Assembly (NCBI GenBank): GCA_036245525.1
Contig: BTPG01000001.1
Location: 181,638,671 to 181,702,670 of the forward strand
Reading direction: 5' to 3'
Source of the DNA: Semisulcospira habei
Taxonomy: Eukaryota; Mollusca; Gastropoda; Semisulcospiridae
DNA: 64,000 bases
Shown here: positions 1 through 64,000 of the stretch, in pieces
How positions within the stretch are numbered: position 1 is the stretch's first letter
How the letters are laid out: the number at the start of each line of letters is the position of its first letter
Notes under the pieces: generated by a model
The model's input: the letters and a program-made list of their open reading frames with translations, nothing else
Databases searched by the model: none
Told to the model about the DNA's origin: nothing
Translations under genes and position numbers: made by a program

Positions 1-640
1 TATAACAGCAATTCTATCATTTTAACTGGCATTTTACACACATTTGCCGACCTCTTGTGACCCTTGACCTTTTCAAGGGGTCATCCAAATAAGTATGCAT
101 AGATAGGTCTTACCATCCAGACCATAGGTGTGTACCAAGAATGAAGTTGTGAATAGTATTTGAGAAAAAAGAAATGTTTTGTCAAAATATGTCTATTTTT
201 TACTTATTCCTAAGCTCTTGTGACCCTTGACCTTTTCAAGTGTCAACCAAATTAGTATGCATAGAAAGTTCTTACCATCAGGTATCATTGTACCAAGTTT
301 GGGTTTGAAGCTGTGAATAGTATTTGAGAAAAAATTAATGTCAAAATATTGGGACCTATTTTCTGATCCCCTGTGACCCTGACCTTTGTGAGAGGTCACT
401 CAAATTTGTATGTTTAGAAAGGTCTTGCCACAAAGTATCCTTGGGCCAAGCTTGAAGACTGTGGCTTGAATAGTCTCCAAGAAAATGCCAATGTTAAAGT
501 TTACCATGGATGACGGTGGATAGACGACAACGATGGATGGACGACCACTGGCCCAGAACATAGACTCACTTTTGCTTTGCACGTGAGCCAAAAAAGTGCC
601 AAAAGCGGTGCTGTGTCCCATGACAAAAGAAGAGAAGTTT
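1..640 (+). repeat. Dispersed repeat family A, tandem sub-units
   Basis: Three to four diverged sub-units of roughly 150 bp, each containing TGACCCTTGACCTTTTC-like text, a 'gtatgcatagaaaggtcttaccatcag'-like block and a 'gaatagtatttgagaaaa' block. The same family recurs at about 18750-19385 and 22735-23405, each time ending in text like 'actcacttttgcttt'. No coding potential is evident; the short ORFs are not conserved between copies. It is probably an interspersed element, class unknown. Confidence 0.7.
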
Positions 641-1250
641 CAACAAATAAATATCTTAAGCACTAAAAACTGTATGTCTGAGAAAACCCAACAAAAAAAA
701 AAAAAGAAAAAAAAAAGAAACACATGTAGAAAGAACAGTTACAACACAATAGTACAATTTTAAAGAAAATCCCTAAAAGAAAAGCACCAAGAAAGAATAA
801 TTTCAACACAACTTATTTGTAAGTGTTCTTTCTAAGCATAGAATCTTTTTCTGTTGCATGCATTATGCTCGCCTGATAGTCACTGTTCTGGTCTGGATTT
901 GTTTGTAGGACACAGTTTGGAAAACAGGTGGGGGGGGGGGGGGGAGGGGAGGAGGACAGGCTGTTGCATTATGCTCGCCTGATAGTCACTGTTCTGCCAC
1001 TTGGATTTGTTTGTATGACAGTTTGGGAAACAGGGGGGGGGGGGGGGGGGGGGGGAAGGACAGGCTGTTGCATTATGCTCGCCTGATAGTCACTGTTCTG
1101 GTCTGGATTTGTTTGTAGGACACAGTTTGGAAAACAGGTGGGGGGGGGGGGGCAGGCTGTTGTGACCCCCCCCCCCCCCCACCCCACCCCGTTCCCGTTC
1201 AGACACCCTCTGGATCCGCCCTTGTAGGCTGTGTTCAGCTGGCACCATTT
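641..1250. repeat. Gene-free stretch with ~107 bp tandem copies and G/C tracts
   Basis: An A-rich stretch (641-830) is followed by three tandem copies of a ~107 bp unit with the block 'gcctgatagtcactgttctg' (starting near 873, 977 and 1079), separated by long poly-G tracts. The poly-C run near 1165-1185 faces the other way. I see no gene here. Confidence 0.7.
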
Positions 1251-1251
1251 T

Positions 1252-1470
1252 AACCCATTCAGCCCCGACGCACTACAGCAGGAGATGGGTCGACCATGAT
1301 ATTCAAGGGTAGTGCCAGATTAGGTTGGCGCCTGTCAGCGCCAAGCTAATCTGGCACTGCCCTTGAATTATTATGGTTGATCCATCTCCTGCAACAGGTG
1401 CATAGTCATTAGATGACGCCTCCAAAATTTGGGAAATACGTGGGTCAGGCTGAATGAGATAAACTATTCC
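1252..1470. mobile_element. Fold-back (MITE-like) element, family F1, copy 1
   Basis: A near-perfect hairpin has arms reading 'agtgccagattagcttggcgc' and its reverse complement (centre near 1335). It is flanked by 'gagatgggtcgacc'-type text and begins TTAACCCATTCAGCCCC. The TTAA plus CCC terminus resembles piggyBac-derived MITEs, but this is an inference. Related copies lie at 1695-1906, 5519-5708 and 9424-9630. Confidence 0.65.
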
Positions 1471-1694
1471 ACAGTGAATGGTGTTCAACATACATAATCT
1501 AGGCACACTAACCAGTTTTTCTTTCCTGGCATGAATGATCTTCTCAGACAAAGAATGCACAAACTGGCACTGTTTCAGGAAGCGCTTGCCACTGGCTGTC
1601 AGTCCATAGATAAAGTCATAGTACAGGAATGGATTCCTGGTGAGAAAAACAAGCTAGGTCAACAAGCTAGGTCAACAAGGTCACAAATTTAGAT

Positions 1695-1906
1695 CAACCC
1701 ATTCAGCCCGACGGACGTATTTCCCAAATTTTGGAGGCGTCATCTAACGACTATGCACCTGTTGCAGGAGATGGGTCAACCATGATAATTCAAGGGTAGT
1801 GCCAGATTAGCTTGGTGCTGACAGGCGCCAAGCTAATCTGGAACTACCCTTAAATTATCATGGTTGACCCATTTCCTGCTGTAGTGCTCAGGGTTGAATG
1901 GGTTAA
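1695..1906. mobile_element. Fold-back (MITE-like) element, family F1, copy 2
   Basis: Same hairpin family as at 1252-1470, centre near 1823. It begins 'caacccattcagcccgacgg' and ends 'ttgaatgggttaac', giving terminal inverted repeats of about 14 bp. No internal ORF. Confidence 0.7.
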
Positions 1907-2084
1907 CACTAAACGAAATGAATGCTTATTCTGATTGACCATATGATGGGAGGGTGATCGACCATATGTGTGGGGGGTTGGGAAGAGGGGCTTGGGGGGG
2001 GGGGGGGGTGTCATGATATTGCTTGTATGTTCATATCTCACTCATGTATCCAAATGTTCAACGCAATTTTGTTTGCAAGACAGG

Positions 2085-2993
2085 AACAAAAATGCTACAA
2101 CAAAACGGAAGCCATGCTGGTAGGCACTCGCCAGAAACACTCGCAGCTCCCTCCCTCTCTCCACCTTCAACTCGATAGCACCCCCATCTCCCTCTCTGAC
2201 TCGGCCAAGAACCTCGGCGTTATCCTCGATTCCTCTCTGTCTATGACCAGCTTCGTCTCCGCCATGGCCCAGGCATGCTATTTCCACCTCCACCGCATCA
2301 GTCAGATCAGAAAATACCTCACTACCGAAGCTGCCACCAAACTTGCTGTCTCTCTCATCTTATCTCGCATCGACTACTGCAACTCTCTCCTTTCCGGCCT
2401 CCCTCACTCCACCACTTTCACTCTCCAACGCGTCCAGAACAACGCTGCCCGCCTCGTCCTCAGAAAGAAAAAATCCGACAACATCACTCCCCTGCTCAAA
2501 CTCCTTCACTGGCTCCCCATCCCCCAAAGCATCCAATACAAAATTCTGTCTCTCTGCTACAAATCCCTGAACAACTGCGCTCCTACCTATCTCTCGAACT
2601 TACTTCACCCCTACACACCTTCCCGCTCCCTCCGCTCTGCCTCCGACCCTCTCCGCCTCCACATCTCTCGCACCAAACTCAACACTTTCGGCCCCCGCTC
2701 CTTTTCCGTCTATGGTCCATCCACCTGGAACACTCTCCCACTCTCTCTTCGTCAGAAACACTCTCTCTCCTCCTTCCAGTCTGCCCTCAAAACTCACCTC
2801 TTTCAACAGTTCTAGCACTATATCACCACACTCCCGACCGCAAGCTGACCGTCGTAATGTTTTTCACTATTTGTGGTACGTGAGTCATTGTCTAAAGCGT
2901 GCGCATGCGTGCGCGAGTTGTGAGTGTGCGCTTAGAGTTATAATTATTATAAGATAAGTGCATTACAAATACCGTAATTATTATTATTATGAC
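2085..2993 (+). mobile_element. 5'-truncated non-LTR retrotransposon (LINE), 3' end
   Basis: A coding remnant of the LINE reverse-transcriptase C-terminus is followed by a short 3' UTR ending in an (ATT)n-like tail near 2990. The 5' junction lies just after a G-tract around 2000-2090. The coding strand is unusually C/T rich compared with its surroundings, as expected for an inserted element. Confidence 0.75.
2088..2815 (+). CDS. LINE reverse transcriptase, C-terminal fragment
   Basis: An open frame of about 240 codons ends at 2815. It reads as the C-terminal part of a jockey/CR1-like LINE polymerase: the KTEAMLVGTRQ block just after the catalytic palm, the 'KNLGVILDSSLSM' strand, 'SRIDYCNSLLSGLP', 'LQRVQNNAARLVL', 'LHWLPI' and the terminal 'FGPRSFSVYGPSTWNTLP' block. 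These blocks are typical of marine invertebrate LINEs. The catalytic YxDD box and the endonuclease are missing, so this is a 5'-truncated copy. No frameshift was found in the retained part, so it may be a recent insertion. The in-frame extension upstream of 2085 crosses a poly-G tract and is probably not part of the element. Confidence 0.8.
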
Positions 2994-3160
2994 AACACTG
3001 ATAGCTCAAGAACAGTGCCCGACCAGTCTGGCACCTGTTATGCTAATCGTGCCCTCTGTCTGACATACGGTGTGCAATCCATCTTGTCACTTGGTAGCCT
3101 CAGACACAATGCCATAAAGCAGTGATCAAGTGCTTAAAATAATATGTGCTGCTGTGCAAA

Positions 3161-3352
3161 TGTGAAATAAGCCATTTAAGCCCACAGCTGCATGTCACAA
3201 ATAACCAGTTTCAGATGGACTGACTGTGAAATAAGCCATTTAAGCCCACAGCTGCATGTCACAAATAACCAGTTTCAGATGGACTGACTGTGAAATAAGC
3301 CATTTAAGCCCACAGCTGCATGTCACAAATAACCAGTTTCAGATGGACTGAC
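3161..3352. repeat. 64 bp tandem repeat, three copies
   Basis: Three near-identical 64 bp units start at 3161, 3225 and 3289, each beginning 'tgtgaaataagccatttaag'. There is no coding content. Confidence 0.9.
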
Positions 3353-3354
3353 TG

Positions 3355-4480
<1,126 letters not shown>

Positions 4481-5017
4481 ATATCACAGATTTCTGTGAT
4501 AATTCAAAGGTAGTGCCTGATAGCTTTTGGGCCAAATGAGTTAACCTAATGGCTGAGAGCCGAGCTGTCCAAATAACAGAAGAGCACATGATGAAGATGT
4601 ACAAACCTTCCTCTTTCAAACCACAGATCTGACAACTCGTTGACAGCCTGCACGTATGGATCTGTCTCTCTGAAAATATATCAAAACATTATCAGCCATG
4701 ACATCATACTGAAAGTTTGTACATATATATGCATCTCTGATAGTGACACTGCACATTGGTTGGCTTTCAGCTGTGTCCTCTGCAGATGCTCCCCATTTCA
4801 CTTTCAATATCCTGTGATGGTAGTGTCATTGATGACATCATAAGTCATCGATGTGAGATTATTGTGACTAAACATTGTATTTGCACATGACATAACACAC
4901 TTTTCATAACATTTTCTAATAAATGACGTCAAAATAACCAGGATTAAAGCATATTTACGAAGAAAAGCGTTATGGTGAAAATTATGTTTCTTTTGTTGAT
5001 CAGTATATAATGATATA

Positions 5018-5225
5018 TACAGCCACCATCAGTGACCATCATTACAAGGCCAGCTGTCATTAAAGATTGTATATATACAGTATGTATACAGCCACCATCA
5101 GTGACCATCATTACAAGGCCAGCTGTCATTAAAGACTGTATACATATAATGATATATACAGCATGTATACAGCCACCATCAGTGACCATCATTACAAGAC
5201 CAGCTGTCAATAAAGACTGTATACA
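5018..5225. repeat. ~70-77 bp tandem repeat, three copies
   Basis: Three units contain 'cagccaccatcagtgaccatc' and 'agctgtcattaaagactg', at about 5020, 5090 and 5170. Between 4481 and 5018 I see no gene. Confidence 0.85.
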
Positions 5226-5388
5226 TACATGTACTTGTAATAACATGACATGTGACATACTAATAAAATCTGTACCTTGCCCCTGTACTAACACAATCTG
5301 TGACTTGTACTTGTACTAACACAATCTGTAACTTGAACTAACATAACTTGTAATAACACAATTTGTGACTTGTAATGTAATAAGGTAC

Positions 5389-5513
5389 CCTTTGAGCTGT
5401 ATGTCGCCCTCGTAGCTCATGGCACACTGCAGAATGACGTCCAGCGTACACAGGCTGATGTGACCAAACACCTCAAAACTCCCCTTCTCCTCAGCATGCT
5501 TCGCAATACGATT
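5389..5513 (-). CDS. CYP4-like cytochrome P450, exon 4
   Basis: A minus-strand exon with acceptor CAG (5514-5516) and donor GTACCT starting at 5388. The translation begins NRIAKHAEEKGSFEVFG and continues through HISLCTLDVILQCAMSYEG, a hallmark of CYP4-family P450s in the region around helices D and E. The exon starts in phase 0, which fits the end of exon 3 at 9064, and ends in phase 2. CYP4 enzymes are membrane-bound haem mono-oxygenases of the endoplasmic reticulum acting on fatty acids and xenobiotics. No further 3' exon (I-helix, K-helix or haem-binding cysteine loop) lies between 1 and 5389, so the gene continues outside the window or is incomplete. Confidence 0.85.
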
Positions 5514-5518
5514 CTGCA

Positions 5519-5708
5519 ATTAACCCATTCAACACAAAGGCCACAGTCACACAATTCTGTAGGTGTCACCTAACCACTACCTGTTGAAGAAAATGAATCA
5601 ACCATGATAATTCAAGGACAGTGCCTGATGGAGCCAAGATAATCTGGCACTACCCTTGAATTATCATGGTCAATCAATCTGCTAAAGTGCTCGGGGCTAC
5701 ATGAGTTA
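5519..5708. mobile_element. Fold-back element, family F1, degenerate copy
   Basis: It begins TTAACCCATTCAACAC next to the exon 4 acceptor and ends 'gctacatgagttaaa'. The hairpin arms 'ataattcaaggacagtgcc' and 'ggcactacccttgaattat' are imperfect. It sits only a few bases from the 3' splice acceptor of exon 4, within the intron. Confidence 0.6.
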
Positions 5709-6269
5709 AATTTGAAACTGCACACATTAACCCACCCCCCTCCACCCCCCCCCTCCGCCCCCCCCCCCCCTCCCTGTGCAGTTGTGGGAATGAATTTGCA
5801 AAACACATGCAGCAGAACCTGTTTTGAGCAATCACCTGTATGAGCCACTGTTGCCACCTAAATGCTGGTCTTTATTGACAGGTGAATTTTTTTTTTACCA
5901 TCTTAGACTTCTCTTGAAAAACCTGATTTTAAAGACCTTTTCTTTTTTTTGCAAAAAAATTAATGTTGTTTCTGCAAACAGCTTCTACTGCACTTTTACA
6001 GGTTAAAAAAAAACAAAATTTGGTATCGGAAATTTAAAAAAAACAAAAAAACCAACCAAACACCTCCCCCACACAAAAAAACAAAAAACAACCCCAAACA
6101 ACCAAACAAAAACAACGACAACAAAAAATATCCTGCTGTAATTCCAAAAAAAAAAAATCTATCCTCCTAAACTAAAAAGTGTGGTGGAATTCCATATGTG
6201 ATATCCACATTCCCTCTGCCAAATTTCAGCACGCGCATTCAGGTTCTCACACAATGGACTATAACAAAG
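5709..6269. other. Gene-free intron sequence, low complexity
   Basis: Contains C tracts (5727-5773), poly-T and A-rich/CAA-rich text. No ORF or splice-bounded exon was recognised. Confidence 0.6.
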
Positions 6270-6275
6270 GTGGCC

Positions 6276-6304
6276 ATAATAATAATAAATAATAAATAAT
6301 AATA

Positions 6305-6346
<42 letters not shown>

Positions 6347-6361
6347 TAATAATAATAATAA

Positions 6362-6399
<38 letters not shown>

Positions 6400-6456
6400 A
6401 AATAATAATAATAAAAAATAATAATAAAATAATAATAATAATAATAATAATAATAC
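6276..6456. repeat. (TAA)n microsatellite
   Basis: About 180 bp of near-pure TAA/AAT trinucleotides. Confidence 0.95.
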
Positions 6457-6690
6457 CGTTATTATACCGCCATCACAAAACTTGGCTATAACAACCATAT
6501 ATTAGCCATTTGGCTGTCAGCAGCACTTTTTGTCATGGGAATTCCTGTAAGATGCATCTTCACAGAAAGTGCTACCAACCAGCCAAGGGTTAAAAGGTCA
6601 AATTTCAATGAAAATCGCGTTGTTTGGTCCCCTGGCATTCTGCAATGTGTGATCACTGTGTGTTCACACTTTCTTTTGTACAAGTTGGGC

Positions 6691-7200
6691 AACCCTGAGT
6701 GTGCCTTTCTACTCACCACTAACCCCGAGTGTGCCTTTCTACTCACCACTACCCCTGGATGTGCCTTTCTACTCACCACTAACCCTGAGTGTGCCTTTCT
6801 ACTCACCACTAACCCCGAGTGTGCCTTTCTACTCACCACTAACCCCGAGTGTGCCTTTCTACTCACCACTGACCCCGAGTGTGCCTTTCTACTTGCCACT
6901 AACCCTGGGTGTGCCTTTCTACTCACCACTAACCCTGGGTGTGCCTTTCTACTCACCACTAATCCCGAGTGTGCCTTTCTACTCACCACTAACCCTGAGT
7001 GTGCCTTTCTACTCACAGCTAACCCCGAGTGTGCCTTTCTACTCACCACTAACCCTGAGTGTGCCTTTCTGCTCACCACTAACCCTGAATGTGCCTTTCT
7101 ACTCACCGCTAACCCTGAGTGTGCCTTTCTACTCATCACTAACCCTGAGTGTGCCTTTCTACTCACCACTAACCCTGACTGTGCCTTTCTACTCACCACT
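6691..7200. repeat. 30 bp minisatellite carrying CYP4 5' splice-site copies (block 1, 17 units)
   Basis: Seventeen 30 bp units of the form 'aaccctgagtgtgcctttct' plus 'actcaccact'. Read on the minus strand, each unit contains TTAGTGGTGAGTAGAAAGG. This matches the last bases of CYP4 exon 3 plus its splice donor (TTAGTG|GTGAGTAAAAAGG at 9052-9069). The array lies in the intron between exons 3 and 4. Two further blocks are at 7685-7915 and 8608-9063. Confidence 0.9.
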
Positions 7201-7280
7201 AAAGCTGCAGTTTCATAAAAACGAATCTGTTATGAATTTTATCCGCAGCGGGTCCAAAACAAAAAAGTTTGTGCAAGTCG

Positions 7281-7602
7281 GGGGTTCTTTCTCTGGGTAC
7301 TCCGGTTCTTCCAGCCCCCCCCAACCCCTCCCCCCCCCACCGCTCCCCTCCCCCTCCACTTTGGTACTGGTTTCAGGCCACTTTACAAAAATTTCAAATA
7401 CAAGCGATAAAAAATCTCTGTAACTTCAGTAGCTGAACTGGCCCTTCGTCTGTCTTGTACTGTGTTTGTCTTAAATGGCGTAAATCCGTGTCTGTTACGT
7501 GAGTGTGCGTGTTGGGTTTCAGTTCGCGGTGCTTCGAGTCGATTCACCCAAAAATTGAGAAAAAGCGCCTACATAATAATGGTATTATTATTATTATTAA
7601 GT
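7281..7602 (+). mobile_element. tRNA-SINE family S1, 5'-truncated copy
   Basis: It matches, in inverse orientation, the SINE at 43707-44155: the block 'tttctctgggtactccgg', the C tract, 'tttggtactggtttc', 'aatctctgtaacttcagtag', and the end 'aaaaattgagaaaaagcgcc' followed by an (ATT)n tail. The tRNA-like head is missing. Confidence 0.75.
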
Positions 7603-7684
7603 CCTTTCCATGCTTGTGTGTTTCCATATGCCTGGTGTGGAAACAAATTCGCATCCGACTTTGAACGAAAATGACACAATTTTT

Positions 7685-7915
7685 GAAGGAAAACCCTGAG
7701 TGTGCTTTTCTCATCGCATCGCATCATCATCTGAGCATGCCTTTCTACTCACCACTAACCCTGATTGTGCCTTTCTACTCACCACTAATTCTAAGTGTGC
7801 CTTTCTACTCACCACTAATCCTGAGTGTGCCTTTCTACTCACCACTAATCCTGAGTGTGCCTTTCTACTCACCACTAAACCTGAGTGTGCTTTTCTACAC
7901 ACCACTAACCCTCCC
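7685..7915. repeat. 30 bp minisatellite (block 2)
   Basis: About eight units of the same 30 bp repeat as at 6691-7200, some diverged. The block is cut by the LINE insertion beginning at about 7916. Confidence 0.9.
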
Positions 7916-8607
7916 CCCCCCCACCCCTCTCCCTCCCACAATGAGGCTGAACGCAACCAGGGAAGAACCAGTCTTGCTTGCTAGCACCCCGTTGGAGGAG
8001 GTGGAGTCCTTCACCTATCTCGGGAGCATCATAGACAAAAAAGGCGGCACTGATGCAGATGTCAGAGCACGAATCGGTAAAGCCAGAGCAGCCTTTCTCC
8101 AGTTGAAAAATGTGTGGAGTTCTAGAGAGCTGTCACAACACACCAAAGTCCGGATTTTCAACTCCAATGTAAAAGCAGTTCTCCTATATGGAGCAGAGAC
8201 ATGGAGATTGACAAAAACCACAGTCAACAGAGTACAGACCTTCATGAACAGTTGCCTTAGAAGAATTTTGAAAATCCACTGGCCAGAGAAGATCAGCAAC
8301 GTCAGACTCTGGGAGAGAACAGAGCAGAGAATGAAATTGGGCAAAGAAGATGGGGATGGATCGGTCACAGTCTGAGAAAGCCAGCTTCCAGTATCACTAG
8401 GCAGGCATTGTCATGGAACCCCCAGGGAAAGAGGAAAAGAGGTAGGCTGAGAAACTCCTGGCGTCGAGACCTCCAAGCAGACATCAAGAGACTGGGAACC
8501 ACCTGGAGTAGAATCGAAGGAGAAGCACAGGACAGGAGTTGCTGGAGGTCTCTCGTCGACGGCCTATACCCGGGTAGGGGTGACAGGCGTAAGTAAGTAA
8601 GTAAGTA
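7916..8607 (+). mobile_element. 5'-truncated LINE inserted in the minisatellite
   Basis: A coding fragment (7941-8596, with a frame break near 8350-8410) ends in a (TAAG)n-like tail (8589-8607), after which the minisatellite resumes. It encodes the C-terminal domain of an RTE/CR1-related reverse transcriptase: 'EEVESFTYLGSIIDKKGG', 'VLLYGAETWRLTK', 'FMNSCLRRIL', then 'WNPQGKRKRGRLRNSWRRDL' and 'TWSRIEGEAQDR'. The catalytic part is absent. It is a dead-on-arrival copy. Confidence 0.8.
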
Positions 8608-9063
8608 CTAACCCTGAGTGTGCTTTGTACTCTCCACTAACATTGATAGCTGCACACAAGCTTCAGGATATCAAAAAGGAAGGAACATCTTCTGTACATG
8701 ATGTGCAACCCTGAGTGTGCTGTTCTACTCACCAGTCACCCTGAGTGTGCCTTTCTACTCACCACTAACCCTGAATGAGCCTTTCGACTCGCCACTAACT
8801 CTGAGTGTGATAATCTACTCACCACTAACCCTGATTTGTGCATTTCTACTCACCACTAACGCTGAGTGTATCTTTCTACTCACCACTAACCCCGAGTGTA
8901 CATTTCTATTCACCACCAACATTGAGTGTGCCTTTCTACTCACCACTAAGGCTGAGTGTACCTTTCTACTCAGCACTAACCCTGCATGTGCCTTTCTACT
9001 CACCACTAACCCTGTATGTGCCTTTCTACTCACCACTAACCCTGCATGTGCCTTTTTACTCAC
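8608..9063. repeat. 30 bp minisatellite (block 3) abutting CYP4 exon 3
   Basis: Diverged 30 bp units run directly into the exon 3 splice donor at 9063. Within it, 8642-8690 resembles the last ~50 bp of exon 3 ('gatagctgcacacaagcttc', 'aggatatcaaaa'), so one unit also captured exon sequence. Confidence 0.85.
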
Positions 9064-9233
9064 CACTAACAAGTCTGCAGCTCTGTTGCTGATGGCCACA
9101 TACGGCTTCAAGATATCAAAGTGGAATGCCGGGGTCAAAAGTCGTCGCGACCTTGCCCATCGCTCGCCATTCGCCAAAAGCAGTCCTTCCCCCAGCCATG
9201 GTAAGGCAAAGTAGTACATGGATGGCTTGGGTT
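9064..9233 (-). CDS. CYP4-like cytochrome P450, exon 3
   Basis: A 170 nt minus-strand exon. The acceptor is CTAG just upstream (9234-9237) and the donor is GTGAGT at 9063-9058. With the G from exon 2 it reads [17 protein letters not shown], then [20 protein letters not shown] and [19 protein letters not shown]. The WLGxGLL and [13 protein letters not shown] blocks are diagnostic of the CYP4 family (B/C-helix region, where the C-helix WxxxR pair contacts the haem propionates). The phases match: exon 2 ends in phase 1, exon 3 supplies two bases, and exon 3 ends in phase 0 before exon 4. The donor is the apparent source of the adjacent 30 bp minisatellite. Confidence 0.9.
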
Positions 9234-9423
9234 CTAGAGGGTTAATGTTACACAGTTAACATATGGAGAAGAACCCAATGGAGAAAGAAACACGCTTAGA
9301 AAAGACAGTTACAACACAATTGCAGTTAATATATAAGTTCTGTGCTAAATCATGCTGACAAGTAGGTAGAGTTAACACAGATGTAGATGTTTTAAATGAA
9401 TGAAATTAACGCTGCCATGCACA

Positions 9424-9632
9424 ATTAACCCATTTAACCCCACAGACCCATATTTTTGAGGTGTCATCTAAACTATGTCCCAGTTGCAGGAGATGGATCG
9501 ACCATGATAATTAAGGGTAGTGCCAGATTAACTTGATACCATCAGATACAAAGTTAATCTGGCACTACTGCTAAATGATCATGGTCAATCCATCTCCTGC
9601 TGTAGTGTGACGGGCTAGATGGGTTGAAGTAT
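9424..9632. mobile_element. Fold-back element, family F1, copy 4
   Basis: It begins 'ttaacccatttaacccc' and ends 'gggctagatgggttg'. The central hairpin is 'tagtgccagattaac' / 'gttaatctggcacta'. It lies in the CYP4 intron between exons 2 and 3. From 9234 to 9424 there is only a partial copy of repeat family S2 (see 42805-43107). Confidence 0.65.
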
Positions 9633-9739
9633 TACATGTATGAATTGAGTTCCAGAGGGTGAACGTCAGAACAGTTAGCATTTTATAAGCTGCATGGCTT
9701 GGGTTCTGGCGAGTTAACCTTACAACAGTTCAGACATCA

Positions 9740-11956
9740 GCAAGAGGCACAGATCTGCATTATCCCCTGCTTGATGTGCAATAGACACAGTCCCGCATTA
9801 TCCCCTGCTTGATGTGCAATAGACACAGTCCCGCATTATCCCCTGCTTGATGTGCAATAGACACAGTCCCGCATTATCCCCTGCTTGATGTGCAATAGAC
9901 ACAGTCCCGCATTATCCCCTGCCAGATGTGCAATAGACACAGTCCCGCATTATCCCCTGCTTGATGTGCAATAGACACAGTCCCGCATTATCCCCTGCCA
10001 GATGTGCAACAGACACAGTCCCGCATTATCCCCTGCCTGATGTGCAATAGACACAGTCCCGCATTATCCCCTGCCTGATGTGCAATAGACACAGTCCCGC
10101 ATTATCCCCTGCCTGATGTGCAACAGACAGATCTTTATTATCTCATGCATGATGTGCAATAGACACAGTCCCGCATTATCCCCTGCCTGATGTGCAACAG
10201 ACAGATCTTTATTATCCCCTGCCTGATGTGCAATAGACACAGCCCCTCATTAGCCCCTGCCTGATGTGCAATAGTCACAGTCCCGCATTATCCCCTGCTT
10301 GATGTGCAATAGACAAAGTCCAGCATTATCCCCTGCTTGATGTGCAATAGACACAGTCCCCGCATTATCCCCTGCCTGATGTGCAATAGACACAGTCCCG
10401 CATTATCCCCTGCCTGATGTGCAATAGACACAGTCCCGCATTATCCCCTGCCAGATGTGCAACAGACACAGTCCCGCATTATCCCCTGCCTGGTGTGCAA
10501 TAGACACAGTCCTGCATTATCCCCTGACTGATGTGCAATAGACACAGTCCCGCATTATCCCCTGCCTGATGTGCAACAGACAGATCTTTATTATCTCATG
10601 CATGATGTGCAATAGACACAGTCCCGCATTATCCCCTGCCTGATGTGCAACAGACAGATCTTTATTATCCCCTGCCTGATGTGCAATAGACACAGCCCCT
10701 CATTATCCCCTGCCTGATGTGCAATAGTCACAGTCCCGCATTATCCCCTGCTTGATGTGCAATAGACGAAGTCCAGCATTATCCCCTGCTTGATGTGCAA
10801 TAGACACAGTCCCCGCATTATCCCCTGCCTGATGTGCAATAGACACAGTCCCGCATTATCCCCTGCCTGATGTGCAATAGACACAGTCCCGCATTATCCC
10901 CTGCCAGATGTGCAACAGACACAGTCCCGCATTATCCCCTGCCTGGTGTGCAATAGACACAGTCCTGCATTATCCCCTGACTGATGTGCAATAGACAGAT
11001 CTTTATTATCCCCTGCTTGATGTGCAATAGACACAGTCCCGCATTATCCCCTGTCTGGTGTGCAATATAAACAGATCTTCATTATCCCCTGCTTGATGTG
11101 CAATAGACGCAGTCCTGCATTATCCCCTGCCTGATGTGCAATAGACAGATCTTTATTATCCCCTGCTTGATGTGCAATAGACACAGTCCCGCATTATCCC
11201 CTGCCTGGTGTGCAATAGACACAGTCCTGCATTATCCCCTGCCTGGTGTGCAATAGACACAGTCCTGCATTATCCCCTGACTGATGTGCAATAGACAGAT
11301 CTTTATTATCCCCTGCTTGATGTGCAATAGACACAGTCCTGCATTATCCCCTGCCTGATGTGCAATATAAACAGATCTTCATTATCCCCTGCTTGATGTG
11401 CAATAGACACAGTCCTGCATTATCCCCTGCCTGATGTGCAATAGACAGATCTTCATTATCCCCTGCTTGATGTGCAATAGACACAGTCCTGCATTATCCC
11501 CTGCCTGATGTGCAATAGAGAGATCTTTATTATCCCCTGCATGATGTGCAATAGACATAGTCCCGCATTATCCCCTGTCAGATGTGCAATAGACAGATCT
11601 TCATTATCCCCTGCTTGATGTGTAATAGACACAGTCCCGTATTATCCCCTGCCTGATGTGCAATAGACACAGTCCTGCATTATCCCCTGCCTGATGTGCA
11701 ATAGACACAGTCCCGTATTATCCCCTGCTTGATGTGCAATAGACACAGCCCCGCATTATCCCCTGCTTGATGTGCAATAGATACAGTCCCGCATTATCCC
11801 CTGCCTGATGTGCAATAGACAGATCTTCATTATCCCATGCTTGATGTGCAATAGACACAGTCCTGCATTATCCCCTGCCAGATGTGCAATAGACACAGTC
11901 CTGCATTATCCCCTGCATGCTAGATGTGCAATAGACACAGTCCCGCATTATCCCCA
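9740..11956. repeat. 36-39 bp satellite-like array, part 1
   Basis: About 58 tandem units of ~38 bp ('cattatcccctgcttgatgt' + 'gcaatagacacagtcccg') with variants such as 'gacagatctttattatc'. A higher-order repeat of 453 bp is visible: the variant series starting at 10111 recurs at 10564. The array fills the CYP4 intron between exons 2 and 3 and is interrupted by a LINE at 11957-14515. Confidence 0.95.
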
Positions 11957-13393
11957 ACAACAGACTATAGCAATGAGGAAATAGAAGATTTCTATGACCA
12001 ACTGCAAGAAGTCTTGGACCAGACGCCCAAGAAAGACATTTTTGTGGTGCAGGGAGACTGGAATGCCAAAATAGGAGAGGATGCTGCTAGGAACTGGAAA
12101 GGCACATGCGGACGCTACTGCAATACAGAGACCAACGACAGAGGCTTAAGGCTCCTGGAATTTGCCAGCTCAAATGATCTAAAGCTGATGAACACGTTTG
12201 GCCCACACAAAGCATCCAGAAGGTGGACATGGCACAGCCCGAATGGAGAGCATCATAACCAAATTGACTACATCATGGTGAAGAGACGCTTCCAAACCAG
12301 TGTGAACATTGCCAAGACAAGAAGTTTTCCAGGAGCAGACATTGGAAGCGACCATGACTTAGTGATGATGACCTTCCAACTCCGCCTAAAGATGGTCAAC
12401 AAGCAGGGTCCCACCAGAATCAAGTTTGACCTTGAGAAACTGAAAGACCCAGAGGTAGCAGAAGCCTTCCAGGCAAAGATAGGGGGAAAATTTGCGCCAC
12501 TGCTACTTCTAGGTACAGAAGACACGGATGTGGACACACTGATCGACACATTTAACGCTGCTGTAACCCAAACAGCCAGTGAGATCCTTGGCAAACACCG
12601 ACAAGCAAAGAAACCTTGGGTTACAGCTGACATCTTTGTTCTATGTGACAAGCGTCAAGAATTAAAAAAAAGGAAATCAGAGGTAGAAGGAGCTAAACAA
12701 TACAGGGAAATTAACCAGGATATCAAGAAAGGCATGAAAAAGGCAAAAAATAAGTGTAAACACGTAGAAGAAAATCTGAACAAAAATAATAGCAAAAAAG
12801 CATACCAGCTGGTGAAAGACCTGACCAGTGTAAAACAAGGACGCTCCTCGATCATTCAAGATAGTGAAGGGAACTGTCTTACGGAAGACCAAGACATACT
12901 GAAGAGATGGACAGAGTACTGCTCTGATTTGTACAACCACCGAGCTACAGGGGACCCAGGCATACTTGTCAACCCACCCGTGACCAACAATGGTAACTGT
13001 TCCATCCTCCGAGAAGAAGTAGAGGCTGCAGTGAAGTCGCTGAAAAAAGGGAAGGCAGCAGGAGCAGACAACATCCCTGCAGAACTAGACCAAGAAGGCA
13101 GAGAAGACATGATAAGCGCCTTACTAACAATCTGCAATAAGATCTGGCAGTCAGGGGATTGGCCCACACCATGGACCCAATCACTTATAATAACTCTCCC
13201 CAAAAAAGGCAACTTACATCAATGCCAGAATTATCGCACGATCAGTCTTATATGCCACCCAAGCAAAGTCATGCTAAAGATCCTACTGAACAGGCTGAAG
13301 CCACGGGCAGAGGAAATCATAGCTGAGGAACAGGCAGGCTTCAGACCAGGGCGCAGCACAACTGAGCAGATCTTCAACCTGAGAGTTCTATGA
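11957..13393 (+). pseudogene. LINE endonuclease/reverse transcriptase, N-terminal part
   Basis: The open frame stops at 13393. The first part is the APE-type endonuclease C-terminal half ('VVQGDWNAKIG', 'WTWHSPNGEHHNQIDYIM', 'GSDHDLVMM'), with the D-W-N, N-Q-I-D-Y and S-D-H catalytic motifs of the family. A linker follows, then the RT finger/palm start ('LKKGKAAGADNIPAEL', 'LITLPKKGNLHQCQNYRTISL', 'EEQAGFRPGRSTTEQIF'). This architecture matches RTE/BovB-related and 'craniofacial development protein 2-like' elements of molluscs. The stop codon interrupts the RT domain, so it is non-functional as it stands. Confidence 0.85.
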
Positions 13394-14506
13394 GAGTCGT
13401 ACCTCCAGCACCAGCAAGACCTCTATCATGTCTTTCTGGATTTTAAGAAAGCATTTGACAGGGTGTGGCATACAGCCCTTTGGTCCACCATGAAGCTATA
13501 CAACATAAATGCCAACCTGATCAAAGTCATAGCAAACCTTTACAACAAGGTCACTAGCGCAGTCTGCTTCAACGGCAAAATAGGAAACTGGTTTAGGACT
13601 ACAGTCGGAGTCAGACAAGGCTGCTTGCTCTCACCTACTCTTTTCAACATCTTCCTGACACTGACAGATGCTCTGAAAGACTGTCAGTATTGGAGGCAGA
13701 ACAATCACGAACTTGCGCTTTGCGGACGGCATTGATGGCCTTGCAGGAACAGAGAAGGAGCTAGCTCAGCTGGTGGAAAAGCTGGATAGTACAGCCATTG
13801 CATATGGGATGGAAATCAGCGCAGAGAAGACCAAACTGATGACAAATAAGACCAGTGGCATTGGCACCGACGTCATGATTGGAGGCCAAAAACTAGAGTT
13901 AATAAATTCAAATACTTAGGAGCCATTTTGACAGATGAGGGATCAAAACCAGAAATACTGTCCAGGATTGCACAGACAACAGCACTGACAAGACTGAAGA
14001 CCATATGGAAGGACAGAAACATCACGCTCTGGTCCAAGATCAGACTGATGCGCTCCTTAGTCATCTCAGTGTTCTTGTATGCCTGCGAGTCATGGACCCT
14101 CGCAGCAGACCTTGAAAGGAGGATACAAGCCATTGAAATGAGATGTTTTCGAAGGCTGCTTGGCATTTCATACAGAGATCACATCACGAACGAGGAAGTG
14201 GGAAGCAGAATCAGGCAAGTCATCGGGCCCTATGAAGACCTATTAGCCATTGTGAAAAAACGCAAACTGAAGTGGTATGGGCATGTCACGCGTTCAGCAG
14301 GGCTTGCCAAAACAATCCTGCAAGGCACTGTGCAAGGAGGACGAAGGAGAGGAAGACAGAGAAAAAGATGGGAGGACAATATGTCAGAGTGGACAGGACT
14401 GAGGCTGGGTGATACACTAAGAATGGCAGAGAACAGAGAGAATGGAGGGAGCTGGTTGCCAAGTCATCAGTGGTGTTTCAACAGTCGGCAAGACTACGGG
14501 ATATAG
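13394..14506 (+). pseudogene. LINE reverse transcriptase, C-terminal part, frameshifted
   Basis: Continues the RT in several frames: 'FLDFKKAFDRVWH' (palm A-box aspartate, around 13435-13470), 'GVRQGCLLSPTLFNIFL' (13605-13660), the palm C-box region with FADG in place of the usual FADD (13713-13740, frame break nearby), then 'ERRIQAIEMRCFRRLLGISY' and 'KLKWYGHVTRSAGLAK' up to the stop near 14506. At least two frame breaks (about 13700-13720 and 13915-13930) and an altered catalytic box mark it as dead. Confidence 0.8.
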
Positions 14507-14515
14507 ATAGATAGG

Positions 14516-16560
14516 TAGATGTGCAATAGACAGATCTTCATTATCCCCTGCTTGATGTGCAATAGACACAGTCCCGCATTATCCCCTGCCTGATGTGCAA
14601 TAGACAGATCTTTATTATCCCATGCATGATGTGCAATAGACACAGTCCCGCATTATCCCCTGACTGATGTGCAATAGACAGATCTTTATTATCTCATGCA
14701 TGATGTGCAATAGACACAGTCCCGCATTATCCCCTGCCTGATGTGCAATAGACAGATCTTCATTATCCCCTACCTGATGTGCAATAGACACAGTCCCGCA
14801 TTATCCCCTGCCTGATGTGAAATAAACACAGATCTTCATTATCCCCTGCTTGATGTGCAATAGACACAGTCCCGCATTATCCCCTGCCTGATGTGCAATT
14901 GACAGATCTTTATTACCCCATGCAAGATGTGCAATAGACACAGTCCTGCATTATCCCCTGTTTAATGTGCAACAGAGAGATCTTAAATTATCCCATGCAT
15001 GTAACATACACAGATCGACATTATCTCGTGTGTGATGCGCAACAGACATTGATGATCCCCTGCATGATGTACAAAAGAAGCAGACCCTCATTATCCCTTG
15101 CATGATGTGCAATAGACACAGTCCCTTATTATCCCCTGCTTGGTGTGCAATAGACATTGATCATCATTATCCCCTGCCTGATGTGCAACAGACATAGAGC
15201 CCCATTATCCCCCGAGTGATGTGCAATAGACATAGATCTGCATTATCCCCTTCATAATGCGCAATAGATATTGATCCTCATTATCCCCTGCTTGATGTGC
15301 AAAAGACATAGATCCTCATTATCCCCTGCTTGATGTGCAATAGACATAGATCTGCATTATCCCCTTCATAATGCGCAATAGATATTGATCCTCATTATCC
15401 CCTGCTTGATGTGCAAAAGACATAGATCCTCATTATCTCCTGCCTGATGTGCAATAGACATAGATCTGCATTATCCCCTACTTGATGTGCAATAGACATT
15501 GATCCTCATTATCCCCTGCTTGATGTGCAATAGACATAGATCTTCATTATCCCCTGCTTAATGCGCAATAGACATTGATCCTCATTATCCCCTGCTTGAT
15601 GTGCAATATACATAGATCCTCATTATCCCCCGAGTGATGTGCAATAGACATAGATCTGCATTATCCCCTACTTGATGTGCAATAGACACGGAGTCTCATT
15701 ATCTCCTGCTTGATATGCAATAGACATAGATCTGCATTATCCCCTGCATAATGCGTAATAGACATTGATCCTCATTATCCTCTGCTTGATGTGCAATAGA
15801 CATAGATCCTCATTATCCCCCGAGTGATGTGCAATAGACATAGATCTGCATTATCCCCTACTTGATGTGTAATAGACACGGAGTCTCATTATCTCCTGCC
15901 TGATGTGCAATAGACATAGATCTGCATTAACCCCTGCTTGATGTGCAATAGACATTGATCCTCATTATCTCCTGCCTGATGTGCAATAGACATAGATCTT
16001 CATTATCAACTGCTTGAGGTGCAATAGACATAGATCCTCATTATCCCCCGAGTGATGTGCAATAGACATAGATCTGCATTATCCCCTGCTTGATGTGCAA
16101 TAGACATAGATCCTCATTATCTCCTGCCTGATGTGCAATAGACATAGATCTTCATTATCAACTGCTTGAGGTGCAATAGACATAGATCCTCATTATCCCC
16201 TGCCTGATGTGCAATAGACATAGATCTTCATTATCAACTGCTTGAGGTGCAATAGACATAGATCCTCATTATCCCCTGCCTGATGTGCAATAGACATAGA
16301 TCTTCATTATCAACTGCTTAATGCGCAATAGACATTGATCCTCATTATCCCCTGCCTGATGTGCAATAGACATTGATCCTCATTATCCCCTGCTTGATGT
16401 GCAATAGACATAGATCCTCATTATCTCCTGCCTGATGTGCAATAGACATTGATCTTCATTATCAACTGCTTGATGTGCAACCAACATATATCCTCATTAT
16501 CCCCTGCCTGAAGTGTAATAGACATAGATAATAGATCTGCATTATCCCCTACTTGATGTG
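14516..16560. repeat. 36-39 bp satellite-like array, part 2
   Basis: Continuation of the 38 bp array. After about 15000 it shifts to a diverged subfamily with 'gacatagatcctcattatcc' units, and it ends near 16560. Together with part 1 there are about 110 units. Confidence 0.95.
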
Positions 16561-17167
16561 GAGCTTATGAGTGTCTGTGCCTCTTGCTTTGAAACTTAAA
16601 TCTTCATCAAACAGATAAATTACACATACTGATTTGAGAAGAGAAGAACCCAATGGAGAAAAAAAAAACATGCATAGAAAAGACAGTTACAACACAGTTT
16701 ATTAATATTTCAGGTAAATACCCGTTTTCAAAATAAACAGACAAGTATAGAATTCAGTTGATACTTTTCGTGTCAGTGAAGAAGTGGCAACTCCAAAAGT
16801 GGCAGTCACCTTTATGGTCTGGATTTCACATGCTGATTTGCATCATTTGAGTCAATTAAATTATAAAGAAGTAAAAGGAATTATCAATGTACTGGCAATC
16901 TAGTGCATGGGCCAAAACAGTACTAGTGATTGCATGCATAAGGGGGTTCAGGTTATTTGCATATGTATGAAAATACAAGAGTTTGTGTAGCTTCGTGAGC
17001 ATTCTAGACTTGAAAGAATATTTCTGCTGTTTACTATAAGAAATTATTCGATTTTTCAAAACAAATATAGCAAATTTCCTATGCAAGGTTATGATTTGAC
17101 AGATTTCTATCTATATTCTGCTGGCAAACGTTGACCAACGTATCTGCCCACCTATGTATCTGCCCAC
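16561..17167. other. CYP4 intron sequence, no gene
   Basis: Includes a partial S2 repeat (about 16640-16740: 'gaagaacccaatggagaaa', 'acatgcatagaaaagacagt') and AT-rich text. No ORF or exon was recognised. Confidence 0.6.
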
Positions 17168-17318
17168 CTGAGGTTTTGAGCACTTCCCTGATGGTGTCAG
17201 GATGGTGAAGAGCTATGATGGCTTGAAAGGGGCCAGTCCAAAATCTGAAAAACTTGGGGTGTGCTTTCACGAGCTGACCAGCATACCGTATCCTGCCCTC
17301 GGTGTCTTTACTCCTAAT
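17168..17318 (-). CDS. CYP4-like cytochrome P450, exon 2 (gene A)
   Basis: A 151 nt minus-strand exon. The acceptor is GCAG (17319-17322) and the donor is GTGGGC from 17167 downward. It starts in phase 0 with IRSKDTEGRIRYAGQLVK and ends ALHHPDTIREVLKTS plus one base, which joins to exon 3 to give KTSEPKP, a CYP4 consensus. The FRFWTGPF and HPDTIREVLKTS blocks are the substrate-channel/A-helix to B-helix region of CYP4 enzymes. A paralogous exon of identical length and phase is at 41412-41562, about half identical at the protein level. Exon 1 (membrane anchor) was not found between 17319 and 24021. Confidence 0.88.
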
Positions 17319-18165
17319 CTGCACATGCAGACACACATCGATAAATCCCCATGATCAGAATCAGGTCAGAGAATAGGCAGTTCCCCTTGACCATGAGGAC
17401 GCCGAAGCAGTGTACAGCGACCATCTCAAATGATCACTGTATCCTACCCCTAATCTGCACACACAGACACACAAGGAATAAACCCCCATGACAATAGGTA
17501 GTTCCCCTTGTCTATAATAAGGCTGTCTAAGCAGTGTACAGTGACCATCTCACTGAACCACTATATCCTGCCCTCGGTGTCTTTACCCCTAATCTGCACA
17601 TGCAGACACGCATCAATAATCCCCACGATCAGAATCAGGTCAGACAATAGGTAGTTCCCCTTGATCGTGAGGCTGTCCAAGCAGTGTACAGTGACCATCT
17701 CACTGAACCACTATATCCTGCCCTCGGTGTCTTTACCCCTAATCTGCACATGCAGACACTCATCAATAATCCCCACGATCAGAATCAGGTCAGACAATAG
17801 GTAGTTCCCCTTGATCGTGAGGCTGTCCAAGCAGTGAACAGTGACCATCTCACTGAACCACTATATCCTGCCCTCGGTGTCTTTACCCCTAATCTGCACA
17901 TGCAGACACGCATCAATAATCCCCACGATCAGAATCAGGTCAGACAATAGGTAGTTCCCCTTGATCGTGAGGCTGTCCAAGCAGTGAACAGTGACCATCT
18001 CACTGAACCACTATATCCTGCCCTCGGTGTCTTTACCTCTAATCTACACATGCAGACACGCATCAATAATCCCCATGATCAGAATCAGGTCAGACAATAG
18101 GTAATTCCCCTTGATTGTGAGGCTGTCCAAGCAGTGTACAGCGACCATCTCATTGGATCACAATA
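17319..18165. repeat. 150 bp tandem array carrying the CYP4 exon 2 3' splice acceptor
   Basis: About five units of exactly ~150 bp (the marker 'gtagttccccttgatcgtga' at 17651, 17801, 17951 and, diverged, 18101). On the minus strand each contains TGCATGTGCAG|ATTAGGGG followed by 'taaagacaccgagggcagga', i.e. the acceptor and first ~30 bases of exon 2. It lies immediately 5' of the real exon. Confidence 0.9.
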
Positions 18166-18744
18166 ATCACCGTGGCTTTGGTCCTCCTACTGGTTCAGAG
18201 GCTGATCTGGGGGGTGGGAAGTAAAACCCCGGCCAAAACTTCTTTAAAATGCTATAACAAAGTCCCTTTTTGTCTACCCTATTAAAAAAATATGATAGAC
18301 TTTGAAATGGGGCTGGTCAGAGCGCATTCCGGAGCATGCACATGACGTTTTTGCCATGCAGATACATGGGTATTTTCAGATAATTTGAGACACGATATAT
18401 TTTTACACTGGTTTATTCTATCAACTGCAGAAATGCTCTTATTTAGTCATTTTCAGGGACAGGTGACAAAAAATGGCAGTTCCGAGCGTTGACCAAGTAT
18501 TTAGAATGCTTCCAAGTATTTAGAAAGCCTCTGATGACTTGTTCAGCAATCTCTGTTGGGCTAAGTTCGGGGTCTGTGTCAGCTACTGCATGGACACTTT
18601 TCATCATTCTTCTTTTGTTTTCAGTAGTATGCATAAAAGGTCTCATAATCAGCCACCTTTCTGGCAAATTTGGTTAAAAAGTTGTGCCAAGATGCTGATA
18701 AAAAAAACTAAATTTTTACTAAATCTGAACAAAAACCACATTTT
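18166..18744. other. No recognised gene
   Basis: AT-rich. A minus-strand open frame at 18443-18649 exists but matches no family I recognise, and its 5' part is repeat-derived. Confidence 0.5.
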
Positions 18745-19385
18745 CTACATTTGCTGATCTCTTGTGACTCTTGACCTTTCCGAGTGCACGGTCATCCAAA
18801 TTAGCACGTTAAAGTCTTACCATCATGTCTCTCTGTATGAGGTCTGTGATGGAAGTTGTAAACAGTATTTGAGAGGAAAAAATTGTCCAAAAAATGTCCA
18901 GTTGTGACTTATTTCCTGATCTCTTTTTACCTTGACCTTTCCGAGTAAATAGTATTTGAGGAAAAAACATCTTTTGTCAATGGCTACTTTTGATCTATTT
19001 TCTGATCTCTTGTGACCCTTAACCTGTCCAAGGGGTCAACCAAATTAGTATACATAGAAAGGTCTCACCATCAGGTATCTTTTACCAAGTTTGGATTTGG
19101 AGTTGTGAACAGTATTTGAGAAAATTTTTGTTTTTGTCAAAATATGTCATGTTTTACCTATTTCCTGATCTCCTGTGACCTTGACCTTTGAGAGAGGTCA
19201 CTGAAATAGGTATGTTTAGAAAGGTCTTGCCACAAATTATCATTGGGCCAAGTTGAAAGACTGTGGTTTGAACAGTCTCCGAGAAAATGCCAACATTAAT
19301 ATAAAGTTTAACACTGGCTGACGCACGGATGACCGCTGGTCCAGAACACTGACTCACTTTTGCTTCACATGCGAGCCAAATAGGT
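18745..19385 (+). repeat. Dispersed repeat family A, second copy
   Basis: Same order of blocks as at 1-640 ('cttgacctttccgagt', 'ggtctcaccatcaggta', 'gaacagtatttgag', ending 'ctcacttttgctt'). Confidence 0.7.
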
Positions 19386-19439
19386 ATATGCAGGGGTTAT
19401 ATGATATCTAAAAATATAACACAAAATCGGCTAGTAAAG

Positions 19440-19812
19440 GCAGCATCAGCGAGAGAAAATTTGAACAAAGTGAGAGAAGGCGTGGCAATGTGGTGGCCCT
19501 TGGAGGACTGCAGCGATGAGAATGCTTTGACCCATTAACCCTTATCATTCGAAATACACGAGTGTGTGAAATAAGTTTGACTAACATAGGTCAATGGTGG
19601 TGCCAGAATAGCTTGAACAAAGTGAGAGAAGGCGTGGCAATGTGGTGGCCCTTGGAGGACGGCAGCGATGAGAATGCTTTGACCCATTAACCCTTATCAT
19701 TCGAAATACACCAGTGTGTGAAATAAATTTGACTAACATAGGTCAATGGTGGTGCCAGAATAGCTTGGCGCCTCTAGGCGCCAAACTATTCTGGCACCAT
19801 CATTGAACTAAA
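19440..19812. repeat. Fold-back element F2 with 165 bp partial tandem duplication
   Basis: 'cttgaacaaagtgagagaagg' and the following ~150 bp occur twice (19447 and 19612). The second copy ends in the hairpin 'ggtgccagaatagcttggcgc' / 'gcgccaaactattctggcacc'. It is similar in design to family F1 but different in sequence. Confidence 0.65.
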
Positions 19813-20009
19813 TCCATTGGTCTATATCCTTATCTATAAGTACTATAATATAGCTTGCATAATTATGGCAGTGTACACATTTTAAGCTTTTAGCCTCAGT
19901 ATGATATGGGTTAAGATGCAAGACCTTAGTGATGTCCACTTTACGATGTAAACTTTGGTCATGTGAACAGATACCGAATAGATCAGAAAGAGTAATCATG
20001 CAATTTACA

Positions 20010-21110
20010 GCAAAGAAGTACCCAACGGAGAAAGAAACATGGGTACAACACAATCAGATCTTAGTCAATAGGTTGGAAGTAGTTGTATAGTTGCGTTTGT
20101 TTATCAGCTAAGGTTAGCCAGTAGATGGGAAGTAGTTGTATAGTTGTGTTTGTCTATCAGCTCCTAGCCAACAGATCTGACGGTGTTTGTGATTGTTTTA
20201 TCAGCTAAAAGCCAATAGATCGGAAGGTGTCATTGCAGAGTTGTGTTGTACCCGTCTTTTCTAAGCGTGTTTTTTCTCCGTTGGGTACTTCTTTGCATTT
20301 TACACGCTTGGCAGTCACCTTTTTGGTCTGGATTGCTTAATTTACAGCAAGACATAAAGGTGTAATCATGCAGATGTCAACAAAATTAGTTGTATAGTTG
20401 TATTTACTTTATCATCTACTGCACAAGGATAACATGTAGGTGTAATCATACACATGTCAACAAAGAAAATGTATAGTTGTGTTTGCTTTATTTGCTATTA
20501 GCTATTAGCCAGTTGTACAGTTGTGTTAATTGCATTATCAGATCTTAGTCAATAGATTGGAAGTAGTTGTATAGTTGCGTTTGTTTAGCAGCTAAGGTTA
20601 GCCAGTAGATGAGAAGTAGTTGTATAGTTGTGTTTGTCTATCAGCTCCTAGCCAACAAATCTGATGGTGTTTGTGATTGTTTTATCAGCTAAAAGCCAAT
20701 TGATCAAAAGGTGTCATTGTATAGTTGCGTTTACCTTATCAGCTAAAAGTCAACAGATCAGAAGGTGTGTTTGTTTATCAGCTCCTAGCCAACAGATCAG
20801 ACCGTGTTTGTGATTATTTTATCAGCTAAAAACCAATAGATCGGAAGGTGTCATTGCATAGTTGTGTTTACTCTATCAGCTAAAAGCCAACAGATTGGAA
20901 TGTGTCACTGTATAGTTGTGTTTACTTTATCAGTTATAAGCAGGTAGATCAGAAGGTGTCGTTGTATAATTGTGTTTACGTATCAGCTAAAAGCCAGTAG
21001 ACCAGAAGGTGTGTATAGTTGTGTTTGTTTTTTCAGCTCTTAGTCAACTGATCAGAAGGTGTCATTGTATAGTTGTGTTTACTTGATCAGCTACTGCAAA
21101 GGATCCTTAT
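20010..21110. repeat. Diverged 50-70 bp tandem repeats with partial S2 copies
   Basis: Many units contain 'tatcagctaaaagccaacag' and 'gtgtcattgtatagttgtgt'. S2 fragments ('gaagtacccaacggagaaag') lie at 20013-20050 and, inverted, at 20228-20330. There are no genes. From 21110 to 21430 nothing was recognised. Confidence 0.7.
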
Positions 21111-21429
21111 GCAAATGTCATCCACAGCTGGCCAGCCCACACACAACTGTAAATATTCACAATGTACTTTATAGTTCATCTATACCATGATAACAATTAT
21201 AAATAATGAAATACAGTACAATGCTATTTTTTATTATCTACCTGTAGTGGTGATGGTGTTTATGAAACGATGATCAGTGTTAATCACACCAGAACAACTA
21301 GTCTAATCCAAAACTGTTGCAGAAACTTTATTAAAGAAAAAGTATTCCTACCTTCAATTTTTGTTAGTGTTTTTTCCCCAAGACTGCAAGCACAAAGTGC
21401 TCCAGTAGAATTTTGAACTAGCCCAGACA

Positions 21430-22490
21430 TGCAATAATGGTATGGCCAAGGGGTCAAGGGGTCTCTGCCTGACTCAAAAGGTGGGGGCCCCAGGGGACGA
21501 GTTGCGTTGGTGGTGCGGGTAGTGGGGAACTCTTACAGCACCTCCCCCGGGATCACCCTAGTCTAGGGCCTCTTGGCCTTCGCGCGGCACCCGCGTGTGT
21601 AATCCCTCCGGGTTAGCATGGCATCCCTCTATCCCAAGACCACCCGTGCGTGGTCCCTGGCCACATCCTCTCCGAGGTGACTCCAAAAACTGGGCAGCAC
21701 GAGCCCCCAGGCTAAACACGGCGGATCTAGAGGAGAGAACCTCGAAAATTAATCATTGTCCTGCTGCCTTGCAGACCTGGCCGCTTGGCTGTGGAAAGGC
21801 TAAGGGAGGAAAACCCTGACATCAAAGCCCCCGTGTCTCCGGGGAAGGTTTTTGAGCCTGAGACTAGGACAAAGACAGTCTGATATAAAACCTACGACCC
21901 GAGGACCTCGATGTCATCGTCCCAGCGTTGCCTGCGTATCATCCTGGGCATTGACTGGAGTGACTATGTCACCAACGTCAAGGTCCTTGAAACTGTGAGC
22001 ATCGAGGCTTTGCTGCTGCGGATGCAGCTCCGCTGTGCGGGGCATGCTTCCAGGATGGAGGATCATCGCCTACCCAAGATCACCCTGTTCGGCGAGCTTG
22101 CCGCTGGACACCGAGACAGAGGGGCACCAAAGAAGAGATACAAAGACTGTCTCAAGAAGTCACTTAGTGCCTGCCAAGTCGACCACAGCCAGTGGTCTTC
22201 GCTTGCTGCGGACTGTGACACCTGGCGCTCCACCATTTACAAGGCAGCTGTGAGGACTCTCACAGAGCTAGCCTTAAGGACAAGCGGCTCAGGAGAAAAA
22301 ACAGAGATGCCGCAACTCAGAACCCTGGCCAGACCTTCCCCTGCAGCCACTGCGGTCAAACCTGCCTGTCCCGGATTGGCCTCCACAGCCACGAGCAGGC
22401 CTGCAGACGTCGTGGGCAACCCCTCTAAAATTTTCGTTCGCGAAGTCAAGCCAAGAGGTATGGCCAATTTATGTTCAGCCAAGTAATGAG
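21430..22490 (+). mobile_element. Internally deleted LINE copy
   Basis: A GC-rich 5'-type region (21460-21900) joins directly to a reverse-transcriptase C-terminal segment (21911-22460). The base composition is clearly higher in GC than the flanks. The middle (endonuclease, RT palm) is missing. Confidence 0.65.
21911..22486 (+). pseudogene. LINE C-terminal domain with zinc-knuckle remnant
   Basis: It starts 'SQRCLRIILGIDWSDYVTN', followed by 'MQLRCAGHASRMEDHRLPK' and 'GHRDRGAPKKRYKDCLKKSL', a conserved LINE C-terminal domain. After a frame change near 22300, another frame encodes a C2H2-like finger (CSHCG ... HSHEQAC) at about 22338-22410, the usual end of this LINE clade. It is broken by truncation and frameshift. 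Confidence 0.7.
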
Positions 22491-22734
22491 TATTGAAACT
22501 GAAAGGGAATATGTATAACAAATACAGCCCAATAACACCTGACTGCACACACTATACAAAAAGTAACAAGAATAGCAAACCCTTAAGTCTCATGTGCATG
22601 ACCGAGCCACATAATTAATCTGACCTTTGTAACAAGTCACTGAAATAAGCAAGTGTTCAAGTGTTCTAAGAAAGGGTTGGCTTCTGGCCCTGCGAAATCC
22701 ATTTTCCCTCAAAATGTACACGTTTTTCACTGTT

Positions 22735-23405
22735 GTCAACCTCCAATGACCCTTGACCTTTGTGAGTAGTGAACCAAATTAGTAAGCATAGAAAGGTCAT
22801 TTCAGCTTATAAAACTAAAATTCAACCCAAAAAAAGGAAGACATTTTTCAAATCATTTGCTAATCTTTTGTGACCCTTGACCTTACTGAGGGGTCATCCA
22901 AATTAGTATGCATAGGAAGGCAATACCATCAGGCATATCTGTACAAAGTTGGGGTTTGAAGTTGTGAATAGTATCTGAGAAAAAACACTTTTCAAAATAT
23001 GACTATATTTTACCTATTTCCTGATCTCTTGTGACCCTTCACCATTCCGAGGGAACAACCAAGTTAGTATGCATAAAAGGTCTTATCATCTGGTATTTTT
23101 GTACCAAGTTTGGATTTGAAGTCGTGAATAGTATTTGAGAAAAACAAATGCTGTCAAAATGTACCTTTTTATACCTATTTTCTGATCCCCTGTGACTTTG
23201 ACCTTTGAGAGAGGTAAATAAAATTGGTTTGTTTAGAAAGGTCTTACCACAAAGTATCCTTGGACCAAGTTTGAAGACTGTGGCTTGAATAGTCTCCGAG
23301 AAAATGCCAATGTTAAAGTTTACCATGGACGACTGACAATGCCGGACGGACGATGGACGGATGACCACAGGCCCAGAACATACTCACTTTTGTTTCGCAC
23401 GTGAA
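22735..23405 (+). repeat. Dispersed repeat family A, third copy
   Basis: Same blocks as the copies at 1-640 and 18745-19385. No gene. Confidence 0.7.
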
Positions 23406-23449
23406 TCAAAAAGCACATACCTCTGTGACAATTGCATGCAAAGTTTGTT

Positions 23450-24021
23450 GTAGAGTGTGTGGATGTAACAATGCACTAGGTAGTGGACTGTACCTGATGT
23501 TTTCCCTGACAGTGTCTGGGTGGTAGTGAAACGTGCTCTGAGGGGACCAATCCATGTAACAATGCACTAGGTAGTAGACTGTACCTGATGTATTCCCTGA
23601 CAGTGTCTGGGTGGTAGAGGGAAAGGTGCTCCCAGGGGACCAATCCATGTAACAATGCACTAGGTAGTGGACTGTGCCTGATGTATTCCCTGAAAGTGTC
23701 TGGGTGGTAGTGAAACGTGCTCCCAGGGGACCAATCCATGTAACAATGCACTAGGTAGTAGACTGTACCTGATGTATTCCCTGACAGTGTCTGGGTGGTA
23801 GTGAAACATGCTCTGAGGGGACCAATCCATGCAACAATGCACTAGGTAGTGGACTGTACCTGATGTATTCCCTGAAGGGACCAATCCATGTAACAATGCA
23901 CTAGGTAGTGGACTGTACCTGATGTATTCCCTGAGGGGACCAATCCATGTAACGATGCACTAGGTAGTAGACTGTACCTGATGTATTCCCTGACAATATC
24001 TGGGTGGTAGAGGGAAAGGTG
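23450..24021. repeat. ~92 bp tandem array derived from CYP4 exon 2 (gene B) and its splice donor
   Basis: About six units (some shortened) of ~92 bp. On the minus strand each reads 'ggattggtcccc' ... 'caccacccagacactgtcag' ... 'acatcaggtacagtctacta'. It includes the exon text for HPDTVR and the ATCAG|GTAC donor of the exon at 41412. Copy 1 of the Polinton is inserted in the last unit; the array resumes at 41266. Confidence 0.9.
24016..24021. repeat. Target site duplication (left), Polinton copy 1
   Basis: AAGGTG directly precedes the terminal repeat. The identical hexamer follows the right end at 41266-41271. The uninterrupted array unit reads 'gggaaaggtgctccc', so one copy is the original target. 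Confidence 0.95.
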
Positions 24022-24255
24022 AGAGATAGATAATGTGGGTCTCCCACCCCACCCCTCCCCCAAACAATTGATTTATTCTAATTAACACGGTAATTAAGCA
24101 AGCCCACGTCAACAAAGACACCCAATACCTTTATTACCTAGCCATTTTAGTTCCACTCCAGAAATCATTCAAGCTACGTTTTTTGATCAGCTACCAACCC
24201 GCGAGTATTAAGGCAGATACCCCACCCAACCTAAATTATTAATGCTGTCATTGAC
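24022..24255. repeat. Left terminal inverted repeat, Polinton copy 1
   Basis: 234 bp, the reverse complement of 41030-41265 with only a handful of differences (mainly at the inner end, e.g. 'cagataccccacccaacc' against 'cagatcccccactcccacc'). Confidence 0.95.
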
Positions 24256-24289
24256 TTTTTTAAGCAAAATTATTATATTACATTATAAA

Positions 24290-24805
24290 ATGAATCAAGA
24301 CGAATTGCTACTTCTAAGTGATATCTGTGCTGTAGAGAACAAAGACTTAGACTCTAAAAAACAAAGGCTTATCTCTGTTGTTGTTTCTGGAAAATCAAAA
24401 GCTTTTCTCGGTAAACAATACATGACAGAAGACATAGAATCCCTTACTGCTGATGAGCTAATTAAACTACATTCTAAATATGAAAATCACATTGCTTCAC
24501 TAATGACACGTGATTTGAGTCGATCTCTTGTCTGCCTATACACAAAAGCTGTAAGTCACTTCCTACCTGTTGATAGTGACAGCCTTTCACATGATCTAGA
24601 AAGCAACCCCATAGTTTCAAGTTCAATAGGTAAATTAGCATGCCTTATGTTTTACAAGTTTGGGAATTACCTTGCACCTGCTGTAACCTTACTTGTTACT
24701 AGTAGTCATATTGATTTTTCTAAAATAAATTTTAAATTAGAAGAAAATGGACGAGACGACTCCACAACAGAGCCATGTCTTGACACAGGTTCAAACAGTG
24801 ACTAA
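24290..24805 (+). CDS. Polinton small acidic/helical protein, N-terminal gene
   Basis: 172 codons from the conserved ATG that begins MNQDELLLLSDI; copy 2 begins at the equivalent ATG (47234). An upstream in-frame ATG at 24242 lies inside the terminal repeat and is not conserved. No known domain was recognised. It is predicted mostly helical with a hydrophobic stretch 'GNYLAPAVTLLVT' near residues 135-150. In copy 2 the same sequence is fused in frame with the next gene. Here the frame differs by one and the two ORFs overlap by 59 nt, so either this copy has a frameshift or copy 2 has a fusion. The start is preceded by ATTATAAA. Confidence 0.6.
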   Translation: MNQDELLLLSDICAVENKDLDSKKQRLISVVVSGKSKAFLGKQYMTEDIESLTADELIKLHSKYENHIASLMTRDLSRSLVCLYTKAVSHFLPVDSDSLSHDLESNPIVSSSIGKLACLMFYKFGNYLAPAVTLLVTSSHIDFSKINFKLEENGRDDSTTEPCLDTGSNSD

Positions 24806-25157
24806 GACTAAAAGTCCAGGTCGAATAGAGGCTGGGAAAAGATTAGCTGAATATAACAGACAAAAGAAATTACAGCTTCAAGCATTAACAGAAAAGACTG
24901 ACGTAACATCATCAGTGACACTACCATTAGAACCAACACATACCCCACAAAGTGATAAAAAAACAACTAAAACAACAACAAATTATATAGTTGCTGGATT
25001 TGTTGTCGGATTTGGTTACGTAGGTTACCAATTATATAAAAAATACAAACCAAACACTCGAACAGTGTCCAAAAAATCAAACACTCCAAAAACAAAAGAA
25101 GAAGTCTCCACATTACCAGCAGTTTCAAAACCTTTGGACCCATTTTACATGCAGTAA
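24747..25157 (+). CDS. Polinton single-pass membrane protein
   Basis: 136 codons. The N-terminal half is charged and basic ('SPGRIEAGKRLAEYNRQKK'). One transmembrane segment lies near residues 78-95 ('YIVAGFVVGFGYVGYQLY'), followed by a lysine-rich tail ending in DPFYMQ. The equivalent in copy 2 is the C-terminal part of a single 277-codon frame, with a TAG after KYKP, but the tail beyond that stop is still recognisable to the same MQ terminus. I do not recognise a family. A virion membrane or core protein is possible but unproven. Confidence 0.6.
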   Translation: MDETTPQQSHVLTQVQTVTKTKSPGRIEAGKRLAEYNRQKKLQLQALTEKTDVTSSVTLPLEPTHTPQSDKKTTKTTTNYIVAGFVVGFGYVGYQLYKKYKPNTRTVSKKSNTPKTKEEVSTLPAVSKPLDPFYMQ

Positions 25158-25195
25158 TAAATTTATTATTATTTTAATTTTTGTAGCATAAGAAA

Positions 25196-25426
25196 ATGAG
25201 CGACACAAAGAACTTAATGAACCTTGTCTATCACTCCGCTGTAATAAGTGGACTAGCAGTAGCATATTCTATGCTGGGAAAAAGTCTACTCAAAATGAAA
25301 TCAGCAGACCTTAGTAAATTAGACTTCGAAGACAGTGCTAAGCTAGTAGTTGTTATAACAGCATCGATTGCAACAAAAGATTTTCTAGTCAAGCAAGGAA
25401 TTATTCCAGAAAATATTTCTAAGTAA
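25196..25426 (+). CDS. Polinton 76-residue hydrophobic protein
   Basis: It starts MSDTKNLMNLVYHSAVISG and has two weakly hydrophobic segments (about residues 9-27 and 50-62). It is strongly conserved with copy 2 (48206-48436), with mostly conservative changes. It lies 38 nt after the preceding gene and 9 nt before the next, suggesting a co-expressed block. Function unknown. Confidence 0.65.
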   Translation: MSDTKNLMNLVYHSAVISGLAVAYSMLGKSLLKMKSADLSKLDFEDSAKLVVVITASIATKDFLVKQGIIPENISK

Positions 25427-25435
25427 ATAAAAAAT

Positions 25436-25867
25436 ATGGCAACTATAGCTGTTATGATTGGCGGTGCAGTTATAAATGCATTAGCTTTTAGTGGGTCAAA
25501 CTATTTCTTTTCAAAAGTGAGTAAAGAAGAATCAGCAGAAGAAATGAAGCGCCACAATGAGGCATCTGAAAAACTGGCACAAGCTCAACAAGATTATGAG
25601 AAGCAAAGAATAGAAAAACTGGATTTTATTAATGAAAAACTAAAACTTGAGGGTCATGCACAGCATACATTTTCAAATGTTGATGACGCGATCAAAGAAT
25701 ACTATCTTGTAACTGGTGAAGACATATCTATTCCTCAACCAAAACTTAGCGACTATTACCAACCAAGCTCAGAACAAAGAAATGGAGAAATAATATTTGT
25801 TCTAGTAGGAATGACATTAGTATATTTTACAGGAGTTTATATTGCTAAAAAAAATGGCAGACGCTAA
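25436..25867 (+). CDS. Polinton coiled-coil protein with two membrane segments
   Basis: 143 codons. N-terminal hydrophobic segment (residues 3-20, 'IAVMIGGAVINALAFSG'), a charged helix/coiled coil (30-75, 'EASEKLAQAQQDYEKQRIEK'), the block 'TFSNVDDAIKEYYLVTG', and a C-terminal membrane segment ('IIFVLVGMTLVYFTGVYIA'). I recall relatives next to integrase-like genes in invertebrate Polinton-type elements, but cannot search here. The 3' end overlaps the integrase start by 14 nt. The function is unknown; a virion membrane protein is an inference. Confidence 0.65.
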   Translation: MATIAVMIGGAVINALAFSGSNYFFSKVSKEESAEEMKRHNEASEKLAQAQQDYEKQRIEKLDFINEKLKLEGHAQHTFSNVDDAIKEYYLVTGEDISIPQPKLSDYYQPSSEQRNGEIIFVLVGMTLVYFTGVYIAKKNGRR

Positions 25868-26807
25868 ACTATCAAAAATATATTACTCCCCAATTGGCTA
25901 CTGGAAAGGGAATACTGCAATAAAAAAATTACATGCTGCTGTGGGTGGAGATGTTAACCAAATAAAACAGTGGCTTAAAAAACAGGCAATTTGGCAAATA
26001 TATCTTCCTGCTCCAAGAAAAATAACAAGGCCTCATTTTGAAAACACATCACCTAATGACACACACCAAATGGACCTCCTGTTTCTTCCGCATGACACAA
26101 TAAGAAAGAAACGATACAAGTATGCATTAACTGTTGTTGACATAGCTTCAAGGTATAAGGATGCAGAACCCATAACTGACAAAAAAGCTGTAACAGTGGC
26201 CACTGCATTATCAAAAATATATAGTCGAGGTCCTTTAAAATACCCTAGGCTTGTGCAGGTTGATGATGGGAGTGAATTTAAAGGGGCTGTTAATCAATTA
26301 TTTGCAAAGCATGGCGTACTGGTTAGACGCGGTATTCCAGGCTTGCATAGATCACAGGCAATTGTTGAAAACTTTAACAAGCAATTATCGGAGAGACTTT
26401 TTAGCTATCAGTATTCTAAGGAACTCATGCATGACGCACGTAACACTGAGTGGGTTAAAAGATTACCTTCTGTGATAAAAGCAATGAATAATGATGGTCA
26501 CCCTAAACCTGTTGATTCTATTAAATTGAAAACAATACCGTCAGAAATAAAAGCAATAACACCTCCAGACACTAACTTATTTACAAAACAGGTGAGATAT
26601 TTGTATCAACCTGGTGAGGCTGAAAATGACGTTAGACGTAGGGCAACTGATCCAATTTGGTCTACATCTGTTCATAATATAAAAAAAATAGTTCCTTCAG
26701 CTAATGCAACAATATATTATCTGTATGAGCCTGCACCAAAGAGGGCATTTGTCAGAGAAGAATTACAGATTATTCCCCCAGACACCGTTACTCATTTCAG
26801 TAACTAA
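25854..26807 (+). CDS. Polinton integrase (RVE family)
   Basis: 317 codons from the ATG at 25854. DDE catalytic core: first Asp in 'NDTHQMDLLFL' (~residue 68), second in 'LVQVDDGSEFKGAV' (~138), Glu in 'SQAIVENFNKQL' (~172). The N-terminus has the YYSP...G...LHAAVGG...KQWLKKQ block seen in Polinton integrases rather than a clear HHCC zinc domain. The C-terminal domain contains 'RRRATDPIWSTSVHNIKKI'. It acts in the nucleus to insert the element with 6 bp duplications, consistent with AAGGTG at the ends. The open frame is intact. Its stop codon lies inside the converging polymerase gene (45 nt tail overlap), an arrangement conserved in copy 2. Confidence 0.92.
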   Translation: MADAKLSKIYYSPIGYWKGNTAIKKLHAAVGGDVNQIKQWLKKQAIWQIYLPAPRKITRPHFENTSPNDTHQMDLLFLPHDTIRKKRYKYALTVVDIASRYKDAEPITDKKAVTVATALSKIYSRGPLKYPRLVQVDDGSEFKGAVNQLFAKHGVLVRRGIPGLHRSQAIVENFNKQLSERLFSYQYSKELMHDARNTEWVKRLPSVIKAMNNDGHPKPVDSIKLKTIPSEIKAITPPDTNLFTKQVRYLYQPGEAENDVRRRATDPIWSTSVHNIKKIVPSANATIYYLYEPAPKRAFVREELQIIPPDTVTHFSN

Positions 26808-29800
26808 CTCATCAATTAATTCATCAACCAGTTCGTCAGCTATTTCTTCAGATAACTTGAGTCTGTAATGACCAGGTGCATAAGCTTTTTCCTTACTATG
26901 AAACACTCGTTTTGTGTCTCCAACTGCCAGAGACTTCTTATGTGTTTGGATCATTTCAAGATTATGTTTGTTTGATCTCAGTGACTTGTTTGGATAATCA
27001 GGCATTAATGCACCATCTAACACTTGCTTGTAATGTTCATGACGAATGTCTTTATTTTTTATCGCTGTTTTCTTGATACCATTGGCTTTTGACTGACTAC
27101 CCTTCTGGTGCAGTATAGAATACATTTTTGATCTCAGTCCAACGTACTCAACTATAGGCACACCATTTAGTTCATCCTTAAACTTACCAGGCACTTTCTT
27201 GTTTTGTGTGCTAAACAGTGGATGGTCTTTAGGGTAGTCAGACGTGTCATACATGTGTAACTCTGTTTTCATGTCTTCATAAAAGTCTTCAGTACACACA
27301 TCAATGATCATAGAGTCAGTGTCAGTGTATAACAGACGGCAGTCAGGATACTTTGGTTTGAAGTAATCATAATAAAATTCAAGCATTAATAATTTTGACA
27401 ACTCCAGAATAGCCATACCTATAAATACTGGCTTGTCCAGTTTAACAATCTTTTTTTTTGAGTGACACTGCATACAATGATGAATGAAATTCTTTGTACC
27501 CTGTGTACTGTGGCTTGCCTGTAAGTTTAATTGCACCCAATTCAGTTGTGACAAGTCTCACATCTTTGCGGTGATGAGGATTTTCCATTGTCTTGCCAAA
27601 ACAGGCATTGTTCATAAGCTTAAAGAAGTCTTTGTCAAATGCAGTGTTACCTTCTCTCGCACGCAATGTTGTATTCTTCATTATGTAATCTTTCATGAAA
27701 GCACTTTGTTCAAATTGAATTCCTCTGTGAACTTTCTTTAGTACTAACCCATGTCTGATGTAAAACTGTAACAATCGATGGTGACAAACGTAATTAAATT
27801 TGTCATTTAGATTTGGCACAAGTTTGGTGTCTTCTTTTTTTCCCGTCATACTCATTTTTTCAACTGCTAATGGATAATCATTATGGTAATCATGTAGGTG
27901 GTGTGGGTACTCAAGGTCTACTTCAAAGATCCAACCCTTTTCATCATTTTGACCTCGATCCATAATATATTTTGTTAATTTTTTTATGCCATACTGTGAC
28001 AAATCATACAAACAAAAGTTTTTTAATGGTAATAATTCACACATCGCAAATCCGTACAAATTGTTAGCGTCCACGTACGTAATAAATGACCTTGACATTG
28101 AGGGGTCAAAGTCGTCAAGATATTTATTATTTGCCTTGGCATAATTATTTGCTGCAATACTAATGCCACCCCTCAATCCACGTTCCACCATTTCACCCAT
28201 CGTACGATCATACAACAGGTCTATAAATATCTTACTGGATTTCAAAAATGCATCCCATGTCATGCCAGGACTAGTTATGTAGCAAGCAGGGTCAAGACTG
28301 TAGTGCAACAAACCCTTTTCACGATAACTTTCAAATACATCTGCTAGCAAGCAAACGTCAGCTTTCAAGTACTGATCGTGGTAATCACCAATTGTCTGAC
28401 ACCCTAATTTATCCCACGCATCAAGTGCATGCTGGTATTCAGAGTCAGAAATACCTTTACCAGTTAGTGTAGAATAAAATTTCTCTTTTGGAGGCAGTCT
28501 CCTTTCCTCAAACACAACCCAGTGATCAATGTACTCATACGGATACACACCTTTTTTAATCAAGTCCGGCTCAAAATATTTACTTGTTATTGGATACTCA
28601 CTCAGTCCTTCTGCCAGACTAGCAAGACCTAAAGACAAATGTTGCATGGAGTCATAAAATGCTAATTTGTCCAATCTAAAAGTCAAGTACTTCTCAGTTG
28701 TCTGGGCAATGCAACTAATTTTTCTGTAAGACTCATCAACAGCCTGCATGATGATGTGTGAATCATATCCCTTCAGATTGTGAAAAAAGATTGGTAACTT
28801 ATATGTCTTAGGATCTGTTTTTAATAATAAGTTACAATTGTTATGTGCAGCACCTCTGTAACGCCCAGTTATGTGATCGTGGTCACGAACTTTATCACCT
28901 CCCAGAGGCTGTTCACAAATCCAACACGTCTCTGCTGTATCAAATTTTAGTTTGTCTTCTTCTGTCATCACCAAAGGCATCTGACATGTTGTGAGATATT
29001 GTACTACCTGACTATACAGTTGTCTCATTTCTGTTAAAAACAGGCATGCTGCATTTTCACCCCTGTAGATAACAGGTTCTGAATGAAGACCGTCTGACCT
29101 AACAAAAATGTATCCAAAAGAACACACCACTTGGTCACTCAATTTTATAGTCTTTGGTAATGACTCTGGAACTGGACCCTCATATGGAACGAGTGATTCA
29201 AAATCTGCATACACTACAAACGGCAGCTTTTGCTGATTCCCATAGTTCTTAAAATACACTTGACTACCAGGATCTGGATACTTAAGTACAGTTTGTATGT
29301 CATCAGCTGACCTACAATGTAAAACATGTTTGTCTGCTAATTTTATGGAGGAAAATCTTTGTAAACATCTCTTGCACACTTCCTGTTTGCCCTTGTGTTT
29401 TGTTGTATGCCCATGAATTAGACGTGACATATTTCTGATAATTGTGTAGTGAAAGTTATTGTCATCACCGGCAGGGCCGATTAATAACATGTCAACATGT
29501 TTATCTTCTGGCTGCCCATAGGTTGGGGCAATTGGAGATACTCTAATTGGCTGTAACTTATTCTCAGATTCATTTTCCCACACAAACACATTCACAGATA
29601 TACCAGGATTTAGTTTTTCAAACAAGTCTATATCCTCTATTTTAACAGGGAACTCAATGCCACTGAAGTTGAGTTCGTTTACAAATTTGGTATAGTTAGA
29701 TACACGATCAGGTTTTGCTTTTACAAAATGAAGTTTAGCAAGCACACACCACATAAAACATAAATTATCATTGTTTTGAATATTGACTACAGCCTTTTTG

Positions 29801-30210
29801 TTTGCAACCTCAGTTGGAAGTGGTATCCATGATTTACCTAGTATAGGATGATATCTTGACTGCTTCAGTTGTAGTTCATGTACAAGGCCTTCATGCCAGC
29901 CAGACCCTTGCATTTCTGCTCTGTCAATTGCTTCATGGAAGTCTGGTAACAATCTTTCTCTAAACACTTTCTCTAGTTCTCTTCTCGAATTAACTGTGTG
30001 CTGCCTTGTCGAGATATACGTTACAATAACTTCACCAACATCTCTGGCAAATTCTATTTTTGCAACAATCTGAATCTTTACACTATCAGAAAGAAGGTTA
30101 TTTTGTATGACTAAAAAAGATCTTTCTATTGATTCATAGACATTGTAAATATTAGATATAGGTAAGTCAGTTGTGTGAAACACGTTTCTTAATCTTTGAT
30201 GGTTGTCCAT
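26763..30210 (-). pseudogene. Polinton protein-primed DNA polymerase B, one frame break
   Basis: About 1140 codons on the minus strand from the ATG at 30210. Visible in order: a Cys/His cluster 'CKRCLQRF...HVLHC' (~residues 280-300), ExoI 'VVYADFESL' (~330), an HNH-like finger 'CWICEQPL...DHDHITGRYRG...NC' (~430-465), ExoII 'NLKGYDSH', ExoIII 'KADVCLLADVF', polymerase motif A 'TYVDANNLYGFA', motif B 'LMNNACFGKTM' and motif C 'YTDTDSM'. It should replicate the element by protein priming. A run of nine T (27451-27459; eight in copy 2) shifts the frame just before motif C, leaving the C-terminal ~230 codons in another frame. This may be a real mutation or a homopolymer error. All motifs are otherwise intact. 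Confidence 0.92.
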
Positions 30211-30322
30211 CTTTTTTATTTGTCCGACAAAAAAATAAATAGAAAATTATATAATGAAAATGGCACTTTATTGACTGTAACTCCTACAAAACAGATTTGT
30301 TTACACACTGACTCAATCATCA

Positions 30323-30676
30323 TTATTGGTTTTGTATGTGCAATACCATTTTATTAAATGTAACAACGTTAAAATATAAATTTATTTTATATAGTTCTTT
30401 TGCTAAATCACTACACAATTTAGCAAACCAACCACTTAAATATTCATTAACAGTAAATGACTGTGTCTTAATATCAACAGTTATTTTTTTTATAAATGGA
30501 TTATCAACACTTAAAGTTATATTACCAGTCATATACAGTGTTGCTGGTAACATAAAAAAATTATCTGGTGACTCTTTATTATAAAGCTGGCTTACATATT
30601 TAACATCTTTAAAGCAATATGTAATATCTATGATTTCACCAATAGGCCAATTTTGCTCCTTTTGTCCGTCTGTCAT
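30323..30676 (-). CDS. Polinton hypervariable small protein
   Basis: 117 codons beginning MTDGQ, between the polymerase and the ATPase. No family was recognised; it is predicted beta-rich with a helical C-terminus. Compared with its counterpart at 53390-53725, only short islands are shared (MTDGQ, CFKDV, a VDxKT block, WF..LC, VTxNK), roughly 30% identity, whereas the adjacent ATPase is almost identical. The start is preceded by CTATAAAA. It may be a surface or specificity factor, but this is a guess from variability only. Confidence 0.6.
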   Translation of the reverse strand: MTDGQKEQNWPIGEIIDITYCFKDVKYVSQLYNKESPDNFFMLPATLYMTGNITLSVDNPFIKKITVDIKTQSFTVNEYLSGWFAKLCSDLAKELYKINLYFNVVTFNKMVLHIQNQ

Positions 30677-30702
30677 TTTTATAGACAAACTAAAAGTATA
30701 AA

Positions 30703-31314
30703 TTAATTTACTAACCCATACCCTGTGGGCTGATCTGTCTTTAAAATGAGCTTTAGATGCTTAGTTGATTTCAGTTTATTTTTTACATCATCCCGTTCAT
30801 GCTTATTTGGGATGACATCGTTTTCTCTGAGACAGTCTTCAAAGCTGTCACGATCCTTACAGTAAAACAAACATATAAACTTTAACTGTTCTCGAAAATC
30901 TTTCAGTACAGCATTATATTTCTGAGTGAGAATCCATACACTTATGTTTGCATGTCTGCCACTGAAGGCAAGTTCTGCTAAAGTGTTTCTCTTCTTGACA
31001 ATGTCTTTCTCTGCTGAACAGTCATCAACAATAAACAATGTTGGCTGTCCTTCAAATTGCTTGTAAAAATATTGTAGGTAGTCATTCAGTTTTTTCTCAG
31101 GGTCGACTAAGTATATGTTGCTGTCAGTCCAAATGAATAAACGGTTGTGATAAGCTTTGTTGTGTTTGATTGTAGGACAAAATATTACAATGTTTTCAAA
31201 ATGGTGGCTGTATCTTGTTTGTAAGAGGTTAAGTACAAATTCAGTTTTCCCACACCCTGTGGCACCAACAAATAAGCCACAGTGTGGATCGAGTGTCATT
31301 AAGCCCCAGTTCAT
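30703..31314 (-). CDS. Polinton packaging-type ATPase (FtsK/HerA-A32-like)
   Basis: 203 codons from the ATG at 31314. Walker A 'GLFVGATGCGKTEFVL' near residues 12-25, Walker B 'PTLFIVDDCSAEKD' (~105-115), then 'SGRHANISVWILTQKY' with the polar sensor-like Gln typical of the genome-packaging ATPases of Polintons, virophages and A32-like proteins. It should pump DNA into capsids. The open frame is intact here. The gene starts 20 nt downstream of the capsid-like gene on the same strand, consistent with a co-regulated virion morphogenesis block. Confidence 0.85.
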   Translation of the reverse strand: MNWGLMTLDPHCGLFVGATGCGKTEFVLNLLQTRYSHHFENIVIFCPTIKHNKAYHNRLFIWTDSNIYLVDPEKKLNDYLQYFYKQFEGQPTLFIVDDCSAEKDIVKKRNTLAELAFSGRHANISVWILTQKYNAVLKDFREQLKFICLFYCKDRDSFEDCLRENDVIPNKHERDDVKNKLKSTKHLKLILKTDQPTGYGLVN

Positions 31315-31333
31315 TTTAATACACAATATAATG

Positions 31334-32614
31334 TTAATATATGTGTCCACTCAGTCTGCTTTCTGCAATATTGAGTTGTGCGTCATATATCAGGTACAAA
31401 TATATGTTTATGGCTGCAGCAGTTTCAACCTTCTTTTGTATCTGAATTGTTATTCCGTCACTACCGTTCTCAACAGTTCGTCCTGACCCATGAAGATAGT
31501 CATCATCTGTACTACGCAGGTCTAACCACAGTGCATACTTGTTTGTCAGGTATTGACCAATCCTAACGTCATACAGATGTAGATCTTTGCACGCAATGTT
31601 TGCAGGTTTATCTCTAATCCTTCCTCCTGCAAAATACTTTGTGATCTCATCGTAGTGCTGGTATGGTAACATTCCAGATGCGTACACTTGATTAGGGCGG
31701 CCTTCGATTGTGCAGGACAAATGTGTAATCTTAGGATTGTAGAATTTTTCTGAATCCCGTTTGTATGGAGCCGCTGGTTCAATAAACAACATAAAAATAC
31801 CTTTCAGTGACCTAGCAGGCGTGTTTAAGTTTATGTTCCACATTGGGTCGCTTTTGTCTTTGGGTATTAAACTATGTCTAATCACCCTGTCATAATAAAT
31901 TGGTGTCTTGACTGATACTGATTTTGTATGAGTCTGGCTAGTTCAGTGTGTGTGACAATTTCATATTCCAAGGAAATGTTAGAGATCTTATATGTTGCAC
32001 TAAGATCAGATGATTTAATAACTTTGGAGTAGTCATTGAAGGTTAGTTCAAAACTCAGACGGTCATTCAGTGCTCCTTGATAATAAGGCAGATGAGCTGT
32101 TAGGATTTCAAACTCAAGTGGAATGTAGAATCTGGATCCATGTTTCGGCCATTATAACATCCATGGCTGTATTAGTTACTTTATCTCCGGCGTCGATTCG
32201 AAGTTTACCAACATTATCTGGCTGTATGCCTTGGTAAATACGGTCTTCTCGTTCTTCTCTTGTTAGCCAAAGGTCTTTGTAACAGTAGAATACATCTGAG
32301 TCATCAAGACTAAACACTTCCTGTCCTTCAAGTTTTACTTTAATAGTTCTAACAATTGCTCTGCCAAGATTGTTAACTAGTGTTCTGTTCACGTCTGCGT
32401 CTGATGATAGTTCAATATTAAAAGCAAGGCGTGCAGTGCCAGGAACAATAACGTCACTGGGTCCTAGGTTTGGAAACTTGACTGTAAGTGTTTGGTTCTG
32501 GTCTATGGTACTTGGATTGTTTGTGATGACTATTGTTTGTCGAATGCCCTTAACACCCAGGGGCTCACGTAGTTTTCTGTATGGGTCTAACTTTGATCCG
32601 TAAGACTGTGTCAT
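31334..32614 (-). pseudogene. Polinton capsid-like protein (candidate major capsid), two indels
   Basis: About 427 codons starting MTQSYGSKLDPYRKL. It is beta-rich throughout, with blocks 'LTVKFPNLGPSDVIVPG', 'RSLKGIFMLFIEP', 'FYNPKITHLSCTIEGRPNQ', 'NKYALWLDLRSTDDDYLHG' and a final 'IYLYLIYDAQLNI'. The size and beta-pattern suit a double jelly-roll capsid protein (PRD1/adenovirus hexon lineage), and the gene sits next to the packaging ATPase as in related elements. The assignment is by context, not by a decisive motif. Compared with copy 2 it has a 2-nt loss at about 32136-32150 and a 1-nt loss at about 31901-31906. The interval between is out of frame with a stop (32114). Confidence 0.6.
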
Positions 32615-32654
32615 TTTTATTATGCACAATAAAAAATAATAAATTAATAAAACA
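32615..32654. promoter_or_regulatory. Divergent intergenic region, putative bidirectional promoter
   Basis: A 40 bp AT-only-like spacer between divergent start codons ('ATTATGCACAATAAAAAATA' then 'ATAAATTAATAAAACA'). It is identical in copy 2 (55667-55706), while neighbouring coding sequence has diverged. It contains TATA-like AATAAA/ATAAAAA strings in both directions. Confidence 0.6.
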
Positions 32655-33887
32655 ATGGCAGCGGGAGGATTTAATCATGAAGATTTTGAAATGGATGACA
32701 TGAATGACTATGATACTGGTGCAACAGATATGACTGGAATGGTAACTAGTTCTAGTATGTATCACGAACTATTAAAAGACAAAGTAAACTCATTTTATGA
32801 CAGTGTTGGTGTCCACCCAGATGTAATAGATCCTAATCAGTTTGAATATGATAAAGGACACTTATTTGTAAATACAGACAGAGGGAAAATAAATCTAACA
32901 CATAAAAATAATCCTTCTAAGTTTAGAGCTTTAAGTACAATTAAAGGTGAAGTCGGTGGTAACTCTGGGTTGGCAAGATACCTTGGTATTGGAGGGTCTC
33001 CTGTTCCCCCAAGACTTGTTAGTGTGCTTCACGACACGCAAACAAAGTTGCCAACGGGGCAAGAGATTGAAATGGCACCAATAACAAGCCTACCAGAAAT
33101 AGCAAACACAGTGATACAAGAAACTTCATTTACTGAAGGACAAATAAATGATGTTATGAAAACAATAGATGATCCACCTTTGTCAATGAGGGAGATTATG
33201 GGTTTGGATAAATCACTGCAGACAATAAGAGGTGAGATGGTAAATAATTTAGCCAAACTAGGAGAGCTTGATAAACACATAGAACGTGAAAAAGAGAAAC
33301 TGGCTACAGCAGGCAATGAGAATCTTGACACAGAAATGAAAGAAAGAATTCAACACAGATTAAATGATTTGCAGATAGAAAGATCAGGAAGGTTAGAAGC
33401 GATTAGTATTGGGAGACAAAAACTGAAAACACAAGTCAACAGGATTAGAGAAACTATTCAAAAAATACTTCACGAAGACACTACTCTGGCTGAGAGACTT
33501 AAAACACTTTTCAGAGAACAGGGTATCACAATTGCCAGTTTAATTACAGCTCTGGGGTTTATTATCAGTACAGTTGTGTTGGCTGTCTCCGGGGGTGGTT
33601 CTCCACCTCCAGCACCACCAACCCCTGGTCCACCAACCCCAGTCCCCACAGATCCAAAAGACTTACAGTCGTGGGTAAAGAAACAACTGTCTCACATATC
33701 AGACTTGCTTAAGAAATTGGCTCTGAAAGCAGTAGACGCGTTGCCTGGCATTATAGGCACGGTTGTCAGTTGGTTGATTAGTACTGCAGCGAAGGCAGTA
33801 GGGTTTATGGCAGAGCATGTGTGGGTCTTTTTGGTTACAGTAGGAGGGTTGATGGTGGGTTATTTAATGAAACAGGTAAAGAAGTAA
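32655..33887 (+). CDS. Polinton coiled-coil and membrane-active protein
   Basis: 410 codons. The N-terminal third is acidic and variable between copies. The middle (about 165-265) is a long charged coiled coil ('KLGELDKHIEREKEKLAT'). Then come 'TLAERLKTLFREQGITIASL', a hydrophobic helix ('LGFIISTVVLAVSGGG'), a Pro-rich linker, 'LQSWVKKQLSHISDLLKK', and repeated hydrophobic helices at the C-terminus ('ALPGIIGTVVSWLIS', 'VWVFLVTVGGLMVGYL'). I recall similar proteins in many invertebrate Polinton-like loci. The function is unproven; a structural or membrane-perturbing virion protein is plausible. Its stop overlaps the tail of the opposing gene by 24 nt. The frame is intact. Confidence 0.7.
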   Translation: MAAGGFNHEDFEMDDMNDYDTGATDMTGMVTSSSMYHELLKDKVNSFYDSVGVHPDVIDPNQFEYDKGHLFVNTDRGKINLTHKNNPSKFRALSTIKGEVGGNSGLARYLGIGGSPVPPRLVSVLHDTQTKLPTGQEIEMAPITSLPEIANTVIQETSFTEGQINDVMKTIDDPPLSMREIMGLDKSLQTIRGEMVNNLAKLGELDKHIEREKEKLATAGNENLDTEMKERIQHRLNDLQIERSGRLEAISIGRQKLKTQVNRIRETIQKILHEDTTLAERLKTLFREQGITIASLITALGFIISTVVLAVSGGGSPPPAPPTPGPPTPVPTDPKDLQSWVKKQLSHISDLLKKLALKAVDALPGIIGTVVSWLISTAAKAVGFMAEHVWVFLVTVGGLMVGYLMKQVKK

Positions 33888-35147
33888 TACCCCTAATCCA
33901 GTGAGACCTATTACCAATGCTGTTCTCTCTGACTCATGTGTGTCAAGGATTGGTGTTGGTGTTATCGTTATGGGTACCGGTGTCAAAGCTGGAGCTGTTA
34001 CTGTCTGTACAGGTGATGATGTTACTGGTGCCGTGGCCGGGGGTGTTACTGTCTGTAATGGTTTTAATGACTGTACATGTGTGGTTGTGGCCCCCAAGTT
34101 TACAGATTGATTGAGTCCTAATTTCTGACCAACACCTGCAACAACTATTTCATTATTATAATTTGTTATTGTCCCCATTTGGAGTTGAAGGTCAGATGGT
34201 AACATGTATAACCCAATACCAACTACAAAGTCAACTTTTGATCTGGCATATCTTAAAACGTCTTGGTAGCGTTGTATGCTTGATGGGAGATCGACTGTTG
34301 AATTAATTGAATCTTCAAGATTTGCAAGAAACTGTTTTTGTGCTTCAAATTTACCACTTCCATTCAAAATGTTTGATTTTGTTAGTGATTGTGCTCCTAG
34401 TAAACACCAGACATATGTTCTGATAGACTCATTTATGCGTTCGACTCCTGCTTGAGTAAATCCGTCACTCTTATCTAAGACAAATGTGGTCCAGGCATTA
34501 GACTGTTTCTGTTCAATTGAGCCTAACCACACTTCAGATTTTGATGAGAATGAAGTGTAACCAGGGTAATAATCTTGAGGGTATTGTCTGTGACTCATAG
34601 CATAATACAATGTTCCCATGCCTTTGTGATCATCAAGTTTTTGTGTAAAGTCATACTTTGTACTGATGTTAAATTCATTACAGATCCGTTCAAATGCTTT
34701 CAAATCCATGGGATTGTTAAACTGATTAAAACTGGATTCAGTGGGCAGTGGGGTATGCAGTTCTGACAGTATTCTTCTAAGCTGGTAATACATGTGGAAA
34801 CGATAGACAGACTTAATCAGTTTGTTTGGGTGATTCAAATGGTCTGTAAAAGAAACGCCACAGCCTGTAGTTGAGCATAGTATAGCAAAGTTAAGTTGGT
34901 TTTGAAACATCTGTAGTGGGCTTGAAGACCACTTTCTTGCAGTAGAGTCATCTGTAATTGGAGGGTTTAGGTAATGCTCATAAGGATTTGGCACTTTCAC
35001 TTGAAATAAATCTCCTTCAGACAAAGCTATATCAAGCTGATTTAGTTGAATTATTTTCTGGTCATAAGTTGGTGCAACATTATACTTGGCATCCACGTTA
35101 AATTGAAACGCGTTTACAATGGCAATTGTTGGTGATTTAAATTCCAT
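33864..35147 (-). CDS. Polinton structural candidate with C-terminal membrane anchor
   Basis: 427 codons, MEFKSPTIAIVNAFQF start. A large globular part runs from about 1-340 (blocks 'RKWSSSPLQMFQNQ', 'YPGYTSFSSKSEVW', 'IRTYVWCLLGAQSL', 'DVLRYARSKVDFVVG'). A Thr/Pro-rich stalk (about 350-400, 'LQTVTPPATAPVTSSPVQ') follows, then one membrane segment at the very end ('TALVIGLTGLGVLLLYLF'). The layout of globular head, mucin-like stalk and tail anchor suggests a type of surface or membrane-anchored protein. No family was recognised. It is intact here; in copy 2 the 3' end is disrupted by a duplication. Confidence 0.65.
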   Translation of the reverse strand: MEFKSPTIAIVNAFQFNVDAKYNVAPTYDQKIIQLNQLDIALSEGDLFQVKVPNPYEHYLNPPITDDSTARKWSSSPLQMFQNQLNFAILCSTTGCGVSFTDHLNHPNKLIKSVYRFHMYYQLRRILSELHTPLPTESSFNQFNNPMDLKAFERICNEFNISTKYDFTQKLDDHKGMGTLYYAMSHRQYPQDYYPGYTSFSSKSEVWLGSIEQKQSNAWTTFVLDKSDGFTQAGVERINESIRTYVWCLLGAQSLTKSNILNGSGKFEAQKQFLANLEDSINSTVDLPSSIQRYQDVLRYARSKVDFVVGIGLYMLPSDLQLQMGTITNYNNEIVVAGVGQKLGLNQSVNLGATTTHVQSLKPLQTVTPPATAPVTSSPVQTVTAPALTPVPITITPTPILDTHESERTALVIGLTGLGVLLLYLFH

Positions 35148-35175
35148 TGTGCTTTTTTTTTATGTGATAATAAAA

Positions 35176-35867
35176 ATGTTTATAACCTTAACAAATCTTG
35201 ACACGAGCAAACCAGTGTGGCCAACTAATGGAATCGATAATCGAGATGGTAACAAGGCTGTGGCTATCCATGAAATGTTTTATACAGTAAAGTGGTTTAA
35301 TGTAACGGATGATGAAAATTATTCTGTAAGTGGAACTCTTGATGGTATTGAGAAGGGTGATACTTTACGAGCTGGGTATTATGACTTTTGTACTTTAGCT
35401 GAATGGCTTCAAAATGAATTTAAAATTAAAGCAACTTTAAACCCAGCTAATTTACTTGTTACAATTGAATTTCCAAAAAGTGGTCAGTTTTCTTTATCAA
35501 TTAGTCTTTTATTATTACTTGGATTTTTAGGTAAAAAAATAACACATCTAGATGAAGATTGGTCACAATCAGTCGAACGTCTACTATCACCAAAAAAACC
35601 CCAATAATAACTGGCAGATATCCTGTTCATTTGTCAGTACACACAGTGCTAAATGTTTATTTAAAAGAACTGAACACTACTGAAAATGTACACAATGGAA
35701 AGCCTTCAACTTTGTTAAGATGCTTGCCGACTGGAACTGCTCCGTATTGTGAAAGTGTTAAGAAATTAGGTTCTAGTTTCTTTGAGTCACTGAGTATATC
35801 TGTAACTAATCAGGATGACAAACCAGTTCTTATGCATGATTTTAGTGTTGTGTTAGAAGTTAAATAA
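35176..35867 (+). pseudogene. Polinton penton-like (minor capsid) candidate, frameshifted
   Basis: It starts MFITLTNLDTSKPVW. The N-terminal domain has 'LRAGYYDFCTLAEWLQNEFK' and 'LLLLLGFLG'. The C-terminal beta domain has 'YPVHLSVHTVLNVYLKEL', 'TLLRCLPTGTAPYCESV' and 'VLMHDFSVVLEVK'. The pattern (GYY..L..WL..N, LLGF, LLR.LP, final LEV/F strand) resembles the minor capsid proteins of Polintons and relatives, which form pentons. Compared with the intact 243-codon copy 2 gene, there is a one-base shift at an A7 run (35592-35598) and an in-frame 27 nt deletion in the C-terminal part. Confidence 0.55.
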
Positions 35868-35887
35868 TTTTATTTTTGTTTATAAAA

Positions 35888-36766
35888 ATGAGTGGTCTTG
35901 GTCCAAAGCCTAGAATCATACCAGTTGCGTGTCCGGTAACAGAGTTGAAAGATTTGGCAGACGTACAGGATTTTGAGAAGGAAGGAGAAATTGGAGAAAT
36001 ATATGGTTTTGAACTTGATTCAAATGGCATGTACAAGAGGAAAGTAATTGCTGACATAAAAGACGGTGAAAAACAGATTCCTAAACTTGGTCAGCTTCGT
36101 GATGTTACTGTACCTACTCCACCTGTAAATAATGCGCCTTACAACTTAATACATGTGGGTAGTAAGTGGGTTGTTTCACCTGTACCGGCACCACCACCCA
36201 CAATTGACTGGGACATAAAGATTGAATTTATTAGTCCTTATGTATACACTGATGATGAAGGCGCCTTAGTGTTTAGGAAGGTTGTTAATTCTGGGCCGCT
36301 TATTGTAAGCCTTGTTCCAAGTTTTGCCCCAGACAACAATAGCAGAGAAAAACTGAAAGTTGAAAATTATGAGAGACGGAGATATCTTCTTACAACTAGA
36401 AAGGGTAGATCAGATACTTCTGTTGTGTTTATGCCAGCAAGCTTAGTCGTGGCTAGAGAAGTGACAATAGTATTTGAAATTATCATGAAATCTGTTGCTT
36501 CTGCAAAAGAGGCAAATATAGCACAAGGAATTAAACTTACATGGAATGAAACAGTAACAGAGTCATCAAAGGTCTTTATTGCTATTACAAAAAATAATGA
36601 TGTTATTAATGTTTCGAGCAGTGTTCCAGCTGTCAAGGTGGTGGTCGACAAAGCAACTTTTGTTCGTCTAACTTACATAAACCTTGAACACATTGATCTT
36701 GTTGCATTTTATTATGCCAGCAAATTGTATACTTTTGAAGAGTTGCAAAATGTAATTGCTGATTAA
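35888..36766 (+). CDS. Polinton beta-rich protein of unknown function
   Basis: 292 codons from the ATG at 35888 (preceded by TTATAAAA). The N-terminal ~90 residues are charged; after a Pro-rich hinge ('VSPVPAPPPTIDWD') the rest is strongly alternating beta-like ('EGALVFRKVVNSGPLIVSLV', 'SSVPAVKVVVDKATFVRL'). No family was recognised. It is intact in both copies and highly conserved, so it is likely under selection. Its position between the penton-like and membrane-hairpin genes suggests a virion role. Confidence 0.65.
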   Translation: MSGLGPKPRIIPVACPVTELKDLADVQDFEKEGEIGEIYGFELDSNGMYKRKVIADIKDGEKQIPKLGQLRDVTVPTPPVNNAPYNLIHVGSKWVVSPVPAPPPTIDWDIKIEFISPYVYTDDEGALVFRKVVNSGPLIVSLVPSFAPDNNSREKLKVENYERRRYLLTTRKGRSDTSVVFMPASLVVAREVTIVFEIIMKSVASAKEANIAQGIKLTWNETVTESSKVFIAITKNNDVINVSSSVPAVKVVVDKATFVRLTYINLEHIDLVAFYYASKLYTFEELQNVIAD

Positions 36767-36786
36767 AAAAATATTTGTCATAAAAA

Positions 36787-37404
36787 ATGGTGAACTTGTA
36801 TCCACAAATACCACCTGAGCAGCTTGAGCCTATTGAGCGTGATAAAACATTAAAGGCAGATTCATTCCGTTTAATGAATATTACAGAAGCGTTGAAGTAT
36901 TTGGAAGAAGAACAAGCAAAATACTCGAGGTGTAAACGCCGTTACAATACGGTTTTCAATTCTGTACACAACACATCAATGGCCATGGGGGTGGTTTCGG
37001 CCGGATTATCTGTAGGAGGTATAACTCTGTTTGCAACGGGGGTGGGAAGTGTCGTAGGAATTGCTGTTGAAGCTGTTGGCCTTGCCACAAGCCTGGCATG
37101 CTTTGGTATGGAAGCCCTTAACAAAAAATTTTATACTAAGTTGCAGAAGCATGAAGCATTAAGTACGCTCGCAGCAGCTAAGCTGACGAGTATGAAACTT
37201 ATTATTAGTAAATCTTTGGAAGATAATGAAATTGACGATAACGAATTTAAAAGAGTCCAGGATGATTTGGCCAACTATAAACAACAAAAGTCTGAAATAC
37301 AGAATAAGATGCGTAGTCAGGCTGTAAATGTTGAAGAGCTAAAGAAATCTTTTTTAGAACAAGGAAAAAAGATAGGCGTAGAAGAAACTATGAAAAAAGT
37401 TTGA
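36787..37404 (+). CDS. Polinton membrane-hairpin protein (zero-frame product)
   Basis: 205 codons. After an N-terminal helical region there is a double hydrophobic hairpin (about residues 60-105: 'MAMGVVSAGLSVGGITLFA', 'GIAVEAVGLATSLACFG'). A helical tail follows ('KLQKHEALSTLAAAKLTSMK', 'DNEIDDNEFKRVQDDLANYK'). This layout is very common next to Polinton-like genes in invertebrates, as I recall. The zero-frame stop TGA (37402-37404) is followed by a conserved minus-one-frame extension (37398-37526); see the findings. The 'TMKKV' end sits on an AAAAAA run. Confidence 0.7.
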   Translation: MVNLYPQIPPEQLEPIERDKTLKADSFRLMNITEALKYLEEEQAKYSRCKRRYNTVFNSVHNTSMAMGVVSAGLSVGGITLFATGVGSVVGIAVEAVGLATSLACFGMEALNKKFYTKLQKHEALSTLAAAKLTSMKLIISKSLEDNEIDDNEFKRVQDDLANYKQQKSEIQNKMRSQAVNVEELKKSFLEQGKKIGVEETMKKV

Positions 37405-37526
37405 GAACTTACAAGCAAGTAACGATAGGTTTTGGTAATCCATTATTTTTGTCATACACTTCGCAAAGAGATGTCATGCCTTTCACCCCTGCCTACCTAA
37501 CACCATCTGCCCCTCCACCAGACTAA
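37398..37526 (+). CDS. Minus-one-frame extension with PSAP motif (possible frameshift product)
   Basis: 42 codons then TAA, in frame -1 relative to the preceding gene, with no ATG of its own. It shares FGN, FLSY, SQRD, FTP and YLTPSAPPP with the equivalent region of copy 2 (61664-61792); length differences between the copies are whole codons. The PSAP tetrapeptide matches the Tsg101-binding late domain. The PPxY seen in copy 2 is cut short here (PPPD then stop). Expression could need a minus-one frameshift at the A6 run (37393-37398), or splicing. It is too short to stand out as an independent ORF. Confidence 0.5.
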   Translation, partial: SLRTYKQVTIGFGNPLFLSYTSQRDVMPFTPAYLTPSAPPPD

Positions 37527-37860
37527 AAAAAAAGATTTTACGTTGTCCTTGTAACTTGGGAAATCTGTCCGAGTAAGTTGTTGACTTGGTTCAATAACTT
37601 ACAAGATCTTATGATTAGGTTCTTGTAAGAACTTGTTTTAAGTCACTTATCAGAACTTGCACCAACTAACTTCAAAGTTACCTGTAAAGTTAGTTAGCGG
37701 TTGTAGGCGACTTTGGAAATTTGTTAACAAGTGTCTGTAGGTAACTTAAATTTGTATCAAGTGTATATAAGAATGTTTTGTGTGTGTGTGGTTATTATTA
37801 AATAACTGTGTTTTGGGGTATTGACGTAGAGTCAATGGTATAAATGTTCTTGAAATTATC
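37527..37860. other. Conserved non-coding region near the right end, copy 1
   Basis: Rich in inverted 'gtaagaactt' / 'aacttacaag' words and 'taacttgt' words, partly matching 61800-61990 of copy 2 ('cttgtaacttgggaaatctg', 'ccgagtaagttgt'). No ORF. It may be a 3' processing or terminal regulatory region. Confidence 0.45.
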
Positions 37861-37879
37861 ATATCTCTAACACTAACTA

Positions 37880-38275
37880 TATATACACATGCATAAATAC
37901 ACGCACAGACGCACACACACACAAACACTCGCACACATACATACACGCATGCACATGCATACATACTAGCATGCACACGCATACATACATGCACTCACAC
38001 AATGACAAACACTCACACTCATACACACAAACACTCGCACGCATACATACATGCACTCACACACTGACAGACAAACACACTCATACACACATACATACAT
38101 ACGCGCATGCACACGCACACACAAACACTCACACACATACATACATACATGCACTCACACACTGACAGACACACGCATACACACACACACAGACGCATAC
38201 ATGCATGCACTCACACATACCTACAAACACACACAAGCACTCACACACAGACAGACAGACAGACACAAAATCTTT
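37880..38275. repeat. (CA)n-rich / CATA microsatellite
   Basis: Imperfect CA, CATA and ACAG repeats over ~400 bp. The predicted frames here are artefacts of the repeat. Confidence 0.9.
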
Positions 38276-38394
38276 ATTCAGCATGCTTGAATATTGTAGA
38301 CTCCAGTCCGCAGAAAACTTCACCGCATTTCAGTTGTATGACACGATATAGACGCGGCGACTGTGTACTTAGTCACGTTACTAAGTCCCTATGT

Positions 38395-39185
38395 CAGTGT
38401 TTACGTTAAAAACCGCGCTGACAGCGTTAGCGGCAAGGGTGTCAATAGAAGACTGAAGACTTTGTATTAAGAGTCATTTAACTCTATGTTCTGTCTCTGT
38501 TTTTGCTTGCTACAGAGCTACAGGCCGCTAAATATAAGTAGATCGGCAACTTCCGCATTGCAGCTAGTGACGTATTTGTCTGCACCAATACTCAAATGAA
38601 ACTGTCTGCACGCCGCGCGCCAGCGATGTTTGCTACGTAAAATCTATTTTAAAACCGCGCTGACGGCGTTAACGGCAAGGTGGTAAACAGAAGATTGAAG
38701 ACTTTGTATTAAGAGTCATTTAACTCTGTGTTCTGTCTATGTTTTTGGTTGCTCTACAGGCCGCTGAGCCCACGCCGCGCTATTTACCACCAGCGGTGGT
38801 TGCTACGTACAATCTATTTTAAAACCGCGCTGACGGTGTTAACGGCAAGGGTGTCATTAGAAGATTAAATACTTTGTATTAAGAGTCATTTAACTCTGTG
38901 TTCTGTCTCTGTCCTCAACTGAATGACACTGTCCGCAGTCCGCGCTATTAATAACCGCGCTGACGGCGTCAACGGCAAGGGTGTTAATAGAAGACTGAAG
39001 ACTTTATGTTAAGAGTCATTTAACTCTGTGTTCTGTCTCTGTCCTCGCTGTACTCAACTGAATGACACTGTCTGCAGTCCGCGCTGACGGCGTCAACGGC
39101 AAGGGGGTAAACAGAATATTTAAGACTTTATGTTAAGAGTCATTTAACTCTGTGTTCTACTCTCATTTCTTAGTTGTTTACCGTT
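38395..39185. repeat. Five-copy GC-core/hairpin repeat in Polinton copy 1
   Basis: Five copies (near 38410, 38650, 38820, 38955 and 39080) each have a core 'ccgcgctgacggcgttaacg' followed ~35 bp later by AAGAGTCATTTAACTCT, a hairpin with arms AGAGT/ACTCT. Spacing varies (about 125-240 bp). GC content is much higher than in the rest of the element. There is no coding. It may be a regulatory or replication region. Confidence 0.75.
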
Positions 39186-39487
39186 ACTCAACAGATTTAA
39201 CGTGTTCCGTGTAGACGGGCTTACCACAGACCTTAACATGTCAGACTCGTTATTATCACCTATGTAAAGTCAGTTTCACTTACATGAGCCGCGGCAAAAA
39301 CACCTCACACTTGGTCCATAACATTTAGGATGAGACAAACAAACAAACATACAAACATGAGCTTCTGATGCGACTTGCTGATTGGTATTTGACACACATC
39401 AGACAAAATCTCACTCCATCCATTTATGACCTGCCCGTTGATTTTCTCACTCTCAGTCTTAAAGCCACTTTACGTGTACCATGTCCA

Positions 39488-39660
39488 ATGATTTTCTCAC
39501 TCTCAGACGTACAGCCTTTTTGTGGCATGTTCTGTGATTTCTCACTCTCAGACGTACAGCCTTTTTGTGGCATGTTCTGTGATTTCTCACTCTCAGACGT
39601 ACAGCCTTTTTGTGGCATGTTCTGTGATTTCTCACTCTCAGACGTACAGCCTTTTCATTT
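39488..39660. repeat. 45 bp tandem repeat, about 3.5 copies
   Basis: Units of 'ctcactctcagacgtacagc' + 'ctttttgtggcatgttctgt' + 'gattt' (45 bp, hence an open frame through them). No independent evidence of coding. Confidence 0.85.
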
Positions 39661-39880
39661 TTTCTTGTTTGCGGCCTGCTCGGTGATATATCACTCTCAC
39701 GGACTTATAGTTACACGTTTTTATTTTCCTTGTTAGTGCGGCCTGCTCGGTGATAGATCACATGGACTTAAGTCAGTTAACAAAACGAAAGTGATAAAAT
39801 GTCTCAGATGTGATTCAAACAGGGTCGTTAAGACGCATTAGAACCTTTGTACAAACAAACAAACAAACAAACAAACAAGG

Positions 39881-40531
39881 TCATGGACCAGCGTTAGGTG
39901 TTTTCCAAAAATCGGCTATTTCCGGGACTTTTAACATTTCTTTAATTTGCTTTCGCAAACCATACACCTTCCGAAAAGGCAGTGCCAGAAAATGAAATTT
40001 TGGATACCTACGTAACAGCTTGGCTAAATCACGTAACTGACGAGAATAAGACTCTGAAATTCCGACGTGTAATTTTAGCCAATCTTTCCAGTTCAGTTTA
40101 GTTTCTTTTCGAATCTTTTGTCGTTTGTGAATTTTAAATCCTTCAATAAGCCACTCACCATAGTAAATAAAAGCTGACATGCTTTTTTCTTCATTACGTC
40201 GAAGTATTTTGTAGCCGTCCTCTAAATTTTGTTTTAAGTTATCTAAATTAAATGTAGACAAATCACACTCATCTACTTTAAGACACTCAATTTTTTCGTC
40301 ATGAAAAAGATTTTGTTTTAAAAACAAATCAAGTTCTTTTGGTTCTTTACTAGCCTTTTGTTTCTTAGAACTAGTGTTTAGTATATCAGCCAAATTTCCC
40401 ACTGGTTTTTCCGGTTTTTCTAACCAAAATTCTGGAGCTTTGGTCAAAACGGAATGAATGTAAGTAGCCATTTTTTCATGGTATTCACCATGTGATTGTA
40501 AGATCAACACCTCTTCCTGAGTCCAATTCAT
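39881..40531 (-). CDS. Accessory protein in Polinton copy 1, unknown function
   Basis: 216 codons on the minus strand, MNWTQEEVLILQSHGEY start preceded by TTATAAAA. The N-terminal half is charged. The C-terminal half has 'AFIYYGEWLIEGFKIHKRQK', 'KLNWKDWLKLHVGISESYSR' and 'LRDLAKLLRRYPKFHFLALP', which resemble the helix-turn-helix-like W..WL....gIs.s..R...LA pattern of DUF3102-type phage/plasmid proteins. This similarity is from memory and weak. There is no counterpart in copy 2. It lies ~500 bp inside the right terminal repeat, transcribed away from it, so it may be an early or accessory gene. Confidence 0.6.
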   Translation of the reverse strand: MNWTQEEVLILQSHGEYHEKMATYIHSVLTKAPEFWLEKPEKPVGNLADILNTSSKKQKASKEPKELDLFLKQNLFHDEKIECLKVDECDLSTFNLDNLKQNLEDGYKILRRNEEKSMSAFIYYGEWLIEGFKIHKRQKIRKETKLNWKDWLKLHVGISESYSRQLRDLAKLLRRYPKFHFLALPFRKVYGLRKQIKEMLKVPEIADFWKTPNAGP

Positions 40532-41029
40532 TTTTATAATGAGTGAATGTTAGTCAGCGTAGGCAAATTAAACTAAACCGATCTGGTTAACACTAGCGCA
40601 CTGTAGACTAATTGTGAAACCTTTTCTTGTTTCTAAATATTACAAGTTTAACAGACAAATTATCGTCAAACTACCAGTCATTTGTAACTTACGTTAGTCA
40701 GCGTTCAATTAACAGTCACTTACCGCTCACCACGTAGGATATTTTACAAGATTTAGTGCTATCACCGGATAAGTTAGTCCGTCACTCTGAGAACACAACC
40801 GCACTCCAACACAAGGTAAATGGAAAGAACGAGAAAGTTTGTCTTCACGCCCTACGAACGTCTCAACGACGCAATACTTGATCACGAGACTAGGGTCACG
40901 AGTTGACACGTGGCGTTGTTATTGGCAACATTGACGTCACTTACTTTTGGGTGGGGTGATGTGGCAATTACACCTAACGGGAATTTCCACAATGACGCAA
41001 GTAATCATTTCCCGAAAACGGCTGATAGT
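40532..41029. promoter_or_regulatory. Non-coding region between accessory gene and right TIR, copy 1
   Basis: About 500 bp with no ORF. Contains 'gttagtcagcgt' twice (40550 and 40692) and AT-rich text ahead of the accessory gene. A promoter is expected here by position only. Confidence 0.35.
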
Positions 41030-41265
41030 AGTCAATGACAGCATTAATTATTTAGGTGGGAGTGGGGGATCTGCCTTAATAATCGCGGGTTGGTAGCTGA
41101 TCAAAAAACGTAGCTTGAATGATTTCTGGAGTGGAACTAAAATGGCTAGGTAATAAAGGTATTGGGTGTCTTTGTTGACGTGGGCTTGCTTAATTACCGT
41201 GTTAATTAGAATAAATCAATTGTTTGGGGGAGGGGTGGGGTGGGAGACCCACATTATCTATCTCT
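41030..41265. repeat. Right terminal inverted repeat, Polinton copy 1
   Basis: 236 bp, the reverse complement of 24022-24255, ending TTATCTATCTCT directly before AAGGTG. Confidence 0.95.
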
Positions 41266-41271
41266 AAGGTG
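41266..41271. repeat. Target site duplication (right), Polinton copy 1
   Basis: AAGGTG, identical to 24016-24021. The array unit continues with 'ctcccaggggacc' directly after. Confidence 0.95.
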
Positions 41272-41411
41272 CTCCCAGGGGACCAATCCATGTAACGATG
41301 CACTAGGTAGTAGACTGTACCTGATGTTTTCCCTGACAGTGTCTGGGTGATAGTGAAACGTGCTCTGAGGGGACCAATCCATGTAACAATGCGCTAGGTA
41401 GTGGATTGTAC
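41272..41411. repeat. ~92 bp CYP4-derived array, right remainder
   Basis: About 1.5 units of the array interrupted by Polinton copy 1, running into the donor of the real exon at 41411. Confidence 0.9.
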
Positions 41412-41562
41412 CTGATGTTTTCAGCAGGTCCCTGACAGTGTCTGGGTGGTAGAGGGAAACACTTGCTCTGAAGGGACCAATCCAGAGGCGAAACATACGC
41501 GGGTATTTCAGCATCAGGTCATTGATGTATTTCAATCTCTCCTCCGGCACCTTGCCTCTTAT
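41412..41562 (-). CDS. CYP4-like cytochrome P450, paralogous exon 2 (gene B)
   Basis: A 151 nt minus-strand exon. The acceptor is 'acccaacag' (41563-41565 = CAG) and the donor is GTACAA. The translation IRGKVPEERLKYINDLMLK ... MFRLWIGPFRASVSLYH ... DTVRDLLKTS is equivalent to gene A exon 2 (same length and phases, 26 of 51 residues identical). The next exons would lie at lower coordinates, but none was found between this exon and gene A exon 2. It may therefore be an alternative or duplicated exon of the same gene, or an orphan. Its donor-side sequence has been amplified into the 92 bp array, now split by Polinton copy 1. Confidence 0.85.
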
Positions 41563-41597
41563 CTGTTGGGTAAATTGTTCTTGTTTTTTTCAATTTA

Positions 41598-42110
41598 CCC
41601 CCTTGTGCATGCAGCCACTGTAGCACCCCCTTGTGCATGCAGCCACTGTAGCACCCCCTTGTGCATGCAGCCACTGTACCACCCCCTTGTGCATGCAGCC
41701 ACTGTACCACCCCCTTGTGCATGTAGCCACTGTACCACCCCCTTGTGCATGCAGCCACTGTACCACCCCCTTGTGCATGTAGCCACTGTACCACCCCCTT
41801 GTGCATGCAGCCACTGTACCACCCCCTTGTGCATGCAGCCACTGTACCACCCCCTTGTGCATGCAGCCACTGTACCACCCCCTTGTGCATGCAGCCACTG
41901 TATCACCCCCTTGTGCATGCAGCCACTGTACCACCCCCTTGTGCATGCAGCCACTGTACCACCCCCTTGTGCATGCAGCCACTGTACCACCCCCTTGTGC
42001 ATGCAGCCACTGTACCACCCCCTTGTGCATGCAGCCACTGTACCACCCCCTTGTGCATGCAGCCACTGTATCACCCCCTTGTGCATGTAGCCACTGTACC
42101 AGTACAGTGG
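41598..42110. repeat. 28 bp minisatellite (~18 units)
   Basis: Units of 'cccccttgtgcatgcagcca' + 'ctgtacca', with minor variants. It lies ~35 bp upstream of the exon B acceptor. All six-frame ORFs here are repeat artefacts. Confidence 0.95.
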
Positions 42111-42620
42111 GTGTGAAGCAAAAAAACAGGAAAAAACCTACTATGTAAATGTAGTACAGATAGCTGCATGCACACAGGTGTGAAGCGAAGAACAGAAACA
42201 ATATAGTAGATATGTAGTACCAGGAGTGAAGCGAAAAAACAAGAACAATAATGTATGTATGTATCAGTACCGATAGCTGCATGCACACAGGTGTAAAGCG
42301 AAGAACAGAAACAATACAGTAGATATGTAGTACCAGGAGTGAAGCGAAAAACAAGAACAATAATGTATGTATCAGTACCGATAGCTGCATGCACACAGGT
42401 GTGAAGCGAAGAACAGAAACAATACAGTAGATATGTAGTACCACGAGTGAAGCGAAAAAACAAGAACAATAATGTATATCAGTACCAATGGTTGCATGCT
42501 CAGAGGAATGAACCAAAAATCAAGAACATACTGTCTATACATAATTATCAGTACCAATGGCTACATGCACAGGGGTATGAACCAAAAATCAAGAATAATA
42601 ATATTATATATAAATATTTT
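42111..42620. repeat. ~115 bp tandem-like repeats, 'gctgcatgcacacaggtgtg' family
   Basis: Four to five diverged units alternate 'agctgcatgcacacaggtgt' and 'gtagtaccaggagtgaagcg'. A related block lies at 44215-44460. No gene. Confidence 0.75.
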
Positions 42621-42631
42621 ACATCCGCGTT

Positions 42632-42756
42632 TAGGTGATACTGAGAATCCCACTCGAGTGGTTTTATAACCTTATCCTACGAGTGAAAGCGAGTAGGATA
42701 AGGTTTTCAGACCACGAGAGTGAGATTCTCAGTATCTCCTACACTGATGTAAAAAT
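42632..42756. mobile_element. Short fold-back element
   Basis: Arms 'gatactgagaatcccactc' and 'gagtgagattctcagtatc', with inner arms 'aaccttatcctac' / 'gtaggataaggtt'. About 120 bp, no ORF. MITE-like. Confidence 0.6.
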
Positions 42757-42804
42757 CTATTTCTTACGCACCTTTTCTTGGCATGAATCTGATGTCAGTT
42801 AAGA

Positions 42805-43107
42805 AGAAGTACCCAACGGAGAAAGAAACACGCTTAGAAAAGACAGATACAACACAATTTATTAATATTTCGGGTAAATACCCTTTGTCAAAATAGACAA
42901 ACAAACAAACAGAGAGATTAGCCGCTACTTATCTTCATTGGCAGAAGTTGCCACATTCCTTCTGCCAATGAAGATAAGCAGCGGCTAATCTCTCTGTTTG
43001 TTTGTTTGTCTATTTTGACAAAGGGTATTTACCCGAAATATTAATAAATTGTGTTGTATCCGTCTTTTCTAAGCGTGTTTCTTTCTCCATTGGGTACTTC
43101 TTTGCAT
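42805..43107. mobile_element. Long fold-back element, family S2 (complete copy)
   Basis: A ~303 bp near-perfect palindrome with arms of ~145 bp: 'gaagtacccaacggagaaag' ... and its complement 'ctttctccattgggtacttc'. The inner arms contain 'ggcagaag' / 'cttctgcc'. Partial copies are at about 9267, 16645, 20013 and 20228. Confidence 0.75.
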
Positions 43108-43305
43108 ATTACACGCTTGGCAGTCACCTTTTTGGTCTGGATTGATGTCAGTTGGCTTTCGACACACGCCTAGTCACAACATCCGCCATTGTGTGTTAGC
43201 AGAAATCTGGACGTAATTTACTTTGTCATGTGACATAAATATTTTTTATGCCAGACATATATGCCTACATGATTCTTCTTTCTTCTTCTTTTCGTTCGCA
43301 GTGGG

Positions 43306-43590
43306 CTATACGGTCAGTCCAGCACCAGCGATGAATGACGTCGTTTTCTCCAGGTCTTCTCGACTGCCGTAGAGTTTGGTCTGCAGTGGAGTTGGCGACG
43401 GCCACACTTCTTTTCTTTCATCGTCCAGTAGGAGGCATCTCTGGAGAATATGTTTCGCTGTTTGGTCTTCCTGACCACAGGCGCAGGTTGGTGATGGCGC
43501 CAGCTTGAGCTTTCTTGCCTACATGATGACGTAAGAGTGCGATTCATGTCGCCAGAGTGCCAGTCGACACAATAAAATGTCATTGCACGT
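43306..43590 (-). pseudogene. LINE ORF2 extreme C-terminus
   Basis: The minus strand ends at TAG (43306-43308). It encodes 'PSPTCACGQEDQTAKHILQ', 'CLLLDDERKEVW' and 'REDLEKTTSFIAGAGLTV'. The CxCGxxDQTxxHxLxxC knuckle is typical of jockey-like LINE C-termini in molluscs. Only the last ~70 codons are intact. Confidence 0.75.
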
Positions 43591-43706
43591 GAGCTGAAAG
43601 TAGGTCAAGTTTTAATATCGTGTGTGCCCGTACCTTTTTGTAGACCAGACTTTCTATAGGAAAATGTTGAGCACACTTGCCCGTTTACGCAGCAAAGTTG
43701 TATCAC

Positions 43707-44155
43707 ATAATAAAAAATAATAATAATAACAATAACGTTATTATAAAGGCGCCTTTTCTCAATTTTGGGGCAAATCCACTCAAAGCGCCGAGAACTGAAA
43801 CCCAACACACACACTCACATAACAGACATGGATTTACACCATTTAAGACAAGCACAACTTACAAGACAGACGAAGAGCCAGTTCAGCTACTGAAGTTACA
43901 GAGATTTTTGATCGCTTGTATTTGAAATTTGTAAAGTGTCCCGAAACCAGTACCAAAGTGTGGGGGGGTGGGGGGGGGGGGGGTGGGTGGGGGATGGAAG
44001 AACCGGAGTACCCGGAGAAAGAACCCCTGACGGTCCGCCCGAATTAACGGTGACACTTACCAGAGGAGAAAAGTCCGACGCCGGAACCCGGTATCGAACC
44101 TCGCACCTTTGGCATTGGTGGCAGGCGCCTTAACCACTGCGCCACGGACCGCCCC
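43707..44155 (-). mobile_element. tRNA-derived SINE, family S1, full-length
   Basis: The minus strand starts GGGCGGTCCGTGGCGCAGTG with an A-box-like GTGGCGCAGTGGTTAAGG and a B-box GGTTCGATACC (44089-44099), the internal RNA polymerase III promoter. A G/C-tract and a conserved body follow, shared with 7281-7602, ending in an (ATT)n-like tail near 43707. Confidence 0.85.
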
Positions 44156-44214
44156 CAAGCTGTATCTATATCACATGTGTGTGATACAGCTTTTCCACTC
44201 AAAAGAGGCAAAAA

Positions 44215-44356
44215 AGGAGGTGTATAAGAATTTTGTAGTACTGATGGCTGCATGCACAAGGGAGTGAACAAAAAACCCAAGAACAATTCTGTCTATATGT
44301 AGTACCAATGGCTATATGCACAATGAAGAGAACAAAATAACAACCCCCCCCCCCCC

Positions 44357-44394
<38 letters not shown>

Positions 44395-44465
44395 AATATT
44401 GTCTATATATAATGTATCAGCACCAATGGATGCATGCACCAGGGAGTGAACATTAAAAAAACAAA
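44215..44465. repeat. 'gctgcatgcac' repeat block with C/A tracts
   Basis: Three diverged units related to 42111-42620, plus a C17/A34-like tract at 44344-44390. Confidence 0.7.
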
Positions 44466-44477
44466 AATAATAGCGTG

Positions 44478-44516
44478 CATATATATATATATATATATAT
44501 AACAAAAATACGCACA

Positions 44517-44580
<64 letters not shown>

Positions 44581-44602
44581 TGTGCGTATTTTTGTTATTT
44601 GT
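44478..44602. repeat. (TA)n palindrome
   Basis: A TA-dinucleotide run (44521-44576) is flanked by inverted copies of 'acaaaaatacgcacacaaaa', giving a large hairpin. Confidence 0.9.
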
Positions 44603-44639
44603 GTAACTAGTCTCAGCCAAGCAGAAAGTTTAAAAACAT

Positions 44640-44797
44640 TTAATGTACCCCAATCAGCGTGCAAACAGATGCTTGTTACCTTATGTACCCCAGTGTGTAA
44701 ACTGATGCTTTAATGTATCCCAATCAGTGTGTAAACTGATGCAATGTTACCTTATGTACCCCAGTGTGTAAACTGATGCTTTAATGTACCCAATCAG
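44640..44797. repeat. ~60 bp tandem repeat, target of Polinton copy 2 left end
   Basis: Units of 'ttaatgtaccccaatcagtg' and 'taaactgatgc' / 'gttaccttatgtacccc'. The last unit stops at CAATCAG where Polinton copy 2 begins. Confidence 0.75.
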
Positions 44798-45045
44798 AGA
44801 GATATATAATAGGAGATCCGTAAGGCAATGGATTCAATAAAGCCGCATCCGTCATTAAATTACGTCATTTTTAATATTAAAATTTTTGACCACATTACGC
44901 CCCCGTTATTACCCAATCAACCCTTTGATTTTTAAAAACTGACGAGCATGACCGATGCGGCCTCATTGATCTGATTATCTTACGGATCTCCTATTATATA
45001 TCTCTATAACTATTGTCTCTGTGAACACCTAATCATACACTGTTA
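44798..45045. repeat. Left terminal repeat of copy 2, containing a ~200 bp palindrome
   Basis: Starts AGAGATATATAATAGGAGAT. The first ~207 bp (44798-45004) fold back on themselves (arm 'aggagatccgtaag' / 'cttacggatctcct'). 'ataactattgtctct' and 'gaacacctaat' follow. Inverted counterpart at 62030-62293. Confidence 0.85.
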
Positions 45046-46660
45046 ATTTAAAAAATCGCGACCATGGTCATGTTTATGAACTTTACCATTACAGCTCTGC
45101 ATTCATGGCTACGGTACACACTGAACCAGGAAGTTAAAATCGACTGTATACGGTAAAAACTTCCAGTATCTGGTTGCCTTGTACCGAGTATATGAGGTTT
45201 ACATAGTCTAAGATTCTCACGAGCCTAGATTTTTATAAGTGGACACAGGTCAGATCCTCAAGAACCTCGGACTCCAGGCGTAGCCCGCGTTTAAAAGAGT
45301 ATTAGTCAACTTTTTTTGTTAGCTCTCTCGTAACGAGTATGCTGGCGGGTCCTGTTTAATATTATTTTACTGCAAGTACAATTTCTGAAAAGGTGACTGC
45401 CGTCTTATGTATACTCCGAATATGTTTACACACAGTACAAGGCCAGGCACCGTTCTATTATAAACAGATGTGCCAGCCTTGACTAGTCTTAAACCTGGTG
45501 TACACGCACACACACTGACACACACATACACACACACATACATACACACATACACACACACAAACACATGAATAAACATACATGTACACACACACAAACA
45601 CATAAATACACACACACACACACAAACACACACACCATCACATGAATACATACATACACACACACATACAGCCAACAGCTAACCGGTTGACAGAGCCGAC
45701 GTCATAGCTCAGCCGGATAAATTTGAAATTCCTTGAATGGATTATAAGATCTCATCCGGTTTTTTCTGAGCTTGAAAAATATTTCTGTCTTTTCAGAACG
45801 TGAAATTTCTTTTTTTAGCGCTCCAACAGGAAGACTCGTTGATCAGGTTCTGTGAGGTGTCTCGGTTTTGGTGCGAACTGCAATGTGTGTGAAACGTACA
45901 CACAAACACACACACACACACACACAGACACATACCAACACATAAACACACACACACTTTCCACACAATGGTAACATAACACACTTTTCTCAACCATGCC
46001 GTCCTAAAGTTTACTGGAAATGTGATTACACAACACAGTCAGTGCTAGGCCAAATCCACCGTTTTATTATTTAGCAGCTGTCAGCCTTGAATAGACGTCA
46101 TGTTTAAACTGGTATATTTTAAACCTTGTGTGTACACCTGTCTGGGCGAACAGGTTTTGTGTGCCGCATAGCGTGTTATTTGCTTTCAGTTCCCAGCGAG
46201 GTGGAAATTACCCCACTGTTTCAATTCCAGTGCCATGTGTGTCAACCGTCACTTTGAAAACAAGCTATTTAAGCCAAACAGGTTTTGTTAGAGGTAGGTA
46301 GGTAACACACACGCGCACGCACACGCATACACACATACACACACACAAACACACAGAACATGTATACACAAAAACACCTACACACCAGTGTACGGCAATA
46401 CACAGCTCAACTCACAGTTCAGTTATTTAGGGTTTACAGTGTCTTTTGTATAGCTGAGTGACGCTATGAGTCGTTCTGCTTTACTGAATAAGTAGAGAAA
46501 TCCCTTCTATGAGAACATAAAAAACATGTTTTATTGTACATTTTCAGTAGCCCACTCGATCACAGATTCTTATGAGCAGGGCGAGATTCTCAAAGAGACA
46601 CTGTTTTTATTGGGTTTGAGTCAACTGTAAAGATTTCTGAATCTCTGCATAATCCAAGGG

Positions 46661-46715
<55 letters not shown>

Positions 46716-47233
46716 ACATGACACTGAGCTAAGCCTACAAGTGTACTGTACAAATGTACATACCTGAAATCACTATCCTCGCTACACACATACAGGAACA
46801 ATATTCTCAATGAATATTCTCAGGAACTTGCCTCATTGCAAACACACTCACTCACAAATCTGTGACGCATGTCATTTCAGTCCACCAAGGCTATCATAGG
46901 GGTATGCCATATATAGTCTATGGGAGACAACTCTGTATAGTGGTGGTGTATCTCCAATGATTTAAGTCCCTTATTACATTGACCATGAGCAGAAAATAGT
47001 GTTTTTTCCCTGAGTGAGTGTATCTGTGGTTTGAATCTAAATCCATTTAGCTCACATAGAAGTGGTAACACAGTGTAAACGTAAAACGTTACTGACAATA
47101 TTGTTGGAGTGGTGCAAACGTATAAAATTACTGTTCAGTGTAACTTCCTAGAAAAACATGATTTTGCTTGATAACAATTTTAAAGTTGCCTGCAATTTTG
47201 TTTTTTGTTTTAAATTTTATTATTTCATTATAA
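45046..47233. other. Non-coding left region of Polinton copy 2
   Basis: 2.2 kb without a credible gene. Holds (CA)n tracts at 45500-45670, 45897-45955, 46305-46375 and 46661-46712, and scattered 'ttaaacctggtgtacac'-like text (45490, 46125). Copy 1 has only ~35 bp in the equivalent interval. Confidence 0.6.
46661..46712. repeat. (CA)n microsatellite
   Basis: Pure CA over ~52 bp. Confidence 0.95.
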
Positions 47234-48067
47234 ATGAACCAAGACGAATTACTTTTATTGAATGATATCAATGCTGTAGAAAACAAAGACTTAGACTCGA
47301 AAAAACAGCGCCTTCTTTCTGTAATTGTGTCAGGCAAATCAAAGGCTTATCTCGGGAAACAATACATGACAGAGGATATTGAATCTCTTACGGCTGACGA
47401 GCTATTTAAACTTCATTCTAAATATGAAAACCACATCGCTTCATTAATGACTCGTGATTTGAGTCGATCTCTAGTATGTCTATACACAAAAGCAGTGAGT
47501 CACTTTCTACCTGTGGATAGTGACAGCCTATCATGTGACCTTGAAAGCAATCCTATTGTTTCAAGTTCAATTGGCAAATTAGCATGCGTCATGTTTTACA
47601 AGTTTGGAAATTACCTTGCACCTGTGGTAACTTTGCTGGTAACTGGGAGTCATATTGATTTTTTGAAAATAAATTTTCTAGAGAAAGAGAAAACGATGGA
47701 TCAAATGGACAAGAACAAGATGACTACACAACAGAACCCCGACCCTGTTTTGACACAGGTTTCAACTGTGACTAAGGTTAAAAGTCCAGGAAGGGTAGAG
47801 GCAGGAAAAAGATTAGCCGAATATAACAGACAAAAAAAATTACAGCTTCAAGCGCAAACAGAAAAGGCTCATGTGACTGACCAGGCGTCAGCATCATCAA
47901 CACCGTCAGGACCAGTGTCACTATCATCACACCCTCATCAAAGTGAGAGACAAACAACTAAGTCTGACCCTGACCTCAAACCTCAAACAACAAAATATAT
48001 AGTTGCCAGATTTGTTGTCGGATTTGGTTACGTAGGTTATCAATTATATAAAAAATACAAACCATAG
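47234..48067 (+). CDS. Polinton fused N-terminal/membrane protein, copy 2
   Basis: 277 codons corresponding to the two overlapping ORFs 24290-24805 and 24747-25157 of copy 1, here in one frame. The N-terminal ~155 residues match the first ORF, then 'KSPGRVEAGKRLAEYNRQKK', a low-complexity Ser/Thr/Pro linker and a membrane segment ('VVGFGYVGYQLYKK'). A TAG (48065-48067) ends it after KYKP. The downstream 90 nt (48068-48166) still encodes the copy 1-like tail ending DPFYMQ, so the stop is probably a recent mutation, or readthrough occurs. Confidence 0.65.
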   Translation: MNQDELLLLNDINAVENKDLDSKKQRLLSVIVSGKSKAYLGKQYMTEDIESLTADELFKLHSKYENHIASLMTRDLSRSLVCLYTKAVSHFLPVDSDSLSCDLESNPIVSSSIGKLACVMFYKFGNYLAPVVTLLVTGSHIDFLKINFLEKEKTMDQMDKNKMTTQQNPDPVLTQVSTVTKVKSPGRVEAGKRLAEYNRQKKLQLQAQTEKAHVTDQASASSTPSGPVSLSSHPHQSERQTTKSDPDLKPQTTKYIVARFVVGFGYVGYQLYKKYKP

Positions 48068-48205
48068 ACTCATACAGTGACCAAAAAATCAGACACTCCA
48101 AAAACAAAACCAGAAGTCGCCACATTACCAGTAACACCCAAAGCCGTTGACCCATTTTATATGCAGTAAATAAAAATATTATTTTAATTTTTATTGCGTA
48201 AGAAA

Positions 48206-48436
48206 ATGAGCGACACAAAGAACATAATGAACCTTGTGTATCATTCTGCCGTAATCAGAGGATTAGCAGTAGCTTATTCTATGCTGGGAAAAAGTCTACT
48301 CAAAATGAGGTCTGTAGACCTCAGTAGATTGGATCTGGAAGACAGTGCTAAACTAATCACGATTGTTACAGCATCAATTGCGACAAAAGATTTTCTTGTC
48401 AAGCAGGGAATTATTCCCGAAAATGTTTCTATGTAA
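48206..48436 (+). CDS. Polinton 76-residue hydrophobic protein, copy 2
   Basis: Counterpart of 25196-25426, same length (MSDTKNIMNLVYHSAVIRG start). Substitutions are mostly conservative, suggesting selection. Function unknown. Confidence 0.65.
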   Translation: MSDTKNIMNLVYHSAVIRGLAVAYSMLGKSLLKMRSVDLSRLDLEDSAKLITIVTASIATKDFLVKQGIIPENVSM

Positions 48437-48447
48437 ATAAAAATAAT

Positions 48448-48888
48448 ATGGCGACTTTAGCAGTAATAATTGGAGGCGCGATGGTCAACGCCCTGGCATT
48501 TAGTGGGTCAAATTATCTCTTTTCAAAAGTAGGTAGAGAGGAATCTGCAGAAGAAATGAAACGTCACAATGAGGCATCTGAAAAACTTGCTCAAGCCCAG
48601 CAGGATTATGAAAAGAATAGAATTGAGAAACTTGATTTCATTAATGAAAAACTGAGGCTAGAAGGCCACGCACAGCATACGTTTTCAAATACAGACGAAG
48701 CAATCAGGGAATATTTTCTTGTCACGGGTGAAGACATGTCTATCCCAAAACCGAAACTAAGTGACTATTACAAACCGAGTACACAACAAAGAAACGGGGA
48801 GATAATCTTTGTTCTAGTGGGAATGTCATTTGTTTATTTTACTGGACTTTATATTGCTAGAAGAAATGAACCCCGGGGTAGAAAATAA
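48448..48888 (+). CDS. Polinton coiled-coil protein with two membrane segments, copy 2
   Basis: 146 codons, counterpart of 25436-25867 (MATLAVIIGGAMVNALAFSG start; 'DYEKNRIEKLDFINEKL' coiled coil; C-terminal membrane segment). It overlaps the integrase start by 23 nt. Intact. Confidence 0.65.
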   Translation: MATLAVIIGGAMVNALAFSGSNYLFSKVGREESAEEMKRHNEASEKLAQAQQDYEKNRIEKLDFINEKLRLEGHAQHTFSNTDEAIREYFLVTGEDMSIPKPKLSDYYKPSTQQRNGEIIFVLVGMSFVYFTGLYIARRNEPRGRK

Positions 48889-49843
48889 ACTATCAAAAAT
48901 ATATTACTCTCCATCAGGCTATTGGAAAGGAGCAACAGCTATTCAGAAATTACATGCCGCTGTGGGCGGAGATATATCACTCAATCAAGTCAAACAATGG
49001 TTACAGAGACAGGCAATTTGGCAGATATATCTTCCTGCTCCAAGAAAAATATCTAGACCCCATTTTGAAAACACTACCCCAAATGACACACATCAAATGG
49101 ACCTCCTGTTTTTACCCCATGACACAATAAGAAAGAAACGATACAAGTACGCTTTGACTGTCGTAGACATTGCTTCAAGGCATAAAGACGCTGAACCCAT
49201 ATCTGACAAAACAGCTACCACAGTTGCTACAGCATTAACAAAAATATATAGTAGAGGCCCTTTAAGATACCCCAGACTTGTGCAGGTTGATGACGGATCA
49301 GAATTCAAAGGTGCTGTTAATCAGTTATTTGCGAAGCATGGCGTAATAGTCAGACGAGGCATTCCAGGTGTACACAGATCACAGGCAATTGTAGAGAACT
49401 TTAACAAACAATTATCAGAGAGACTTTTCAGTTACCAGTATTCAAAGGAACTCATGCATGACATGCGTAACACAGAGTGGGTAAAGAGATTACCACATGT
49501 TATAAAAGCAATGAACAATGAAGGCCATCCTAAGCCTGCTGATGCTATTAAATTGAAAACAATTACAGAACCAAAAACAGGACCAACCCCAACCCCAGCA
49601 CCAGACACAAGTTTATTTACTAAACAGGTGAGATATTTATATCAACCAGGCGAGGCTGAGAACGACGACAGACGCAGGGCAACAGACCCCATCTGGTCAA
49701 CGTCTGTACACAATATAAAAAAAATAGTCCCCGGTCTTGACGCAACAATATATTACCTGTATGACCCTGCACCCCAGAGGGCATTTGTCAGAGAAGAATT
49801 ACAGATTATTCCACCAGACACCGTTACTCATTTCAGTAACTAA
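48866..49843 (+). CDS. Polinton integrase (RVE family), copy 2
   Basis: 325 codons from the ATG at 48866 (inside the end of the previous gene). DDE residues in 'NDTHQMDLLFL', 'VQVDDGSEFKGAV' and 'SQAIVENFNKQL' are all present. It is slightly longer than copy 1 because of a Pro-rich insertion 'TEPKTGPTPTPAPD' before the C-terminal domain. Intact. It ends inside the converging polymerase gene (45 nt overlap) exactly as in copy 1. Confidence 0.92.
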   Translation: MNPGVENKLSKIYYSPSGYWKGATAIQKLHAAVGGDISLNQVKQWLQRQAIWQIYLPAPRKISRPHFENTTPNDTHQMDLLFLPHDTIRKKRYKYALTVVDIASRHKDAEPISDKTATTVATALTKIYSRGPLRYPRLVQVDDGSEFKGAVNQLFAKHGVIVRRGIPGVHRSQAIVENFNKQLSERLFSYQYSKELMHDMRNTEWVKRLPHVIKAMNNEGHPKPADAIKLKTITEPKTGPTPTPAPDTSLFTKQVRYLYQPGEAENDDRRRATDPIWSTSVHNIKKIVPGLDATIYYLYDPAPQRAFVREELQIIPPDTVTHFSN

Positions 49844-52800
49844 CTCATCAACCAGTTCATCGGCTATGTCTTCAGATAACTTAAGCCTGTAATGTCCAGG
49901 TGCATAAGCCTTTTCCTTACTGAAAAACACTCGTTTCGTGTCTCCAACTGCAAGTGACTTTTTGTGTGTTTGAATCATTTCAAGATTATGTTTATTTGAT
50001 CTCAGTGACTTGTTTGGATAATCAGGCATTAATGCACCATCTAATTCTTGCTTGTAATGTTCATGTCGAATGTCTTTATTTTTTATTGCTGTTTTTTTTT
50101 ATTCCTTTGGCTTTCGACTGACTACCTTTCTGATGCAGTATAGAATACATTTTTGATCTCAGTCCAACGTACTCAACTATAGGCACACCATTCAGTTCAT
50201 CCTTAAACTTACCAGGCACTTTCTTGTTTTGTGTGCTAAACAGTGGATGATCTTTTGGGTAGTCAGACGTGTCGTACATGTGTAACTCTGTTTTCATGTC
50301 TTCATAAAAGTCTTCAGTACACACATCAATGATCATAGAGTCAGTGTCAGTGTATAGCAGACGACACTCAGGATATTTTGATTTGAAGTAATCATAATAA
50401 AATTCAAGCATTAGTAATTTTGACAACTCAAGAATTGCCATACCAATGAATACTGGCTTGTCCAGTTTCACAATCTTTTTTTTGAGTGACACTGCATACA
50501 ATGATGAATGAAACTCTTTGTACCCTGTGTACTGTGGCTTACCTGTAAGTTTAATTGCACCCGATTCAGTTGTGACAAGTCTCACATCTTTGCGGTGATG
50601 AGGATTTTCCATAGTCTTTCCAAAACAGGCATTGTTCATAAGCTTAAAGAAGTCTTTGTCAAATGCAGTGTTGCCGTCCCTGGCACGCAATGTTGTGTTC
50701 TTCATTATATAATCTTTCATGAAAGCACTCTGATCAAATTGAATTCCTCTGTGAACTTTCTTTAGTACTAACCCATGTCTGATGTAAAACTGCAGCAATC
50801 GATAGTGACAAACGTAATTGAATTTGTCATTCAGATTTTGCACAAGTTTGGTGTCTTCTTTTTTTCCTGTCATACTCATTTTCTCAACTGCCAACGGATA
50901 ATCATTGTGGTAATCATGTAGATGGTGTGGGTACTCCAGGTCGACTTCAAAGATCCAACCCTTCGCGTCGTTTCGGTCAAGATTCATAATATTGTTTGTT
51001 AACCCTGTTATGTCATACTGTGTCAAATCATACAGACAAAAGTTTTTCAAGGGCAATAACTCACACATCGCCCAGCCATAAAGGTTATTAGAGTCCAAGT
51101 ACGTAATGAATGACCTTGACCTTGAGGGGTCAAACCCCGGGCCGTCCAGATATTTGTTGTTGGCTCTAGCGTAATTATTTGCTGCAATACTAATCCCTCC
51201 CCTCAATCCACGTTCCACCATTTCACCCATCGTACGATCAGACAACAGGTCTATAAATATCTTACTGGATTTCAAAAATGCATCCCATGTCATGCCAGGA
51301 CTAGTTATGTAACAAGCAGGGTCAAGCTTGTAGTGTAACAAACCCTTTTCACGGTAACATACGTCTGCTAGCAAACAAACGTCAGCTTTCAAGTACTGGT
51401 CGTGGTAGTCACCAATTGTTTGACACCCTAACTTCCCCCACCATCAAGTGCGTGTTGGTATTCAGAGTCAGAAATGCCTTTTCCAGTTAGTGTGGAATAA
51501 AATTTGTCTTTTGGCGGCAGTCTCCTTTCTTCAAACACAACCCAGTGATCAATGTACTCATACGGATAGACACCTTTCTTAATCAAGTCTGGTTCAAAAT
51601 ATTTACTTGTTATTGGATACTCAGTCAGTCCTTCTGCCAAACTAGCAAGACCTAAAGACAAATGTTGCATGGAGTCATAAAATGCTAATTTGTCTAACCT
51701 AAAAGTCAAATATTTCTCAGTTGTCTGGGCAATACAACTAATGTTTTTGTAAGACTCATCTACAGCCTGCATGATAATGTGTGAATCATATCCTTTGAGA
51801 TTGTGAAAAAAGATTGGTAACTTATATGTCTTAGGATCTGTTTTTAATAACAAGTTACAATTGTTATGTGCAGCACCTCTGTAACGTCCAGTTATGTGAT
51901 CATGGTCACGAACTTTATCACCCTGGAGGGGTTGTTCACAAATCCAACACGTCTCAGCTGTATCAAATTTTAGTTTGTCTTCTTCTGTCATCACCAAAGG
52001 CATCTGACATGTTGTGAGATACTGTACTACCTGACTATACAGATGTCTCATTTCTGTTAAAAACAAACATGCTGCATTTTCACCTCTGTAGATAACAGGC
52101 TCTGAATGCTGTCCGTCTGACCTAACAATAATATATCCAAAAGAACACACCACTTGGTCACTCAACTTTACAGTCTTTGGTAATGACTCTGGAACAGGAC
52201 CTTCATATGGTACTACTAATGATTCAAAATCAGCATACACTACAAACGGCAGCTTTTGTTGATTCCCATAGTTCTTAAAATATACTTGACTACCAGGATC
52301 TGGATACTTAAGTACAGTCTGTATGTCATCAGCTGACCTACAATGTAAAACATGTTTATGTGCCACTGCAATAGAGGAGAATCTTTGTAAACATTTTTTA
52401 CACACTTCCTGTTTGCCATTATGTTTTGTTGTATGCCCATGAATTAGACGTGACATATTTCTGATAATTGTGTAGTGGAAGTTATCATTATCACCGGCAG
52501 GGCCTATTAGCAACATGTCAACATGCTTATCTTCTGACTGACCGTAGGTTGGAGCAAGTGGTGATACTCTAATGGGTTGTAACTTGTCAACAGACTCATT
52601 ATCCCACACATACACATTTACAGATATACCAGGATTTAGTTTTTCAAACAAGTCTATGTCTTCTATTTTAACAGGGAACTCAATGCCACTGAAGTTGAGT
52701 TTCATTTACAAATTTGATGTAGTTAGATACACGTTCAGGTTTTGACTTTACAAAGTGTAGTTTAGCAAGCACACACCACATGAAACAATAGTTGTCATTG

Positions 52801-53264
52801 TTCTGTATGTTAACAACAGCCTTTTTGTTTGCAACCTCTGTTGGCAGTGGCTTCCATGATTTACCTAAAATAGGATGATACCTTGACTGTTTTAGTTGTA
52901 GTTCATGTACATGTCCTTCGTGCCAACCAGACCCCTTCATTTTTGCACTGTCAATTGCCTGGAGGAAGTCTGGTAATAGTCTGTCTCTAAACACGTTCTC
53001 TAATTCCCTTCTTGTGTTAACTGTGTGTTGTCTTGTTGATATGTACGATACAATCACTTCACCGTCTACTCTAGTAAATTCTATTTTAGCAACAATCTGA
53101 ATCTTCACACTGCCTGTAAGAAGATTATCTTGTATGACAGAAAAAGATCTTTCTATTGATTCATAAACATTATTAGTATTAGATATAGGTAAGTCTGTTG
53201 TGTGAAACACGTTTCTTAAGCTTGATGAGCCTGATGAGCCAGGGTTTTGAACATTGTCCGTCAT
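49799..53264 (-). pseudogene. Polinton DNA polymerase B, copy 2, three frame breaks
   Basis: The minus strand starts at the ATG at 53264 (MTDNVQNPGSSG, preceded by AATAAAA). All exonuclease and polymerase motifs named for copy 1 are present ('VVYADFESL', 'NLKGYDSH', 'KADVCLLADV', 'TYLDSNNLYGWA', 'LMNNACFGKTM', 'YTDTDSM'). Breaks against copy 1: an extra base near 52699-52705, a missing base near 51431-51443, and an extra T in the T9 run at 50092-50100. There is also an in-frame loss of two codons just after ExoIII (near 51358). The C-terminus lacks a four-residue repeat present in copy 1. Non-functional as assembled. Confidence 0.9.
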
Positions 53265-53389
53265 TTTTATTTGTCGGACAAAATAATAAATGAAAAAAAA
53301 ATTACCGCTGACACACCATATGTAATACTGTATTATCTGTAGTTATGATAAACAAGTCAACTACTTCCCTGGTGTTTGTCCTGCAGGTG

Positions 53390-53725
53390 TTATATCACTT
53401 TATTCAATGTAACACTTTCAATGTAACAATGTAGTTTTCTTAATTGAACAAATATGTCTTCACACAGTACCTCAAACCAACGCAAGTGGCCACTGTTAGC
53501 ATTATAAACTTTAAAAGCATTTGTCTTAAGATCAACAGTCTCATAATCATAACGTGGTAATCCATCTGAATATTCCAAAGTAACATTATATGTCGTGTAT
53601 ATTCTTATTGTCGGTGTTGAGAGTTTAAAGCTGGGTCCAAACACACGTGATTTTAAGTCAGTAAAGTGCATAACATCTTTGAAGCATTCTGTAACATCAA
53701 ACACTTGGGTTTGTCCGTCTGTCAT
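53390..53725 (-). CDS. Polinton hypervariable small protein, copy 2
   Basis: 111 codons beginning MTDGQTQVFDVTECFKDV. It is the counterpart of 30323-30676 by position and by short shared islands, but overall very different. Intact. Function unknown. Confidence 0.6.
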   Translation of the reverse strand: MTDGQTQVFDVTECFKDVMHFTDLKSRVFGPSFKLSTPTIRIYTTYNVTLEYSDGLPRYDYETVDLKTNAFKVYNANSGHLRWFEVLCEDIFVQLRKLHCYIESVTLNKVI

Positions 53726-53751
53726 TTTTATTGGACAAACAAATGTATAAA

Positions 53752-54363
53752 TTAATTTACTAACCCATACCCTGTGGGCTGATCTGTCTTTAAAATAAGC
53801 TTTAGATGCTTAGTTGATTTCAGTTTATTTTTTACATCATCTCGTTCATGCTTATTTGGGATGACGTCGTTCTCTCTGAGACAGTCTTCAAAGCTGTCAC
53901 GATCCTTACAGTAAAACAAACAGATAAACTTTAACTGTTCTCGAAAATCTTTCAGTACAGCATTATATTTCTGAGTGAGAATCCATACACTTACATTTGC
54001 GTGTCTACCACTGAAGGCAAGTTCTGCTAGAGTGTTTCTCTTTTTGACAATGTCTTTCTCTGCAGAGCAGTCATCAACAATAAACAATGTTGACTGTCCT
54101 TCAAATTGCTTGTAAAAATATTGTAGGTAGTCGATTCAGTTTCTTTCTCAGGGTCGACTAAGTAATGTTATGTCAGTCCAAATGAATAAACGGTTGTGAT
54201 AAGCTTTGTTGTGTTTGATTGTAGGACAAAATATTACAATGTTTTCAAAGTGGTGTATGTATCTTGTTTGTAAAAGGTTAAGAACAAATTCAGTTTTACC
54301 ACACCCTGTGGCACCACAAAACAATCCACAGTGTGGGTCAAGTGTCATCAAGCTCCGGTTCAT
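53752..54363 (-). pseudogene. Polinton packaging-type ATPase, copy 2, local indels
   Basis: Counterpart of 30703-31314. Walker A 'GATGCGKTEF' and Walker B 'LFIVDDCSAEKD' are present. A cluster of small indels at 54131-54170 (two single-base gains and a two-base loss relative to copy 1) breaks the frame between the two motifs. Outside it the sequence is almost identical to copy 1, so a local sequencing problem is possible. Confidence 0.8.
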
Positions 54364-54382
54364 TTTAATACACAATATAATT

Positions 54383-55666
54383 TTAATATATGTGTCCACT
54401 CAGTCTACTGTCTTGTATATTGAGTTGTGCATCATAAATCAAATACAAATATATATTTATTGCTGCAGCAGTTTCAACCTTCTTTTGTATCTGAATTGTT
54501 ATTCCATCACTGCCGTTCTCAACAGTTCGACCTGACCCATGAAGGTAATCGTCGTCCGTACTACGAAGGTCTAGCCAAAGAGCATACTTATTTGTAAGGT
54601 ATTGACCAATTCTTACGTCATACAGATGTAAATCTTTACACACTATGTTTGCGGGTTTATCTCTAATCCTTCCACCGGCAAAAAACGTTGTGATCTCATC
54701 GTAGTGCTGATAAGGCAGCATTCCAGAAGCATACACTTGATTAGGGCGGCCTTCAATTGTGCAAGACAAATGTGTAATCTTAGGATTGTAGAATTTTTCT
54801 GAATCTCTTTTGTATGGACTCACCGGTTCAACAAACAACATAAGAATACCTTTCAGTGACCTGGCAGGTGTGTTCAAGTTTATATTCCACATTGGGTCAC
54901 TCTTGTCTTTGGGTATTAAACTATGTCTAATCACTCGGTCATAATAAATTGGAAGTCTTGACTGGTACTGATTTTGAATGAGTCTAGCTAGTTCAGTGTG
55001 TGTGACAATTTCATATTCCAAAGAAATGTTAGAGATCTTGTATGTTGCATCTGTGGCAGATGATTTTATAACTTTGGAGTAGTCATTGAAAGTTAGTTCA
55101 AAGCTCAGACGGTCATTCAGTGCCCCTTGATAATAAGGCAAGTGTGCTGTTAGGATTTCAAACTCAAGTGGAATGTAAAATCTGGTTCCATATGTTTCTG
55201 CTAATATAACGTCCTGGGCTGCTGACGTTGATTTATCTCCAGCATTGATTCGAAGTTTACCAACATTATCAGACTGTATGCCTTGGTAAATACGATCTTC
55301 TCGTTCTTCTCTTGTGAGCCAAAGGTCTTTGCAACAGTAGAATACATCGGAGTCATCAAGACTAAACACTTCCTGTCCTTCAAGTTTTACTTTAATAGTT
55401 CTAACAATTGCTCTGCCAAGATTGTCAACCAGTGTTCTGTTTACATCTGCGTCTGATGATAGTTCAATATTAAATGCTAGGCGTGCAGTGCCAGGAACAA
55501 TAACGTCACTGGGACCTAGGTTTGGAAACTTAACTGTAAGTGTTTGGTTCTGGTCTATGGTACTTGGATTGTTTGTGATGACGATTGATTATCTTATGCC
55601 CTTAACACCAAGAGGCTCACGTAGTTTTCTGTATGGGTCTAACTTTGATCCGTAAGACTGTGTCAT
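54383..55666 (-). pseudogene. Polinton capsid-like protein, copy 2, early stop
   Basis: Counterpart of 31334-32614. The frame is continuous apart from a TAA at 55589-55591 (CAA in copy 1), about 25 codons after the start at 55666. The central region that is frameshifted in copy 1 is open here ('YYQGALNDRLSFELTFND', 'LARLIQNQYQSRLPIYYD'). Between the two copies each part of the protein is represented. The capsid assignment carries the same caveats as in copy 1. Confidence 0.6.
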
Positions 55667-55706
55667 TTTTATTATGCACAATAAAAAATAATAAATTAAT
55701 AAAACA
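55667..55706. promoter_or_regulatory. Divergent intergenic region, putative bidirectional promoter, copy 2
   Basis: Base-for-base identical to 32615-32654 of copy 1. Confidence 0.6.
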
Positions 55707-56903
55707 ATGGCAGCGGGAGGATTTAATCATGAAGATTTTGAAATGGATGGCATGTATGATTTTGGTAATACAACAGATATGACAGATATGGCAGATATGA
55801 CTGGTACAAGAAATATTTACAGTTTACGTCATGAACTTTTAGAAACCAAAGTGAACTCATTTTATGATCATGTTGGTGGCCGCCCAGACAACGTAGATCC
55901 TAATCAGTTTGAACTTGATGGCAAGGGTCATTTATATTTAAATACTGTTGACAAAGGAAAAGTACTATTGACTAATAAAAAAGACCCTGGTAAGTTTAGG
56001 GCTTTAAGTACAATAAAAAATGAAGGCAGTGTTGGTGCCTTGCGTCAACTTGGTATTGGAGGCTCTCCTGTCACGCCTAGACTGGTTAGTGTGCTTCACG
56101 ACACACAAACAAAGTTACCAACAGGGCAACAAATTGAAATGGCACCAGTAACAAGCCTACCAGAAATAGCAAACACAGTGATACAAGAAACTTCATTTAC
56201 TGAAGGACAAATAAATGACGCTATGAAAACAATAGATGACCCACCTTTGTCAATGCAGGAGATTATAGGGTTGGATAAATCATTGCAGACAATAAGAGGT
56301 GAGATGGTAAACAATGTTGCCAAACTGGGTGAGCTTGATAAACACATAGAACGTGAAAAAGATAAACTGGCTACCGCAGACAATGGGAATCTTGACACAG
56401 AAATGAAAGAAAGAATCCAACACAGATTAAATGATTTGCAGATAGAAAGATCAGGAAGGTTAGAAACAATTAGTATTGGAAGACAAAAACTGAAATCACA
56501 GGTCAACAGAATTAGGGAAACTATTCAGAAAATACTTCACGAAGACACTACTCTGGCTGAGAGACTAAAAACACTTTTCAGAGAACAGGGTATCACAATT
56601 GCAAGTTTAATTACTGCTCTTGGGTTTATTATCAGTACTGTTGTGTTGGCTGTCTCTGGTAGTGGTGGGGGTCCAACCCCGGCACCGCCAGGTCCACCGG
56701 CCCCAACTGACCCAAAAGATTTACAGTCATGGGTAAAGAAACAGTTGTCTCATATTTCAGATCTGCTTAAAAAATTGGCTCTGAAAGCAATAGATGCTTT
56801 GCCTGGCATAATAGGCACAGTTGTCAGTTGGCTTATTACTACAGCAGCAAAGGTAGTTGGGTTTATGGCAGAATATGTGTGGGTCTTTTTGGTTACAGTA
56901 TGA
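55707..56903 (+). CDS. Polinton coiled-coil and membrane-active protein, copy 2, C-terminally truncated
   Basis: 398 codons, counterpart of 32655-33887. The N-terminus is acidic with a DMTDMADMT-like repeat. The coiled coil and hydrophobic helices are conserved. A GGA to TGA change at 56901-56903 truncates the final membrane helix. The following 42 nt still encode the copy 1-like end to 'KQIKK', so the stop is recent. Confidence 0.65.
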   Translation: MAAGGFNHEDFEMDGMYDFGNTTDMTDMADMTGTRNIYSLRHELLETKVNSFYDHVGGRPDNVDPNQFELDGKGHLYLNTVDKGKVLLTNKKDPGKFRALSTIKNEGSVGALRQLGIGGSPVTPRLVSVLHDTQTKLPTGQQIEMAPVTSLPEIANTVIQETSFTEGQINDAMKTIDDPPLSMQEIIGLDKSLQTIRGEMVNNVAKLGELDKHIEREKDKLATADNGNLDTEMKERIQHRLNDLQIERSGRLETISIGRQKLKSQVNRIRETIQKILHEDTTLAERLKTLFREQGITIASLITALGFIISTVVLAVSGSGGGPTPAPPGPPAPTDPKDLQSWVKKQLSHISDLLKKLALKAIDALPGIIGTVVSWLITTAAKVVGFMAEYVWVFLVTV

Positions 56904-56945
56904 GGGTTGATGGTGGGTTATTTAATGAAACAGATAAAGAAGTAA

Positions 56946-57630
56946 TATACCTAACCCCGTTAGGCCTATTACCACTGCAGTTATCTCTCTGACTCCTGTG
57001 TGTCAGGGGTTGTTTCCCTGGTACTGGGTTGTATGGGTGCCGGAGTGGGGCCGGGGCCGGGAGGCGCGGGGGTGTTACCGTCTGTAATAAGTTGTAAATG
57101 ACTGTGCCTGAGTTGTTCGTGCCCCCAAGTTTACCTGCTTGCGATTGAGTCCTAATTTCGACCGACACCTGCAACACACTGTTTCAGTTATAGTAATTAG
57201 TTGTTGTCCCCATTTAGGCGTTAGAGGTCAGATGGTGACGAGTATAAACCCGAGGCCAGCTACGGAGTCAACTGTTGATCTCGCATATCTGAGAACGTCT
57301 TGGATACGCGTTGTATGCTTGATGGAGATCGACTGTTGAATTAAGTTGAATTCTTCCAGGTGGGCTAGAAATCGTTTTTGTGCTTCAAGGTGTAGCCACT
57401 TCCATTCAAAATATTTGATTGTGATAGTGCTGAGTGTGCTCGCTAGGATTACACTCAGACATATGTTCTGTATATGACTCATTACGTCAGCGCTTCACTC
57501 GACGACTCCTGCTTCGAGTAAGCCCGTCAGTTTGTCTAAGGATAGCTCTGGTTCCAGGGCTGATTCGACTGTTGTTCTGGTTATTTTTGATTTTAAGTCT
57601 ACTAGTGTAACTGAATATATGTGATTCGAA
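56946..57630 (-). pseudogene. Error-rich duplicate of the 3' part of the anchored structural gene
   Basis: 56946-57100 corresponds to the Pro/Thr stalk and anchor end of the gene at 33864-35147. 57100-57560 is a noisy second version of 58195-58680, with indels every 10-20 bases ('KYFEWKW', 'LEAQKRFLAHLEE', 'DVLRYARSTVD' still readable). This looks like uncorrected long-read sequence rather than biological divergence. Confidence 0.65.
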
Positions 57631-58190
57631 GTGCTGCTAGCTGATGCTTGATGTAATCGGTGATATGTTTCCTAGCTTTGTCTTAGTTGTTCTATATGTT
57701 ATTTGTAGTGTTTTCATATCTTGGCTTTGTCGTGTCTTATTACCTAAGCTGCTCATTCTGTTAGTACGCTGTTTGTTGTGTGGGTTATCTTTTGACGTAG
57801 TGGGTTCGGCTCATTTCCTGTTTGATGTTCTTGTCGAAGATTAACTTCATGTGAGTGCGTTAGTTGTTTGGTTCGTGTTGTTGTTGATCGTTATTTTATT
57901 TTTTTTTATCTGGTTTGGATGTCTCGTTGGTGTGTTTGTTAGTTGTATGTTTAGCAGGTCATTTTGTTTATGATCTAATTGTCTATGTTTGGGTCTATCC
58001 CATCCGTTTGTATTGTCTTAAGCTTGATTTATTGCGTTCTGTTTCTTCGACTGTTGATGTATTCGATCTCTGTCGATGTTTTGGAACCTTAACTGTTGAG
58101 TTACATTGTGAGTATATAGCATGTGGCGTATCAAAGGATTGTTGTTTGTTATTGTCGTTTCGTCTTTTATTTGCGGGTTGTCCTGTTTGT
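57631..58190. other. Unassignable GT-rich sequence within Polinton copy 2
   Basis: No ORF of merit, no similarity to copy 1 and no repeat structure. Base composition (T/G rich) differs from the surroundings. It joins abruptly at 58190 to good copy 1-like sequence. Probably part of the same artefact. Confidence 0.5.
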
Positions 58191-58191
58191 G

Positions 58192-59292
58192 TTACCGTCT
58201 GTAATAATTTAATTGACTGTACATGTTGTGTTGTGGCCCCAAGTTTACAGATTGATTGAGTCCTAATTTCTGACCAACACCTGCAACAACTATTTCATTA
58301 TTATAATTTGTTATTGTCCCCATTTGGAGTTGAAGATCAGATGGTAACATGTATAACCCGATGCCAACTACAAAGTCAACTTTTGATCTCGCATATCTGA
58401 GAACGTCTTGGTAGCGTTGTATGCTTGATGGGAGATCGACTGTTGAATTAATTGAATCTTCCAGGTTTGCGAGAAATTGTTTTTGTGCTTCAAATTTGCC
58501 ACTTCCATTCAAAATATTTGATTTTGTTAGTGATTGTGCTCCTAGTATACACCAGACATATGTTCTGATAGACTCATTGACGCGCTCGACTCCTGCTTGA
58601 GTAAACCCGTCAGTTTTATCTAAAATAAATGTGGTCCAGGCGTTAGACTGTTTCTGCTCTATTGATCCTATCCAGACTTGTGATTTTGATGAGAATGAAG
58701 TGTAACCAGGGTAGTAATCTTGAGGGTATTGTCTGTGACTCAAAGCGTAATACAATGTACCAATGCCGTGGTGATCATCAAGTTTTTGTGTGAAGTCATA
58801 CCGGGGGCTTATGTTAAATTCATTACAAATGTGTTCAAACGCTTTCATATCCATAGGGTTATTAAACCTGTTGAAACTGGATTCAGTTGGTAGTGGGGTA
58901 TGCAGTTCTGACAGTATACGTCTAAGCTGGTAATAAACATGAAAACGATAGACAGACTTAATTAGTTTGTTTGAGTGATTCAAGTGGTCTGTAAATGAAA
59001 CACCACAGCCTGTAGTTGAGCATAGTATAGCAAAGTTAATTTGGTTTTGAAACATCTGTAGTGGACTTGAAGACCACTTTCTTGCAGTTGAGTCGTCTGT
59101 TATTGGAGGGTTTAGGTAATGATCAAATGGATTTGGTACTTTGACTTGGAATAGATCTTGTTCAGACACAGCAATATCAAGCTGGTTTAGTTGAATTATT
59201 TTCTGTTCATAAGTTGGTGCAACATTATATTTGGCATTCACATTAAATTGAAATGCATTCGTTGTGGTAATGGTTGGTGATTTAAATTCCAT
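58192..59292 (-). pseudogene. Polinton structural candidate with membrane anchor, copy 2, 3' disrupted
   Basis: The N-terminal ~345 codons match 33864-35147 (MEFKSPTITTTNAFQF start; 'RKWSSSPLQMFQNQ', 'YPGYTSFSSKSQVW'). The reading frame is lost after NLGP, where the suspicious insert begins. The stalk and anchor are displaced to 56946-57100. If the insert is artefactual the gene may be intact. Confidence 0.65.
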
Positions 59293-59316
59293 CCTTTTTT
59301 ATATGAGATAATAAAA

Positions 59317-60048
59317 ATGTTTATCACATTAACAAATCTTGACACAAGCAAACCAGTGTGGTTAACTAATGGGATTGATAATCGTGATGGTAGCAAGGCT
59401 GTAGCTATCCATGAAATGTTCTACACAGTAAAATGGTTTAATGTTACAAATGATACAGATTATTATATAGATGGATCTTTTATTGCTAGTTTAAAGAGAG
59501 TTAATGTTTTACGAGCTGGGTATTATGACTTTTGTACTTTAGCTGAATGGCTACAAAATGAATTTAAAATTAAAGCAACTTTAAATCCGGCTAACTTACT
59601 TGTTACATTAGATTTTCCAAAAGATACTGAGTATTCATTATCATTAAGTCTTATAAAATTACTTGGGTTTATGGGTAATGTAACTTCTTTTCCAGATGAA
59701 GATTGGACAAAATGGTTAAGTCCAGACAGGCAACAACTACTAAAACCAAAAAAAGAAAAAATAATTGGAAGATATCCTGTTCATTTGTCAGTACACACAG
59801 TGCTAAATGTTTATTTGAAACAACTAAACACAACTGAAAATATTCACAATGGAAAGCCTTCAACTTTGTTGAGATGCTTACCAACTGGAACTGCTCCGTA
59901 TTGTGAAAGTGTGGTTGCTAGATTTCCTAATTTACAGTTTAAGAAATTAGGTTCTAGTTTCTTTGAGTCACTGTGTATATCTGTAACTAATCAAGATGAC
60001 AAACCAGTTGTTATGCATGATTTTAGTGTAGTGTTAGAAGTTAAATAA
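59317..60048 (+). CDS. Polinton penton-like (minor capsid) candidate, copy 2
   Basis: 243 codons, intact version of the frameshifted 35176-35867. N-terminal part: 'GYYDFCTLAEWLQNEFK', 'LSLSLIKLLGFMG'. C-terminal beta domain: 'HLSVHTVLNVYLKQL', 'STLLRCLPTGTAPYCESVV', 'PVVMHDFSVVLEVK'. The resemblance to Polinton/virophage minor capsid proteins rests on overall pattern and context. Start preceded by ATAATAAAA. Confidence 0.6.
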   Translation: MFITLTNLDTSKPVWLTNGIDNRDGSKAVAIHEMFYTVKWFNVTNDTDYYIDGSFIASLKRVNVLRAGYYDFCTLAEWLQNEFKIKATLNPANLLVTLDFPKDTEYSLSLSLIKLLGFMGNVTSFPDEDWTKWLSPDRQQLLKPKKEKIIGRYPVHLSVHTVLNVYLKQLNTTENIHNGKPSTLLRCLPTGTAPYCESVVARFPNLQFKKLGSSFFESLCISVTNQDDKPVVMHDFSVVLEVK

Positions 60049-60071
60049 TTTTATTTTTGTTTATAAAAAAA

Positions 60072-60947
60072 ATGAGTGGTGGTCCAAAGCGAACAATCAT
60101 ACCAACTGCGTGTCCGGTAACAGAGTTAAAAGATTTGGCTGATGTACAGGATTTTGAGAAGGAGGGAGAAATCGGGGAGGTGTATGGTTTTGAACTTGAT
60201 TCAACTGGCATGTACAAGCGGAAAGTAATTGTTGACATGAAAGACGGTGAAAAACAGATTCCTAAACTTGGTCAGCTACGTGATGTTACTGTACCTACTC
60301 CGCCTGTAAATAATGCGCCTTACAACTTAATACATGTGGGAAATAAGTGGGTTGTTTCACCTGTGCCGGCACCAGCACCCGTAATTGACTGGGACATAAA
60401 GTTGGAATTTATTAGTCCTTATGTATACACTGATGATGAAGGTGCCTTAGTGTTTAGGAAAGTTGTTAATTCTGGGCCGCTGATTGTAAGCCTTGTTCCA
60501 AGTTTTGCCCCAGACAACAATAGCAGAGATAAACTGAAAGTTGAAAATTATGAGAGACGGCGGTATCTTCTTACAACTAGAAAGGGTAGATCAGATACTT
60601 CTGTTGTGTTTATGCCAGCAAGCTTAGTCGTGGCTAGAGAAGCGACAATAGTATTTGAAATTATCATGAAATCTGTAACTTCTGCAAAAGAGGCAAATAT
60701 TGCACAGGGAATAAAACTTACATGGGATGAAACAGTATCAGAATCAACAAAGGTTTTTATTGCTATTAGAAAAAATGTAGATGTTTTTGAAGTTTCGAGC
60801 AGTGTTCCAGCTGTCAAGATATTAGTCGACAAAACAACTTTTGTTCGTCTAAGTTACATAAACCTTGAACACATTGATCTTGTTGCATTTTATTATGCAA
60901 GTAAATTGTATACTTTTGACGAGTTGCAAAATGTAATTGCTGATTAA
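60072..60947 (+). CDS. Polinton beta-rich protein, copy 2
   Basis: 291 codons, counterpart of 35888-36766 with about 90% identity. Same Pro-rich hinge ('VSPVPAPAPVIDWD') and beta-rich C-terminal part. Intact; unknown function. Confidence 0.65.
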   Translation: MSGGPKRTIIPTACPVTELKDLADVQDFEKEGEIGEVYGFELDSTGMYKRKVIVDMKDGEKQIPKLGQLRDVTVPTPPVNNAPYNLIHVGNKWVVSPVPAPAPVIDWDIKLEFISPYVYTDDEGALVFRKVVNSGPLIVSLVPSFAPDNNSRDKLKVENYERRRYLLTTRKGRSDTSVVFMPASLVVAREATIVFEIIMKSVTSAKEANIAQGIKLTWDETVSESTKVFIAIRKNVDVFEVSSSVPAVKILVDKTTFVRLSYINLEHIDLVAFYYASKLYTFDELQNVIAD

Positions 60948-60974
60948 ATAAAAAAAATATTTGTCAATAAAAAA

Positions 60975-61670
60975 ATGGTAAACTTCTATCCACAACTACC
61001 GACGCTTGAGCCGACTGAATCAATTGCGACGACTAAAACAACGCTTGCGCCTGATCCGCATGCGACAGCTGTGCCAATTGCATCAGATAAAACATTACAG
61101 GCAGACGCATTTCGTTTAATGAATATTACAGAAGCAATTAAATATTTGGAAAGTGAAGAGGCGAGGTACTGCAGATGTAAGAGACGGTATCAGACCGTTT
61201 TTAATTCTGTTCAAAACACTTCTATGGCTATTGGTGCAGTTTCAGCTGGATGTTCTGTAGGAGGTATTGTTCTGTTTGCCACGGGAATTGGAAGTTTGTC
61301 TGGAATAGCAGTTGAGGGTGTTAGCGTTGCTACATGCCTGGCTTGCTTTGGTTTGGAGGCCTTGAACAAGAGGTTTCACACGAAATTACAGAAACATGAA
61401 GCATTGAGTACACTTGCTGGTGCAAAGCTGAGCAGTATGAAACTTATTATCAGTAAGGCATTGAATGATAATTTTATTGATGACGAAGAATTTAAGCAAG
61501 TCCAGGATGATTTAAATAATTACAAGAAACAGAAGTCTGAAATACAAAATAAAATGCGTAGTCAATCTCCTGTGAATGTTGAAGAACTGAAGGCTAGTTT
61601 TTTAGAGATGGGGAAACAGATCGGTGTTCAGGAAACCACAGAAAAACTACACAATCTTTTAAACAAATAA
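60975..61670 (+). CDS. Polinton membrane-hairpin protein, copy 2 (zero-frame product)
   Basis: 231 codons. The N-terminus has a ~25-residue Thr/Pro-rich insertion absent from copy 1 ('TESIATTKTTLAPDPHA'). The double hydrophobic hairpin (about residues 88-133) and helical tail are conserved. The gene ends CTT-TTA-AAC-AAA-TAA: the heptamer T-TTA-AAC (61658-61664) in the correct phase is a canonical minus-one slippery site, one codon before the stop. Confidence 0.7.
   Translation: MVNFYPQLPTLEPTESIATTKTTLAPDPHATAVPIASDKTLQADAFRLMNITEAIKYLESEEARYCRCKRRYQTVFNSVQNTSMAIGAVSAGCSVGGIVLFATGIGSLSGIAVEGVSVATCLACFGLEALNKRFHTKLQKHEALSTLAGAKLSSMKLIISKALNDNFIDDEEFKQVQDDLNNYKKQKSEIQNKMRSQSPVNVEELKASFLEMGKQIGVQETTEKLHNLLNK
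61658..61664 (+). promoter_or_regulatory. Candidate minus-one ribosomal frameshift site (UUUAAAC)
   Basis: X-XXY-YYZ heptamer in phase with the upstream frame. The zero-frame stop follows after one codon. Slippage leads into the open 42-codon extension 61664-61789. Confidence 0.55.
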
Positions 61671-61792
61671 AAATCAGATTTGGTAATCAATCAATATTTT
61701 TGTCATATGCTTCGCAAAGAGATGACACATCATTTACACCACTTGTGCCTGATTATTTAACCCCATCTGCACCACCACCAGAGTACTACTGA
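61664..61792 (+). CDS. Minus-one-frame extension with PSAP and PPxY motifs
   Basis: 42 codons from the slippery site to TGA (61790-61792), without its own ATG. Shared with copy 1: FGN, FLSY.SQRD, FTP and YLTPSAPPP. It ends PSAPPPEYY, overlapping a PSAP (Tsg101/ESCRT-I) and a PPEY (Nedd4-type WW-domain) late-domain motif. Such motifs serve budding or entry in enveloped viruses, and PPxY is used by adenovirus protein VI. A small separately spliced exon is an alternative explanation. Confidence 0.55.
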   Translation, partial: QIKIRFGNQSIFLSYASQRDDTSFTPLVPDYLTPSAPPPEYY

Positions 61793-62029
61793 GAAAAAAA
61801 AAGTTTTTTTATTGTCCTTGTATCTTGTCAAATCTGACCGAGTAAGTTGTGACTTAAGTCAAGTTGTTGTAAGAACTTATAAGAACTTACAGTAAGTAAT
61901 TAATAAGTTTTTATGATAAGTAATTAATAAGTTCTTATGATAAGTAACTTAAAGGTTACCTCTGCAGGTTCCTAAAAGTTAGTTGTAACTTGTTAATAAG
62001 TATAAAATCACTTAGTCAGGTAAATAATT
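61793..62029. other. Conserved non-coding region near the right end, copy 2
   Basis: Repeated 'taagaacttataagaactta' and 'taattaataagttctta' words, partly shared with 37527-37750 of copy 1. No gene. Confidence 0.45.
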
Positions 62030-62293
62030 AGGTGTTCATAGAGACAATAGTTATAGAGATAGATACTAAGAGATTTAAAAGATAATTAAATCAATAATGA
62101 CGCATCGGTCATGCTCGTCACTTTTTAAAATCAAAGGGTTGATTCGGAATAACGGGGGTGGGGGGGGGGGGGGTGGGGGTGGGTGGGGGGGTGTAATGGG
62201 GTCAAAAATTTTAATATTAAAAATGACGTAATTTAATGACCGATGCGTCATTATTGAATTCATTGTCTTTTAAATCTCTTAGTATCTATCTCT
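62030..62293. repeat. Right terminal repeat of copy 2, containing a palindrome
   Basis: The reverse complement begins AGAGATAGATACTAAGAG. The palindrome arms ('aagagatttaaaagat' / 'tcttttaaatctctt') differ from those of the left end. A G-rich tract (62154-62193) interrupts it. The inner text 'ggtgttcatagagacaatag' matches the left end. Confidence 0.85.
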
Positions 62294-62408
62294 TACATTC
62301 CACATCGCTAGTTTCTAAGTCTCGGCGCCTGCGGGTTATGTGTTTAACTGAGTTGTGGATGTAGACCGCTACACCTGTCTCATCCCAGACTGACGGATCT
62401 CTCCTAAG

Positions 62409-62511
<103 letters not shown>

Positions 62512-62931
62512 ACGTCATATTTAAAGTATTGCGTCAATGTCTGCATGGTGACGGAGTTGCTTCTTTTACGTCACCATGTCTGACTGTCTGACTTTCTCCA
62601 GAAGTCAAGTTTTTGTTTTTTGTTTTACTTTTTCTGCAAAAAATTAATTTTAACTGAAGAAGTTGAAAGGATACAATACTGGCTAACGAACTCATCCAAT
62701 GTCTTTCTCCAAACTAGCTATATTCAAAATTGTATGTAAATATGACTAAAATTACAGACTCTAATCTGGGTCAACCGACTTTCTATAAACGGTTTTTTAT
62801 GTCTTCAATGAGACATCCAGTTACAATATGCTCGGAGGGTCTCTTAGCCACCCCTTGAATAAAGTCTATCGCCAAGTATTAAGCTTGTGCTTACAGCAAT
62901 ATCTGAGATTCTCAGTGGTGTCTACATACAA

Positions 62932-63034
<103 letters not shown>

Positions 63035-63378
63035 TACGGCCTTTCGCGCCAAGTGCACGTTTAGCAGCGAGGTTAGCGTAACTAGAGATGACGTAAGTTT
63101 TATCTTGTTACTTCAGTTGTCAGAGGTTTAGGCCTGCACGTTTGACATCATGGACATCATGGACATGCTATTAAATTCGCCCCACCGCGACACATCCTAA
63201 AATGTCCCTTCTATAAATAGAAGGGACTTAAAAACAACCCAAAAAGCAACTGTAAGCAATAGGTCCTCAGGCCGACGTCAGCCGTACTACGACCTCGCGC
63301 GCAAGACTTGAGGCCTGAGGACCTTTTGCTTACACTGAACGTTTGTCCAGTCAATCACTCATTGCCCCCGCGCAATAC

Positions 63379-63648
63379 CTTAGAGATTAAGAGGGCCAGG
63401 AGGACAACGATGACGACAGCGTTTAAGTAGCACACGTAAATCGTCGCCCCCAGCCCTCCTGTGAAGGCGTATGACCCGAACAGAGCGGCCATGACGAAAA
63501 CGCAGAACTCCTCTGAGACACCCACGAACACGCCCTGTAGAACGTGTGTGGACACGGTCAGCAGAATGACGAAAATGACCAGGTTTAGGATTAGAGCGAA
63601 GCAGCAGAACACTGCGTGAGTCACGGTGCCGAAGCGTGCGTAGATGGC
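63379..63648 (-). CDS. SLC5/SSS-family transporter (DUR3-like), internal exon
   Basis: A 270 nt minus-strand exon (90 codons, phase 0). The acceptor is TTTACAG (CAG at 63649-63651) and the donor is GTATTG. The translation starts AIYARFGTVTHAVFCCFALI, and two to three membrane helices follow ('NLVIFVILLTVSTHVLQG', 'YAFTGGLGATIYVCYLNAVV'). The R.GT..H..FC.FAL and TGGL.AT blocks are typical of sodium/solute symporters, closest in my judgement to the urea-transporter DUR3-like group. The next exon downstream (lower coordinates) was not found. Confidence 0.65.
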
Positions 63649-63825
63649 CTGTAAAAAGAGAGCAAAGACCGATTGGCCCGCTTTTTGTTGAACTGATGAA
63701 TCCACGAAAAGTCCTTGGAAGTGTTTGTTTGTTTGTTTGTTTTTTCTTAACCTAGTTTTGATATAAAGAATAGCCTCTTTTGTACCAGTATATGATACAT
63801 GTTTGTAACACAACTGTGGACTGAC

Positions 63826-63942
63826 CTGCAGGAAGGTTTTTGCACCTGGGGCCCGTGTTTTGAAGTGGACCGTCAGCATGGGGTACAGACATAAGCTAAT
63901 AACCGCTGCCACAGAGTACCAGTAGCCTCCCGCCAAGCCATA
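63826..63942 (-). CDS. SLC5/SSS-family transporter (DUR3-like), preceding exon
   Basis: A 117 nt exon (39 codons, phase 0) with acceptor TTGCAG and donor GTCAGT. The translation starts YGLAGGYWYSVAAVISLCLY and ends APGAKTFLQ, joining to the next exon as TFLQ-AIYARFG, the expected symporter order (G.a...F.e....RFG). The gene continues 5' beyond 64000. Confidence 0.65.
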
Positions 63943-64000
63943 CTGCAACAGCACAAAAAGTATTAAGAGCGAAATCAATGCTTGTTAAACCTTTATTGAC

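What the first reader, a model, noticed from the sequence alone, without database searches (positions are those of the whole stretch)
61640..61792. Canonical UUUAAAC slippery site leading into a PSAP/PPxY tail in Polinton copy 2
The membrane-hairpin gene ends CTT TTA AAC AAA TAA. The heptamer T TTA AAC is in the exact phase used for minus-one frameshifting (as in coronaviruses). Slipping there bypasses the stop and opens 42 more codons ending PSAPPPEYY, with overlapping Tsg101 (PSAP) and Nedd4 (PPEY) late-domain motifs. The same frame relation and peptide exist in copy 1. A frameshift-controlled ESCRT/Nedd4-recruiting tail on a membrane protein would be a new feature for Polinton-type elements and would suggest membrane-associated exit or entry.
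Basis: partly seen in the sequence, partly recalled or inferred. Interest (0 to 1): 0.92.

Follow-up and report, generated by a model that had tools for sequence, protein, structure and literature searches.

The report
Frameshifted late-domain tail in Polintons
A virus-like jumping element in what looks like an animal genome seems to make ribosomes slip one base near the end of a membrane-protein gene, adding a conserved tail with motifs that usually recruit the cell's membrane-cutting and ubiquitin machinery.

Summary
T TTA AAC (61658-61664) occurs in 49 of 119 loci with a near-canonical gene end, 48 of them one family; copy 1 lacks it. A second in-phase heptamer, T TTT TTA (copy 2 61598-61604; copy 1 37350-37356), is in both copies and in 128 of 134 fetched loci.

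From there to the gene's stop the minus-one frame has 0 stops in 1127 codons, against 1154 in 9704 upstream. Codons whose T-ending synonym would make a minus-one stop end in T in 0 of 175 cases, against 702 of 1448 upstream. Representative tails show purifying selection (pN/pS 0.37).

Best explanation: minus-one ribosomal frameshifting at U UUU UUA, as in alphavirus 6K/TF, adds a PSAP/PPxY tail to a minor isoform of a hydrophobic-hairpin protein. No consistent stimulatory RNA structure was found and no product was seen. Splicing is disfavoured: no conserved donor of the needed phase in the gene, only very poor ones in the gene before it. Tsg101/Nedd4 recruitment is inferred from motifs only.

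The parts
60975..61670 (+). Copy 2: hydrophobic-hairpin protein gene, zero frame, 231 aa
   Evidence: hydrophobic segments at residues 84-102 and 109-127; relatives P0003-P0005 at 57-61% identity; no Pfam family above its cut-off
61598..61604 (+). Copy 2 site A: T TTT TTA in phase X XXY YYZ, the most likely minus-one slip site
   Evidence: exact in 128 of 134 loci; 29 of 31 representatives
61598..61789 (+). Copy 2 minus-one open frame from site A to the tail end (64 codons), stop TGA 61790-61792
   Evidence: TAG at 61595-61597 closes the minus-one frame immediately upstream
61658..61664 (+). Copy 2 site B: T TTA AAC, the heptamer named in the finding; nearly confined to the copy-2 family
   Evidence: 49 of 119 loci, 48 of them with the copy-2-type end HNLLNK
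61671..61789 (+). Copy 2: part of the minus-one tail beyond the zero-frame stop, ending PSAPPPEYY (PSAP, PPEY)
   Evidence: conservation
36787..37404 (+). Copy 1: the same gene, 205 aa; its TGA 37402-37404 is shared by 4 of 30 family copies, the window copy included; 26 read another codon there
37350..37356 (+). Copy 1 site A: T TTT TTA in phase
37350..37523 (+). Copy 1 minus-one open frame to the tail end PSAPPPD, stop TAA 37524-37526; PSAP present, PPxY absent
60984..60998 (+). Copy 2: N-terminal codons F-Y-P-Q-L, a YPxL-type motif near the start of the hairpin protein
   Evidence: M..YP in frame in 109 of 114 loci examined

Best explanation
Most ribosomes read the hairpin gene to its normal stop. 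A minority slip back one base at U UUU UUA about 23 codons before that stop, read through a roughly 20-codon linker whose residues are largely free but must not contain stops, and add a conserved 30-40-residue tail that usually ends PSAPPP[ED]YY. The minor isoform then displays Tsg101-type (PSAP) and Nedd4-type (PPxY) motifs on a membrane-inserting protein. It would be used either for ESCRT-assisted release of particles or for Nedd4-dependent trafficking after entry, as with adenovirus protein VI.

Shown by sequence: minus-one coding of the tail, entry into that frame at or within about five codons of site A, conservation of the heptamer and motifs. Inferred: that the shift is ribosomal, its efficiency, membrane insertion, the partners and the role.
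For: Site A is exact in 128 of 134 loci and is the only heptamer column shared by nearly all 31 representatives (29 of 31). Minus-one stops: 0 of 1127 codons from A to the zero-frame stop versus 1154 of 9704 upstream, in 49 distinct sequences; the plus-one control has 152 of 1127 and 640 of 9753. Stop-able codons: 0 of 10 columns use T there versus 48 of 71 upstream, hypergeometric P about 5e-5; 0 of 7 versus 43 of 55, or 35 of 44 with stricter coverage, P about 1e-4; longest T-free run upstream 2-3 columns. A minus-one stop lies 1-6 codons upstream of A in 133 of 134 loci, so the frame can be entered only at A or in the few codons before it. The tail motif is in the minus-one frame and open from A in 115 of 134 loci, in an open zero frame in none. 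Tail pN/pS 0.37, column bootstrap 0.23-0.60 (31 representatives). Both PSAP and PPxY in 93 of 134 loci, mutated copies included. No conserved GT donor of the needed phase in the gene (31 representatives); in the gene before it the best scores -5.4 bits (36 sequences of two families). The same heptamer drives a minus-one tail on the alphavirus 6K membrane protein, and in the Semliki Forest complex no compact 3' RNA structure was found, with one possible exception (PMC2569925, abstract and section 9).
Against: No stimulatory RNA structure: RNAalifold energy 0.0 for 60, 90 and 130 nt after A in 31 representatives. Of nine single stretches folded, eight gave z between -0.30 and +1.76 and one, 64 nt of copy 1, gave -2.23. 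Residues of the linker in the minus-one frame are not conserved (pN/pS 1.01 over 28 representatives; first 12 codons 1.26, last 9 0.79). Exact codon conservation at site A is suggestive, not decisive: 3 of 6 other Phe columns and 2 of 13 other Leu columns are equally fixed. A 28-column minus-one stop-free run also occurs in the hydrophobic region, though only 0-2 columns there could form a stop. 19 of 134 loci have lost the motif or its frame. No RNA, ribosome or protein data. Copies come from one genome, are not independent, and were sampled by likeness to the queries.
Confidence: 0.68

Rival explanations
1. One reading: the shift happens at T TTA AAC, three codons before the stop.
For: The heptamer is in phase in copy 2 and in 49 of 119 loci with a near-canonical end. 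It could add to the shift in that family; one locus of another family, L102, has it too.
Against: Absent in copy 1 and in 70 of the 119 loci, which read TACAAGC, TATAAGC, TTTAAGC, GTTAGGC and similar, mostly with the tail kept. Stop avoidance in the minus-one frame begins some 20 codons upstream, which this model does not predict.
Confidence: 0.07
2. Splicing: an upstream exon is joined to an acceptor at TTTTTTAG, or further on, and the tail is read without any frameshift.
For: TTTTTTAG can serve as a 3' splice site; the G after the heptamer is kept in 133 of 134 loci. Under this model too the minus-one frame would have to stay open from that point.
Against: None of the 13 conserved GT columns in the gene is in the required phase (31 representatives). 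Conserved upstream-gene donors in that phase score -5.4 bits or worse (36 sequences of two families). The acceptor scores -2.5 in both window copies, against 5.7 and 4.9 for the best in each region; the one acceptor-like site near the tail that scores well (3.6, copy 1 at 37521) lies inside the tail's proline codons and could not supply the tail. At the Phe codon's third base, where C would suit an acceptor equally well, T is kept in 78 of 78 haplotypes. Intact vertebrate Mavericks were described with intronless ORFs (PMC8097293, passages).
Confidence: 0.12
3. Transcriptional slippage: RNA polymerase adds one U in the T6 run, so the same tail is read from a changed mRNA.
For: The T6 run coincides with site A and would give the same protein.
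Against: Six bases is a short run for polymerase slippage (general knowledge, not tested here). The model does not need the phase or the final A of the heptamer.
Confidence: 0.08
4. Relic: the tail is a former zero-frame C-terminus cut off by an old frameshift and no longer expressed.
For: 19 of 134 loci have lost the motif or its frame, for example L008, L031, L079, L091, L094 and L112.
Against: Purifying selection on the tail, stop avoidance in the overlap, the same frame relation in 115 of 134 loci from several families, and no homologue seen with the tail in the zero frame (14 proteins, several truncated).
Confidence: 0.03

Closest known systems
Alphavirus 6K/TF (TransFrame protein)
   Same: U UUU UUA heptamer inside a small hydrophobic membrane-protein gene; minus-one shift gives a shared N-terminal part with a new C-terminal tail; the Semliki Forest complex lacks a compact 3' structure, with one possible exception (PMC2569925 abstract and section 9; PMC12197650 passages).
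   Different: Alphaviruses are RNA viruses and the gene lies in a polyprotein. No homology was tested or claimed. The tail here carries PSAP and PPxY motifs; efficiency here is unknown.
Adenovirus protein VI (inner capsid protein with PPxY)
   Same: An internal capsid protein of a DNA virus with a PPxY motif that recruits Nedd4 ligases (PMC2841620, abstract); named as a canonical membrane-active capsid core protein in PMC11071296 (passages).
   Different: In protein VI the motif is encoded within the protein. Here it needs a frame change and sits beside PSAP. Sequence relationship was not tested.
Predicted minus-one frameshifts near the 3' end of adintovirus Penton genes
   Same: A related class of elements; a frameshift giving an alternative C-terminus of a putative structural gene (PMC11071296, section 16).
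   Different: There the gene is Penton and the evidence is a KnotInFrame prediction. Here it is a hairpin gene (perhaps the 'Macc' class of that paper) and the evidence is stop avoidance and selection over many copies.
Late domains of enveloped viruses (PT/SAP, PPxY, YPXnL)
   Same: The motif types; abstracts in the listing describe PTAP, PPxY and YPDL-like L-domains and their partners.
   Different: The cases named in those abstracts are mostly Gag or matrix proteins of enveloped viruses, not a frameshift tail of a Polinton.

Membership tests
Polinton/Maverick element | Retrovirus-like (rve) integrase | tested here: met
   PF00665 in 48830-49843 (1.6e-10) and 25842-26807 (7.3e-11)
Polinton/Maverick element | A32-type packaging ATPase | tested here: met
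   PF04665 Pox_A32 9.9e-15 in 30703-31350, copy 1; not found in the copy-2 ORFs scanned, not all of which were scanned
Polinton/Maverick element | Protein-primed DNA polymerase B | tested here: inconclusive
   No Pfam polymerase hit in the large minus-strand ORFs tried; Endonuclease_7 hits instead
Polinton/Maverick element | Terminal inverted repeats | tested here: inconclusive
   No inverted repeat of 60 nt or more with a 14-nt exact seed in 23000-39500 or 46000-64000; shorter ones not tested
Polinton/Maverick element | Double jelly-roll major capsid protein | tested here: inconclusive
Programmed minus-one frameshift cassette | X XXY YYZ heptamer in phase, conserved | tested here: met
   T TTT TTA in 128 of 134 loci, 29 of 31 representatives
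Programmed minus-one frameshift cassette | Overlapping minus-one ORF beginning at the site and under coding constraint | tested here: met
   the linker's residues themselves are not conserved
Programmed minus-one frameshift cassette | Downstream stimulatory RNA structure | tested here: not met
   (pseudoknots not modelled); not obligatory, as the Semliki Forest complex shows (PMC2569925 section 9)
Programmed minus-one frameshift cassette | Frameshift product observed | not testable with these tools
   Needs reporter, ribosome profiling or mass spectrometry
Viral late domain | PT/SAP and PPxY motifs conserved in the tail | tested here: met
   Unfiltered: both motifs in 93 of 134 loci, PSAP only 19, PPxY only 5, neither 17. 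Of 106 tails chosen for P[ST]A[PL]: PSAP 103, PPxY 90 (the PSAP count there is biased by the choice)
Viral late domain | Binding to Tsg101 or Nedd4-type ligases and effect on release | not testable with these tools
   No binding or release data
Adenovirus VI-like membrane-active capsid core protein (Macc) | Holin-like hydrophobic region in a capsid-internal protein | tested here: inconclusive
   Two hydrophobic Gly/Ala-rich segments in P0001; capsid location and fold unknown

The most novel reading that the evidence does not exclude
An animal DNA element of the Polinton type uses RNA-virus-style minus-one frameshifting at U UUU UUA, without a 3' RNA structure, to put a three-way late-domain array (YPx[LI] near the N-terminus, PSAP and PPxY in the shifted tail) on a minor isoform of its membrane-penetrating protein. 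Particles of a nominally non-enveloped, integrating DNA virus would then leave cells, or traffic after entry, through ESCRT/Nedd4.
Probability: 0.4. Interest if true: 0.87.

Novelty: new variant of a known kind. Interest (0 to 1): 0.74.

Why it matters
Polinton virions have not been observed: the abstract of PMC8097293, as listed, says so for Mavericks. A conserved, selectively maintained ESCRT/Nedd4-type tail would be sequence evidence that these elements spend part of their life as particles meeting cell membranes, and it points to one testable protein and pathway. It would also add a recoded gene in integrating eukaryotic DNA elements, with a large set of natural variants for studying structure-poor frameshift sites.

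Tried and rejected
Site B as the general slip site: rejected. An acceptor just before the tail (ATCAG in copy 2, GATAG in copy 1): rejected, because the AG is not at the same phase in the two families and minus-one conservation (KQ[VIL]xI) begins upstream of it. Reinitiation at a minus-one ATG: neither window copy has one between the last minus-one stop and the tail; copy 1 has one inside the tail; not tested in all copies. Reading copy 1's TGA first as damage and then as private to it (notes): corrected; it is shared by 4 of 30 family copies fetched.

Searches that led nowhere: viral contigs with P0001, A1, P0010 and P0008 and genome contigs with P0011 found no relatives; the copy-2 minus-one frame as a protein query found none; PDB searches gave no match of E below 0.02; PHROGs gave only weak hits. 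Structure prediction was not obtained.

Rows dropped before counts: one search used 91 of 100 loci (canonical end), then 63 haplotypes, then 28 representatives; one search used 78 full-length haplotypes, then 31 representatives; one search used 106 of 134 tails (those with P[ST]A[PL], under 60 aa and a near-canonical gene end), so tail lengths there are whole codons by selection; the unselected frame count is (115 of 134). The 134 loci include three places fetched twice (L081/L120, L084/L119, L096/L118), so 131 distinct places, and include the two window copies (L001, L056). One search's 104 'full-length' loci were selected by the YP motif itself; the unbiased count is.

Full report
WHAT WAS CLAIMED AND WHAT IS THERE. 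The window lies in a 1.98-Gb genome, evidently an animal's (inference; no name was given). It holds two Polinton-type elements: rve integrases in both and a Pox_A32-type ATPase in copy 1. A polymerase, a capsid protein and long terminal inverted repeats were not confirmed. At the right end of each element lies a gene for a protein with hydrophobic, Gly/Ala-rich segments: 36787-37404 in copy 1 and 60975-61670 in copy 2. The finding describes the end of copy 2 correctly: CTT TTA AAC AAA TAA, and a minus-one frame that runs on to PSAPPPEYY before TGA at 61790. Copy 1 has the same frame relation but no T TTA AAC, and its tail stops at PSAPPPD, so PPxY is missing there.

A SECOND HEPTAMER. Both copies carry T TTT TTA in the exact X XXY YYZ phase further upstream: 37350-37356 and 61598-61604, the latter 20 codons before site B. 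In copy 2 a minus-one TAG stands directly before it. The minus-one frame is open from there to the end of the tail in both copies.

COPIES FROM THE SAME GENOME. I fetched 134 loci, 131 distinct places; they were picked by likeness to the queries, not at random. Site A is exactly TTTTTTA in 128 of 134; the six exceptions each differ. At site B, 49 of the 119 loci with a near-canonical gene end have TTTAAAC: 48 with the copy-2-type end HNLLNK, and L102 of another family. In the first 100 loci, 91 with the canonical end, the readings were TTTAAAC 47, TACAAGC 18, TATAAGC 8, TTTAAGC 7, GTTAGGC 5, TTTAGGC 3 and three singletons. In a codon alignment of 31 representatives at least 3% apart, genes hold on average 2.6 in-phase slippery heptamers. 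Only site A's column has one in nearly all (29 of 31); site B's column has one in 15 of 31. The window's copy 1 ends six codons early: its TGA is shared by 4 of 30 family copies fetched, itself included, while 21 read CGA or CAA and 5 TAC or TAT there.

THE MINUS-ONE FRAME IS PROTECTED FROM SITE A ONWARD. In 49 distinct sequences minus-one stops number 1154 in 9704 codons upstream of A and 0 in 1127 from A to the zero-frame stop; the plus-one frame has 640 in 9753 and 152 in 1127. A sharper test asks, at codons followed by AA, AG or GA, whether a T-ending synonym (which would create a minus-one stop) is used. Upstream it is, in 702 of 1448 cases and 48 of 71 columns; from A on, in 0 of 175 cases and 0 of 10 columns (hypergeometric P about 5e-5, or about 1e-4 when only well-covered columns count). 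The longest upstream run of such columns without T is 2-3. A plain run-length test is less clear: a 28-column minus-one stop-free run also exists in the hydrophobic region, but only 0-2 columns there could form a stop. In 133 of 134 loci a minus-one stop lies 1 to 6 codons upstream of A. Translation must therefore enter the minus-one frame at A or in the few codons before it. This speaks against site B as the general entry point.

THE TAIL IS PROTEIN-CODING. Among 31 representative tails, pS is 0.375 and pN 0.140, ratio 0.37 (column bootstrap 0.23-0.60); an earlier set of 31 haplotypes, 30 of the copy-2 family, gave 0.52. The tail motif lies in the minus-one frame, open from A, in 115 of 134 loci, in another or a closed frame in 9, in no frame in 10, and in an open zero frame in none. 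Among 106 tails chosen for P[ST]A[PL], length varies from 30 to 40 codons; being chosen for the motif in frame, they differ by whole codons by selection. Tails as different as KINCSLNLSYSSQ... and KIRFGNQSIFLSYASQ... both end PSAPPPEYY; 76 of the 106 end PSAPPP[ED]YY. Unfiltered, 93 of 134 loci have both PSAP and PPxY, 19 PSAP only, 5 PPxY only and 17 neither. The linker between A and the zero-frame stop is not conserved as minus-one protein (pN/pS 1.01, 28 representatives), while the zero frame there is (0.31). The linker is constrained to stay open, not to keep its residues.

RIVALS TO RIBOSOMAL FRAMESHIFTING. Splicing: TTTTTTAG could be an acceptor, but with an approximate matrix it scores -2.5 bits in both copies, against 5.7 and 4.9 for the best in each region; the one well-scoring acceptor-like site near the tail (3.6, 37521 in copy 1) lies within the tail itself. 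Thirteen GT columns are conserved in the gene and none is in the phase that would lead into the minus-one frame. In the gene before it the best conserved donor of that phase scores -5.4 (36 sequences of two families). A remote leader exon is not excluded. Intact vertebrate Mavericks are described with intronless ORFs (PMC8097293, passages). Polymerase slippage on T6 would give the same protein and cannot be told apart by sequence. Against frameshifting stands the lack of a 3' structure: RNAalifold found none in 31 representatives; of nine single stretches, eight gave z between -0.30 and +1.76 and one, 64 nt of copy 1, -2.23. Pseudoknots were not modelled. Firth et al. report U UUU UUA frameshifting in alphaviruses, found no compact 3' structure in the Semliki Forest complex (with one possible exception) though the first 14 nt downstream matter, and saw U UUC UUA fall below 0.5% in a Sindbis insert (PMC2569925 section 9). 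Here the 14 nt after site A are strongly purine-rich (at least 92% purine at 11 of 14 positions), an observation I cannot interpret further.

WHAT THE TAIL MAY DO. PT/SAP and PPxY are late-domain motifs for Tsg101 and Nedd4-type ligases (abstracts). [quoted passage not shown] The hairpin protein also starts with a motif like the ALIX-binding YPXnL type: M..YP in frame in 109 of 114 loci examined, followed by YPQI (60), YPIL (33), YPQL (14), YPML (1) or YPIP (1); of the other five, three show YP without ATG, one has it in another frame and one lacks it. Isoleucine in place of leucine in the commonest form weakens the match. YP is present in 13 of 16 proteins of alignment A2; the other three lack the N-terminus. 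Four distant relatives (P0011, P0012, P0014, P0015) carry PTAP right after it. Three types of late-domain look-alike on one protein are suggestive, but no binding has been tested. Exit by ESCRT-assisted release and Nedd4-dependent entry traffic remain equally open.

KNOWN OR NEW. The mechanism resembles alphavirus 6K/TF in heptamer, membrane protein and tail, but no kinship is claimed. A preprint predicted minus-one frameshifts near the 3' end of adintovirus Penton genes (PMC11071296, section 16). Searches of the held library found no paper joining Polinton with 'late domain' (0). They found two papers for Polinton with ESCRT, not opened, whose titles are on other subjects, and two for Polinton with 'ribosomal frameshift', one being that preprint and the other not opened. 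A wider search held 9 papers and listed 7, none on this topic by title and none opened. I rate it a new variant of a known kind. Tail presence outside this genome is untested, and that is the largest gap.

Noticed in passing
P0011, P0012, P0014, P0015 (distant homologues): N-terminus reads YP[RK]LPTAPP: a PTAP motif next to the YPxL-type motif, as if late-domain function sat at the other end of the protein in that lineage.
   Followed up: partly
window 61605-61618 and the same 14 nt in 134 loci: The 14 bases after site A are nearly all purines across families.
   Followed up: no
window 61790-61812: A run of A followed by G and a run of T stands directly after the tail stop; similar runs follow the tail in the 15 aligned copies shown. 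Perhaps a transcript-end signal.
   Followed up: no
window 27442-30210 (-) and 51428-52705 (-): Large minus-strand ORFs match Endonuclease_7 (1.9e-4, just below the cut-off, and 4.3e-5, just above), while no polymerase B match was found.
   Followed up: partly
L116, L125, L133: Three loci have an altered A-run just after site A that shifts the zero frame and puts the tail out of frame; possibly a shared damaged lineage.
   Followed up: no
G000, copies of the copy-1 family: 34 of 150 scored places encode a protein with the same top score as copy 1's (100% identity), suggesting recent amplification.
   Followed up: no
window 62157-62192 and 62411-62509: A long G-rich run and a long GA-dinucleotide repeat lie beyond the right-hand gene of copy 2.
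   Followed up: no
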